Virus record (IMG/VR): IMGVR_UViG_3300048833_000277
Location: 1 to 38,773 of that record
Source: a virus
Length of the DNA: 38,773 bases
Strand: one strand, 5' to 3'
Below are positions 1 through 38,773 of the stretch, one piece after another. The notes under the pieces were generated by a model. It saw nothing but the letters and a program-made list of their open reading frames with translations, was not told where the DNA came from and ran no database searches. The stretch's first letter is position 1. Each line of letters starts with the position of its first letter. The position numbers were made by a program, and so were the translations under genes.

Positions 1-127
1 GCGACTCGACTTCATTCGCCGCGATGCGTCCGGAGACATTGAAGACGGCACGCTGATCACACTGGGATACGTCTCCGGATCTCTCACCATCAAATGGGCC
101 GACTGTCAGCCCCACGAAGATCTCGAA
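1..127. repeat. Terminal direct repeat, left copy (circular contig overlap)
   Basis: These 127 bases are identical to 38647-38773, the end of the window. The tail gene that begins at 38210 continues in the same frame through this copy to a stop at 164-166. The simplest reading is that the window is a circular assembly whose ends overlap by 127 bases, a common assembler k-mer length, rather than a biological terminal repeat. Unit genome 38,646 bp. Confidence 0.95.
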
Positions 128-166
128 GGCCTCGAAGCGAATCCAGAACCGGAGGAAGACACATGA
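1..166 (+). CDS. 3' end of tail tip-region protein (start at 38210, across the circular junction)
   Basis: This is the C-terminal part of the gene that starts at 38210. Joining 38210-38646 to 1-166 gives one uninterrupted frame of 200 residues. The last codons read GLEANPEPEEDT before the TGA at 164-166. The next gene's ATG at 163 overlaps this stop (ATGA), which implies translational coupling. The protein lies between a tail protein (37029-38207) and the fibre genes, so a virion tail-tip role is likely from context alone. I do not recognise the family. Confidence 0.85.
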   Translation, partial: RLDFIRRDASGDIEDGTLITLGYVSGSLTIKWADCQPHEDLEGLEANPEPEEDT

Positions 167-1407
167 GACGCCCTCCGATGTGTTCATGTCGCTGCAGCAT
201 CAACACGCCGTCCTGGCTGCCATGGACTCGCATGTTGCACGTCGTTGGGCCTTTGGCCGATGATGGCGGAGTCGCTGGCCATGATGTGGAGTGGTCTCGG
301 ATCCACAATACAGAGAGCTGGATTAGCGGAGTGCCCTACACGCCGTACGGTTTGCGGGCGGACTTTAGTCTTGAAACACCAGACTACACGTCTCCCGATT
401 CCGGATGGATTAGAAAGATGCGACCGATACGGTTCCGTATCGGTCCAGATGATGAGTTGGGCTATGGCGGACCGGGTTCTGAGTTCGTGGACGAAAAGCA
501 GTTCGTGCGAACGGCTGGCGTGCTGATTCCGTCTCGCACATTGGCACCGCCGAGCACTGGGCATTTTGGCACGCCACGACTCGGCAGCGTGTCGATCGAG
601 CCGCCTTTTGCGATTCGATCAGCGAGCCTCTCACAGATCACACACGCCAGACTGCTTGTCAACGGCGTCGATGCGAGCGGCATTGTGGCGCTGACCAGCA
701 TCAATGCCGCAACTGCCTTTCGTCGTGACGGATTCACACTCACATTCAACGCGCTTTCACTCAGCACATTATCCGCGATGGCCGTTTCAGACGCTGTTGT
801 GGAAGTCGATTTTTGGCTGCACTTCGAGGTCCGTTCGCTGCAGCTTACCGCAGGCTACGCGACTGGTTTCGACTTGGATGAATACTCGTGGCTGTTTGCC
901 GATGATGGTACAACTCGCGACAGCATCGGGGCGGATGTTGGCGAGCCTCGCTTCTTTTTCACTGCGACGGAAGGCATCAACGTTCACGCGAGAAACGCGA
1001 ACCTCGGCAGCTACCTGTTCAATTTCGATGCTCCGTTCGTAGGACTAGACGAACTGGAAACAGTGACCGCAGGCAGCTGGACACTCACGCGACCAACCAA
1101 CAGCTTCCAGCTCACTAACGGCACGTCGCAAATCACGTTTACGTATGGCGTAGAGATTCCGTTCCTCCTTTTGAGGCGAGAGATCTCTGGCACACTTTAC
1201 ACGTGTCGCTACTACTGCAGTTCCACCGCTGAGACCTATCGGCTCGTGTCACCGGGGCCGCGCGTGGCACCGTTCGATCCGAGCGCATCGAACACGTTCG
1301 CGGTTCAGGGACTAATCGCCGGGGCCGAAATTTATCCACCGAGTTTGCCGGGAGCCGAAAGCATTTTCGCTCAGTTTCCCTCTACGATCACAGTGAGCCG
1401 ACCATGA
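163..1407 (+). CDS. Putative tail tip / distal tail structural protein
   Basis: A 414-residue protein. The start at 163 is chosen over an in-frame ATG at 94 because GGAGG at 151-155 lies 7 bases upstream and the ATG overlaps the previous stop. The sequence is rich in beta-prone, Ser/Thr/Phe segments with no transmembrane helix. It resembles the body of a phage tail or appendage protein rather than an enzyme, but no named family is recognised. It sits between the tail-tip protein that crosses the genome junction and two fibre-like proteins, and its 3' end overlaps the next gene by 4 bases. The role is inferred from position in the tail operon. Confidence 0.7.
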   Translation: MRRPPMCSCRCSINTPSWLPWTRMLHVVGPLADDGGVAGHDVEWSRIHNTESWISGVPYTPYGLRADFSLETPDYTSPDSGWIRKMRPIRFRIGPDDELGYGGPGSEFVDEKQFVRTAGVLIPSRTLAPPSTGHFGTPRLGSVSIEPPFAIRSASLSQITHARLLVNGVDASGIVALTSINAATAFRRDGFTLTFNALSLSTLSAMAVSDAVVEVDFWLHFEVRSLQLTAGYATGFDLDEYSWLFADDGTTRDSIGADVGEPRFFFTATEGINVHARNANLGSYLFNFDAPFVGLDELETVTAGSWTLTRPTNSFQLTNGTSQITFTYGVEIPFLLLRREISGTLYTCRYYCSSTAETYRLVSPGPRVAPFDPSASNTFAVQGLIAGAEIYPPSLPGAESIFAQFPSTITVSRP

Positions 1408-2291
1408 CCGCGAAGACAATCAAACTTCCATCGCTCACTGCAGGGCTCACACTCACCTGTCTGGTGCGAAATCCGAGTACGCTGGCTCTGCTGGAGACTG
1501 TGGCGCTCGCCGCTGGATCTGGCGACGATGCCAGCATCTACACCGGCACGGTCACAGGTGCCCATGCTGGCCAGCTTCTGTTCGAGGTGCTCGTGTCTGG
1601 AACGGTGCTCGAAAAGCGGCTCCGGACGATCACAGACACCGCCGCCACGTTCGTGATTCTGACTGAGCTGGAAGAACGTGCGAACAATGGCCGTGGCGCT
1701 CATCCTGTTGCGATCACCATCACTGATCTGGACGATGTGGAGCTGGAGAATGCAGACATCCGCGCAGTGAGCGGGATTCTCGGCGGGTCCGGAATCACCG
1801 GCCCGGATGGCGTGAAGATCTTGTCGCTGAACTCTGCAACTTACACGATCACGATCACCTGCCCCGGCTTCGAGGGTTTGACCGAGGAACTGGTGATCTC
1901 TGGCACGACAGCGATCACCTACCAGCTCACTCCGCGCGTGGTGACTTTGCCGGAAGCTCCGGGCATGGCCACGGGCGTTCTGGTCGCACTGGACGAAATG
2001 CTGAATGTGGAGCCGGGCGTCGATGTTCACATTCAGCTCGTGACCGGGCGTGGCATCGCTGGATTCACGCTGGACACAAAGATCAGAACGCAAACCACAA
2101 ACAGCGAAGGTGCCGTCGAGTTCACTCGATTGGCTCACGGCGCCAAGTACTCCGTTTGGTCCGGTGCAATCGCAGAGGCCAACACCAGCCCATTCGCCGT
2201 CCGAGGTCGCAGCAACAAGGCCACCTTCACCGTTCCAGTGGCCGATAATTTCAATATCGCCGAGTTCCTCCGTCTGGATCCTGAAGAATGA
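1404..2291 (+). CDS. Putative tail fibre protein with Ig-like / carboxypeptidase-regulatory-like domain
   Basis: A 295-residue protein that starts at an ATGA overlap. Residues about 95-175 (AITITDLDDVELENADIRAV, followed by a TYTITITCPGFEG stretch) resemble a carboxypeptidase-regulatory-like or Ig-like beta-sandwich, in which a modifiable matrix is followed by a Y-x-I-x-I-x-x-x-G-F/Y strand. A second similar pattern occurs near residues 230-270 (TNSEGAVEFTRLAHGAKYSVW). Such domains are common on virion surfaces and fibres, where they act as spacers or weak glycan-binding modules. The gene is translationally coupled to both neighbours in the fibre block. The receptor is unknown. Confidence 0.65.
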   Translation: MTAKTIKLPSLTAGLTLTCLVRNPSTLALLETVALAAGSGDDASIYTGTVTGAHAGQLLFEVLVSGTVLEKRLRTITDTAATFVILTELEERANNGRGAHPVAITITDLDDVELENADIRAVSGILGGSGITGPDGVKILSLNSATYTITITCPGFEGLTEELVISGTTAITYQLTPRVVTLPEAPGMATGVLVALDEMLNVEPGVDVHIQLVTGRGIAGFTLDTKIRTQTTNSEGAVEFTRLAHGAKYSVWSGAIAEANTSPFAVRGRSNKATFTVPVADNFNIAEFLRLDPEE

Positions 2292-3748
2292 CAATCGCAA
2301 CACACATCATCGACATCACCGGTGGCACGCTGCACACAGTCGACAGCCTGCTGGAAGCCGCTGGCGACGCGGCTGCGCTGACCGGTCCGGAGATCGTCGC
2401 GGCGATCACAGCGGAACTCGGCAGCACCACCTGGCGGACTCATCCGTCGAACTCAGCGATCGTGACTGCCATCAACACGCAGCTCGGCAACACGAACTGG
2501 CAGACGCAACCGAGCAACGCCGCGATCGTCTCAGCCATCAACACGCAGCTCGGCGGAACAACATGGCAGAGCGGCGGTTCTGGCTCGCCGACTTTCGGCT
2601 CTCTCGGTGGTGCCGTCGCCGACAATGCTGCGCTGGTCGCAGAGTTTGCGACGAAGGCTGACGACGATCACACGCACGTGCTTGAAGATCTAACGGACCT
2701 CGACGTCAGCGCGGATATGGTCGCCTTCGATCAGGGCATTCGGCCAGGTCTGTACGACGATCTCGATGAGCCTCCAGTCGGTACGATTTTCGAAGGCTCT
2801 AACGATGGCCATCTTTACTGGTGCCACCGCGACGGATCCGTGCATCTGCTCTGCGACAGCGGCGGATACGGCGGCGGAACATGGGGCACCATCACCGGCA
2901 CGCTCAGCGATCAGGAAGATCTGCAGGAAGCTCTCGACGACAAGCAGCCGCTGGACAGCAATCTGACGCAGCTCTCGTCGCTGTCCACAAGTAGCGGTCA
3001 ATCAATAATTTTGGTCACGCCCACGGGCATGACGAAGATGGATATCAGTAACGATGTGCAGAGTCTGCTGGGATCGCTGACGCATCTGGCCTTTCGCACC
3101 GCGCTAGACGTGCCTCAGGCTTCGCACGTGGTCAGCGTCATGGGCGGCGATCAGTCGATCAGCGGGCAAAAGATTTTCATGGACGGCATCACGATCGGCG
3201 GAGGCAGTACGACAATCTGCACGATCAATTCCGGCGTCACGACGCAGTCACAGATTCTGCAGTTCCGACCAACCGACCTAACGTCCGCAAACGTCGCGTG
3301 CCTCGATCTATACGCCGGATCGGCAGCGACTCGACTTCCAGCACTGCGATTGTTTTCGGCGAATGCATCTTCCCCGCAGTACGGATTCCAAGTCGGAACC
3401 GGACCGGCCACGCTGGCCGCGAACACCTGGCACTTCGCCAGTACTGTCGTCGGCAGCAGCATGGCGAATTCGCTGCCATGGTCGATTACTGTCAGCAACA
3501 CTACAGACGGCCGCTTTAGCGCAATGGCGGTTGCGAATACTGGCGCCGTGACGATACCGAAGACACTCGCCGTCACAGGTGCCGTCAGCACCGGAATGCT
3601 GACGATCGGCGTCTACACGTTTGCGACAGTTCCATCCGCCAGCGCGAACACGGGCGCCACGATTCGAATCTCTGACAGATCACATCGGCTGGCGACGTCA
3701 AACGGCACCGTCTGGAACTGGGCAGGCTCCACAACCGCAATCTCGTAG
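2288..3748 (+). CDS. Putative tail fibre protein with short internal repeats
   Basis: A 486-residue protein starting at an ATGA overlap. Residues about 39-95 contain two and a half tandem copies of a 22-residue unit of the form LG-x-T-x-W-x-T-x-PSN-x-AIV-x-AINTQ (about nt 2404-2570). Residues about 127-150 carry a DDHTHVLEDLTDL motif; His/Thr-rich linkers of this kind are common in trimeric phage fibres. The C-terminal third is Ala/Thr/Ser-rich beta material (TIPKTLAVTGAVSTGMLTIG), typical of fibre shafts and tips. It is the last large structural gene before the glycosyltransferase. The stop codon lies beside a palindromic dispersed repeat (3749-3819). Confidence 0.75.
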   Translation: MTIATHIIDITGGTLHTVDSLLEAAGDAAALTGPEIVAAITAELGSTTWRTHPSNSAIVTAINTQLGNTNWQTQPSNAAIVSAINTQLGGTTWQSGGSGSPTFGSLGGAVADNAALVAEFATKADDDHTHVLEDLTDLDVSADMVAFDQGIRPGLYDDLDEPPVGTIFEGSNDGHLYWCHRDGSVHLLCDSGGYGGGTWGTITGTLSDQEDLQEALDDKQPLDSNLTQLSSLSTSSGQSIILVTPTGMTKMDISNDVQSLLGSLTHLAFRTALDVPQASHVVSVMGGDQSISGQKIFMDGITIGGGSTTICTINSGVTTQSQILQFRPTDLTSANVACLDLYAGSAATRLPALRLFSANASSPQYGFQVGTGPATLAANTWHFASTVVGSSMANSLPWSITVSNTTDGRFSAMAVANTGAVTIPKTLAVTGAVSTGMLTIGVYTFATVPSASANTGATIRISDRSHRLATSNGTVWNWAGSTTAIS

Positions 3749-3819
3749 CCCGATCTGTCTCAGATCGGGAATCTGGCCTCAACATCACACTGCCTGTCGT
3801 CGACCTGAGACAGGTCGAC
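3749..3819. repeat. Paired palindromic dispersed repeat (family A), intergenic copy 1
   Basis: Two perfect hairpins are seen: CCCGATCTG-tct-CAGATCGGG (3749-3769) and GTCGACCTG-aga-CAGGTCGAC (3799-3819), followed by CTACA. The same paired layout recurs at 20295-20367 and 33408-33465, and a variant occurs at 30847-30935. Each copy ends 15-24 bases before a start codon, here the ATG at 3838. It may act as an RNA hairpin or weak terminator, or be a mobile miniature repeat. It lacks a T-run. Confidence 0.85.
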
Positions 3820-3837
3820 CTACACAGAAAGACCATC

Positions 3838-4332
3838 ATGAGCACTCGACCTTACGAACTTCTGGTCCGCTTCGCCGCAGACGGCACCGTTGCTGGCGTC
3901 TCGGCGAAAACTCTGACTACAGTCAACGGCCGCGACTACGAATCCGATCCGATGCCGCTGGGCTCGATCGACGATCCAGCGTTCGCCGACTTCGCCGATC
4001 AGTTTTGCGCAGCCGTTGTCGCGCAACGTGACGGCCTCGCCGCTCAGGTGTCCGAGCTGCTCGAACAGATCGAGATCCTGCAGGCACAGATCCCCGCTCC
4101 GCGCGGTCCGAGAGAAGTCACGCCAGAACAGTTCCTCGCTCGCTTCTCACCTGCCGATATCGTGGCTATCGATCAGTCCACCGATCCCCGCGTCGTGCTG
4201 GCGAAGGTGACTCTGCAGACTCGATCGAGTGTCGTCGATCTCGATTCGCCGCTCCTGGCAGCGATGATCGACGGCCTGATAGCAGCCGGCATCGCAATCG
4301 ACGAGACCGAACGAGAAAGGATCTTCGCGTAA
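3838..4332 (+). CDS. Hypothetical tail-operon protein with coiled-coil segment
   Basis: A 164-residue protein. The N-terminal part (MSTRPYELLVRFAADGTVAG) is beta-like. Residues about 57-85 (QRDGLAAQVSELLEQIEILQAQI) form a plausible coiled coil. The C-terminal part is helical and ends in a LLAAMIDGLIAAGIAIDETERERIFA stretch. It lies directly after the fibre gene and overlaps the glycosyltransferase start (TAATG at 4330-4334), so it is probably co-translated. Small proteins at this spot in tail operons are often fibre chaperones or accessory proteins, but no family match is recognised. Confidence 0.7.
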   Translation: MSTRPYELLVRFAADGTVAGVSAKTLTTVNGRDYESDPMPLGSIDDPAFADFADQFCAAVVAQRDGLAAQVSELLEQIEILQAQIPAPRGPREVTPEQFLARFSPADIVAIDQSTDPRVVLAKVTLQTRSSVVDLDSPLLAAMIDGLIAAGIAIDETERERIFA

Positions 4333-5954
4333 TGTCGACGACTCAGACGCTGGCGTTGTTTGCTTCGTGTCCGATCCGGACAAAAGCCATCTCGAAGGGC
4401 GTGGCCTGGCTCCGCAAGCATCGGCCGATGGTCGAGAGCTGGGCTGCCGACCTGCGTCTCGACATGCAGGCCGTGCAGGCTGCCATCAATGCGGATCTCG
4501 CTGGCGAGCCGCAGGGCGTCAGCCCTCGGTGTGACTCGACGGTGCAAACACACGGAGGGCTGACGCCCAACCGCTCGCCTGGTATTTCGGCCGAAATAAC
4601 TGTCATCATCACGTGCCACAATTACGCTCACTTCCTGCAGGACTGTCTGGACTCCATCGCAGCATCCACGCTGCAGCCGACACACGTGATCGTGATCGAC
4701 GACTCCAGCGACACACCGCTGGCGTCTCTCGCCTTTGAAATTACAAATCTCAAATCTCAAATCGACTTCCAGCGAGTCGAATACCGCAGTCAGCACCTGA
4801 GCTGCCAGCATGGTTTCGACCAGTGCGTCACGAAGTACGTGCTCTGGCTGGATGCCGACGACAAGCTGCATCCGGATTACCTGCAGACGGCCGTCAGCAT
4901 GCTGGACTCAGACCGCGAGGCAGCGTTCGTCTTTCCGTTGCTGCAGGCGTTCGGCGATCGTGAAGGCATGATCTTTGATATCGACCGTGCACCTGACGTT
5001 GTGCGCTGGTCCGATCTGGAATCTCGGAACTGGTGCGGCGTCAGCACGATGTTCCGAGCGGACATCCTGCGTCAGTCGCTGGCTCTCCGGACCGACCGAG
5101 TCCCCGGTTGCGGCTGCAATGACTGGATCACCGCGCGGACTGTCCTCAGGTCCGGACCGTGGCACGGGCTCAAGTGCCCTGTGCCGCTGCTGTATCGCCA
5201 GCACGCGGCCGGTGCACACCTGCAGCCTGACTTTCCGAAGTACGAGCTGCAGGCGAACATCGCGCACGAAGTCGTGACGATCTGCGTGGCGTTCAGCGGC
5301 CGCTGGGAACCATGGTGGAAACTGCGCGAATGGATCATCAATCAAGACTGGCCATACAACCAGGTGCGATTGCTCATTCTGAACTCAACGCATGCCGACC
5401 TGACGGCCAAAGCTCTCGGCCTGGATGACATGCCGTTCGCTTCTCTGCAGATCGAACGCATCGACGTCGGATTCCCTTCGCTCGCCGAACAGGAACGTCG
5501 CAACCGGCAGGACATCTGCAGGCAGGTCGACAGCGCTGTGGCCGGACTCTACAACCGAGCGTTTCAATGTGCGTTCGGCGAGTGGATGCTGTTCGTCGAA
5601 GATGACGTAATTCCTCAGCGGCCGGATGCGATCGCACAATTGTTCAAAAGCGTTGGGCCAAACGTCGCGGCCGTCTCCGGAGTTTACCGGCATCGCTACG
5701 ACAACAACGCCGTCGCCTTCGGAGCCCCCAACGGCAAGCTGCCGATGCGAGACATGGACGGCCCAGCGATCGAACACGTGACCGGAACGGGATTCGGCTG
5801 CCTGCTCGCGCGTCGATCCGTCTTCACCCGCTTCGGCCTCTCCGGAGACGATCCCCGTGCATGGTTCTACGACGTCAACGCAGGCGTCCGAGTCGCTCGC
5901 ATGGGCTACCGCTGGATTCTGGATCGATCCGTCTACTGCGAGCATCTGGTGTGA
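4332..5954 (+). CDS. Two-domain family 2 glycosyltransferase
   Basis: A 540-residue cytoplasmic protein with two GT-A-like domains. Domain 1 (about residues 88-300) begins with an ITVIITCHNYAHFLQDCLDSI stretch and carries a metal-binding DADD at 174-177, typical of GT2 enzymes. Domain 2 (about 315-540) contains VEDD at 422-425 followed by an aromatic- and glycine-rich acceptor region. It would transfer sugars from nucleotide donors to an unknown acceptor, either host envelope glycan (receptor masking or conversion) or a virion protein. It is the last gene before the terminator and attP, so it would be end-proximal in the prophage. Two host-like dispersed repeats are translated in frame within it (residues about 57-83 and 134-145). 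Confidence 0.85.
   Translation: MSTTQTLALFASCPIRTKAISKGVAWLRKHRPMVESWAADLRLDMQAVQAAINADLAGEPQGVSPRCDSTVQTHGGLTPNRSPGISAEITVIITCHNYAHFLQDCLDSIAASTLQPTHVIVIDDSSDTPLASLAFEITNLKSQIDFQRVEYRSQHLSCQHGFDQCVTKYVLWLDADDKLHPDYLQTAVSMLDSDREAAFVFPLLQAFGDREGMIFDIDRAPDVVRWSDLESRNWCGVSTMFRADILRQSLALRTDRVPGCGCNDWITARTVLRSGPWHGLKCPVPLLYRQHAAGAHLQPDFPKYELQANIAHEVVTICVAFSGRWEPWWKLREWIINQDWPYNQVRLLILNSTHADLTAKALGLDDMPFASLQIERIDVGFPSLAEQERRNRQDICRQVDSAVAGLYNRAFQCAFGEWMLFVEDDVIPQRPDAIAQLFKSVGPNVAAVSGVYRHRYDNNAVAFGAPNGKLPMRDMDGPAIEHVTGTGFGCLLARRSVFTRFGLSGDDPRAWFYDVNAGVRVARMGYRWILDRSVYCEHLV
4503..4579. repeat. Imperfect 30-bp inverted repeat (family B) inside the glycosyltransferase gene
   Basis: The left arm at 4503-4532 starts GGCGAGCCGCAGGGCGTCAG and the right arm at 4550-4579 ends GACGCCCAACCGCTCGCC; they are largely complementary. 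The right arm belongs to the same family as 23872-23900, 33369-33397 and 36966-36989. Here the repeat is read through as protein, giving a GEPQGVSPR...HGGLTPNRSP linker before the first catalytic domain. Confidence 0.85.
4734..4763. repeat. AAATCTCAAA-type repeat (family C) translated within the glycosyltransferase
   Basis: An A/T-rich direct-repeat stretch built on TTTGAAATTACAAATCTC and CAAATCTCAAATC interrupts otherwise GC-rich coding sequence and encodes FEITNLKSQI. A closely similar element lies in the intergenic region at 10451-10481. It appears as a short insertion between the donor-binding half and the DADD motif of the first GT domain. Confidence 0.7.
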
Positions 5955-5968
5955 TCATCGAATGAAAG

Positions 5969-5992
5969 AGCCCCGCTCTTTCGAGCGGGGCT
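5969..5992 (+). terminator. Hairpin terminator after the glycosyltransferase
   Basis: A perfect 9-bp stem, AGCCCCGCT (5969-5977) and AGCGGGGCT (5984-5992), with a 6-base loop, starts 15 bases after the stop codon. Only a weak T-rich tail follows (GGTGTTCG), so efficiency is uncertain. It probably ends the late tail operon just before attP. Confidence 0.65.
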
Positions 5993-6241
5993 GGTGTTCG
6001 TCTTATCGGCCTCGCCAGACCTTGTAGCCCAGGTCTTCCAGCTAACACAAGGTGCATCAGTAAAAAAATCGACGTCCGCCAGAAAAAAGAAAGTGTGTCT
6101 TCATATGCGGCTGTTCCCTCCGTGCAGAAGAAAACGAAACCCCGAAAAGGACCCAAAGGGGGGGGGTGGCGGTCGCGTCGGTTGCGGTCTCGCGACTGAG
6201 AATCGATCGGCGTTTCGCGTGGGCGCAATGATCATCCTCAA

Positions 6242-6302
6242 CCGGTCTTGAAAACCGGAGTACCCGCAAGGGTACCCAGGGTTCGAATCCCTGTCTCTCC
6301 GC
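6242..6302 (+). other. Putative attP core: 3' half of tRNA-Ser(UGA)
   Basis: The sequence folds as the 3' half of a type II tRNA-Ser: anticodon arm CCGGT/ACCGG (6242-6246, 6254-6258) with loop CTTGAAA and anticodon TGA (6249-6251); long variable arm GTACCC-gcaa-GGGTAC (6260-6275); T arm CAGGG-TTCGAAT-CCCTG (6277-6293); acceptor 3' strand TCTCTCC (6294-6300) plus discriminator G6301. No matching GGAGAGA acceptor strand or D arm lies upstream. A tRNA 3' fragment in a phage that carries a tyrosine recombinase is the classic attP design: integration rebuilds the host tRNA with phage-derived 3' sequence. The integrase gene lies 2.6 kb downstream. Confidence 0.85.
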
Positions 6303-6314
6303 TTTTTCAGCGGT

Positions 6315-6346
6315 AAAAGGCAGCCGCGAAAGTGGCTGCCTTTTTT
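6315..6346 (+). terminator. Strong intrinsic terminator after the tRNA-Ser fragment
   Basis: Stem GGCAGCC (6319-6325) and GGCTGCC (6334-6340) extends through AAAA/TTTT and is followed by six T residues (6341-6346). It lies 13 bases past the tRNA end, as expected for a tRNA-gene terminator. It may be part of the sequence shared with the host attachment site, keeping the reconstructed tRNA-Ser properly terminated. Confidence 0.85.
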
Positions 6347-6395
6347 CGTTGGTTGATTGCACCGGTCCACATCAGAGCGGCTCAAGGACTGCCAC

Positions 6396-6418
6396 AGGCA
6401 GAAGGATGTGTAATGCCT
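6396..6418 (+). promoter_or_regulatory. Candidate CsrA-binding hairpin over a Shine-Dalgarno
   Basis: AGGCA (6396-6400) and TGCCT (6414-6418) can pair around a 13-base loop containing GAAGGATGTG, followed by the start of the ATG at 6413. GCAGAAGGATGT matches the published CsrA SELEX consensus RUACARGGAUGU at 10 of 12 positions, and its AAGGA is the ribosome-binding site of the 6413 gene. Since the phage encodes two CsrA proteins, this is a plausible target. This is inference only. Confidence 0.45.
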
Positions 6419-6643
6419 CGACTTCGCATTGATCTGTCGGACGGGTCTGTGATCTTCTGCAAGGCTGATTGGATACCGCCAGTTGGCACCACATTCCCCG
6501 TTCACAAGCACGTTGCTGGCGAGTCAGTCACAGTCAAGATCACAGCGCATGAATGGGCATTGAATGAAAAGAACGGAGACCCTGATGACAAATCAGATCT
6601 TCCCGAGCTGCAACTGACGCTTAAAGGTCGAGCTGTGTGGTAG
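6413..6643 (+). CDS. Small hypothetical protein next to attP
   Basis: A 76-residue protein beginning MPRLRIDLSDGSVIFCKADW and ending in LQLTLKGRAVW. The start is supported by AAGGA at 6402-6406, 6 bases upstream. It appears to be a compact, soluble, mostly beta protein with alternating hydrophobic residues; no domain is recognised. It is the first gene after attP on the integrase side, so it would sit at the prophage end. Its last 23 bases overlap the 3' end of the convergent gene at 6621-6881. The ribosome-binding site is in a candidate CsrA hairpin. Confidence 0.6.
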   Translation: MPRLRIDLSDGSVIFCKADWIPPVGTTFPVHKHVAGESVTVKITAHEWALNEKNGDPDDKSDLPELQLTLKGRAVW

Positions 6644-6881
6644 GCAGCAGTCTGTGTGGAATGGCCATTTCAATGCTTTGAATGATGTCTGCAAATTCCT
6701 TCAGCGAAAGAGAAGGAGCGATCAACGCTCTGCCTGAAGTGACTCTGCAGTTTTCTTCGTTGGCAATTTTGTAGAGACGGTCAGAGAGATCATTGAGTTG
6801 GATACGTGCATTCTGCAACAGGGCCTTTGCCTCACGCAACTCCTCAGCAAAACGAACCGGCTCACATCTATCTGTCGACAT
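6621..6881 (-). CDS. Small hypothetical reverse-strand protein
   Basis: An 86-residue helical protein beginning MSTDRCEPVRFAEELREAKA. The strongest evidence for expression is a very good ribosome-binding site on the reverse strand, AAGGAGGAATGAGTC, just before the ATG. Residues about 12-45 form an amphipathic helix with heptad character (LREAKALLQNARIQLNDLSDRL). It is one of only a few reverse-strand genes in the genome and converges on the 6413 gene, which is consistent with a lysogeny-expressed or moron gene. Function unknown. Confidence 0.65.
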   Translation of the reverse strand: MSTDRCEPVRFAEELREAKALLQNARIQLNDLSDRLYKIANEENCRVTSGRALIAPSLSLKEFADIIQSIEMAIPHRLLPTTQLDL

Positions 6882-6958
6882 GACTCATTCCTCCTTTGGC
6901 TTTGAGAGCTGAGATCGGGCGATTCTCATCTTATCAAATTGAACGCAGATGCAATCAC

Positions 6959-7420
6959 ATGAAGGCTGAAGGAGAAACCCCAGAGTCAGTGAAGACGGTA
7001 GTCGCGTTGATTTGTGTCGGGGTGCCGGCGCTTTTGCTGATGGCTATGTTCATGTGGGTTGGTCGAGAGAAGCCAGCTCCGGACGTGAGTGATTCAATGA
7101 AATGGGTTGTGTCACAGAGAGCTTTAAGCGACGGCGTTTGCTTCACATTCAGCGGAGACATCCTACCGCCTGGACGCTGGAAGGAGACAGCTCAAGCGTC
7201 AGACATCAATCCGATTTTAGAGTTTGTTGGGTTGTCGCCAGTCAAAGGCATGGCCGTTGATGAGGAGTCAAAAACCAAACACAGATGGGATCGCAACACG
7301 TTCCACTGGCCATATGAGGACGGAAAACAAATCGAGGTCCATCGAACACGTCACACTGTTCGAGGGCACCGATTCAGCTACGACGCCATTCACGAAATCA
7401 GAGTCGTTTCAAGCAAGTGA
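6959..7420 (+). CDS. Single-pass membrane-anchored hypothetical protein
   Basis: A 153-residue protein. Residues about 11-37 (VKTVVALICVGVPALLLMAMFMWVG) form a transmembrane helix near the N terminus; the remaining ~115 residues are hydrophilic and presumably extracytoplasmic. The ATG at 6959 has only a weak ribosome-binding site; a TTG at 6896 in the same frame is an alternative that would add 21 residues. Codon use is less GC-rich than in the structural genes, like its neighbours at 6413-7723, which suggests a separately acquired block near attP. A role in exclusion or conversion is possible but not shown. Confidence 0.6.
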   Translation: MKAEGETPESVKTVVALICVGVPALLLMAMFMWVGREKPAPDVSDSMKWVVSQRALSDGVCFTFSGDILPPGRWKETAQASDINPILEFVGLSPVKGMAVDEESKTKHRWDRNTFHWPYEDGKQIEVHRTRHTVRGHRFSYDAIHEIRVVSSK

Positions 7421-7433
7421 TTCACAACGGTTA

Positions 7434-7462
7434 TTCACAAGACTTGCGGTTAGATGTAGAAT
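7434..7462 (+). promoter_or_regulatory. Candidate sigma70 promoter for the XRE regulator
   Basis: TTCACA (7434-7439), a 17-base spacer and TAGAAT (7457-7462) each match the consensus at 5 of 6 positions. The predicted start site is at about 7469, so an ATG at 7469 would give an almost leaderless transcript, reminiscent of lambda cI from PRM. Two TTCACAA copies (7421-7427, 7434-7440) carry the half-site that also occurs in the palindromes downstream. Confidence 0.5.
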
Positions 7463-7477
7463 CGGAGCATGGAAACC

Positions 7478-7723
7478 ATGATCGATAAAGAAGACTTGGA
7501 GATTCGCCGCCATATGGCCAAGTTCATCGTTCAGCGAATGGATGAGCTTGGAATCATTGAGGCGGACTTGGCACGGGCGTTGAAGAGCGATCCCCGAAAG
7601 GTGAATCGAGTCGTTCGAGGCGAGAACACGCCTTCGATCACATTCACTCGCCAACTGGCCAGAGCGCTCCAGTGCACAACTGATGAACTTTGCAACAACG
7701 CTGGCAGCTTGGCACATTCATGA
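7478..7723 (+). CDS. XRE-family helix-turn-helix transcriptional regulator
   Basis: An 81-residue protein consisting almost entirely of an HTH_3/Cro-CI domain: MAKFIVQRMDELGI, then LARALKSDPRKVNRVVRG as the turn and recognition helix, and ITFTRQLARALQCTTDEL closing the five-helix fold. It lacks the C-terminal self-cleavage domain of lambda CI, so it is Cro-like or a small repressor. The start at 7478 is favoured by GGAG at 7464-7467; an ATG at 7469 in frame is possible. It is flanked by a promoter, TTCACAA half-sites and two TTGTGACAA palindromes, which suggests that it controls the lysis/lysogeny decision and its own expression. Confidence 0.8.
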   Translation: MIDKEDLEIRRHMAKFIVQRMDELGIIEADLARALKSDPRKVNRVVRGENTPSITFTRQLARALQCTTDELCNNAGSLAHS

Positions 7724-7772
7724 TTTTGTGACAAATTTTCCCGACAGACCATTGACCAACTTGTGACAAGTT
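7723..7772. promoter_or_regulatory. Two operator-like palindromes and a promoter downstream of the XRE gene
   Basis: Site 1 ATTTTGT-G-ACAAATT (7723-7737) and site 2 AACTTGT-G-ACAAGTT (7758-7772, perfect 7-bp arms) share the core TTGTGACAA, and their centres are 35 bp apart. Site 2 fills the spacer between a TTGACC -35 box (7752-7757) and a weak CATAGT -10 (7776-7781). An operator within a promoter spacer, next to an XRE gene, fits repressor control of the early operon. Confidence 0.55.
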
Positions 7773-7784
7773 TGTCATAGTGCC

Positions 7785-7859
7785 GCCCGTCATGAATTGA
7801 CGGGCACTCACTCAATACGACAGCCCGCTGATTCTGGACAAGGATCAGCGGGCTGTTTT
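7785..7859 (+). terminator. Leader hairpin followed by intrinsic terminator (possible attenuator)
   Basis: GCCCGTCA-tgaat-TGACGGGC (7785-7805) is a perfect 8-bp hairpin just after the predicted transcription start. It is followed by CAGCCCGCTGAT (7821-7832) and ATCAGCGGGCTG (7844-7855), a perfect 12-bp stem ending in TTTT (7856-7859). The 11-base loop includes GGACAAGG, containing two GGA motifs of the type bound by CsrA. It precedes the tRNA genes, so read-through or antitermination would be needed to express them from the upstream promoter. Confidence 0.75.
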
Positions 7860-7912
7860 CGTTGGTGCTCGGCATTCGCGGGCCGAACACTGTGACCGAT
7901 GCTGATCCATTC

Positions 7913-7982
7913 GGTGGGCTGGGCTAATTGGAAAGTCGCGGGACCGCGTCCCGAAATCGAGGTTCGACTCCTCGGCCTGCCG
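7913..7982 (+). tRNA. tRNA-like gene with shortened anticodon loop (degenerate or unusual tRNA)
   Basis: All arms of a tRNA are present. Acceptor 7913-7919 pairs with 7975-7981 (7 bp, two G-U). D stem GGCT/AGTC is at 7922-7925 and 7934-7937. T arm CGAGG-TTCGACT-CCTCG is at 7958-7974. The anticodon arm is abnormal: a 5-bp stem CGGGA/TCCCG (7939-7943, 7949-7953) closes only a 5-base loop CCGCG; or a 4-bp stem leaves a 7-base loop without U33 that would show anticodon CGC. No CCA is encoded. It sits 8 bases before tRNA-fMet. It may be a decayed tRNA or a tRNA mimic. Confidence 0.6.
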
Positions 7983-7990
7983 CTGATCTT

Positions 7991-8064
7991 CGCCGGGTAG
8001 AGCAGTCTGGAAGCTCGCTGGGCTCATAACCCAGAGGTCGCAGGTTCAAATCCTGCCCTGGCCA
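7991..8064 (+). tRNA. Initiator tRNA-Met (fMet, anticodon CAU)
   Basis: A full cloverleaf: acceptor CGCCGGG/CCTGGCC (7991-7997, 8057-8063), D arm GAGC/GCTC, anticodon arm CTGGG-CTCATAA-CCCAG with CAT at 8025-8027, T arm GCAGG-TTCAAAT-CCTGC, discriminator A8064, CCA not encoded. Three hallmarks mark it as initiator rather than elongator: an unpaired 1:72 position (C x C), three consecutive G-C pairs at the base of the anticodon stem (GGG/CCC), and the A11:U24 pair. An initiator tRNA in a temperate phage is rare. Confidence 0.92.
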
Positions 8065-8107
8065 TTTCCGTTCTGTCACTTCCTCACAATAGATTGGACT
8101 GCATGTC

Positions 8108-8518
8108 ATGCGGATAAGAGCAGCCGCTGGTTTACCCCTGAGAATCCTCCGCAGATTGTGCGGAGGACATCACTCGCATCAGCATGTGCCGCCGGCGGCG
8201 ACTCCAAAATCGGAGTCTTCGACCGCAGAACTCACGACGCAGGATGTTGACGTGTTGATGGAAGCGATGAAGGGCTGGCAGAACAACATCAATCCCGTAT
8301 CGCTTGCGAAGGACGTCATCGGTTGTGGCTGCGATGAATGCCAGCCGGATCGTGAGGCCTTTGCCCTGAAGCTGAGAGACGCAGAGCGAGAGATCAGAAA
8401 GCGCTTCGATGCCGAGCTGGCCTCGCGCAATGAGCGTTGTATTCGCATCTGTGCCAAGCTGATCGGTCTGCGTGATTCAATGATCGCAGACAAGTTCTTC
8501 CGCGAATCGATCCACTGA
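8108..8518 (+). CDS. Hypothetical protein after the tRNA genes (start uncertain)
   Basis: An open frame of 136 codons. The first ~45 residues have atypical composition and overlap a strong hairpin, so the true start may lie further in, for example the ATG at 8258. The convincing part is the C-terminal ~95 residues: a helical, charged region (VDVLMEAMKGWQNN; FALKLRDAEREIRKRFDAEL) with six cysteines overall, including a CGCDEC cluster. No family is recognised. It precedes a 400-base non-coding stretch and the integrase. Confidence is in the 3' part of the frame. Confidence 0.5.
   Translation: MRIRAAAGLPLRILRRLCGGHHSHQHVPPAATPKSESSTAELTTQDVDVLMEAMKGWQNNINPVSLAKDVIGCGCDECQPDREAFALKLRDAEREIRKRFDAELASRNERCIRICAKLIGLRDSMIADKFFRESIH
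8145..8167 (+). terminator. Hairpin downstream of the tRNA genes
   Basis: A perfect 9-bp stem TCCTCCGCA (8145-8153) and TGCGGAGGA (8159-8167) with a 5-base loop. There is no T-run, so termination is doubtful. The right arm contains GGAGGA, a ribosome-binding-type sequence that the stem would hide. Confidence 0.5.
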
Positions 8519-8926
8519 AGATACCTGATAGGGCTGGCTCTGCAAGGTGTGTCGCAAGGGGTCAAACTCGTTTCCGCCCTGAGCAACTTGGCTGCTGATC
8601 ACAGCCCCTGATGACAAATTGGACGAGAGCAACCAGCCCGCCATAAGAGCAGCCTCTGTGATCGAGAGGCGATGAGACGACCGGCCTGTCTGCATTATTC
8701 CGCAGCGGCCAGCGAATCGTGCACCGAACAGGCAGCAGATTCGCCGGATGTGATGGAGATGAATCGCATGCCGGTCTGATCATTCTGATTTTTCAAACCT
8801 GTTACAATAAGCCAACAACTATGTGGAACCCAATTCGAGCACGGCTGCCGAAATCTCTGATTTCTGCTGGCCTGCTTGTCACACTCGTTAGTAGTGTGCC
8901 GCCTCGCCATCAGGGGGGCACGCTCA
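8519..8926. other. 408-base intergenic stretch upstream of the integrase
   Basis: No convincing gene is seen on either strand. A TACAAT -10-like hexamer lies at 8803-8808 within an A/T-richer patch (about 8780-8820) without a good -35, and might be an integrase promoter. AGGGGGG (8912-8918) is the ribosome-binding site for the ATG at 8927. Confidence 0.5.
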
Positions 8927-10441
8927 ATGATTGCACCACTTCACCCGCAGCAGACAGACGCGACGTTCGACTCGCGTCCTATCACCATCCATCTGCACAT
9001 TCCACGCGAAATGACGGCAGCCTTTATGCAGCTCGTCACAGCCATCACGGCACAGAGATCGCTCTTTCAGGAAGACTTTGTCGCCCGATCTGTCTCAGAT
9101 CGGGAATCAGAACCGAGACTCTCACCGACAGGCCGCAAGGGACACGGCGAACAGTCGGTGAGACCAGCAGCGACTCCGGAAGCGGAGGCGTCGAACAGTG
9201 CAGAGGTGGAGGCACTGCCGACAGGCCCGCAAGCCGCAAGCCCGGAGCCCGCAACCGAGTCGCTGCTGGATTTGTATCGCCGACTGCTGAAGGACAAGCG
9301 GCTTCGGCGCGCGTCTCCCGACACAGTCGGAGACCATCAAACCGGCTTCCGGCTTTTCGACGAATACTTCGCCGAAACTCAGGCGTCTGGGAAAACATTG
9401 CACCGGTCTCAAGAACCGGTGCAATCTTTGTCGGATCCAGAAACCATCCGCAGTTTCGTCGATTGGCTCATCACAACGCGAGAAAACTCAGCGTTCACGA
9501 TCAATCGCCGACTCATCGCACTGAAGATGCTCGCGTCTCATCTCAAGCTGGACTACGAGCGGCCTTCGAAGTCGGAAATCGATCGACGCATCCGCGAACT
9601 CAGACCAAACGGGCGAAGCGTCGCGAAGCAGTCGAAGCGAGAAAAGCTCTCATCAAAAGAGGATGGCACATCGCTGCCGAATCGAAAGATTCCCAGCTTC
9701 GCCGAAATCGATGCGATGGCCAGAGCTGTCGATACACTTCGCTGGCCGTATGGCGATCACGCTCCGTACTTCTGGCGAGGATGGCTGAGAACTCTGGCGT
9801 TCATTGGTCCACGATCTCGCGACATCATTTCGACTGTCAGCCGAAAGCCAGGACTGCGCAAAGCCGACGTGATCTGGACACCTGGTTGTCCGATCACCGA
9901 TGTGGATTCTGCTCTCGGCCGGCCGCTGCTCAGTCCTCACGGATGGCTGTGGTATTCGATCGAAAAGGATCATCACAGCGACTGCCGCAAGATCCTGATT
10001 CCGATGCCGAAATGGATGCGCGACTGGGTCCGATTTTTCTTCGAACTCTCGGACCATCCGGAACGTGTGTTCCCAAGTACGCAGGCTGGTCGGAAGTCGC
10101 TTTCTCAGCCGTCGAAAACGAAGGCCTGGGACAAACTGATATCACTGTCCGGAGTGGATCCGCGGATCGTCGAATCGGAAGGCAAAGAGCACTCGATTGC
10201 CATTCGGAAGTATGCCGCCAACTGGTGGAAGCTGGCCGTACAGAAGCTGCAGAACCGCGACACGGATACGGATCTCGCCAAACAAACCGCATGGTACATC
10301 CTGCATCATGCGGAGGTCACAGTGTCCGACAAGCATTACCTCAGCACACAGGCCTCTGTGCTGCCGGTCATGCTGGAACTCATGGATCGCTGGCCGATCC
10401 CGGCCGCAGACGCTCCGCCGGTCAGCATGCTGCCGGAGTGA
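8927..10441 (+). CDS. int: Tyrosine recombinase / phage integrase
   Basis: A 504-residue protein; the start is fixed by AGGGGGG 8 bases upstream of the ATG. Residues about 1-100 are variable and include translated repeats. About 105-215 is a SAM-like core-binding domain (SLLDLYRRLLKDKRL ... FVDWLITTRENSAFTINRRL). The catalytic domain follows: Arg in FIGPRSRDII, a Lys region (EKDHHSDCRKILIPMP), SIAIRKYAANWW in place of the usual HxxR box, HH in WYILHHAEVT, and the nucleophile Tyr471 in KHYLS. It should integrate the phage at the tRNA-Ser attP at 6242-6302 and catalyse excision. The HxxR box lacks His at the usual spacing, so the fit to the family is divergent. Confidence 0.82.
   Translation: MIAPLHPQQTDATFDSRPITIHLHIPREMTAAFMQLVTAITAQRSLFQEDFVARSVSDRESEPRLSPTGRKGHGEQSVRPAATPEAEASNSAEVEALPTGPQAASPEPATESLLDLYRRLLKDKRLRRASPDTVGDHQTGFRLFDEYFAETQASGKTLHRSQEPVQSLSDPETIRSFVDWLITTRENSAFTINRRLIALKMLASHLKLDYERPSKSEIDRRIRELRPNGRSVAKQSKREKLSSKEDGTSLPNRKIPSFAEIDAMARAVDTLRWPYGDHAPYFWRGWLRTLAFIGPRSRDIISTVSRKPGLRKADVIWTPGCPITDVDSALGRPLLSPHGWLWYSIEKDHHSDCRKILIPMPKWMRDWVRFFFELSDHPERVFPSTQAGRKSLSQPSKTKAWDKLISLSGVDPRIVESEGKEHSIAIRKYAANWWKLAVQKLQNRDTDTDLAKQTAWYILHHAEVTVSDKHYLSTQASVLPVMLELMDRWPIPAADAPPVSMLPE
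9084..9104. repeat. Family A palindrome inside the integrase gene
   Basis: CCCGATCTG-tct-CAGATCGGG is identical to the first hairpin at 3749-3769, but here it lies within coding sequence and is translated as part of VARSVSDRESE. It falls in the poorly conserved N-terminal region of the integrase. Confidence 0.9.
9397..9425. repeat. Perfect 11-bp inverted repeat in the integrase gene
   Basis: ATTGCACCGGT (9397-9407) and ACCGGTGCAAT (9415-9425) are separated by 7 bases and lie in frame in the core-binding domain. It resembles the other translated repeats and may be another inserted palindromic element. Confidence 0.85.
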
Positions 10442-10450
10442 GCTTCGCTC

Positions 10451-10481
10451 AATTTGAGATTTCAAATTTGAAATTTCAAAT
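10451..10481. repeat. Family C A/T-rich repeat between integrase and next gene
   Basis: Alternating AATTTGAGATTTCAAATTTG and AAATTTCAAAT segments form a near-palindrome of 31 bases, just before a GGAGGG ribosome-binding site for the ATG at 10497. It is related to the translated stretch at 4734-4763. Confidence 0.85.
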
Positions 10482-10496
10482 CGCACGGAGGGCATC

Positions 10497-10829
10497 ATGA
10501 CTCAGAAAGGCGAACAGTCCTTCGAGGCGATGCTGATCAACTATCTGCTGGCAGTCGTCTCGCAGGCAGCTCAGGCGAAAGAGTCTCGCCGCATTCCGGA
10601 TTTCGTGCCGAGTCGGATTCGCATTTCAGAAGAGTATCGCGGCACATTCGAGCCGGGTGAATACGACTGCAGCACGACGCTCTACGGTCTGATGTTGGTC
10701 AAAAAGTCGGACGGTTTCAAAACGGACTCATTCGAGATCTACGTGCACGAATGCGAAATCCTGGCACTGCGGCCCAATCTGAAGAAACAGATCTTCGAGC
10801 GAGAAAAGAAAGGCAACACGGCAACATGA
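10497..10829 (+). CDS. Hypothetical early protein
   Basis: A 110-residue protein starting after a clear GGAGGG site. The N-terminal half is helical (QSFEAMLINYLLAVVSQAAQAKESRR) and the rest is mixed with acidic patches and two cysteines; it ends in a basic tail (LKKQIFEREKKGNTAT). No known family is recognised. It is the first gene of the early operon downstream of the integrase, and its stop overlaps the next start (ATGA at 10826-10829), so the two are probably co-translated. Confidence 0.65.
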   Translation: MTQKGEQSFEAMLINYLLAVVSQAAQAKESRRIPDFVPSRIRISEEYRGTFEPGEYDCSTTLYGLMLVKKSDGFKTDSFEIYVHECEILALRPNLKKQIFEREKKGNTAT

Positions 10830-11206
10830 CCAGCACTCCACCGACCAGCCGAAACGCTCTTTGTGACCTGATCCTCCTGGACTCGGAACGACACGAGCTG
10901 CTGCAGGCGTACGAGCGACGGAAGAAGATGAATCCTTATCCAGCGATGGCCGTCCAGCTCTTCATGCACATCGTGCGGAACAATGCGTCCGTCACTGTGT
11001 ACTTAAACCACGCGGACGAACTCTGGAAGTTCGCCAACGAGATGAAGATTGAGTGGTTCGAAAAACATATCGTCGAAACATATCGGAAATTCAGAAGCCA
11101 GTCGCACGCCAACGCCAGAGCGTCCAAAAAGAGTCCGGAGTGTATCGACTCATTTGACTGTAATGCTGGCGACCATGCAGACGCCTGCCCAGTTGGAAAA
11201 AGCTAA
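10826..11206 (+). CDS. Hypothetical early protein, helical with Cys-rich tail
   Basis: A 126-residue protein starting at an ATGA overlap. It is mainly alpha-helical (ERHELLQAYERRKKMNPYP; ELWKFANEMKIEWFEKHIVE), with a short C-terminal segment containing three cysteines (PECIDSFDCNAGDHADACP) that could bind metal. No family is recognised. It is followed by an 86-base gap and then the first csrA gene. Confidence 0.6.
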   Translation: MTSTPPTSRNALCDLILLDSERHELLQAYERRKKMNPYPAMAVQLFMHIVRNNASVTVYLNHADELWKFANEMKIEWFEKHIVETYRKFRSQSHANARASKKSPECIDSFDCNAGDHADACPVGKS

Positions 11207-11292
11207 GACTGCCTGCTGATCTTATCTAAGACTGTGTGCACTCGCAGCGACACGCAGTTGCCCGTCTCATGCTGCATCGAAAGGAATCGATC

Positions 11293-11490
11293 ATGTTAGT
11301 CCTGTCCAGAAAAGTCTCCGAAGTCATTCACATCGGCGATCAAATCAGAGTGATGATCGTTCGCATTGGTCCTAATTCGGTGCGCGTCGGAATCGAGGCC
11401 CCGGAGGACATGGCAATCGTTCGAGACGAACTGCTGCCAGATTCGCCATCATCCCTCACACCAATTCCAGAACTCACGGAGGCTCGCTAA
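11293..11490 (+). CDS. csrA: CsrA family translational regulator, copy 1
   Basis: A 65-residue homologue of CsrA/RsmA, a dimeric RNA-binding protein that binds GGA motifs in hairpin loops, commonly over ribosome-binding sites, to block translation or change mRNA decay. The signature MLVLSRKVSEVIHIGD is intact and the key Arg44 is present (AIVRDEL). The start at 11293 is chosen because MLVLSRK is the conserved N terminus and AAGGAA lies 6-7 bases upstream. The C-terminal tail is longer and Pro-rich compared with E. coli CsrA. It overlaps the next gene (TAATG). It is divergent from copy 2 at 22803, so the two are not a recent duplication. Confidence 0.93.
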   Translation: MLVLSRKVSEVIHIGDQIRVMIVRIGPNSVRVGIEAPEDMAIVRDELLPDSPSSLTPIPELTEAR

Positions 11491-11879
11491 TGGCTAAGGT
11501 AGGCCGCAAAGACTGCATCAAGAGTGCCACACGCTCTTCAACACTGAAGGGCCGTCCGAGCAAACTCAAGGGCAAGCGGAATGAGCGTCGCAGTTCGATC
11601 GTCCGTGGTCTGCCGGAACGTCCACCGGCGGACCCGAGACCTCTGCTGCCGACTGATCGAGTGTACGTCGCCTGCCTGCCGATTCTGTCCGCAGCTCGCC
11701 AGTTTCGTCTCGGCTCATACCGCCGAGGCCAGTGCTGCGAGTGCGAGGCTCACATCGGAATTAACTACGAGACCGAGAAGCGAGCCCTCGCGCACGGTCT
11801 CCGAGACAGCCGCCCACTGGCTTACATTGGCCTGCATTGCTGCCTGAATAAGTTTCAGATCTCAAAGGTTAAACAATGA
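11490..11879 (+). CDS. Hypothetical basic protein with cysteine motifs
   Basis: A 129-residue protein starting at a TAATG overlap with csrA. The first ~45 residues are strongly basic and probably disordered (STLKGRPSKLKGKRNERRSS). The second half carries CCEC and, after ~35 residues, HCC, a spacing that could form a zinc site. The composition suggests nucleic-acid binding, but no named family is recognised. Coupling to csrA suggests co-expression. It ends in an ATGA overlap with the following gene. Confidence 0.6.
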   Translation: MAKVGRKDCIKSATRSSTLKGRPSKLKGKRNERRSSIVRGLPERPPADPRPLLPTDRVYVACLPILSAARQFRLGSYRRGQCCECEAHIGINYETEKRALAHGLRDSRPLAYIGLHCCLNKFQISKVKQ

Positions 11880-12169
11880 AGTTTGAATTCGAACTGTATC
11901 GATCAGAAGAGAAAGAACACCAGGTCGCTGGGCTGAAGTGTTCATCGTTTGAAGTGCGCGGTGAGACGGACTCGACCTCGATCTATCGAGTGAAAGAGTT
12001 CGCGATTCGATTGATGGCGATTCCCGGCGTGTACTTCCTGCAGATCCGCAACTCGCAAGAGAACCGCGATTGGCGAGATTTCGGCCCGATCGACACAAGG
12101 AATCCGGAACAGGCGGCGAAGCCGAAAACCTCAAACCGAAAACCGAAAACGGGAGCGAAGCGACCATGA
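11876..12169 (+). CDS. Hypothetical protein with repeat-encoded tail
   Basis: A 97-residue protein starting at an ATGA overlap. Residues 1-75 are a compact mixed fold (KFEFELYRSEEKEHQVAGL ... FAIRLMAIPGVYFLQI). The last ~20 residues (AKPKTSNRKPKTGAKRP) are encoded by a GAAAACC-type dispersed repeat (about 12122-12150) read in frame, another case of a repeat extending a protein. Function unknown. Confidence 0.6.
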   Translation: MKFEFELYRSEEKEHQVAGLKCSSFEVRGETDSTSIYRVKEFAIRLMAIPGVYFLQIRNSQENRDWRDFGPIDTRNPEQAAKPKTSNRKPKTGAKRP

Positions 12170-12411
12170 ATGCGATCACAAAACCTAAACGCATCACGGA
12201 CAGATTTCTCGATTCTGTCCTAATGTCACATCGCCACGTTCGCGACTACTACGGTGAAAATGATTTTGGTCGACTGACGATTCGCCTTTCCAAAGGAAAC
12301 CCCGTGCAGGCGATTTTTGGGCGGATGGTCATCAGTGAACCAAAGTATCAGCACGAGGTGATCAATTTAATTCGAGCACTGAACATCAAACCCGGAGGCA
12401 GGCGACCATGA
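12166..12411 (+). CDS. Small hypothetical protein
   Basis: An 81-residue basic protein starting at an ATGA overlap, MNAITKPKRITDRFLDSVLM. It is rich in His/Arg/Tyr around residues 20-35 (SHRHVRDYYGENDFGR). No family is recognised. It is embedded in a run of genes that all overlap by 4 bases (11876 to 13210), so they are probably translated as one coupled unit, and it ends at the ATG of the ASCH gene. Confidence 0.55.
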   Translation: MNAITKPKRITDRFLDSVLMSHRHVRDYYGENDFGRLTIRLSKGNPVQAIFGRMVISEPKYQHEVINLIRALNIKPGGRRP

Positions 12412-12887
12412 AAGCCATCACCATCTGGCAACCGTACGCCACACTGATCATGCTAGGGCTTAAGCAGTACGAAACGCGTTGCTGGGGGACCAGCTACCGC
12501 GGCCCGCTCATTCTCCACGCCGCCAAGCGCTGGGATGAAGATCGAGAGCGTGACTGCGATCGGGTGGCTGAGCTGCTCCGGGAGCAGACTTTCACGGCCG
12601 GAAGCCTGGGCGATGAGAAGCTGAGGCTGTTCTATACCCCGATGGGTGAAACGCTGGGCAAGGCTCTTGGCATTGTGGACCTGCAGGCCTGCAGCCAGAT
12701 GCATGACGGAGGCAGTGACTTTGAGAATCAGGTTGGCTCATTTGGGCCGGGCCGTTTCGGCTGGAAGTGTGCATCGCCCAAGCTGTTCGAAGATCCGATC
12801 AGCCATCAGGGAAAGCAGGGCCTGTGGACTCCAGAAACGTATCTGGAGCGAGCTGCAAAGAGTTTGCTGGAGGTTGCGACGCAATGA
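12408..12887 (+). CDS. ASCH domain protein
   Basis: A 159-residue protein with the ASCH signature: IWQPYATLIMLGLKQYETR (residues 6-24), followed by YRGPLILHAAKRW. ASCH domains have a PUA-like beta-barrel and are thought to bind RNA or modified nucleotides; some members have hydrolase activity on acylated cytidines. It occurs often in phages, with proposed roles in RNA handling during infection. The start overlaps the upstream stop (ATGA). The substrate cannot be deduced. In this phage it joins CsrA and a tRNA as another RNA-directed function. Confidence 0.85.
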   Translation: MKAITIWQPYATLIMLGLKQYETRCWGTSYRGPLILHAAKRWDEDRERDCDRVAELLREQTFTAGSLGDEKLRLFYTPMGETLGKALGIVDLQACSQMHDGGSDFENQVGSFGPGRFGWKCASPKLFEDPISHQGKQGLWTPETYLERAAKSLLEVATQ

Positions 12888-13210
12888 AGATTCTGATTGA
12901 GGCCACTGACACCATCACAGACGTTGATGGCGTGCCTGTCCGACTCTGGGAAGGCTGGACGGAAAATGGCATTCCATGCGCGGTGCTAGTGCATCGGATT
13001 GTGACTCTGGACTCTGGGGAAGCTGCTAAGTGCTTTGCAGACCTGCAGGATCAGAAGCCACCGGCAAACAGTCCTTCGCTGGCGATAGCGCTGTCAGAGA
13101 TGTTCCTCCGCACAGCACCGGACATTCCGTTTCGCGGTGCGCAGGAGCACCCCGAAGACTACGACGGACCCTGTCTCTGCGATTCGTGCATTTCGCACGG
13201 CGCAGACTAG
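12884..13210 (+). CDS. Hypothetical acidic protein
   Basis: A 108-residue protein starting at an ATGA overlap with the ASCH gene. It is beta-rich in the first half (MKILIEATDTITDVDGVPVR ... CAVLVHRIVTL) and ends in an acidic segment with a CLCDSC motif (residues 97-102), a possible metal-binding site. No family is recognised. A 53-base gap follows before the next operon segment. Confidence 0.6.
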   Translation: MKILIEATDTITDVDGVPVRLWEGWTENGIPCAVLVHRIVTLDSGEAAKCFADLQDQKPPANSPSLAIALSEMFLRTAPDIPFRGAQEHPEDYDGPCLCDSCISHGAD

Positions 13211-13263
13211 TCTCTCCAAACAGATCCTGAAATGTTCCCGACGACATCACGAAAGGTCAATCA

Positions 13264-13851
13264 GTGACAGAAACAGCATCCCGACGAAAACCGCAACGCG
13301 GCAACGAAGCACAGACCGGCAGCAACGCTCTGGCTGATCAGCTTGAAGCGGCCAAAGCCGAGCTGGCCACCGTTCACAGGTTTCTGGAGAAGATCCAGAC
13401 CTTCAGCAACGTTGTTGGCGACGCGAAAACGAAGCTGAAGGAACTGCAGGCCGAAGAACGTGAGATGGCTGAGGAGCTGGCCGAGCTGCGTGACACGATC
13501 AAGTCGCTGAAGGAATCGATCAACATTGCAGGCGACGGCATGCTGGCTCTGATCGAGCCCGGGCCGATGAAGTTCATGCCGCTGTTCGACACGATGGAGA
13601 AGGCATCGGCAGCGAAGCACGGCACGAACGCTGGCAAGTGGCGAGAGCTGCCGATCACGGCCCTCCGTTTGTCGCCGGTGTCCACGGGACTGCTCTACGA
13701 AGCGGACATCCTCTTCATCGGGCAACTGCAGGACAGAATCCTGGACGATCCGCAAACGTGGTGGTCAGAGATCGCAGGCCTGACGGCACCGATCGCCGCC
13801 GCCATCGCTGACAAGCTCGCCGACTTCAGCAAGAAAGGCGGTGACGTGTGA
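13264..13851 (+). CDS. Coiled-coil protein with RNA polymerase alpha-CTD-like (HhH) C-terminal domain
   Basis: A 195-residue protein with a GTG start (AAAGG upstream). Residues about 22-95 form a long coiled coil (LADQLEAAKAELATVHRFL ... EEREMAEELAELRDTIKSL). Residues about 127-190 (RELPITALRLSPVSTGLLYE ... IGQLQDRI ... IAGLTAPIAAAIADKLADF) match the layout of the alpha-CTD/helix-hairpin-helix fold: I-x-x-L-x-LS, then a G/A-x-L-x-x-IG-x-L core, then I-x-GL. It may bind DNA or contact transcription or replication proteins. It overlaps the AAA+ gene by 4 bases, suggesting a partnership. This is inference from pattern. Confidence 0.65.
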   Translation: MTETASRRKPQRGNEAQTGSNALADQLEAAKAELATVHRFLEKIQTFSNVVGDAKTKLKELQAEEREMAEELAELRDTIKSLKESINIAGDGMLALIEPGPMKFMPLFDTMEKASAAKHGTNAGKWRELPITALRLSPVSTGLLYEADILFIGQLQDRILDDPQTWWSEIAGLTAPIAAAIADKLADFSKKGGDV

Positions 13852-14591
13852 GCAACATGCCCACAGGAATCGTGCTGGAAAAGCCAGGCCGCAATCTGGA
13901 TTCACTCACTCAGACCGCCGCTCTGGAATCGTTGAAGTCGACACTCATCCACGAATGGAAAATCCGAGACGCCTTCGCATCGGTCGAAAAATTCGGCATC
14001 CGACCAACAACGATGGCTTTGTTTCATGGCCCGCCAGGGAACGGAAAAACGATGGCCAGCAAGATGCTGGCGAGCGTGATCGATGCTCCGTTGTATCGGG
14101 TTTCATGCGAAGGGCTGATCAATGCGTATCTTGGCAAGTCCGAAGAAAACATGCTGAACGTGATGGCATGGCTTGCGGACGCTGGTGAAGCCGTCGTGCT
14201 GTTCGATGAATGCGAGTCACTGTTCCGCCGCCGAGGTGAAAAGGACGGCTGCTCTCAGGCCATCATTCGGACCATGCAGGTTTTCTGGCAAGCCGTCGAC
14301 CGCTGGGAAACGCCTCAGATGTTTTTGCTGGCGACCAACAGAATTCAGGACATCGACGAAGCTCTGCTCAGCCGGTGCGAGACGAAGCTGGAGTTCGTTG
14401 GGCCAACTCGCGAACAGGCTCTGTTGGTGCTGGACTACTGGGCCGAGACCTTACATGAGCATGGCGCCGAAGACTGGGCACCAGCTCTGCGGAAGTTGGT
14501 CCAGAAAAAGACTCCGGAAAGTTTTCGCGAACTGTGGCAGATGATTTCGATGAGTGTGCGTCAGTGGATTATTCGAGGACACCAGCAATGA
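13848..14591 (+). CDS. AAA+ ATPase
   Basis: A 247-residue single AAA+ module with GTG start overlapping the upstream stop (GTGA). Walker A GPPGNGKT (61-68), Walker B VVLFDE (116-121), sensor 1 in LLATN (160-164) and an arginine in LLSRCETKLEF follow the classical order. Such phage ATPases can act as helicase loaders, remodelers or protein unfoldases. Its place just before the replication genes and directly after the coiled-coil/alpha-CTD-like gene supports a DNA-transaction role, but the pore loop and partner cannot be defined by eye. The gene ends in an ATGA overlap. Confidence 0.88.
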   Translation: MSNMPTGIVLEKPGRNLDSLTQTAALESLKSTLIHEWKIRDAFASVEKFGIRPTTMALFHGPPGNGKTMASKMLASVIDAPLYRVSCEGLINAYLGKSEENMLNVMAWLADAGEAVVLFDECESLFRRRGEKDGCSQAIIRTMQVFWQAVDRWETPQMFLLATNRIQDIDEALLSRCETKLEFVGPTREQALLVLDYWAETLHEHGAEDWAPALRKLVQKKTPESFRELWQMISMSVRQWIIRGHQQ

Positions 14592-15223
14592 CAACCCGTG
14601 AACCTATCAGCGAGCGATTCCAGCGAGACATCGCCACGCATCAGATTGAGATCCGCCACGATGACGGGCTCTATCGTCACATCGTCTTCAAGCGGCCCGA
14701 TACGGTCTGCATGGCGTTCTCGCTCACAACAACGCCCGGGCGTCTGATCTACGCAGGCGACATGGGCTGCTTTGTCTTCGAGCGAGTCACAGACATGTTC
14801 GATTTCTTCCGCTCCCGAGCGGGCCATCGAGACCCAAACCTCGGCTACTGGCACGAAAAGCTGGTGGCCATCGATCGATGCGGATCACAAGAGAACAGTG
14901 TCGACCGTTTCCGCGACAACCTGAAATCGTACGACACTTCGGAACTCACAGAGGCACAAAAGCAAGCTGTGGCGGATTTCATCGACGACGCTGTGAGTGT
15001 GTTTGAAAACGATGGGCCTCACGCTGCGTACCGAGCTGTCGGGGATTTCGAACTGGAGGACGATCGGCCTCATCATCGTGAGTTCTTCACGGACTTTTTC
15101 GACCACAGCGATCGAGTCTTCACGCTCCGCTACGAATGGGCATGCCACGCGATTCAGTGGGGCGTCCAGCAGTACGACCAAGCCAAAGCCAACGCGGTCG
15201 AGTTCTTCACTGAACACATTTAG
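14588..15223 (+). CDS. Conserved phage protein of unknown function
   Basis: A 211-residue soluble protein starting at an ATGA overlap. The N-terminal 80 residues (ISERFQRDIATHQIEIRHDD ... HIVFKRPDTVCMAFSLTTTP ... GDMGCFVFERVTDMFDFFRS) resemble, from memory, a phage family seen in many siphovirus early regions with the same GDMG-x-F-x-F-x-R-x-x-DMF-x-FF motif; no function is established. The C-terminal half is helical and acidic, with a DFELEDDRPHHREFF segment. It is located between the AAA+ ATPase and the replication initiator. Confidence 0.75.
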   Translation: MTTREPISERFQRDIATHQIEIRHDDGLYRHIVFKRPDTVCMAFSLTTTPGRLIYAGDMGCFVFERVTDMFDFFRSRAGHRDPNLGYWHEKLVAIDRCGSQENSVDRFRDNLKSYDTSELTEAQKQAVADFIDDAVSVFENDGPHAAYRAVGDFELEDDRPHHREFFTDFFDHSDRVFTLRYEWACHAIQWGVQQYDQAKANAVEFFTEHI

Positions 15224-15253
15224 CGAACTGATTTCTGATCACGGACGACACCG

Positions 15254-16408
15254 ATGACCACTCCACAATTACGATTCGACTCCATCAGCGATCAGACACG
15301 CGCACGCTGGGCGAAGCTGCTGGATTCCGCTCGGCGAGATCTGACGCCACGAATGCGTCAACTGATCCGCATCGCTCTGGACGCCTGCGATTCTGTAGGT
15401 CCGCCGAAGATGCAGGCCAGACTGATCGGCGGAGGTATTTCGCTGTGGATACTGTGCCCTCAGGCGGAGCTGGCCGAGCTGCTGCGCTGCAGTGACCGCA
15501 CTCTTCGGACCGAATTCGAGCGGCTCAGTACTCTGCAGGCTCTGGAGACGGAGCCTCACGAGACCATCGCCAATCTGATCGGCTACCGGATCGATTTGGC
15601 TGTGCTGGAGTCTCTGCAAGAGAGTCTGACTCCGGAGCTGGATGAGATCATTTTCCAGTGGATGGAACGACAGGCAGAAGCTGCTTCCGTCTCCCTTTCC
15701 GGAGTCATTGCCGACGGTGTTTCCGTGGCGGTTTCCGCCAGTGTTTCCGGTCAGATTTCCGCCCCCATTTCCGGTGGTATTTCCGGTCACTTTTCCGGCG
15801 GAATTTCCGCCCCTGTTTCCGGTCAGATTTCCGCTCTAACTGATAATGATAATGATAATCATTATTTAATTACTTCTGATGATGATCATCATGATGAGTC
15901 TTCGGAAACGACAGCCGTCTGGGACATGACTTCGCAGGAACCTCTGAGCTTCCGCGAGATCCGAGATTTCCACGCCGAGGCGATCGCAGGAAAAACCGTC
16001 GACGGTGCTGTGCTCTCGCTGCGACAACGCTGGGTGCTGTTCATGCGGTACTGGTCCGATGTGAAAGTCACCGAGCCAGGACCGCTGAGCCAGGCGGACG
16101 CGACGGAGCTGCTGGCGTTGTTCATTTACTGGGGCCGAGCGAAAACCAACAAAAGTCGTGGCGGTGCAATCCGGACCTGGTGGGGCAATCGCCGCAGTCA
16201 GCCGATCATCGCAACGGTGAAGGCCTCTCTGATCGACGAGGCGCGGCGAGTGATGGCCGCTGGCCTCGGCACCGTGCAACGGGCGCCACAGCCCGCCAGC
16301 GTTCCACCTCGCGTTCCAGACGGCCAGCGAATCAAGCGTCTGAATCTCGATGCGATGAAAGAACGAATTCTGAAAGCCAAAGCGGAGGCCGCTCAGCCAT
16401 GCCAATGA
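15254..16408 (+). CDS. Replication initiator protein with internal origin (lambda O-like arrangement)
   Basis: A 384-residue protein. Residues 1-135 look like winged-helix DNA-binding material (ELAELLRCSDRTLRTEFERLSTL is a good helix-turn-helix). Residues about 144-195 are a four-residue-periodic Ser/Gly/Ile linker (SGQISAPISGGISGHFSG) encoded by a 12-bp iteron array. An Asp/His-rich stretch is encoded by A/T-rich DNA. The C-terminal ~170 residues are helical and basic and may recruit the helicase or its loader. Iterons followed by an AT-rich region inside an initiator gene is the lambda O/ori design. The ATG at 15254 lies 30 bases after the previous stop. Confidence 0.75.
   Translation: MTTPQLRFDSISDQTRARWAKLLDSARRDLTPRMRQLIRIALDACDSVGPPKMQARLIGGGISLWILCPQAELAELLRCSDRTLRTEFERLSTLQALETEPHETIANLIGYRIDLAVLESLQESLTPELDEIIFQWMERQAEAASVSLSGVIADGVSVAVSASVSGQISAPISGGISGHFSGGISAPVSGQISALTDNDNDNHYLITSDDDHHDESSETTAVWDMTSQEPLSFREIRDFHAEAIAGKTVDGAVLSLRQRWVLFMRYWSDVKVTEPGPLSQADATELLALFIYWGRAKTNKSRGGAIRTWWGNRRSQPIIATVKASLIDEARRVMAAGLGTVQRAPQPASVPPRVPDGQRIKRLNLDAMKERILKAKAEAAQPCQ
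15684..15839. repeat. 12-bp iteron array (13 units), putative replication origin
   Basis: TTTCCG recurs exactly every 12 bases at 15696, 15720, 15732, 15744, 15756, 15768, 15780, 15792, 15804, 15816 and 15828; one-mismatch units fill 15684 (CTTCCG) and 15708 (TTGCCG). Unit tails alternate GGTCAG, CCCCCA and GGTGGT types. Strict phase plus the adjacent A/T-rich tract argue for protein-binding iterons rather than chance. Confidence 0.8.
15838..15895. other. A/T-rich unwinding element next to the iterons
   Basis: Three TGATAA repeats, then TCATTATTTAATTACTTC and a GATGATGATCATCATGATG near-palindrome. This is the most A/T-rich stretch of a GC-rich genome, and it directly follows the 12-bp array, as expected for a DNA-unwinding element of a lambda-type origin. 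Confidence 0.7.
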
Positions 16409-16719
16409 TCCGCGAAAACTATCCTGACAACTGGGACCAGATCGCACTGGAGATCAAAGAAGCCGCTGGCTGGAAATGCGAAAAGTGCGGTCGACAGTGC
16501 CGATTCCCGGGCGAGCCATTCGACACGCATGTTCGCACGTTGACGGTCGCTCACATCAACCACTGCGGGATGGATTGCTCTCCCGAAAATCTGGTCGCAC
16601 TCTGTCCCCGGTGTCACCTGGCTTACGACGAAGTCAGGAAGGCGATGCAGCGACTGGCTAAAAAACGAATCAAAGCCGATCGTCGAAATGTGCTGTTTCC
16701 AGCCGAGAGCATCCCATGA
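16399..16719 (+). CDS. HNH endonuclease
   Basis: A 106-residue protein. A zinc-binding CEKC (27-30) pairs with CPRC (69-72); between them VAHINHCGMDCSPENLVALC supplies the HNH core (His52 region, Asn64) and His73 follows. The small stand-alone size fits phage HNH nucleases, some of which aid packaging or homing and some of which cut host DNA. The start at 16399 has GGAGG 11 bases upstream (16384-16388); an internal ATG at 16405 forms an ATGA overlap with the upstream stop and is an alternative. It lies next to two methyltransferases, so a restriction-like partnership is conceivable. Confidence 0.85.
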   Translation: MPMIRENYPDNWDQIALEIKEAAGWKCEKCGRQCRFPGEPFDTHVRTLTVAHINHCGMDCSPENLVALCPRCHLAYDEVRKAMQRLAKKRIKADRRNVLFPAESIP

Positions 16720-16850
16720 ACCCATACGAAACTCTCCAATGCGACAAACCGCGGCCCCCGCGTTCAACCACTCCGGGACAATGGGCGATGATCGTGCTGG
16801 CTTGCGCAGCGATTGCCCAACTGATCGCGAAGTTGCTGGAAATGATGTGA
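16716..16850 (+). CDS. 44-residue small membrane protein
   Basis: A short reading frame from an ATGA overlap with the HNH gene to a TGA that overlaps the GTG of the methyltransferase gene (GTGA). It encodes MNPYETLQCDKPRPPRSTTP, then a single hydrophobic helix (WAMIVLACAAIAQLIAKLLEM). Exact stop-start coupling on both sides supports translation. The function is unknown; it may be a small membrane effector or a coupling peptide. Confidence 0.6.
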   Translation: MNPYETLQCDKPRPPRSTTPGQWAMIVLACAAIAQLIAKLLEMM

Positions 16851-17632
16851 ACGTGACTGAGCTCGTTCTTTCCCTCTTTCCCGGCATCGGCCTTCTCGAC
16901 CGTGCATTCTCGATCGCAGGCTTCTGCATCGTGCAGGCCCAGGACAAAATCACCGGCGGAGACGTTCGTGAGTTCGTCGGAGTGCCTGGCCGGTTCGATG
17001 GCATCGTGGCGGGCCCGCCGTGTCAGGGTTTCAGTTGCGCGAACAGTTATCGGAAAGATTATGATCATTACAGCGTTCAGCACAGTCGCGAAATGCTGCA
17101 GCAAACTTGCAGAATCATTTCGGAGTGCGAACCAGAATGGTTTCTCATCGAGAACGTTCCCAACGTCCCGAACGTGCGAATCGAAGGCTACACCATCCAG
17201 AGAATTCCGATCACGGATCTCGAATGCGGAGGCAGCCAGCTCCGCTGCCGACACATTCAGTTCGGTCACATCGGCGGAAAGATCATTCGCCCGGAACGTG
17301 TGAACGACTGCACGCGAAATCGGAAAAAAGGAAGGCCAGCAAAAGCGGTCACCACAAAAACCGACCGCTGGAAAGATTTCACAGACGTCTGCCGGCGCCA
17401 AGGCCTCGAAACACCGATCGATCTGCCGGGCTGGACTCGGACCGCAAAAGTGAAGGCAGTCGGCAATGGCGTGCCTCTCCGGATCGGCCGTGCTCTCGCA
17501 GCGGCCGTCGCTCAGCGTGCTGGGCCCCGCGAATCTGACTGCCTTTGCGGATGCGGTCGACAGGTAACCGGGAAGCAGCTCACCGCGACTGCGAAACCAT
17601 GGGTTGATGTGGATGGCTATCACGAACCGTGA
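16847..17632 (+). CDS. C5-cytosine DNA methyltransferase
   Basis: A 261-residue enzyme that transfers a methyl group from S-adenosylmethionine to cytosine C5. Motif I LSLFPGIGLLDRAF (residues 9-21), motif IV GPPCQG with catalytic Cys59, motif VI ENV (102-104) and motif X VGNGVP are in the canonical order. It is shorter than typical bacterial enzymes, with a small target-recognition region. The C terminus carries a CLCGCGRQVTGKQ zinc-finger-like segment. It starts with GTG at a GTGA overlap; a second GTG two codons on is possible. It probably protects phage DNA from host restriction. The recognition sequence cannot be read. Confidence 0.88.
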   Translation: MNVTELVLSLFPGIGLLDRAFSIAGFCIVQAQDKITGGDVREFVGVPGRFDGIVAGPPCQGFSCANSYRKDYDHYSVQHSREMLQQTCRIISECEPEWFLIENVPNVPNVRIEGYTIQRIPITDLECGGSQLRCRHIQFGHIGGKIIRPERVNDCTRNRKKGRPAKAVTTKTDRWKDFTDVCRRQGLETPIDLPGWTRTAKVKAVGNGVPLRIGRALAAAVAQRAGPRESDCLCGCGRQVTGKQLTATAKPWVDVDGYHEP

Positions 17633-17665
17633 GCCATCGATGCCAACCGACTACAGAAAGACACC

Positions 17666-18517
17666 ATGACAGCCAAAACAAAAAAGGCTCGGGTGACTCG
17701 CAAAACCGAGTCACGTCCTGCAGGTCAATCAACGTGCGATCGCACGACTCTGGATCCAGAGTCACCGGATCCAGAGTCGGGTGATGGAAGCTACTTCGGC
17801 GGAAAAGGCGGTTGCTTTCGGCATCTGGTCAATCACATTCCGCCTCACGATCATCTGATCGTGCCCTTCGCTGGACACTGCGCGATCGTGCGAAACATGC
17901 GGCTGCCGTCGCAGGTTCTGATCAATGATCTCGATGGAAAGGTCACTCGCTGGTGGCGTCGCCACCTCGAGGTGACGACTCCAGAACCGGAGACGGAGTA
18001 CTCGACGCAGATCGAAACGCAGATCGAAATCCGGCAGCAATGCGGACTCGAACTGCTGGAAGAAGTCCGCCGCCGACTTCAACCCGGTGGCGTGCCTCCG
18101 TTCGTCTATCTGGATCCCCCGTATCTGTTGTCGACTCGCAAATCGGGGACGCGGTACCAGCACGAACTGACGCACGACGAACACATCAGACTGCTGGCCA
18201 TCGCAAAGGAGCTTCCCTGTCGAGTCATGATCAGTGGCTATAGTTCAAAGCTCTATCAGCAGCAGCTCGCCGACTGGCGACACTTCGACTTTCCATCGTC
18301 GACACGGGGCGGAATGGCCACCGAACATGTCTGGTGCAATTACGCCGAGCCGTCCGAGCTGCAGGATTACCGCTGGCTGGGCCGCGATCGTCGCGAGCGA
18401 TTCAAGCTGCTGCGACGTGAGCAAAACCTGATCGAGAAACTCAGCAGACTCCCAGCGATCGAACGCAACGCCCTGCTGGCGGCCGTTGACTCGCATTTTG
18501 GAGTCGGTCGACGTTAA
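17666..18517 (+). CDS. D12-class (Dam-like) adenine-N6 DNA methyltransferase
   Basis: A 283-residue enzyme. The SAM-binding motif YFGGKGG (43-49) and catalytic DPPY (150-153) are in the order of Dam-family enzymes, with PFAGHCAIVRNM and INDLDGKV between them. The first ~40 residues are low-complexity and are encoded by a cluster of palindromes (17693-17779), so the functional protein may begin near residue 40. It probably modifies adenines, perhaps GATC, in phage DNA for anti-restriction or regulation. Its own gene start contains three GATC sites. It sits beside a C5 methyltransferase. Confidence 0.88.
   Translation: MTAKTKKARVTRKTESRPAGQSTCDRTTLDPESPDPESGDGSYFGGKGGCFRHLVNHIPPHDHLIVPFAGHCAIVRNMRLPSQVLINDLDGKVTRWWRRHLEVTTPEPETEYSTQIETQIEIRQQCGLELLEEVRRRLQPGGVPPFVYLDPPYLLSTRKSGTRYQHELTHDEHIRLLAIAKELPCRVMISGYSSKLYQQQLADWRHFDFPSSTRGGMATEHVWCNYAEPSELQDYRWLGRDRRERFKLLRREQNLIEKLSRLPAIERNALLAAVDSHFGVGRR
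17693..17779. repeat. Palindrome cluster in the 5' end of the Dam-like gene
   Basis: GTGACTCG-caaaac-CGAGTCAC (17693-17714), GTGCGATCGCAC (17734-17745), and a perfect 18-bp palindrome GACTCTGGATCCAGAGTC (17746-17763) followed at once by a second GGATCCAGAGTC (17767-17778). Three GATC sites fall within about 40 bases. All of it is translated as part of the N-terminal tail. Confidence 0.85.
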
Positions 18518-18575
18518 TCAGGTCGGTCGGTATTGTGTGCCGGGGCTTGAGTCGTCGTTTGAGAAGGGGAAAACC

Positions 18576-19016
18576 GTGGATTTGCATGAGTTAGCGAAGG
18601 AAGTGAAGCAGCTGCAGCCGACAGAAATGATTTGCTCCATCTCCAGTGCGTGCGCGTTTTTTGTCCCGGGCTCATTGATGTTGCTTTGCTTCAGAGAGGA
18701 TCTGCTACGGGAGTTGCCTGTTTTTTTGTGTCTCGTGCTGGCAATCGCTCTGAGTGCCCCATTGTGCTTCTTGAACGCGTTGCTGATGCTTCCCGTGGTC
18801 GATCTGGTTAATTCGAGCAAAGCAGGTTACCACTTCACGTCTACGGCTGTTGTGGTTCATCTCGTCGCCTGCCCCGTTCTTCTGTTGATCGAGCTGTTCG
18901 ACTGGAGTTTTGCGACGTTCACCGTGTTGTTGCTGATGTGGCAAATAATGGTCACATTGGCGTGCCACCACATTCTCAATGAAGTGAAAAACAATCCGCG
19001 TCAATCTGAGAACTGA
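18576..19016 (+). CDS. Four-helix integral membrane protein
   Basis: A 146-residue protein from a GTG start with AAGGGGA 5 bases upstream; an upstream ATG at 18486 in the same frame overlaps the methyltransferase gene and is less likely. Hydrophobic segments at about residues 20-40, 48-75, 90-110 and 115-135 predict four transmembrane helices, with a short amphipathic N terminus. Base composition is less GC-rich than its surroundings, as in the 6413-7723 block. Superinfection exclusion or lysis functions are possible, but nothing in the sequence decides between them. Confidence 0.65.
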   Translation: MDLHELAKEVKQLQPTEMICSISSACAFFVPGSLMLLCFREDLLRELPVFLCLVLAIALSAPLCFLNALLMLPVVDLVNSSKAGYHFTSTAVVVHLVACPVLLLIELFDWSFATFTVLLLMWQIMVTLACHHILNEVKNNPRQSEN

Positions 19017-19027
19017 TCGAGCGACAC

Positions 19028-19264
19028 TCAATTCTCACTCGCCCGCTGTTCCAGCTTGATCTCGCCTCGGCCCAGTCGAGCCAGATACTCGAGCGCCGTC
19101 TTTCCGACCAGCTTACGAAGCTCCGCTGACTTGCTGCAGTAACCCGCCAGCTTCTGCAAGCCTCGGAATTCTTCCTCGGTCAAAGCGATCGATTGAGCCC
19201 GACGAATCGGACGTCCGAACGATCCCTTCAGTGGCGGATCGTTCTGCGGTGCGGGCGCAATCAT
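19028..19264 (-). CDS. Small hypothetical reverse-strand protein
   Basis: A 78-residue protein. After a Pro-rich N terminus (MIAPAPQNDPPLKGSFGRP) comes a helical region, SIALTEEEFRGLQKLAGYC and ELRKLVGKTALEYLARLGRG, suggestive of a small DNA-binding or antitoxin-like fold. The upstream Shine-Dalgarno is weak (GAGAG). It converges on the 18576 membrane gene and is divergent from the 19466 gene. No family assignment is made; it may be a lysogeny-expressed gene. Confidence 0.5.
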   Translation of the reverse strand: MIAPAPQNDPPLKGSFGRPIRRAQSIALTEEEFRGLQKLAGYCSKSAELRKLVGKTALEYLARLGRGEIKLEQRASEN

Positions 19265-19383
19265 GCAAGTCTCTCGCGGTCTCAGCCGTCAGATTGAGTT
19301 GTCGTCATCGCCCAGCGATTCGCCGAAAACTGAACACCGAAAACCGAAAACCCTTGTGAAAGAAAAAGTCATAACTCAATAAC

Positions 19384-19461
19384 GCGACCGCCAAGCCTGC
19401 ATCCCGGCGAGAGTTGAACTGCGTGTTCGCTCGCCGGGGCTGCAGCATTTTAGGCGGTCGC
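19384..19461 (+). ncRNA. Long structured RNA hairpin upstream of the 19466 gene
   Basis: Three stacked helices can be read directly: outer GCGACCGCC/GGCGGTCGC (19384-19392, 19453-19461), middle CTGCA/TGCAG (19397-19401, 19441-19445), inner CCCGGCGAG/CTCGCCGGG (19403-19411, 19430-19438) with an 18-base apical loop. The right outer arm contains GGCGG, the only plausible ribosome-binding site for the ATG at 19466, so the fold could control translation. It has no T-run. A small RNA or a phage DNA site is also possible. Confidence 0.6.
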
Positions 19462-19465
19462 TTGA

Positions 19466-20083
19466 ATGCAGTCGATAACACAATCACAGCTCGCAGCACT
19501 GCTCTACGCGACCAGTAAGACCCAGCTTGTCTCACTTGTCAGCGTTACGGAGCCTGCGATGCGGAAACGCGGCAACCCGTACGCGACCGCTCGCAAGGTG
19601 TCACTGATCACAGGCGTCGTGAATTTCACGTACAGCAAAGCGGTCAATCGCCAGCGAGCCCGTGAGTACGCCGGCCGAGGCCCCTCGCAACGCCCGCCAC
19701 AAAGATTCCGAGCCCTTCGCCGCAAATGGGGCAAGCGCATTCAGAACACGCCGCTGGTGAGTCTGGAAGTCGAGACCGAAGAAGACACGGAGCTTGAGCT
19801 GTATCTGGAAGTGAAATGCGAACGGCGTCACTTCCTGTTCTTCGATCCGAAGACTCGCAAGCGCATCCAGGACGAAGTGATATCACCGTTCCTGCGCAAG
19901 ATCGAACGCAACCCGCGGCAAGGCCTCGAACGCGAAGTCGTGCTGCGTGACTATCGACTGGACCACATCGCCGAACTGACCATTGCAGGCTCGCAGTACC
20001 GCATTTCGCCAGCCTCAACCGAGCTGCTGCGTTACTTGCCGCCCAAAAACCCAACCGGCAAACCAACCGCCTCAAAGGCATGA
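19466..20083 (+). CDS. Conserved phage protein of unknown function
   Basis: A 205-residue protein. The segment VTEPAMRKRGNPYATARKVS ... VNFTYSKAVNRQR followed by RKWGKRIQNTPLVSLEV and LYLEVKCERR recalls, from memory, a widespread phage hypothetical family with TEPKM-x-KRGNP, Y-x-x-x-VNRQR and RKWG-x-R motifs. No function is established. It is strongly basic in the middle, which suggests nucleic-acid binding. The start at 19466 depends on a ribosome-binding site inside a hairpin; the ATG at 19562 is an alternative. Confidence 0.7.
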   Translation: MQSITQSQLAALLYATSKTQLVSLVSVTEPAMRKRGNPYATARKVSLITGVVNFTYSKAVNRQRAREYAGRGPSQRPPQRFRALRRKWGKRIQNTPLVSLEVETEEDTELELYLEVKCERRHFLFFDPKTRKRIQDEVISPFLRKIERNPRQGLEREVVLRDYRLDHIAELTIAGSQYRISPASTELLRYLPPKNPTGKPTASKA

Positions 20084-20093
20084 AAGTGCTGTC

Positions 20094-20288
20094 ATGAATT
20101 TCGGAAAGTCGTGGACGAAATCCAAAACCGTCATCGTCAATTCTCTGTCACTCGCTGCCGGACTGCTGGCCACGGCCGCCGGTTCGGAGCTGGTCGCATC
20201 GTATCCGAAAAGCGCCGCGATGATCGGCACCGCACTGGCCGCCGTCAACATCGCTCTGCGTTTCGTCACCGTCGAACCGCTGAAGTAA
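20094..20288 (+). CDS. Holin-like small membrane protein
   Basis: A 64-residue protein with a basic N terminus (MNFGKSWTKSKT), a hydrophobic segment at about 15-31 (VNSLSLAAGLLATAAGS) and a second at about 41-57 (AAMIGTALAAVNIALRF). The size and the K-T-x-x-N ... AAVNIALR pattern resemble small phage proteins often annotated as holins. Its place before a TM protein and a cysteine peptidase supports a lysis role, but there is no decisive motif. The gene starts 11 bases after the upstream stop. Confidence 0.55.
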   Translation: MNFGKSWTKSKTVIVNSLSLAAGLLATAAGSELVASYPKSAAMIGTALAAVNIALRFVTVEPLK

Positions 20289-20294
20289 ACGCCG

Positions 20295-20367
20295 CCCGAC
20301 CTGTCCTCAGGTCGGGACTCTGGCCCCCTTTGCCACACGGCCCCGATTCCGATCTGAGACAGATCGG
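20295..20367. repeat. Paired palindromic dispersed repeat (family A), intergenic copy 2
   Basis: CCCGACCTG-tcct-CAGGTCGGG (20295-20316) and CCGATCTG-aga-CAGATCGG (20349-20367) lie between the holin-like gene and the ATG at 20385. The layout is the same as at 3749-3819 and 33408-33465. Confidence 0.9.
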
Positions 20368-20384
20368 ACCACAGGAAGACACCC

Positions 20385-20843
20385 ATGAACTGGATCTCGC
20401 AAAATCTCGAAGCTGTGCTGCTGGTTGGTCTGGTCGTCTGGTGGCTTGCCCAAGTCGCAGGCCCGACGCTCAAAGCGAAGTGGCCAGCCGTCAAAGAAAA
20501 GCTGACTGCGAAGAATCTGACGCTGCCAGTCGTGGCCGCAATTCTCGCCGTGAAGCATTTTTCCCCGGCGATCATGCCGACGCCTGTGAACCCGCAGCGA
20601 CAGCCGGACATTGTTGATCGTTGCGGAATCACTGGCCGATCTCTTCTGGCCGATACTCTCGTTGATTTCTCGCGTCAGTCCTTTTCGAACGATCAGGAAC
20701 GCGAGGACGCGATCAACGGAAAAATTCACGACGTGATTGAAGCCAGCTTCGTTCCACTCAATGAGTCGATCGCAAGAGCGATCAAATTCAACCGTGTGTT
20801 CGAGGCCTCCGAGAAGATCCGCAAAGGAGAACTTCATGAGTAG
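20385..20843 (+). CDS. Membrane-anchored protein in the putative lysis cassette
   Basis: A 152-residue protein with a clear AGGAAG ribosome-binding site. Residues about 8-26 (LEAVLLVGLVVWWLAQVAG) form an N-terminal transmembrane anchor, and a second weaker hydrophobic stretch lies at about 46-57. The rest is hydrophilic and helical (SFVPLNESIARAIKFNRVF). An anchored periplasmic protein beside a holin-like gene could be a spanin-type or peptidase-partner protein; this is context only. It overlaps the next gene by 8 bases. Confidence 0.6.
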   Translation: MNWISQNLEAVLLVGLVVWWLAQVAGPTLKAKWPAVKEKLTAKNLTLPVVAAILAVKHFSPAIMPTPVNPQRQPDIVDRCGITGRSLLADTLVDFSRQSFSNDQEREDAINGKIHDVIEASFVPLNESIARAIKFNRVFEASEKIRKGELHE

Positions 20844-21690
20844 GCCAGTCCTCTTTACCGGTTACGACTGCACTCGCGAGCCTCGCGAGAAACTTGTCGC
20901 CGCTTCGCTCGATTACGACTTCGAGCAGTTTCGCTGCAGTGGTGACATTCCCGAAACTCGCCGCATCAAAGATCTGATGACCGCTGAGAAAATCCGCGAA
21001 GATCAGTATCGCATGAATTCGTGCGCTGGCTTCGGATTGATTCACTCGGCAGCCGTTGGATTCTGGCTGGCGACTGGCATCTGGCGAGCATTCAATCCGC
21101 ACTGGACCTATCGCCTCGGCCAGGCTCGTGACGGCATTCGTGGCGACAACGGTGCGACGATCCACAACGTTGTCGAGTCCGCGAAATCGGACGGCCTGCT
21201 ACCGCAGGACATCGAGAACGACGGGCGAAAAGAGTACCCGTTTCCGCGAGATCAGTACGACTTCCGCTATCCGCCACAGGCGAAAACGTTGGCCGCAGAA
21301 CGCACAGTCGGCTACTCGGTTGTCCTGCGATCGTTCCGCGCTTGCCTGAACTTTCTGCAAGCCGGTCAGGGTGCCATCGTCATCGGCGGACCGTGGGGCA
21401 ACTGGCAGCCAGGTCCTGGCGGAATCTGCAATCAGTTTCGGTCCGGCGGCGGCGGTCATGCTCGCGCCTACGTGGACTGGATCACGATCCGTGGTCAGGT
21501 CTATCTGGTCGAAGCGAATTCGCATTTCGAACAGTACGGCGATCGTGGCTTCGCGTACCACAGCGAACAGTTTGTCGATCAGCAATGCCGTGATCGCTAC
21601 TTCGTCGCGATCGGAATCAGCGACATCAAGCTCGGCCAGAACGACAAGCCGAAACAGCGACGCCACCGACGATTCGTTAAGCTCGTTTGA
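20836..21690 (+). CDS. Papain-like cysteine peptidase (C1-type), candidate lysis or processing enzyme
   Basis: A 284-residue protein. It has the papain order of catalytic residues: Cys63 in DQYRMNSCAGFG (compare the DQG-x-x-x-SC-x-x-F/W motif), His208 in GGGGHARAYVDW, and Asn228 in VEANSHFEQYGDRGFAYHS, which resembles the NSW-G-x-x-WG-x-x-GY region. There is no signal peptide. It lies in the cassette with a holin-like and an anchored membrane protein where an endolysin is expected, and no lysozyme or amidase is seen elsewhere. It may cleave envelope protein or peptide cross-links. A host-takeover protease is the alternative. Confidence 0.7.
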   Translation: MSRPVLFTGYDCTREPREKLVAASLDYDFEQFRCSGDIPETRRIKDLMTAEKIREDQYRMNSCAGFGLIHSAAVGFWLATGIWRAFNPHWTYRLGQARDGIRGDNGATIHNVVESAKSDGLLPQDIENDGRKEYPFPRDQYDFRYPPQAKTLAAERTVGYSVVLRSFRACLNFLQAGQGAIVIGGPWGNWQPGPGGICNQFRSGGGGHARAYVDWITIRGQVYLVEANSHFEQYGDRGFAYHSEQFVDQQCRDRYFVAIGISDIKLGQNDKPKQRRHRRFVKLV

Positions 21691-21700
21691 AAGCGAAACC

Positions 21701-22753
21701 ATGAACCGTGTCACACGAATTGAACTCCTGATCGCATGCGCGATCGCCTGCTTTCTCGCGTTCTGTCTTGCATCAGTCGGGCGATGCGACGACATCACGG
21801 ACGCAAAGAAACGTCTGCAGGAAATCGAGCGAGCGAAGCCAGCTCCGCACGTCATCGATCCAGCTCCGTTGACGCCAGTGCCTGATCCGATTTCCGACCG
21901 TCGCAGCCCAGCAATTGAGTTTCAGGCTGCGAATTCTGACGTTCAAATCAGCGAACGTCTTCCGCGTGCTGTGCTGGTCTGTGGTCAGTATTGCTCGCCG
22001 TGCTTACGAATGGAGAAGGAGCTGGAGGGACTTGTCGGCGGACCGTCAATGCCGATTCAGGTGGTGAGTAACTGGCTGGCCAACGATCTCGACAAATGGG
22101 GCATCGCTCCCAGCATGCAGCTCGGCACGCCGTACCTGTTTATTTTGGACAAAGAGGGCAAGGTTCACGCTCTCACGCCCGCGGGACTTGGCTGCGTTCT
22201 GCGAGGCTATCAGACAAAAGACACCGTGCTGCAGTATCTGGCGAAGCCGGAACATGGCGTCGACATCAACACGCAGCCGGCGCCAATGCAGTCGATGACC
22301 GCCGATGTGCACGACGCCACAGCAACCCCGGAAACATTCGCCGCAGTGCTTGCGGCACATCTTGCGGAAACGAGCGGTCAGCAGGCGGCGGACCCAGTTC
22401 TGGACGGTCTCGGACCGAGCCAGGTGTACGGCAGCCTTTTCGATCTGACCATCGACGCACCTGATACGTGGCGACTGATGGCAGCGAAACTGTTGACCGC
22501 TCAAAGGATCACTTTCGAGAGCGCTGGCATCACGCTCGACTGGACCGGCCCGAAGCGAACGTTTGTTATCGGTGGTGGCCGGTCTCAGACCGAGCCACAG
22601 CAGATGCAGATCAGTCCGCCGGTGAAGGTCACTCTGAACAAATGGATGATTCGGTATTCATGCTCACTCGACGGTGTCAGCTACACGCCGGATCTGACAC
22701 GCATGACCATGCTGCTGAGCGGCGCTCCGGATCTGACGGTCAACCTTCGGTAG
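21701..22753 (+). CDS. Exported thioredoxin-fold protein with CSPC motif
   Basis: A 350-residue protein with a signal peptide (about residues 1-29: RIELLIACAIACFLAFCLAS), a Pro-rich linker, and a thioredoxin-like domain at about 88-200. The active-site type motif is C98-S-P-C101 in VLVCGQYCSPCLRME, and the cis-Pro region is GTPYLFILD. A C-terminal ~140-residue domain has no recognised family. The protein probably acts in the periplasm on disulphides, possibly activating the neighbouring peptidase or altering envelope proteins. It follows the papain-like gene by 10 bases. Confidence 0.75.
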   Translation: MNRVTRIELLIACAIACFLAFCLASVGRCDDITDAKKRLQEIERAKPAPHVIDPAPLTPVPDPISDRRSPAIEFQAANSDVQISERLPRAVLVCGQYCSPCLRMEKELEGLVGGPSMPIQVVSNWLANDLDKWGIAPSMQLGTPYLFILDKEGKVHALTPAGLGCVLRGYQTKDTVLQYLAKPEHGVDINTQPAPMQSMTADVHDATATPETFAAVLAAHLAETSGQQAADPVLDGLGPSQVYGSLFDLTIDAPDTWRLMAAKLLTAQRITFESAGITLDWTGPKRTFVIGGGRSQTEPQQMQISPPVKVTLNKWMIRYSCSLDGVSYTPDLTRMTMLLSGAPDLTVNLR

Positions 22754-22782
22754 GTTTTCAGTTTTCGGTTTTCAGTTTTCGG
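22754..22782. repeat. Family D tandem repeat (reverse orientation)
   Basis: GTTTTCAGTTTTCGGTTTTC and AGTTTTCGG follow the stop codon directly; this is the reverse complement of the CCGAAAAC/CTGAAAAC units found at 19323, 28333, 33069, 34241 and 36997. It lies just upstream of the second csrA. Confidence 0.9.
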
Positions 22783-22802
22783 AGAATCGCAGGGAGCGAG
22801 TC

Positions 22803-22997
22803 ATGCTGGTACTCAGTCGGAAGAAGGACGAAAAGATCGTCATCGGCGACAACATCACGCTGATGGTGATCGAGATTCGAGGCGACAAAGTTCGTCTGGG
22901 GATCGAGGCGCCGAAGGACGTGAGCGTACACCGGCAGGAAGTCTACGAAGCAATTCGACGTGACGGAGCTCGCGAATCGGACAGTGCTAACCCTTGA
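22803..22997 (+). CDS. csrA: CsrA family translational regulator, copy 2
   Basis: A 64-residue CsrA with the canonical N terminus MLVLSRKKDEKIVIGD and the RNA-contacting VSVHRQEVY segment with Arg44, closer to cellular CsrA than copy 1. AGGGAG upstream supports the start. The two copies share only the family core, which suggests separate acquisition or specialisation, for instance one early and one late. Its 3' end overlaps the convergent antitoxin-like gene by 11 bases. It would bind GGA-containing hairpins of host and phage mRNAs. Confidence 0.95.
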   Translation: MLVLSRKKDEKIVIGDNITLMVIEIRGDKVRLGIEAPKDVSVHRQEVYEAIRRDGARESDSANP

Positions 22998-23328
22998 CGG
23001 TCACCAGAATCTCCACGCCGATCGCTTCTGCGACGCGTCGCAGAGTCGTCATCGTGGGATTGCCTTTTCCGTTCTCCAGAAGTGACAAGCTGGCTCGCGT
23101 GATGCCGGTTTTGTCGCAAACGTCCTGCAGAGACAACCCACGCTTTTCACGAGCTTCCTTCAGGGCTGTTAACACATCCATAAACTCAAGCTGCCGCTGT
23201 TCGACCTCTTCAAACACCTGACGGGCACGTGCCTTGTTCGCAGCAATGACCTCAGGCCGCTCTTCTTCGGCAATGGCCTTGCTCAGTCGTGCTTCCATCT
23301 CGGGCGTCGGTTTCAGGCGTTTCGACAT
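22987..23328 (-). CDS. XRE-type antitoxin-like DNA-binding protein
   Basis: A 113-residue reverse-strand protein. The N-terminal ~45 residues are helical and charged (MSKRLKPTPEMEARLSKAIA), and residues about 50-113 are an HTH_3 domain (ALKEAREKRGLSLQDVCDKT, GITRASLSLLENGKGNPTMT). The start at 23328 is preferred over one 23 codons earlier because GAGAG precedes it and the longer form would overlap the toxin gene. It follows the toxin-like gene by 17 bases in one operon, so it likely neutralises it and represses the operon. Confidence 0.75.
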   Translation of the reverse strand: MSKRLKPTPEMEARLSKAIAEEERPEVIAANKARARQVFEEVEQRQLEFMDVLTALKEAREKRGLSLQDVCDKTGITRASLSLLENGKGNPTMTTLRRVAEAIGVEILVTVKG

Positions 23329-23345
23329 GACGTCACTCTCTTTCT

Positions 23346-23582
23346 TCAGACCTCGTAGGCCGTGACCGGAATCACGGAGACATCTTCTTCCACCCACTCA
23401 AACACCACTGCAATCCGGCGACCATCAAGAGCAGCGCCAAAGCGAATCAGGCGGTTACTGGAATGGCTCATTTCTTCACGGTAGTGGTTTTCGAAAGCAA
23501 ATTCGAAATCGTCCTGAGTCAACCCATGCTGAGCCACTTTATCAATCGCTCTTTCTGACCAGTAGTACTCGAACCAAGCCAT
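23346..23582 (-). CDS. BrnT/RelE-like toxin of a toxin-antitoxin pair
   Basis: A 78-residue reverse-strand protein, MAWFEYYWSERAIDKVAQHG, with a C-terminal VFEWVEEDVSVIPVTAYEV stretch. The pattern of a small basic-acidic alpha/beta fold ending in a V-x-PVTA motif resembles BrnT-like ribonuclease toxins (and the related DUF4258 group). TAAGGA precedes the ATG on the reverse strand. The downstream partner is an XRE protein rather than the ribbon-helix-helix partner usual for BrnT. A TA module in a phage can serve stability, superinfection exclusion or abortive defence. Confidence 0.65.
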   Translation of the reverse strand: MAWFEYYWSERAIDKVAQHGLTQDDFEFAFENHYREEMSHSSNRLIRFGAALDGRRIAVVFEWVEEDVSVIPVTAYEV

Positions 23583-23685
23583 TGAATCGTTCCTTAACCC
23601 CCGAACTGTTGTTTCGGCAAATCATAACGCGGCCGTTGGTGTTATTAAACAACAAAACAGATGTTTTCAGAAAACCGTGACGTGA

Positions 23686-26112
23686 ATGCCACGCAAACCG
23701 ACCAAAAAAGCCGCCGCCAAATCTTCGAAGCCGGTGACTCCTTCGCCGAGTGCTGTGAAGCGGCCGCCGAAGAAATCCGCGGCGAAGAAAGCGGCGAAGA
23801 AGAAAGCGAAGAAGCGAGACGAGAAAGACTCCTCGCCGATTGGATCGACGAACGCATCAGCAGGTACTGCGCACGGAGGGCTAACGCCCAGCCGCTCGCC
23901 GAAAATGAAAGTGCAACCGACGGCAGTGACTCCGGTACCGGAGACGCAGGCCTACGAGGAACACAAGTCACGCAGCCGAGAGCGGCAAGCGAAGATCGTC
24001 CGCGAAGGTCAGGACATTGGAGCGATTCCGGAGCCAGCGAATCCGAAACGCCGCGCGAAGTGTGAACGAAATCTGAATCAGTTCTATCGGACCTACTTCC
24101 CGGACGTGTTCGCGCATCCGTGGAGCCGAGTGCATACCAGACTGATTAAGCTCATCACCATGGCGGTGCTGATGGGCTGCATGCTGGCGGTCGGGATCCC
24201 ACGCGGATTCGGCAAGACGTCGATGTGCGTCCGAGCGGTCATCTGGGCCATCTGTTATCGCCATCACACTCTGATCATGCTCTTCGCTGCCACCAACGAA
24301 GCGGCGGCAGATCTGATCAAAGACATTCAGACCGAGCTGACAACGAATCCGTTGTTACTCGAGGACTTCCCGGAGATCTGTCTGCCGCTCATTGAGGTCG
24401 GCAGCGCGAACCAGAAAGGCCGCGGTCAGCTCTGCCAGGGCGAACCGACGAACGTTAAGGTCCGCAGCAACGAACTATGGACCGGAGACGTACTGCGTTC
24501 TGCGGACGGCAGCGTCATTCCTGGCGCTTGCATCTGGGCCTGTGGCATCACGGCGGGTGGAATTCGAGGGAAACGGCGAACCGTCGACGGCAGGGTTCTG
24601 CGGCCCACGCTGGGACTGGCAGACGACTGCCAGACGCGTTCCAGTGCAATCAGCCCTCGTCAATGCAATCGCCGCAAGAACATTCTGGAAGCGGACCTGC
24701 CTGGACTTCCCGGGCAATCGAACAGTTGGTCGTTTCTTTCCACATGGACCGTCATTGAACCCGACGACACTGCGGACTGGGTACTGAATCGCGAGAAAGC
24801 TCCGGACTACCACGGCCTGCGTGAACGGTTCCTTGATGCGATGCCTGACGACAAGGCGATGGAGAAATGGTCGGAGTGGAATGAGATCCGCATTCGATGC
24901 CAGCAGGCGGCTGGGTTGTCCGACGATGACCTGGATACCTTTGACGACCATGATCCGCTCGAACCCGCGCATGAGTTCTTCGACAAACACAAGAAGGTGA
25001 TGATTCGCGGTGCAAAAGTTGTCTGGGAGTATGCCTACGATCCAAAACGGTATCGGTGTGCGCTGGAAAAGGCGATGCACTGGTACTACCGCAACAAGCT
25101 GGCGTTCTACAGCGAATTGCAAAACGATCCCGCCGCGTTCCAGGTCGAAGCAAAACCGCAACTCAAGAAGTTTGATCTGTCGACTCGCTTCGGTCTGCAT
25201 CCACGCGGCACAGTTCCGCGCGGATCTCAGTGGCTCACGGTCGGGATCGACGTCCAGGGCAAAGTGCTGATGTGGTCGGTCCGCGCGTGGGCTCAGGATT
25301 CAACTAGTCAGGTGATCGAGTACGGCACCTGGCCCGGTCAGAATCGGCAGTACTTCACGCTGTCCGACATCCGTCTGACGATCGACGCCCATTACAGCAG
25401 CCTTCCGACATGGGAAGTCCGGCTCGCAGCAGCTCTGCGAGATCTGCTCACGAAACTGTTCGGCCAGCAGTGGCCGCGCGAAGACGGCCTGCAGCTCAGC
25501 CTCACTGCCGGTGGCGTCGATGCAAACTGGCAGACGGATGCCGTGAAAGCGGCGGTCATGGCGAGCGGATTCTACGGCAAGGTGTATCCGACGCACGGCC
25601 GTTCGTTCACGACGGCTCATCAGACGCTGAACGAATCGGCTGTTCGCGATCGCGACATCGTTGGCGACAACTGGCGTCTGAGACAGCCAAAGCAAGGCGA
25701 CGTGCAGTTCGTCACGTTCGACACGAACGTCTTCAAGTCTCAGTTGCGTGATCGGCTCATGATGAACATTGCCCAGCCGGGAGCGTTGACGCTCCATCTG
25801 GGACCGTCTCACGACATGTGGGCCGATCACATCTGCGCAGAACGTTGCCACGAAAAGCTGGATAAGACCCGCAATCGTGAATACGACGAATGGATGAAAC
25901 TGCCAAACCTCGACAACCACTATCTCGACTGTGAAGTGATCAACAACGTCGTGGCCGGAATGCTGGGAATCCGTCTGCCGATCGGGGCTGCAGCCCTGGA
26001 CGCCGTGAAAGCCATCGCCGCGATGCCGACCTCTTCACACTCGAATCAGAATCAGAATCAGCCTGTTCCAAACGCCGCCAACTACAAACCTTTTGCAAAG
26101 AAACGATCATGA
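23686..26112 (+). CDS. terL: Terminase large subunit (GpA family)
   Basis: An 808-residue packaging motor. The ATPase domain has Walker A GIPRGFGKTSM (about 170-180) and Walker B LGLADD (309-314). The nuclease domain shows acidic residues in GIDVQG (520-525), GVDANW (610-614) and NHYLDCEV (744-751), as in lambda gpA-type enzymes that cut and translocate concatemeric DNA into proheads. The first ~75 residues are an unusual Lys/Ala-rich tail (SAAKKAAKKKAKKRDEK) that includes a translated family B repeat. The ATG at 23686 has no good ribosome-binding site; a start after the tail is possible. No small terminase subunit is identified next to it. Confidence 0.92.
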   Translation: MPRKPTKKAAAKSSKPVTPSPSAVKRPPKKSAAKKAAKKKAKKRDEKDSSPIGSTNASAGTAHGGLTPSRSPKMKVQPTAVTPVPETQAYEEHKSRSRERQAKIVREGQDIGAIPEPANPKRRAKCERNLNQFYRTYFPDVFAHPWSRVHTRLIKLITMAVLMGCMLAVGIPRGFGKTSMCVRAVIWAICYRHHTLIMLFAATNEAAADLIKDIQTELTTNPLLLEDFPEICLPLIEVGSANQKGRGQLCQGEPTNVKVRSNELWTGDVLRSADGSVIPGACIWACGITAGGIRGKRRTVDGRVLRPTLGLADDCQTRSSAISPRQCNRRKNILEADLPGLPGQSNSWSFLSTWTVIEPDDTADWVLNREKAPDYHGLRERFLDAMPDDKAMEKWSEWNEIRIRCQQAAGLSDDDLDTFDDHDPLEPAHEFFDKHKKVMIRGAKVVWEYAYDPKRYRCALEKAMHWYYRNKLAFYSELQNDPAAFQVEAKPQLKKFDLSTRFGLHPRGTVPRGSQWLTVGIDVQGKVLMWSVRAWAQDSTSQVIEYGTWPGQNRQYFTLSDIRLTIDAHYSSLPTWEVRLAAALRDLLTKLFGQQWPREDGLQLSLTAGGVDANWQTDAVKAAVMASGFYGKVYPTHGRSFTTAHQTLNESAVRDRDIVGDNWRLRQPKQGDVQFVTFDTNVFKSQLRDRLMMNIAQPGALTLHLGPSHDMWADHICAERCHEKLDKTRNREYDEWMKLPNLDNHYLDCEVINNVVAGMLGIRLPIGAAALDAVKAIAAMPTSSHSNQNQNQPVPNAANYKPFAKKRS
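23872..23900. repeat. Family B repeat translated in the terminase tail
   Basis: CACGGAGGGCTAACGCCC then AGCCGCTCGCC, nearly identical to 4551-4579 and 33369-33397, is read in frame as HGGLTPSRSP, matching the HGGLTPNRSP peptide in the glycosyltransferase. Confidence 0.9.
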
Positions 26113-26489
26113 CGCGCTCAAACAAACGTGACTATCAGCAAAGTGAATCGAAGGCCAGTTCCTGCCGGAAGTGTCGCAGCACTCGACGATCGGCATACTT
26201 CGGCCAGCCACAGGTCCGAGTGTTCGACTTCGTGCAACGCCGGCCAGACGGCACGGAGTTCACTCGGCTGATTCGCCGCCGGACCAAATGCACGGACTGC
26301 GGACAGTTCCGATTTGACTTGTCCTATGAGTTCGTGCCATCCGACATTCCGGCGCCAAAGCCAAAGCCTGCAGCGACTCCGAAAAAGAAGTCACCGGCAG
26401 CCGGAAAGAAGAAGCAACCGCCAGCGGCGGCAGTCACTCCCCCGGACACATTGCCGACGTTCCTCGGAGCTGCGAGCGCGAACGGGTGA
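26109..26489 (+). CDS. Zinc-ribbon-like hypothetical protein after the terminase
   Basis: A 126-residue protein starting at an ATGA overlap. Two CxxC pairs, CRKC (about residue 19) and CTDC (about 61), could form a zinc ribbon flanking an RVFDFVQRRPDGTEFTRLIR hairpin. The C-terminal third is a Pro/Lys/Ala-rich tail (KPKPAATPKKKSPAAGKKKQ), probably disordered and DNA-binding. The position suggests a packaging accessory; it might replace the missing small terminase, but this is speculative. Confidence 0.65.
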   Translation: MTRSNKRDYQQSESKASSCRKCRSTRRSAYFGQPQVRVFDFVQRRPDGTEFTRLIRRRTKCTDCGQFRFDLSYEFVPSDIPAPKPKPAATPKKKSPAAGKKKQPPAAAVTPPDTLPTFLGAASANG

Positions 26490-26616
26490 CCCTATTCGGC
26501 GGAAAGTCGCAGTATCACTGCGAATTTAGCAGCAGATCTGGTGACTCGATCTTGCGTTTCGAAAAGTCGTAACTCACCAATCCAGTCACTTCGGATTTTG
26601 CAGCGAGGGCCAAACG

Positions 26617-26811
26617 GTGACCACAGAAGAGAAGCAAGCTCGACTCGAACAGATCAATCAGATTCTGACGCTGGGTGTGAGCAGTGAGTCATCGGACGGC
26701 CAGAGCACTGCGTACAACCACGACACACTGCGAGCTGAACGCTCGCGATTAGAGCGGGAGCTGGGCGTCAATGAAATGCCACGTCTTTTTAGGTTTAATC
26801 GCAATGGTTAG
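26617..26811 (+). CDS. gpW-like head-tail joining protein
   Basis: A 64-residue protein with a GTG start. The pattern MTTEEKQARLEQINQILTLG, then a DGQSTAYNHDTLR strand region and SRLERELG, resembles lambda gpW (68 residues), which stabilises packaged DNA and prepares the portal for tail attachment. It lies exactly where W lies in lambda, between terminase and portal. Its last 8 bases overlap the portal start at 26804. The family call rests on pattern and synteny. Confidence 0.75.
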   Translation: MTTEEKQARLEQINQILTLGVSSESSDGQSTAYNHDTLRAERSRLERELGVNEMPRLFRFNRNG

Positions 26812-28321
26812 TCTCGGCTGCAGCACATTTGAAACGCAGAACATGCGACCCGGCGGGGCTGTGGAAATCGACACAGTCGGTTACGGATACGCTGGATACG
26901 ATGCACTGAGGTCAGACGGACAACGTAGAGTGGTTGGCGCGTCCTCACTCCGCCACGAAGGGCAATTGCTGCGCAGTTCAGATCGCGAAATCCTGACGGG
27001 AAACGCGTACGATCTGTATCGAAACAGTGTGCTGCTCAGTTGGGCTCTTCGCAGACACATGGACTATATCTGCAGTTGGGAATGGCGTCCGAACACCGGT
27101 GACAAGGCACTCGACACCGATCTGAGAGCACTCCACGAACGCGATGCGCGTCCGTATTCCTGCGATGTGGGCGGTCGACACAGTTGGTCCAGAATGCTGC
27201 GACTGGCAGAACTGCAGGCTCAACTGGCTGGCGATTGTCTGCTGGTGCCACTGCAGGATGGACTGATTCAGGGCGTGGAATCGCACCACTGGCGAAATCC
27301 AACCAGCAACCGCAAAGACATGAGCTTCTGGCAGCAGGGCTGCAAGCTTGGCCCGGGCAACCGCACGCTGGCCGTGTGTCTTCACGAGGCGCTGAACATC
27401 GGCGGAACTCGCGAGCGAATCATTCCACGCAGCCAGGTCTGGCATCACGGATGCTTCGACTTCCGTTTCGATCAGATCCGCGGTATCAGTCCAGTCACAA
27501 CGGCGATGAACGGCATTCGTGACACTCACGAGACGATCGACGACATTCGAAGCAAGCTGAAGATGGAAGCGATTCTCGGCGTGGCATTTTTTCAGGCCGA
27601 TGAACAGCGGAATCCGTTCCAGCAAACGCCTCAGTCTCCACAGCCAGCAGACGCTGCCGGAAAAACACCGCCGCCGTACTTTGATATCGGCAAAGGCGCT
27701 GTCGGCTTCATGATGGGCGACAAGTCCAAAGAGTCCATCGAATCGTTCCAGATGACGAACCCGTCGACGCAGACTCAGGAATTCCTGAAGCTGTCGATCA
27801 TGATCGCGATCAAGGCCTTCGATCTGCCGTTCTTCATGTTCGACGAATCGAACGGGAATTTCGTCAGTTCACGCGGAGCCTGGCTGGCCTACGAAAAGGC
27901 CTGTGTGTCCAAGATGGACAACATCCGCGAACTGAATCGGCTCTATACGCTGTGGCGGACGGCTCGCTGGGCTCTGCCGAAATCGGCTGGCGGTACTGGC
28001 GAGATCACTCTGCCACGATCAATCCCGTTCGAATGGATCCAAGGCAAATGGATTGCACGCGGAACACCATGGTGGAAACCTGAAGAAGAGATCACCACTG
28101 ACCTGATGCTGGTCGCCTGCGGTTCGATGACCTTGCAGGAAATGTGCGACAAACGCGGCTTTGGAATCTGGGAAGACAACATTCAGGATCTTGCCAAAGA
28201 ACTCGACATCGCACGGCAGGCCGGACTCGCACTGGTCTTCAATCAAGGCAAGCTGCCTGTGTCACTGAGCTTTCTGAAAGACGCAAAGCCACAACCGACA
28301 ACCCCCGTCGCAGCCGTCTGA
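26804..28321 (+). CDS. Portal protein (lambda gpB-like)
   Basis: A 505-residue protein forming the dodecameric DNA-entry ring. Features fitting the lambda portal family include YRNSVLLSWALRRHMDYICS near the N terminus, GDCLLVPL, RGISPVTTAMNGIRDTHETI and an IAIKAFDLPFFMFDES segment in the C-terminal half. The start at 26804 overlaps the gpW-like stop; a longer form from 26771 is rejected because it would create a lipoprotein-like leader on a capsid protein. It is followed by family D repeats and the protease gene. Confidence 0.9.
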   Translation: MVSLGCSTFETQNMRPGGAVEIDTVGYGYAGYDALRSDGQRRVVGASSLRHEGQLLRSSDREILTGNAYDLYRNSVLLSWALRRHMDYICSWEWRPNTGDKALDTDLRALHERDARPYSCDVGGRHSWSRMLRLAELQAQLAGDCLLVPLQDGLIQGVESHHWRNPTSNRKDMSFWQQGCKLGPGNRTLAVCLHEALNIGGTRERIIPRSQVWHHGCFDFRFDQIRGISPVTTAMNGIRDTHETIDDIRSKLKMEAILGVAFFQADEQRNPFQQTPQSPQPADAAGKTPPPYFDIGKGAVGFMMGDKSKESIESFQMTNPSTQTQEFLKLSIMIAIKAFDLPFFMFDESNGNFVSSRGAWLAYEKACVSKMDNIRELNRLYTLWRTARWALPKSAGGTGEITLPRSIPFEWIQGKWIARGTPWWKPEEEITTDLMLVACGSMTLQEMCDKRGFGIWEDNIQDLAKELDIARQAGLALVFNQGKLPVSLSFLKDAKPQPTTPVAAV

Positions 28322-28332
28322 GTCCGCGATTT

Positions 28333-28363
28333 ACTGAACACTGAAAACTGAACACTGAAAACT
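28333..28363. repeat. Family D tandem repeat
   Basis: ACTGAACACTGAAAACTGAA and CACTGAAAACT form two 16-base units just after the portal stop and 10 bases before the protease ATG at 28373. Confidence 0.9.
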
Positions 28364-28372
28364 CCCCTGCCC

Positions 28373-29791
28373 ATGCTTTACCTCGACGGCCAAATCTGGA
28401 GCATCCACCCGATGGCAATTGCCACCGCTCGCGATGCTGCGCAGAAGTGGCGACTGGAAGCGGCGGAAGATCAGGACAAGGGCGAAGAGAAGAAGTCAAA
28501 GCGGAAATCAAAACGGAACGCCGCAAACGAATCCTTCGGTCTTATGTCTCGATCGCTGTCCGTGGACGAAATGCCCATGGAGATGATCAACGGCACTGCC
28601 GTGGTCACCATCAGCGATGTGATTGTGAGCTGGTGCAGCTACTACTTCACCAGCCATCCGGCTCTGCAGCAGTGCTTCAAGTATCTGCAGCAGTACAAGC
28701 CACAGAACGGAGCTGTGCTGCTGATCGATTCGCCGGGCGGCATGGCCAAAGGTTCTGCCGAAACGATCGACGCGCTGGACGCTCTCCAGGACGCAGGCGT
28801 GAAAGTCACCGCTCAGGTGGCAGGCGGATGTTTCTCAGCCGCGTACAAGATCGCCTCTCGCTGTCGTGAAGGCATCTACGTCCATCGAATGGATGAAGTG
28901 GGCTCGATCGGCACGAAGATCATTATCGACGACGCCTCAGAGCGGTACGCTCAACTGGGCGTCAAGCCTGTGGCTGTGACGAACGAAGGGGCCATCTTTA
29001 AGACGCTCGGCGAGCCCGGCCTACCGATCACCGATGAGCAGATCGCATTCCTGACCGAGTACACGCAGCAGATCTTCGGCGAATTCAAACGCTGTGTGAT
29101 GACCGGACGCGGTCTGACTGAAGAACAGTTTTCGGCTGTCAGTGACGGCCGCTGGTGGCTTCCGGATGAAGCCAAGGCTTTGGGGCTGATTGACGGAGTT
29201 CGCACGACAACCGAAACGCTGGCGAGCTTACAGCCAGCAGCACGATCCATTTTTCTGAAAGAGGAATCTGACATGTTGACCGCCGCTGAAAAGAAGGCCG
29301 CTGAAGAAAAAGAGGCCGCTGAAAAGGCTGCTGCTGAAAAAGCCGCTGCCGAAAAGGCTGCCACTGAAAAGGCGGCTGCCGACAAGGCTGCTGAGGAAAA
29401 AGCCGCCGCTGAAAAGGCAACTGCTGAAAAGGCTGCTGCTGAGAAAGCCGCTGCCGATAAGGCGACAGCCGAGTCACAGGGCCAGCTCGGCGAGCTTGCC
29501 AAGTGGGTGGAGAAGTTCGGAGCCGAAAACGGCACGAAGTGGTTCCTCGAAGCGGGCTGCGATTACACGCAGGCACTGGAGCGACATGTCGAACTCCAGA
29601 AGAAGCAGATCGAAACCGTCACGACTGCCAGTCAGGCCAGTGAGAAGCTGCTGAAGGAAGTCGGCGAAAAGCTGGGCCAGTTGGATCCGCTGAACCTCGA
29701 AAAGAAAGCCGCCAAAGAAGAAGCAGGCGGAAAGACGGCAAAGGAAGGCATGACTCTGGCTGAGATCATGTCGGAGCGCAACAAAAAGTAG
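28373..29791 (+). CDS. S49 capsid maturation protease fused to scaffold
   Basis: A 472-residue protein. The protease domain (about 70-290) is of the SppA/lambda gpC type: LLIDSPGG, then VAGGCFSAAYKIAS with the predicted nucleophile Ser155 and a Lys base at about 210 (IFKTLGEPG). The C-terminal part from residue 301 is an (AEKAA)n helical repeat followed by KWVEKFGAENGTKW and a Lys-rich end, resembling the lambda C/Nu3 arrangement in which the scaffold is the C terminus of the protease. It processes and organises the prohead. A nested start is listed separately. Confidence 0.9.
   Translation: MLYLDGQIWSIHPMAIATARDAAQKWRLEAAEDQDKGEEKKSKRKSKRNAANESFGLMSRSLSVDEMPMEMINGTAVVTISDVIVSWCSYYFTSHPALQQCFKYLQQYKPQNGAVLLIDSPGGMAKGSAETIDALDALQDAGVKVTAQVAGGCFSAAYKIASRCREGIYVHRMDEVGSIGTKIIIDDASERYAQLGVKPVAVTNEGAIFKTLGEPGLPITDEQIAFLTEYTQQIFGEFKRCVMTGRGLTEEQFSAVSDGRWWLPDEAKALGLIDGVRTTTETLASLQPAARSIFLKEESDMLTAAEKKAAEEKEAAEKAAAEKAAAEKAATEKAAADKAAEEKAAAEKATAEKAAAEKAAADKATAESQGQLGELAKWVEKFGAENGTKWFLEAGCDYTQALERHVELQKKQIETVTTASQASEKLLKEVGEKLGQLDPLNLEKKAAKEEAGGKTAKEGMTLAEIMSERNKK
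29273..29791 (+). CDS. Nested scaffolding protein (Nu3-like internal start)
   Basis: In-frame internal ATG (codon 301 of the protease gene) preceded by GAGGAA at 29261-29266, 6 bases upstream, a better ribosome-binding site than many gene starts here. It would give a 172-residue scaffold MLTAAEKKAAEEKEAAEKAA followed by helical repeats. In lambda, Nu3 is made in the same way from inside C. This is inference from the ribosome-binding site and synteny. Confidence 0.7.
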   Translation: MLTAAEKKAAEEKEAAEKAAAEKAAAEKAATEKAAADKAAEEKAAAEKATAEKAAAEKAAADKATAESQGQLGELAKWVEKFGAENGTKWFLEAGCDYTQALERHVELQKKQIETVTTASQASEKLLKEVGEKLGQLDPLNLEKKAAKEEAGGKTAKEGMTLAEIMSERNKK

Positions 29792-29817
29792 CAACGCCGC
29801 TGAAGCGGATGCGATTC

Positions 29818-29850
29818 ACTGCACACTGACGACTGAACACTGACAACCTT
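29818..29850. repeat. Family D-type repeat before the capsid gene
   Basis: ACTGCACACTGACGACTGAA and CACTGACAACC are degenerate units of the ACTGAACACTGAAAAC family, ending 15 bases before the capsid ATG at 29866. Confidence 0.7.
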
Positions 29851-29865
29851 TTCTGAAAGAAAACC

Positions 29866-30843
29866 ATGGCCGCTTACACTCTCGCCAACATGCTTGTCCT
29901 GAACGACAAGAACCTCGCTCCCGTTGAAGTCAATCAGTTGCTGGAAGCCTCGCCTCTGCTGCTGTGGCTGGCTGCCACGATCAGCAGCAACGGCGAAAAG
30001 CACAGCTATCTGGCGAAGACTGGTGCACCGACTGTTGGATATCGAACCGTCAACACCGGTCTCGCCGCCAGCGTGGCGACTCGCGTCAAGCGTGAAACTA
30101 CACTGAAGCTGCTGTCTGCGAACAGCGAGTGTGACCGAGCTCTGGCGGATCTGTACCAGTTCGGCCGCGATGCGTTCGTTGCTCAGGACGTGATGGATCA
30201 TCTGTCAGCAGCGCTGACAGACACGGAAAAGCAGATCATCAACGGCACGGCCAACAACGCAGACGGTTACACCGGCTTCGTTCAGGCACTGCCGTACAAG
30301 AACAGTCCGATGGTGGTGGACGCAACCGGAACGGCGAACGACACGCTCGTCAGCTCCGTCTACCTGGTGCGATCAACCGACGCTCTGGAAGACGTTGCTG
30401 TTGTCGGAAAAGGCACCGGCAGCAATCCAATGAATGCCAAGATTCAGTTGGATCTCGGTCAGTCCGTTGAGCAGGCTCTGACTGACGATGACGGCAACCG
30501 TTATCCAGGTATCTACACGCCTTGCGAAGGCTGGCTCGGTCTGCAGGTTGGGTCTCCGTACTCAATCGCACGACTCTGCAATGTCACTGCACAGAGCGGC
30601 AAGACGTTGACGGATGCTCTGTTGGCTCAGCTCTGGGCAAAGGTCCCTGCCAGCAAGCGTGGCACTCCGGACAACTGGCGTTTCGTGATGAACGGCACTC
30701 TGCAGATGCAGCTTCAGCAGTCTCGCACTGCGACCAGCGAAAGCGGCAAGGATGCGGACATTCCAGAGAACTGGCAGCGGATTCCGTTCGTGATCACGGA
30801 CAACGTCAGTGAGCACGAAACGATTCTCGCCGCAGCTCCGTAA
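29866..30843 (+). CDS. Major capsid protein (probable HK97 fold)
   Basis: A 325-residue protein after GAAAGAAAACC. It lies directly downstream of the protease/scaffold, the usual place for the major capsid gene. Helical N terminus (TLANMLVLNDKNLAPVEVNQ), a central P-domain-like region (LYQFGRDAFVAQDVMDHLSA; EKQIINGTANNADGYTGFVQ) and a C-terminal segment with WRFVMNGTLQMQLQ and VITDNVSEHETIL fit HK97-type capsid proteins. The family is assigned from synteny and style, not from a diagnostic motif. No separate decoration gene is evident upstream. Confidence 0.8.
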   Translation: MAAYTLANMLVLNDKNLAPVEVNQLLEASPLLLWLAATISSNGEKHSYLAKTGAPTVGYRTVNTGLAASVATRVKRETTLKLLSANSECDRALADLYQFGRDAFVAQDVMDHLSAALTDTEKQIINGTANNADGYTGFVQALPYKNSPMVVDATGTANDTLVSSVYLVRSTDALEDVAVVGKGTGSNPMNAKIQLDLGQSVEQALTDDDGNRYPGIYTPCEGWLGLQVGSPYSIARLCNVTAQSGKTLTDALLAQLWAKVPASKRGTPDNWRFVMNGTLQMQLQQSRTATSESGKDADIPENWQRIPFVITDNVSEHETILAAAP

Positions 30844-30846
30844 TCG

Positions 30847-30935
30847 TAGCCCGTTGTTGTGGCACGGTCTGAGACCGGCCACAACGAGGGTTCTGCTTTG
30901 CGACGTGCACACATCCCGACCTGAGACAGGTCGGG
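30847..30935. repeat. Family A repeat variant after the capsid gene
   Basis: The first hairpin is replaced by a longer one: GTTGTGGC ... GCCACAAC enclosing CGGTCT-g-AGACCG (about 30855-30885). The second, CCCGACCTG-aga-CAGGTCGGG (30915-30935), is followed by CTACTTTTT and could act as a partial terminator between capsid and connector genes. It ends 24 bases before the GTG at 30959. Confidence 0.85.
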
Positions 30936-30958
30936 CTACTTTTTCGAAAGTCGGAACC

Positions 30959-31246
30959 GTGAACCTGAACGAACTGAATGAGACGATCAAGCGAATCGTG
31001 CCACTCGCCACCACAGTCGTGGCGGGACTCACGGACAGCACAGGGCTGTCTGGCACGCACGACGACACGCTGGCCGCAACCAGTGTGCCGGTCAACATCA
31101 GCGGTGGAGAAGCTCCGACCGAGGCGGAATTCAACGCACTGCTGGCGGTTGTGCGAGTGATCGCACAGAACGCGAGCGATACCGCACAGAAGCTGAACGA
31201 AGTCATCGCGGCCCTAAAAGCCGCGAACCTGATGGCCGAGTCCTGA
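30959..31246 (+). CDS. Hypothetical head-region protein
   Basis: A 95-residue protein with GTG start (CGGAACC just upstream). A helical N terminus (NLNELNETIKRIVPLATTVV) is followed by a Gly/Thr-rich turn region and a C-terminal helix (QKLNEVIAALKAANLMAES). It lies between capsid and connector genes, so it may be a head decoration, capsid-associated or connector protein. No family is recognised. Confidence 0.65.
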   Translation: MNLNELNETIKRIVPLATTVVAGLTDSTGLSGTHDDTLAATSVPVNISGGEAPTEAEFNALLAVVRVIAQNASDTAQKLNEVIAALKAANLMAES

Positions 31247-31278
31247 GTTTGTGACCGTCAGTCGAAAGACGCCTTTCC

Positions 31279-31659
31279 ATGTCGAGCATCACCCAGCAGA
31301 TTCAGGCGGCTACCCGCAACGCACAGCGACAACTGCGCGGATCTGCTGCCACGTACTCGCGCGGAGAAACGACGGTCCAGCTACCTCTGGCAGTCCCGGC
31401 GAAATCCAAATGGGAAACGCGAGATGCTCGAAATCAGTTGGCGGTCAGTTTCTCGAATGACTGGCTGATCGATGACGGGGATCTCGGACTTACGCCACAG
31501 CGTGATGACAAGATCACAGTCACTCACAACGGACTCGTGACGGTGTATCAGGTTCTGCCGTTCGGATCTGAAGGGCGATGCTGGCGGTGGTCAGATCAGC
31601 CGGGCGGAACTCGCCGAGTCTACACGAAGCAGGTTTCCGAAGCGGAGGCGGAATCATGA
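31279..31659 (+). CDS. Putative head closure / connector protein
   Basis: A 126-residue protein. The N terminus is helical (SITQQIQAATRNAQRQLRG) and the rest is beta: DWLIDDGDLGLTPQRDDKIT, then GLVTVYQVLPF, RCWRWSD and RRVYTKQ. A small barrel with a Y-x-V-L-P / W-R-W-S-D pattern is typical of connector and head-tail attachment proteins of siphoviruses. It is followed by an ATGA overlap with the next tail-joining gene. Confidence 0.65.
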   Translation: MSSITQQIQAATRNAQRQLRGSAATYSRGETTVQLPLAVPAKSKWETRDARNQLAVSFSNDWLIDDGDLGLTPQRDDKITVTHNGLVTVYQVLPFGSEGRCWRWSDQPGGTRRVYTKQVSEAEAES

Positions 31660-32078
31660 TCCTGACACTGGCCGATGCGATGGTTGCGGCTCTGAATGAG
31701 CACGACTGGGGCGACATCGAATTCACGGCAGAGCAGAAACTGCTGCCGGTTTTCGATCGTGACGTGATGGGTGATTCGCTGATCGTCGCTGTGGTCCCAG
31801 CATCCTGTGCAACGGCCGGCAGACTCGATCGACGGCGAAGCCGCAAGGAACTGGGCATCGACATCGGTTTCGCGAAGTTCCTGGACAACGCGGAAACCGG
31901 CACGGCGGAGCTGATCACGTTCGTCGAATCGGTCCAGACATTCGTGGACGAAGAACTGCAGCATCTGTCCGGACTGCAGTACCTCCGAAGCGAATTCGAT
32001 CCGCTCTACGACTCGGTCGCACTGCGGGACAATAGTTTGTTTATGTCGGTGCTGGCTGTGGTGTATCAGAAGAACTGA
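31656..32078 (+). CDS. Putative tail completion / terminator protein
   Basis: A 140-residue protein starting at an ATGA overlap. Mixed alpha/beta: MILTLADAMVAALNEHDW, VAVVPASC, DIGFAKF and a C-terminal LFMSVLAVVYQKN strand. The alternation of an N-terminal helix with amphipathic strands, a central DIGF segment and the FESVQTFVDEEL-like helix is common in proteins that cap the tail tube (gpU or completion type). The assignment rests mainly on its place between the connector and the tail tube genes. Confidence 0.6.
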   Translation: MILTLADAMVAALNEHDWGDIEFTAEQKLLPVFDRDVMGDSLIVAVVPASCATAGRLDRRRSRKELGIDIGFAKFLDNAETGTAELITFVESVQTFVDEELQHLSGLQYLRSEFDPLYDSVALRDNSLFMSVLAVVYQKN

Positions 32079-32083
32079 AACCC

Positions 32084-32572
32084 ATGATCGAAATCGCGTA
32101 CCAATTCGACAGCAAGCTCCAGGAGTTCGCGAAGCCCTACAGGACTTCCGTTCGCCGATGGCTGAACTTTGTCGGCGGGTACACGAGGAAGGTTGCGAAG
32201 AACTCGCTGAAAAAAGCGAGACCGAAACGGAATGAAGGCGAGCTGACGGAGTTCGAGCTGGAACGGCACAGGGTGCTGACTCGGCTGAACGCGGCCGAGG
32301 GCAAGGGACCTCCGAAGTTTCCTGACCGAGTCAGCAAACCCGGAAGCCCGCCGCTGCTGCATGGTGATCGATCGCCGCTGAAGCATCTGCTGAGGTACGC
32401 GGTCGATGAGAGAGAGAAAGAGGCGGTCATCGGTCCGGAGCGAGCGAAGACAGCAATCGCGGGAGACATCGAACACGGCCGAGGCGATCGACTGCCGAGA
32501 CCGTTCATGAATCCCGCTCAAGAAAAAACCCGCCCCCGTATGGCCGCGTTTTGGGCCAATGCAATTCGATAG
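32084..32572 (+). CDS. Putative minor tail / head-tail joining protein
   Basis: A 162-residue basic protein. The N terminus MIEIAYQFDSKLQEFAKPYR and the LNFVGGYTRKVAKNSLKKAR region resemble proteins of the gpZ/HK97 gp10 type, which help join head and tail. The C terminus (RPFMNPAQEKTRPRMAAFWA) has the RPF(M/L)xPA motif often found near the end of these proteins. It follows the completion-type gene by 5 bases and precedes the tube gene. Confidence 0.65.
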   Translation: MIEIAYQFDSKLQEFAKPYRTSVRRWLNFVGGYTRKVAKNSLKKARPKRNEGELTEFELERHRVLTRLNAAEGKGPPKFPDRVSKPGSPPLLHGDRSPLKHLLRYAVDEREKEAVIGPERAKTAIAGDIEHGRGDRLPRPFMNPAQEKTRPRMAAFWANAIR

Positions 32573-32588
32573 ATCTGGAGACTGAATC

Positions 32589-33056
32589 ATGTCCGACAAC
32601 GGCCTGAACATGCACCTTTATTTTGACTTCGGTGGCCTCGGCGATGAAGAGATCACCGGAAACGCTGGCAGCGCTGGCTGGGACGAGTGCGACATCGTCG
32701 CAGACGTCACCGTCAACAACGGCCGCAACACGGGGACCGTCAAGAATCGCGGATCCGATACCGAGCGGAAACTGGCTGGCTTGAAGACTCGCAGCATCGA
32801 CATCGAGATCACTCACGAACCCGGAGACGCGAACTTCGACGCACTGATCGCCGCTTATGAAGCTGGCGATGTGATCGGCGTCGCTGCCATGGATAAGACG
32901 ATCACGACACCGGGAGCCATCGGCCTGCAGATGGACGTGATTATCACCGACTGCAGTCAGACACAGCCTCTGGAAGACAGCAGCAACTGGAAGCTGAAAC
33001 TGGAACCCGCCGCCAAGACTGATCACGTGCCTGCTCACGTCACAGTGTCGGCGTAG
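32589..33056 (+). CDS. Major tail tube protein
   Basis: A 155-residue protein with a GGAG site upstream. Predominantly beta: MHLYFDFGGLG, DIVADVTVNNGRNTGTVKNR, TRSIDIEITHEPGDANFDAL, MDVIITDCSQTQPLEDSSNW and KLKLEPAAKTDHVPAHVTVS. The size, the beta-sandwich pattern and the position before the chaperone pair and tape measure all fit a gpV-like tail tube subunit that polymerises around the tape measure. It is followed by a family D repeat. Confidence 0.85.
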   Translation: MSDNGLNMHLYFDFGGLGDEEITGNAGSAGWDECDIVADVTVNNGRNTGTVKNRGSDTERKLAGLKTRSIDIEITHEPGDANFDALIAAYEAGDVIGVAAMDKTITTPGAIGLQMDVIITDCSQTQPLEDSSNWKLKLEPAAKTDHVPAHVTVSA

Positions 33057-33068
33057 TCTGCGATTGTC

Positions 33069-33090
33069 CGAAAACTGAACACTGAAAACC
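33069..33090. repeat. Family D repeat after the tail tube gene
   Basis: CGAAAACTGAACACTGAAAA lies between the tail tube stop and the ATG at 33109. It closely matches the units at 28333-28363 and 36997-37020. Confidence 0.9.
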
Positions 33091-33108
33091 TTAAACGGAG
33101 CAAGAACC

Positions 33109-33381
33109 ATGGCCAAGCAATACGAAACGCGCGATGTGCAGCAGAAGGTGAACAACGCGGACGGAACTCAGAGCGTCATCACCGTCACGGAACGTCGCCT
33201 GAAGAAGGCTCACGACAAGCAGATGAGCCGTCTGCACAGCCGCCAACGAGGCGCGGCTGCTGAGCAGCATGCAGCCGTCGAATCACACTTCGAACCGTCG
33301 GCAGTGTCTCCGAAAGTGGAGTCAGCGGCCGCAGAGGTGGAGGAAGTGGCGGTCGAGGCGACTGAAGACACGGAGGGCTGA
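33109..33381 (+). CDS. Hypothetical basic protein with acidic tail
   Basis: A 90-residue protein. A basic N-terminal half (ERRLKKAHDKQMSRLHSRQR) and a Glu/Ala/Val-rich, probably disordered C terminus ending EEVAVEATEDTEG. It lies between tube and chaperone genes. Its last codons and stop are inside a family B repeat (33369-33397), so the reading frame may have been extended or cut by that repeat. Function unknown. Confidence 0.6.
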   Translation: MAKQYETRDVQQKVNNADGTQSVITVTERRLKKAHDKQMSRLHSRQRGAAAEQHAAVESHFEPSAVSPKVESAAAEVEEVAVEATEDTEG

Positions 33382-33465
33382 CGCCCAGCCGCTCGCCGGT
33401 CGAGTAGCCCGATCTGTCCTCAGATCGGGACTTCCTGCACTCTCGCCGATCTGAGACAGATCGGC
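33369..33465. repeat. Composite of family B and paired family A repeats
   Basis: Family B unit CACGGAGGGCTGACGCCC then AGCCGCTCGCC (33369-33397) is followed by CCCGATCTG-tcct-CAGATCGGG (33408-33429) and GCCGATCTG-aga-CAGATCGGC (33445-33465), then CCTACGGAG, which supplies the ribosome-binding site of the ATG at 33480. Two repeat families are thus stacked in one intergenic space. Confidence 0.9.
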
Positions 33466-33479
33466 CTACGGAGAACATC

Positions 33480-34013
33480 ATGCACACTTTCACGGACAAT
33501 CAGAACCGCGCTTGGAAGATCTCGATCGGTCTCGCCACTGCGCGGCATCTGAAGGAACAGACCGGCGGTCGAGTCGACTTCGTGCAACAGGCACAAACAG
33601 GGCAAGGCAAAGAAGTCTTTCAGGCACTCGCTGAAGACGTCGGACTTCTCGGCCAGGTCGCGTGGTTGCTGTGCGAAGCGCAGGCCGTGGAACGAGGTGT
33701 CTCAGAACTCGACTTCGCGGATGGCTTTGATATGGACGTGCTGGATCAATTCCAGACGGCGATGATCCGCGCGGCGATCGATTTTTTCCCGAGCCGCTCC
33801 CGTCCAGTGCTGCAGAAGGCTCTGGAAGTGGCGGAAAGAATCAGCGCAGAGGACACCGAGTTCGCAGTGAAAGAGGCGACCAAGCTGATGGCGGATCCGC
33901 ACTTCGAAAAGATGATCAGGAAAACAATGCGTACACCTGGCGTCTCATCTGGGAGTGGGCCGGTTACGTCGGACTCAGACCTCGTGATCTCTTCGACACT
34001 CAACCCGAGCTGA
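33480..34013 (+). CDS. Tail assembly chaperone (gpG-like)
   Basis: A 177-residue protein after CGGAG in a repeat-derived leader. Begins HTFTDNQNRAWKISIGLATARHLK, like the opening strand-helix of many tail chaperones, then helical and acidic. The last ~30 residues after MIRKTM (RTPGVSSGSGPVTSDSDLVI) look like out-of-frame sequence, whereas the -1 frame there encodes conserved-looking protein. This is the mark of a G/GT programmed frameshift. The chaperone coats the tape measure during tail assembly. Confidence 0.82.
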   Translation: MHTFTDNQNRAWKISIGLATARHLKEQTGGRVDFVQQAQTGQGKEVFQALAEDVGLLGQVAWLLCEAQAVERGVSELDFADGFDMDVLDQFQTAMIRAAIDFFPSRSRPVLQKALEVAERISAEDTEFAVKEATKLMADPHFEKMIRKTMRTPGVSSGSGPVTSDSDLVISSTLNPS

Positions 34014-34231
34014 CACTTCGGCAACTCAAATGGATGGTGGACGGAAAACGGAAAGAAGACTGGGACCACACGGCGAGCCTGAAGAGTCAGCTCGCCAACA
34101 TGTTCAAAGACAAGAACTCCCCGGCATTCATGCCAGACGAATTCCACCCGCTACGAGCCGCCAAAGCTCGTGAGAAAAAGAAGAAGTCAATCAGCGTGAA
34201 CCAACTCACCGCCGCTTTCGTGGGAATCTAA
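33908..34231 (+). CDS. Frameshift extension of the tail chaperone (gpGT-like), -1 frame
   Basis: The -1 frame is open from 33731 to the stop at 34231. It reads protein-like from about 33908: QENNAYTWRLIWEWAGYVGL, then LTLRQLKWMVDGKRKEDWDH, KSQLANMF and a DEFHP motif, typical of the T half of tail chaperones. No separate start with a ribosome-binding site exists at its beginning. Slip candidates are GAAAAG (33906-33911) and GGAAAAC (33919-33925); a perfect T-TTT-TTC heptamer lies earlier at 33782-33788. The exact site is uncertain. The fused product would be about 250 residues. Confidence 0.75.
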   Translation, partial: KDDQENNAYTWRLIWEWAGYVGLRPRDLFDTQPELTLRQLKWMVDGKRKEDWDHTASLKSQLANMFKDKNSPAFMPDEFHPLRAAKAREKKKKSISVNQLTAAFVGI

Positions 34232-34240
34232 TGCGACTCT

Positions 34241-34273
<33 letters not shown>

Positions 34274-34276
34274 GCC

Positions 34277-36565
34277 ATGGCGTCCAAATCCGGAATTGAA
34301 GCAGGCCGTGCGTTCGTGAGGATGTTCCTCAACGACGTTGAGCTTCAAGCTGGGCTGAAGACGACAACGCAGAAGCTGACCGCCATGGGCAACGCCCTGG
34401 GCGATCTGTCGGCGAAGTTCGGGCGGCTGGGCATCGCGGCCAGTTTGCCCTTCGTCGCCGCGCTGGCTGCCTTCATTCCGTTCAGCGATCAGATGAAAGC
34501 CGTGGAGGCAGTGTCGACGGAGGTCGGAGTCACCTTTCAAGAGCTGGAGAACAAGGCCAAAGAACTGGGCCGCACAACGTCCTTCACGGCAACTCAGGTT
34601 GCTCAGATGATGACGGAGCTGGGCCGCGCTGGATTCAATACCGGTGAAATTGATGGCATGATCGCGTCGGTTCTGAATCTGTCGCGAGCCACTGGCACAG
34701 ATGCAGCACTCTCTGCCGGAATCATGTCTGCGACGATCCGGCAGTTCTCGCTCGATGCCACCGATGCCACGCGCGTGGCGGATGTTCTCACCTATACCGC
34801 CAACAAGACCTTTAACACGGTCGAAGCGTTGGGCGAAGCTCTGAAGTACGCTGGCCCGGTCGCCGCGCAGCTCGGATATTCGCTCGAAGACACTGTTGCA
34901 ATTCTCGGCACGTTGGGGAATGTTGGGATCCAGGGATCCGAAGCTGGTACGGCTCTGCGACGATTGGCCACACTCAGCGCGGCTGAAGCTCAGCGGATGC
35001 AGGCGATCTTCGGCGTGGCCTTTCAGGACGCCGCCGGCAATGCACGCCCGCTGGTCGATGTTCTCGGCGAAGTGGCGACGGCAACCGAGAATATGGCGAG
35101 CGGCGAACGTACCGCCAAATTCAATGAGGCCTTTGGGCTTCTCGGCATCACGAGTGCTCAGGTGATCGCTCAAGTCGCTGGCGACACTCGCAGACTGGCT
35201 GCCGAGCTGCAGAACGTTGAGGGTACCGCTGCCAAGACTGCCGCCGCAATGGATTCCGGAATCGGGGGATCACTTCGCATTCTGCAGAGCGCCATCGAAG
35301 GCGTAGCAATCGCACTCTCCGAGGCGGTCGAAGGTCCACTGATGGCATGGATGGCGTCATTGACGGAAGTCGCTGGCGTCGTGACAGTCTTGATTGAACG
35401 TAACCAGACGTTCATTCAGATCCTTGGATTCCTCGGACCAACGCTGCTAGCGATCTCTGGCGCACTGGCGATTGTATCGACAGCCATCTCCATCTATGCG
35501 ATGAAGACTCTGATCTACGCTTCTGCCGTGGCAGTTGCCGGGGCCGCACAGGCATTCTTCACGGCCCTCATCAACCCGGCCGGACTGCTGCTCGTTGGTG
35601 CTGCGCTTGTCGCCGCTGGCGCTGCATACGATGAATTCGCAGCCGCAACTGAGCAGGCCAGTCAGAAAGCCGCCGAATCCGCGTCGGCAAATGAACTTGC
35701 TGCAGCAAAGGCCACCGAACTGAAAACGGCGAATGCAGCCGTCAAGCCGCCGAACCTCGCTCCGCCTGCCGGGGCGAAGGATGCTCTCACGCGCTTCCAG
35801 GGATATCTGACAGCCACCGAGACGCCCGCCGAGAAGCTGAAGAAGAAACTGCTGGAACTGGACACGACGATTCGTGAACTCGGCCAGGCCGTCCCGCCGG
35901 ACCTGCAGGCGAAGCTGCGTCTGCAGATCATCGAAGAATCCACCGGGGCCGTCAGCAGCATTCGCAAGCTGCAGGACGAAATCGCCGTACTGGCGGGATC
36001 CGCCACGGAAGCTCAGCAGGAACTCCGCGACATGGCAGCGGCTGGAGTTCCTCCGCAGTTGCTTCAGCGATATCAGCAGCTCCGCACGGAACGCGATCGC
36101 ATCAAGGCAGAACTTGAAGCGCAGGAAGAAGCTGAGAAAGCCGCGAAGCAGGCAGCAGACGATCGCTTTGCCGATCTGCAGCGGCAAGCGGACGAACTCA
36201 AAGAGAACACGCGGACGAAAGAAGAGCGAATTGAAGTCGAACTGGCGAACCTCGAAGAACTCCGCAAGGCGCTGGATCCTGCGACAAACGCTCCGCTGAT
36301 CGACGAAGAGACCTATCGGCGAGCCCTCGAACGAATCCATCGGCAGCAACTGAATGAAGCCGAGCGAACCGCGCGAGCCCCTTCGTTCACGCAAGGTGAT
36401 CTGCGATCTGCCGAGGGAGCAAAGTTTATCGTCGATCTGCTGAACGGCAGTGGAACAACCGAGCAACGACTGTTGTCAGTCAGTGAAGTGACAGCACGGA
36501 ATACCAGCGATCTTGTCACGATCACACGGACGAAGAACACGATCAAAGTGGCCAAACTCAGATAA
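34277..36565 (+). CDS. Tape measure protein
   Basis: A 762-residue protein of the TP901/PhageMin_Tail type: the core (about residues 75-320) has a SFTATQVAQMMTELGRAGFN repeat region followed by ATGTDAALSAGIMSATIRQF, ADVLTYTANKTFNTVEALGE and VAAQLGYSLEDTVAILGTLG. Hydrophobic membrane-active segments lie at about 388-460 (LGFLGPTLLAISGALAIVST), and a long coiled coil follows (about 560-690). It fixes tail length; at about 1.5 angstrom per residue this predicts a tail near 115 nm. There is no lysozyme domain. Confidence 0.92.
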   Translation: MASKSGIEAGRAFVRMFLNDVELQAGLKTTTQKLTAMGNALGDLSAKFGRLGIAASLPFVAALAAFIPFSDQMKAVEAVSTEVGVTFQELENKAKELGRTTSFTATQVAQMMTELGRAGFNTGEIDGMIASVLNLSRATGTDAALSAGIMSATIRQFSLDATDATRVADVLTYTANKTFNTVEALGEALKYAGPVAAQLGYSLEDTVAILGTLGNVGIQGSEAGTALRRLATLSAAEAQRMQAIFGVAFQDAAGNARPLVDVLGEVATATENMASGERTAKFNEAFGLLGITSAQVIAQVAGDTRRLAAELQNVEGTAAKTAAAMDSGIGGSLRILQSAIEGVAIALSEAVEGPLMAWMASLTEVAGVVTVLIERNQTFIQILGFLGPTLLAISGALAIVSTAISIYAMKTLIYASAVAVAGAAQAFFTALINPAGLLLVGAALVAAGAAYDEFAAATEQASQKAAESASANELAAAKATELKTANAAVKPPNLAPPAGAKDALTRFQGYLTATETPAEKLKKKLLELDTTIRELGQAVPPDLQAKLRLQIIEESTGAVSSIRKLQDEIAVLAGSATEAQQELRDMAAAGVPPQLLQRYQQLRTERDRIKAELEAQEEAEKAAKQAADDRFADLQRQADELKENTRTKEERIEVELANLEELRKALDPATNAPLIDEETYRRALERIHRQQLNEAERTARAPSFTQGDLRSAEGAKFIVDLLNGSGTTEQRLLSVSEVTARNTSDLVTITRTKNTIKVAKLR

Positions 36566-36579
36566 CGAAAGTGAGACAC

Positions 36580-36915
36580 ATGGAACCTACAACCAACGGC
36601 CTCAGCCATCTGATGCCGATCGCCAATCTGACCGTCGTCGGTGCTCTGATTCTGACGATTGTGATCTGCACGATCTTTCTCGTGACGAAAGGCATTCCAA
36701 AACTGATCGAAGGAATGACGGCATTCGTCAACGCGCTAATGGAGCGCAATGAAAAGCGTCAAACCGAGACACAGAACCAATTCATCGAAGCTCTCGACCG
36801 ACAAGCCAGAGCGCGGAGCGAATCCGCCAAAGCTGGCCACGATGCGGCAATGCGAATCGCCGACAACCTGCATGATCTGACCGAAGAAGTCCGCTCCGTC
36901 CTGCACGCGGGCTAA
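36580..36915 (+). CDS. Membrane-anchored small tail-region protein
   Basis: A 111-residue protein. The N-terminal segment about 14-36 (IANLTVVGALILTIVICTIF) is a transmembrane helix followed by an amphipathic helical region (EKRQTETQNQFIEALDRQAR). The ATG at 36580 is preferred; a GTG three codons earlier (36571) is an alternative. The placement right after the tape measure is unusual for a membrane protein; it might assist DNA entry or be a lysis-related or exclusion protein. No family is recognised. Confidence 0.6.
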   Translation: MEPTTNGLSHLMPIANLTVVGALILTIVICTIFLVTKGIPKLIEGMTAFVNALMERNEKRQTETQNQFIEALDRQARARSESAKAGHDAAMRIADNLHDLTEEVRSVLHAG

Positions 36916-36918
36916 CAC

Positions 36919-36989
36919 GGCGAGCCGAGGGCGTGAGCCCTCGGGTTTTCTCGCGAAAGTACCCAGAGGGCTGACGCCCTCGGCTCGCC
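36919..36989. repeat. Near-perfect 24-bp inverted repeat (family B)
   Basis: GGCGAGCCGAGGGCGTGAGC then CCTC (36919-36942) and GAGGGCTGACGCCCTC then GGCTCGCC (36966-36989) pair at 23 of 24 positions around a 23-base spacer, directly after the stop at 36915. Each arm is itself partly palindromic, so a cruciform or long RNA hairpin could form. It is the most complete intergenic copy of family B. Confidence 0.9.
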
Positions 36990-36996
36990 GAAGTTT

Positions 36997-37020
36997 CACT
37001 GAAAACTGAACACTGAAAAC
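36997..37020. repeat. Family D repeat before the tail gene at 37029
   Basis: CACTGAAAACTGAACACTGA and AAAC follow the family B inverted repeat and end 9 bases before the ATG at 37029. Confidence 0.9.
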
Positions 37021-37028
37021 TTGCTGCC

Positions 37029-38207
37029 ATGCCCCTCAAGTCCATCAGCGATCCAATCAATGACGCTTACGGCGCTTCCGAAGATGAAAACGGAAACCGC
37101 ACGTACATGACTGAGCACATCTGCTACGCGGATGAACCCAACATGTCGCCATGGGCCGTCATGCTCGATCCGCTAATGGCTCAGCCGCACATCAGCGTCG
37201 CACCGTGGGACGATTTCGCGACCTGCCGAAAACGCACGCCGAAACCGTATGAAGACGATACCACGTGGTTTGTGGTCATCGAATGGTCGACAGCACGCGT
37301 TGAAACCAGACGCGAGGCAGATCCGCTGCTGAGACCTGTCACCGGCGAACGTCGCTGCATGGATGTGCAACTGCCGACGTTCTTCGACTCGCGCGGATTC
37401 CCGATCGTCAACACGGCAGGCAGTCTAATTCCGGGAGTCATGTCGACAGCGAACGTCACAGTTGTGGACGTGGAAGCTCTGTTCGGCGTCTATCCGATTC
37501 AGCTCGAAGCGCTAAACAACACGGTCAACGACTCGGCAGTCCAGATTCACGGCGTCTGGTATCCCGGCCGTCACTGTCAAATGAAGAATCTGCGACTGAG
37601 CGACACACCGGAAGAAGAGCACGGCATCGAGTTTTATCGAGCGACCTACGAAATTCACATCGATCCGCGCGGCTACTGGGAGTTGAGGCCGAACACCGGT
37701 CTGACGTACCTGGAATATCAGAAGCGCGAGAACGAAGATTCGCCATTCAAAAAATGCACATATCAGGAATACGACGAAGTCACTGAGTCAGCCAATCGCC
37801 GAGTGATGGAAAAGCGAGCGAAGGGCGAGGACGGCATGCTGCTGTCGGATCCAATCTGGCTGGACCGGTACGGCCAGCCGACGCGACCAACGTTCCCATC
37901 GGCACCGATCGGCAATGCCAGTGGCGCAGCAGGCAGTAAGACGATCACCGTGGCTGGTGCTGAGTTTACCGAGGCCGATGTTGGCATGGTCCTGACGCTG
38001 GTTCCACCAGGTCCGAAAGCACAGCCGATCCAGCTCATCGTCGAACAGTACAACTCAGCGACATCCGTGAACGTTCACATCGCCGCCACATCGAACTTTT
38101 CCGGAATCCCGTGCACGATTTCCGGCGCCCTGTTTTTGCTCGTGACCCCACAACCTGAAGCCAACTGGGAAGACCTGCCTCTGCCCCCAGCTCCGCCGGT
38201 GCTTTAA
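37029..38207 (+). CDS. Putative tail / distal tail structural protein
   Basis: A 392-residue protein with no transmembrane or enzymatic motif. Aromatic- and Asp-rich beta sequence: PWDDFATCRKRTPKPYEDDT, YPGRHCQMKNLRLSDTPEEE and IEFYRATYEIHIDPRGYWEL, with a Pro/Ala-rich C terminus. It lies after the tape measure where lambda has M/L/K, and appears to belong to a tail-tip set different from lambda's; I find no J-like central fibre. It precedes the junction-crossing gene by 2 bases. Confidence 0.75.
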   Translation: MPLKSISDPINDAYGASEDENGNRTYMTEHICYADEPNMSPWAVMLDPLMAQPHISVAPWDDFATCRKRTPKPYEDDTTWFVVIEWSTARVETRREADPLLRPVTGERRCMDVQLPTFFDSRGFPIVNTAGSLIPGVMSTANVTVVDVEALFGVYPIQLEALNNTVNDSAVQIHGVWYPGRHCQMKNLRLSDTPEEEHGIEFYRATYEIHIDPRGYWELRPNTGLTYLEYQKRENEDSPFKKCTYQEYDEVTESANRRVMEKRAKGEDGMLLSDPIWLDRYGQPTRPTFPSAPIGNASGAAGSKTITVAGAEFTEADVGMVLTLVPPGPKAQPIQLIVEQYNSATSVNVHIAATSNFSGIPCTISGALFLLVTPQPEANWEDLPLPPAPPVL

Positions 38208-38209
38208 TC

Positions 38210-38773
38210 ATGACAGACGTCTTTGGATACAACGAAACCGACACGCGACGGATCTCTGAGACCGTCTCTCGCGTCCTCGGTACGCAATCCACGGACACGC
38301 AACCGCCGCGATCGTCTGACGTCGCTCTGCCGGTCATCGTGCAACCTGTCGATGTGCTGCGATCGCTGGAGAAGTTCATGACGTCGACTTTCGACGTGAC
38401 GCTCTGGACAATGAGCGGCGAAGAATTCGAGGATTTGAAAACCGCCGAGCCGGTGAGACTGGTGACCAACGGAAAGCAGATCGCTCTCCCAGTTGCAGGC
38501 GTGGGTCTCTGTGTTGTGGATCCGGAGTTCTGGGCCATCAACATTGGCACTCTGCTGCCAGCAACTCATCCGCTCACTGGCCACCGCACAGGCCGTGCTG
38601 CCGTGCTTGAGCTGAACGATGAAGGCGATCTGATCATCACCGACAAGCGACTCGACTTCATTCGCCGCGATGCGTCCGGAGACATTGAAGACGGCACGCT
38701 GATCACACTGGGATACGTCTCCGGATCTCTCACCATCAAATGGGCCGACTGTCAGCCCCACGAAGATCTCGAA
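38210..38773 (+). CDS. Tail tip-region protein, 5' part (continues through 1-166)
   Basis: The ATG at 38210 follows the previous stop by 2 bases. The frame runs to the window end and, after removing the 127-base overlap, continues at position 128 to a TGA at 164-166, giving 200 residues in total. It starts MTDVFGYNETDTRRISETVS and is mostly beta-like. A hydrophilic C terminus (NPEPEEDT) follows. No family is recognised; the tail operon context implies a virion protein. Confidence 0.85.
   Translation, partial: MTDVFGYNETDTRRISETVSRVLGTQSTDTQPPRSSDVALPVIVQPVDVLRSLEKFMTSTFDVTLWTMSGEEFEDLKTAEPVRLVTNGKQIALPVAGVGLCVVDPEFWAINIGTLLPATHPLTGHRTGRAAVLELNDEGDLIITDKRLDFIRRDASGDIEDGTLITLGYVSGSLTIKWADCQPHEDLE
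38647..38773. repeat. Terminal direct repeat, right copy
   Basis: Identical to 1-127; see the left copy. It marks the closure point of the circular genome. Confidence 0.95.

Follow-up and report, generated by a model that had tools for sequence, protein, structure and literature searches.

The paired palindromes of the virus record examined here, termed Family A, are likely to be REP doublets of the GTAG super-family in the HH arrangement (REPINs), forming a clan of one planctomycete family that is carried in a phage and moved in trans by a host RAYT. The window, i.e. the whole 38,773-base virus record that was analysed, has a 127-bp direct terminal repeat and contains tailed-phage genes for terminase, portal, tape measure, head protease, and major head protein. 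Its annotated large genes lie on the + strand and are separated by short gaps. Also encoded are a CsrA-like global regulator (11236-11490; Pfam PF02599, E 7.5e-19) and, side by side, tRNA-Ala(cgc) and tRNA-Met(cat) (7913-8065). Two tandem arrays lie within genes, one rich in TTCCGN (15685-15840) and one of 15-nt, AAEK-like repeats in the head-protease ORF (29267-29476).

Each Family A unit consists of GTAG followed by a perfect stem of 8-9 bp (9 bp in the window) and a loop of 3-4 nt. The left unit reads GTAG-CCCGAYCTG-TC(C)T-CAGRTCGGG, the right unit is the reverse complement of GTAG-NYCGAYCTG-TCT-CAGRTCGRN, and the units are paired in inverted orientation with their tags facing outward; a whole pair thus reads GTAG...CTAC. 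Three full doublets, one half-doublet, and one singlet were found in the window, giving 8 units in 38.8 kb (Table 1). The palindromes that an earlier note on this DNA had placed at 3749-3819, 20295-20367, and 33408-33465, with a variant at 30847-30935, could all be observed there, but on each outer side the unit extends 4 nt further than had been drawn; the GTAG tags could then be recognized, and the element was therefore identifiable. GTAG adjoins the 9-bp perfect stem in 5 of the 8 window units, with GTGG in one more, and the tag is met in most relatives too; over 30 units, G1 and T2 are nearly invariant and G4 is invariant. A reversed-sequence control gave no comparable tagged family. The window has 11 hairpins whose 9-bp arms pair perfectly around a 3-4-nt loop, against a mean of 0.55 in 20 dinucleotide shuffles, and Family A accounts for 8 of the 9-bp-arm hairpins listed.

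Table 1. Positions of Family A elements, other repeats, and the polymorphic site in the window
Feature	Position	Strand	Details
REP doublet 1, 79 bp	3745-3823	left +, right -	left REP 3745-3769, right REP 3799-3823; hairpins 3749-3769 and 3799-3819
REP singlet, damaged tag GTCG	9080-9104	+	hairpin 9084-9104; in frame inside integrase-like ORF 8876-10441
REP doublet 2, 82 bp, decayed tags	20291-20372		left tag GCCG, right tag GTGG on - strand; hairpins 20295-20316 and 20348-20368
Disrupted doublet 3	30846-30939	right -	GTAG 30846-30849, then unrelated hairpin ~30855-30885; intact right REP 30915-30939, hairpin 30915-30935
REP doublet 4, 66 bp, short-spacer	33404-33469	left +, right -	left REP 33404-33429, right REP 33445-33469; hairpins 33408-33429 and 33445-33465
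Second palindrome family (GGCGAGC...GGGCGTNAGCCC)	4503-4579, 23868-23900, 33365-33397, 36918-36990		multi-copy in MAGs G001 and G003
Short tandem heptamers (CTGAAAA / CCGAAAA / CTGAACA)	12114-12151, 19315-19352, 28326-28363, 29811-29848, 33060-33097, 34233-34270, 36991-37028		in gaps
Empty site	26097-26112	+	terminase stop overlaps next start; empty in window and L070; 79-bp doublet in L011 (5744-5822)

Full doublets with outward tags were also seen in the virus records L011, L009, and L068 and in chromosomes. Those of related phages measure 63-79 bp, against 79, 82, and 66 bp in the window. Two forms, one with a long spacer (GGGANTCTGGCC...) and one with a short spacer, recur at unrelated places in other phages. 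The place of the left REP in disrupted doublet 3 is taken by a separate hairpin type, GTGGC-ACGGTCTGAGACCG-GCCAC, which recurs inverted at 22572-22602 inside ORF 21371-22753; no match was obtained when this hairpin was sought as a repeat in three planctomycete MAGs (G001-G003). As for the extra single hairpin that the earlier note had put inside the integrase gene, the hairpin itself is in place and in frame, whereas the gene compares with Phage_int_SAM_1 only below cut-off (E 0.016). Relatives of this integrase-like ORF were found neither in viral contigs, where the overlapping ORF 8719-10497 in another frame served as query, nor among 150 genomes of the planctomycete family.

The anatomy closely follows that described for the GTAG super-family, whose REPs carry an unpaired GTAG at one end of a 6-9-bp stem with a short loop, have complementary stem variants, and often supply a stop codon through the tag (Di Nocera et al. 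2013; PMC3733652). Their outward HH dimers are mostly 20-100 bp apart, are intergenic, and have been reported also from Planctomycetes (PMC3733652). Family A shares the tag, stem, loop, stem variants, outward pairing, intergenic place, and stop codon; the features of membership found in it are the unpaired tag, outward pairs with a short spacer, and complementary stem sub-families. It differs in that its carrier is a phage and its chromosomal copies are very few in the genomes seen, and the likeness is one of described format. For REPINs, the doublet rather than the single REP looks mobile, the inverted pair can form one long hairpin, and singlets look decayed (Bertels and Rainey 2011; PMC3116915); in Family A, likewise, the doublet looks like the mobile unit and singlets look decayed. 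The group-3 TnpA_REP REPtron of Stenotrophomonas maltophilia, with an 8-bp perfect palindrome, a 3-nt loop, and GTAG ahead (PMC8266576), has the same format in a different phylum.

Stem structure was then compared over 30 units drawn from phage records and chromosomal contigs. For the nine stem pairs, 96.3% of cells are paired, and four pairs are altered on both sides, giving 37 double-sided cells where shuffles gave 12.6 and slid controls no more than 3. The compensatory changes claimed earlier are thus borne out, and the stem structure is preserved, although the covariation is compatible with either a DNA or an RNA function. Template-switch correction of quasi-palindromes could contribute to paired stem changes. 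As RNA, the doublets fold far better than shuffled sequences (z -3.8 to -6.4) and are able to form either two hairpins or a single long one, the long hairpin being the RNA fold in three of five Family A cases. In the Rfam comparison, tRNA was the only family above gathering score in the window and Family A had no match, so a known RNA family was rejected as its identity.

Such folding, the covarying stems, and the position of the four window copies raise the alternative that the elements are cis-acting RNAs under selection, in which a doublet switching between two small hairpins and one long hairpin near the ribosome-binding site would control translation or stability of neighbouring phage genes. 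The earlier note had put the copies 15-24 bases upstream of start codons; the measured range is 14-23 nt, with gaps of 18 nt (ATG 3838), 16 nt (ATG 20385), and 14 nt (ATG 33480) for the full doublets, and 23 nt from the half-doublet hairpin at 30915-30935 to GTG 30959, in frame with ORF 30809-31246. In a packed genome read from one strand, however, any intergenic insert precedes a start. The doublet in L068 lies ~185 nt away from the next start, and chromosomal copies, intergenic where examined, sit at the 3' ends of genes or between convergent ones. No doublet is present at the orthologous genes of L012 or in the window and L070 alleles of the L011 site. We consider an RNA-element origin unlikely on these grounds, and the earlier suggestion of regulatory RNA hairpins as the reason for their presence was not upheld.

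That copies sit so close ahead of start codons is mainly a consequence of the packed, one-strand genome, in which doublets fill intercistronic gaps. Surviving inserts fall between a stop and a start because the large genes lie on the + strand with short gaps, and no dedicated translational role is needed to explain the placing, given this packing, the distance in L068, and the 3'-end and convergent chromosomal copies. TAG 3746-3748 within the tag of doublet 1 is the stop codon of ORF 2288-3748, and GTAG supplies the upstream stop codon also in L011 and L068. Hairpins in such gaps may well affect transcripts; as a side effect, altered mRNA stability or uncoupling of overlapping genes would be possible.

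For the comparison of empty and filled sites in sister phages, a check proposed in the earlier note, two records near-identical to the window over most of their own length (L010 and L011) and a 95% relative (L070) were available. L011 has a doublet at a site that is unoccupied in both the window and L070, and the stop codon of its terminase comes from the GTAG of this doublet. An imperfect 9/10-bp direct repeat (AAAGAAACGA / AAAGAAGCGA; one filled/empty pair) surrounds the L011 insert, as would be expected of MITEs with terminal inverted repeats that are moved by a DDE transposase and leave target-site duplications. No flanking direct repeats could be seen by eye at the other doublets, and each half is a full palindrome with an unpaired GTAG tag, which is the REP format and not the usual MITE format; this origin is therefore regarded as very improbable.

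In 50-base steps, L011 is 98-100% identical to the window before ~26050 and after ~26150, and its substitutions cluster around the filled site, at window positions 26077-26118. This clustering makes local recombination or repair the probable source of the filled allele, with insertion accompanied by local mutation as the alternative. The same patch, with both sides essentially identical, would fit doublets that have ceased to transpose and that homologous recombination redistributes among phages as old passengers. By itself, homologous recombination did not give rise to the window sites, whose flanks differ from one another, and both spacer types turn up again in other phages at unrelated positions; we hold out little prospect for this account. 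Mosaic exchange between the strains was seen elsewhere: the terminase alignment of the window with L011 averages 89% identity while the adjoining DNA is near-identical, and a segment upstream of the terminase (22973-23681) is swapped for different DNA in L011 (3030-3373). The more diverged relative L012 (capsid 77%) contains no Family A unit and, at the place matching 33408, has heptamer repeats directly before the start codon.

Searches outside the window were carried out with the unit consensus. Of 84,980 species, 3 contained the exact tagged pattern, and these are planctomycete MAGs of one family (G001 and G003, in the family of G002). With up to 2 mismatches allowed, a related pattern was present in 6 of 150 genomes of this family, one of the six (G483) being a weak match without an intact tag, against one match of the reversed-pattern control; G003 was the sole match in a sample of 392 genomes of the phylum. 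The search thus returned planctomycete copies, and the stems of phage and chromosomal units covary, where the earlier note had weighed absence from any bacterial genome and lack of covariation against its reading; both outcomes favour a real, conserved element. Chromosomal doublets with outward tags can have longer spacers, of 122-263 bp (L076, L020, L092, and L082). Near 695-718 of one chromosomal contig (L088; G477:C252), a singlet is found a short way upstream of an ORF that, read by eye, appears to begin like Cas2. No DNA match was found in isolated phages to doublet 1 (query 3741-3823), nor in plasmids to doublet 4 (query 33400-33472). Tag-free matches in other viral contigs (L058-L067) have no GTAG and were set aside as looking like chance.

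Density differs greatly between the two settings, with ~200 units per Mb in the window against no more than ~1 per Mb in the chromosomes examined. No high-copy host chromosome was found among the 392 phylum genomes or the 150 family genomes, copies being few per MAG and absent from most. This low copy number weakens, but does not exclude, membership of the GTAG REPs, since published families include small ones, and the true host may lie outside sequenced genomes.

Other repeats of the window point to the same host group. The GGCGAGC...GGCGTNAGCC palindrome gave 45, 1, and 14 matches in G001, G002, and G003, respectively, and the CTGAAAA/CTGAACA heptamers gave 16, 20, and 17, with 0 in controls in both cases. 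The phage thus carries part of the repeat repertoire of the planctomycete family. The heptamer arrays of the window are mostly directly ahead of start codons and are also present in L012. Of 170 genomes from the family that holds the chromosomal Family A copies, 19 encode relatives of the phage capsid protein, with best identities of 38-46%. On sequence grounds, this is a phage of planctomycetes, with its host placed at the level of the family.

GTAG-tagged palindromes in outward doublets are known or proposed RAYT substrates (PMC3733652, PMC3116915, PMC8266576), and RAYT/Y1 genes are present in all three MAGs. No Y1 transposase gene was found in the window or in four related virus records, and a phage-encoded mover was rejected for this reason. 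We infer a host RAYT as the mover and a direction from host to phage, the latter because a chromosomal clan exists and the phage record is without a Y1 gene. A host RAYT (TnpA_REP, Y1/HuH) would recognize the tagged hairpins when replication in the host exposes phage or prophage DNA as single strands, and would move the doublet in trans to new sites. Insertions would survive only in the narrow gaps between genes and could later decay, as may have happened to the singlet at 9080, the disrupted half at 30846, and the lost tags at 20291; doublets would also pass between phage strains by recombination, as perhaps in L011.

Several results count against the REPIN reading. No Family A hairpin was found when the flanks of 27 Y1 loci were scanned for GTAG-headed hairpins; one locus in G001 (L031) has its own GT[AG]G-headed hairpins around the Y1 gene, which are not Family A. 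When ORFs near chromosomal copies were compared with RAYTs, only the L043/L026 locus matched, and its flanks carry a different repeat. Besides this lack of a RAYT with Family A flanks, no high-copy chromosome was seen, and the L011 allele is not a clean transposition footprint. The earlier proposal of transposase-mobilized miniature elements acquired from the host accords well with the tagged outward doublets, the planctomycete clan, and the polymorphism at one site; its transposase step is considered likely, although the search for a cognate RAYT gave none.

Elements of this kind are already known, and the unusual part is the phage carrier and the density. REPINs have been portrayed as populations that live within a chromosome, are linked to a RAYT, and pass on mostly by vertical inheritance, and a published model holds it unlikely that they are copied onto a mobile carrier (PMC8049555); Family A differs from them in sitting on a phage and in that no RAYT was found for it. 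Our partial coverage of the literature yielded no earlier account of a phage carrying REPINs. How REP doublets, common bacterial repeats, reach new lineages is an unsettled question. We tentatively raise the possibility, itself doubtful, that phages are a main home and vehicle of this REPIN population, whose compact 63-82-bp doublets would live and spread in a group of planctomycete phages, rely on RAYTs of the host acting in trans, and travel with the phage to new hosts; if so, this would be a horizontal route of the sort deemed unlikely in the REPIN literature. A phage species with several doublets, one of them polymorphic, offers a concrete carrier in which gain and loss can be watched on a small genome, and if a cognate RAYT is found, its action on phage DNA would become testable. 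Should the doublets instead be passive host debris in phage gaps, Family A would still be a useful marker of the host group.

Follow-up and report, generated by a model that had tools for sequence, protein, structure and literature searches.

In phage T4, genes e, soc, 49 and I-TevI have inhibitory structures at their translation initiation regions, where a leader helix lies over the Shine-Dalgarno (SD) sequence and/or the start codon, and the structure is kept in some relatives (review PMC3014915). A late promoter in the 5′ strand of the gene e structure gives transcripts that are free of it (PMC3014915). The review also names mobE of Aeromonas phage Aeh1, which has a hairpin that sequesters the ribosome-binding site (RBS), and the autogenous operators of T4 genes 43 and 32, at which the gene's own protein binds structured RNA (PMC3014915). 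We analyzed a virus record of 38,773 bases, hereafter the window (the whole stretch of DNA studied), which carries phage terminase, portal and head protease genes, and we focused on a stacked hairpin directly upstream of a gene for a 205-aa protein. By analogy, this element would be a further case of a known type of control, that of the RBS-hiding leaders of T4. The likeness is in function, whereas gene, phage and sequence are unrelated, and the element is known here from prediction. Like the Aeh1 hairpin, it would lie over the RBS of a phage gene, but mobE encodes a homing endonuclease, whereas none of the matches found identifies the 205-aa protein as such an enzyme. The operators of genes 43 and 32 are likewise structured RNAs upstream of, or overlapping, a phage gene RBS, but RNA binding by the 205-aa protein would be speculative. 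Among titles and abstract openings from the open full-text literature that concerns structured RNAs of phages or hairpins over phage ribosome-binding sites, there was no paper on the element.

The hairpin occupies positions 19384-19461 of the + strand, between two divergent genes. On one side is a 78-aa gene without an assigned function (19028-19264, - strand), and on the other is the 205-aa gene (19466-20083, + strand), which has no assigned function either. An in-frame TGA directly precedes the ATG of the 205-aa gene, and the gene therefore has no start further upstream in frame. Computed folding bore out the three consecutive helices of 9, 5 and 9 bp and the 18-base loop described in the initial annotation. 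The outer helix is formed by GCGACCGCC (19384-19392) and GGCGGTCGC (19453-19461), the middle helix by CTGCA (19397-19401) and TGCAG (19441-19445), and the inner helix by CCCGGCGAG (19403-19411) and CTCGCCGGG (19430-19438), to which the minimum free energy structure adds a U-G pair, extending it from 9 to 10 bp. The loop (19412-19429) can itself form UGAAC/GUUCG, which includes a short apical helix, GAAC/GTTC. The predicted free energy of the whole hairpin was -50.6 kcal/mol with a z-score of -5.94, and none of 200 shuffled sequences folded as well. Only 0.11% of the 9,673 84-nt + strand segments of the record were equally stable, making the element the fourth strongest separate + strand site.

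The stronger + strand hairpins are at 36909, 4497 and 7785, and two of these three are built of a palindromic repeat, GGGCTGACGCCC. Units of this repeat occur at 4514-4568, 23878-23889, 33375-33386 and 36929-36979, with six matches at up to one mismatch compared with 0.26 expected, and two inverted pairs of them form the strongest and second strongest hairpins of the record. A glycosyltransferase ORF (4332-5954) contains the pair at 4514-4568, and the terminase ORF contains the unit at 23878; both sites are read through in frame and give GGLTPxRSP in the peptides. Another of the window's strongest hairpins contains the intergenic stretch 7810-7867, which is 85% identical to positions 2405-2349 of a related contig, L021, in the opposite orientation; apart from this stretch, the window and L021 share little DNA identity. 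The element at 19384 is single-copy, with one match in its own record and no further copies among the repeat families of this phage, which upholds the view in the initial annotation that it is separate from those families.

Database searches placed the element in no described family. An Rfam search of the window returned only a tRNA elsewhere and left the element without a match, and a search with the leaders of the window and of a second relative, L013, gave no match near the gathering score. The tRNA region of the window, 7913-8065, holds two adjacent ARAGORN calls, Ala-CGC and Met-CAT, of which Met-CAT alone reached the Rfam tRNA threshold; the Ala-CGC call may be degenerate. Exact 28-base and 25-base patterns of the element had no occurrence in IMG/VR beyond L013, and phage and plasmid collections held no DNA relative of the leader. 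Matches to Mycobacterium phages fell at query positions 1309-1345 (window 20208-20244), outside the element, and were discarded. A genome collection search gave one partial match, in a Mollicutes MAG, which we left out of the analysis. The records otherwise closest to the window, L006 and L007, whose matches were assigned by coordinates, do not reach the element. Compared with window 22973-26106, L006 is about 99% identical on both sides and 89% identical across the terminase gene, and the window stretch from about 22973 to 23681 has no like-for-like match in L006; to judge from these identities, the terminase region looks like a recombined module.

The first informative comparison is with L013, a 35.3-kb contig that is syntenic with the window and keeps the 78-aa gene. 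Over the 1.8-kb stretch compared, identity peaked on the hairpin (82% over 50 nt, at 19370-19439), whereas it was 57% in the 205-aa gene, 68% in the 78-aa gene, and 35% and 41% in the intergenic sequence beside the 78-aa gene and behind the 205-aa gene, respectively. A block at 19375-19399, CTCAATAACGCG(A/G)CCGCCAAGCCTG, has 24 of 25 bases as in L013. Nearby positions 19315-19337 agree in 20 of 23 columns as well (87%), but they resemble a dispersed repeat. The inner and middle helices are kept in L013 while their flanks diverge. Among the 18 pairs of the middle, inner and apical helices, 16 were unchanged, one in the middle helix had both bases exchanged (C-G to G-C), and another was broken; the broken pair is C-U in the aligned columns, but when L013 is folded, a U bulges out and pairing resumes at the next base. 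An A-G mismatch beside the inner helix of the window is a G-C pair in L013, and the L013 loop could close on a UUCG tetraloop. Sliding the 3′ partners reduced the paired cells from 97% to 31-49%. One compensated pair was reached by 256 of 500 shuffles, and covariation alone therefore proves nothing. One-base indels between the window and L013 within the element argue against coding as the cause of its conservation; we considered a coding minus strand at the element and put it aside.

The second relative, L021, is a 38.4-kb contig in which the following genes are in the same order as in the window and an 88-aa ORF occupies the place of the 78-aa gene on the other strand, before the homologue of the 205-aa gene. 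We took the start of this homologue as GTG 3744 from the protein alignment. An 81-nt hairpin at 3657-3737, with helices of 4, 7, 2+2, 12 and 6 bp, had a z-score of about -4.5 to -4.8 and was the strongest of 9,584 segments of that phage. Its stems had no detectable sequence similarity to those of the window or L013 and could not be aligned with them. A covariance model built from the window and L013 scored L021 at 6.1 bits, third in 601 bases and behind two chance matches, and we therefore count L021 as similar in place and architecture and not as a sequence-proven family member. The covariation analysis proposed in the initial annotation thus yielded one compensated pair between two alignable sequences, alongside a similar hairpin that cannot be aligned, which is supportive but not decisive.

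We compared the leaders of other genes across these phages. Thirty-two window ORFs had a match in at least one relative, and eight had a reciprocal best match in both; for this comparison the automatic L021 gene start, upstream of GTG 3744, was used. The 205-aa gene was the only one of the eight shared ORFs whose leader segment was among the strongest 0.5% in each phage (0.11, 0.41 and 0.24%), and the next-best shared ORF ranked at 6.7, 1.5 and 2.2%. These results bear on the idea that the element is a background intergenic hairpin without function. The phage does have several strong repeat-derived hairpins, and three on the + strand exceed the element, two of them made of GGGCTGACGCCC palindromes. 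The element, however, is single-copy, its sequence is kept in L013, a hairpin recurs at the same place in L021, and the other seven ORFs common to the three phages have no such pattern. We regard a functionless hairpin as improbable. No comparable leader hairpin was present in the three more distant homologues, L005, L002 and L017, whose best leader segments ranked at 2.4%, 6.8% and 7.5% of their own loci, respectively; L005 has a long hairpin, but it lies about 30 nt ahead of the start and does not cover it.

How the hairpin meets the start of the gene was considered in all three phages, with the L013 and L021 start codons inferred from protein alignment. In the window, an SD-like AGGCGG (19452-19457) lies 8 nt before ATG 19466, its GGCGG is within the right arm of the outer helix, and the arm ends 4 nt upstream of the ATG. 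The initial annotation was thus right to place the SD in this arm, but the site is weak, with one mismatch and an uninterrupted match to AAGGAGGTGA of only 3 nt. SD sequences are only moderately common in this phage, and many genes lack one: a match of at least 4 nt precedes 14 of the 32 listed window genes, compared with 21% of random sites. The predicted unpaired probability at positions -13 to -7 was 0.00 in the window, 0.01 in L021 and 0.57 in L013. In L013 the outer helix pairs CGCGGCCGC with GUGGCCGUG, and its right arm, about 7 nt further on than in the window, covers the start codon GTG 7845 instead of the SD, with a predicted unpaired probability of 0.01 for that codon. Thus, the SD and/or the start codon is predicted to be paired in a stable leader helix in all three phages, as in the T4-type leaders. 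Mean accessibility from -15 to +2 placed the window gene third lowest among 35 listed ORFs; six of 32 listed ORFs were lower than the gene in L013, and none of 39 in L021. Considered alone, the outer helix of the window was matched by none of 2,000 shuffles and by 0.18% of 5,000 genomic segments, whereas it was marginal in L013 (1.6% of shuffles and 3.3% of genomic segments) and in L021 (4.7% and 3.3%), and it is not conserved column by column among the relatives. Taken together, the results give good support to a stable structure at this position and moderate support to the predicted hiding of the RBS.

The hairpin could instead act as DNA, either as an operator for the product of the divergent small gene or as a cruciform-extruding site for replication, packaging or recombination. 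Such a role would suit the divergent intergenic location in the window and L013 and the similar-sized ORF there in L021, and an inverted repeat would likewise show compensated changes. The strand preference of the fold points the other way. The hairpins of the three phages consist of stacked helices with bulges and two to six G-U pairs, and the + strand RNA folded better than its complement by 2.7, 4.9 and 5.0 kcal/mol in the window, L013 and L021, respectively. In addition, L021 lacks the shared arm sequence that a shared operator needs, and the small proteins of the divergent genes matched no DNA-binding family. We consider a DNA-level element unlikely.

The same strand comparison weighs on the possibility that the element is an independent small RNA or is expressed as RNA from the minus strand. 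A small RNA could well be compact, stable and single-copy, as this element is, and a sequence like the T-loop consensus GTTCRANYC can be read by eye on the minus strand of the window and L013. This likeness lies in the loop, within window 19407-19429, and is kept in L013 (GTTCAACTC / GTTCGATCC). No tRNA was called there, and we dropped a tRNA-like minus strand; the T-loop likeness may be due to chance. There is no terminator-like site with a U-run at the hairpin, for which reason we also put aside a reading of the element as an intrinsic terminator, and the + strand was the more stable in all three phages. The small RNA that the initial annotation had offered as an option is very unlikely, as is a minus-strand RNA.

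The main rival of a translational role is that the element stands at the 5′ end of the mRNA, shielding the transcript from decay or insulating it against transcription from upstream; it would then overlap the initiation region only incidentally. The ompA leader hairpin protects its mRNA from decay in this way. The best supported parts of the element, the inner and middle helices, are away from the start codon, and immediately ahead of the hairpin, with its last base at 19383, is a weak promoter-like pair, TTGTGA-18-AATAAC, as would suit such a role. The score of this pair is ordinary, however, being matched in 32% of 170-nt stretches of the window, and scans of L013 and L021 for sigma-70-type sites found nothing above background. 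Nor does protection account for the fact that the outer arm extends to the start region in each of the three phages. We judge mRNA protection to be a minority possibility, though the foremost of the rivals. Across the element itself, the sigma-70-type scan gave no site that stands out and none on the + strand in the hairpin; an internal promoter, such as the late promoter of T4 gene e, was thus not seen among sites of the sigma-70 type.

The initial annotation had called the downstream gene a conserved phage gene, and this holds in so far as sequence homologues of the 205-aa protein were seen in only five other phage records: L013 (58% identity), L021 (45%), L005 (39%), L017 (39%) and L002 (35%), the last being a locus from a 484-kb uncultured phage. 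The protein belongs to no Pfam or PHROG family, however, and four of its homologues gave no Pfam or PHROG match that counts. A structural model built with five sequences (mean pLDDT 79.6) had no solved relative in the PDB at E 0.001 or better; at the same threshold it had four viral structural relatives, none with a named function.

A possible regulator is encoded by the phage itself. CsrA elsewhere blocks RBSs in hairpins, and GGA is the core of its sites. The window encodes a CsrA translational regulator at 11236-11490 (Pfam PF02599, E 7.5e-19). A leader bound by CsrA should carry GGA in hairpin loops near the RBS; GGA does not occur in 19375-19470, and we rejected this candidate.

The element is directly upstream of the gene, the start region is partly covered in three phages, and the fold is better on the gene's strand; for these reasons we favor a leader that controls translation. 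We put the chances at about even that the element acts in cis as the RNA leader of the 205-aa gene, occluding the initiation region and cutting translation. On this model, transcription from upstream of 19384 would allow the leader to fold as a stacked hairpin, the outer helix would pair with the ribosome-binding region, and 30S subunits would load poorly. The 205-aa protein may then be produced in small amounts, or only under a certain condition. We infer that the element is transcribed in the mRNA of the 205-aa gene, lowers its translation and is relieved in some way; candidates would be transcription that initiates within the hairpin, a protein, or the passage of a ribosome or polymerase. 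The translational switch proposed in the initial annotation is therefore best supported as a leader that controls translation, by place, occlusion and strand; for regulated opening we found nothing.

In the window, L013 and L021, the same gene is preceded by a stacked hairpin of 78-88 nt, and the stems of L021 are unrelated to the others. An undescribed class of leader RNA whose shape and position persist while the sequence turns over, perhaps an autogenous switch that the 205-aa protein reads by shape, could account for this, although we consider so specific a reading unlikely. If the leader acts as proposed, it would provide a group of uncultured phages with an additional point of post-transcriptional control and would draw attention to a gene without an assigned function whose dosage seems to need limiting. 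The pattern of a kept shape and a lost sequence would make this locus a useful case for structure-based search in phages.
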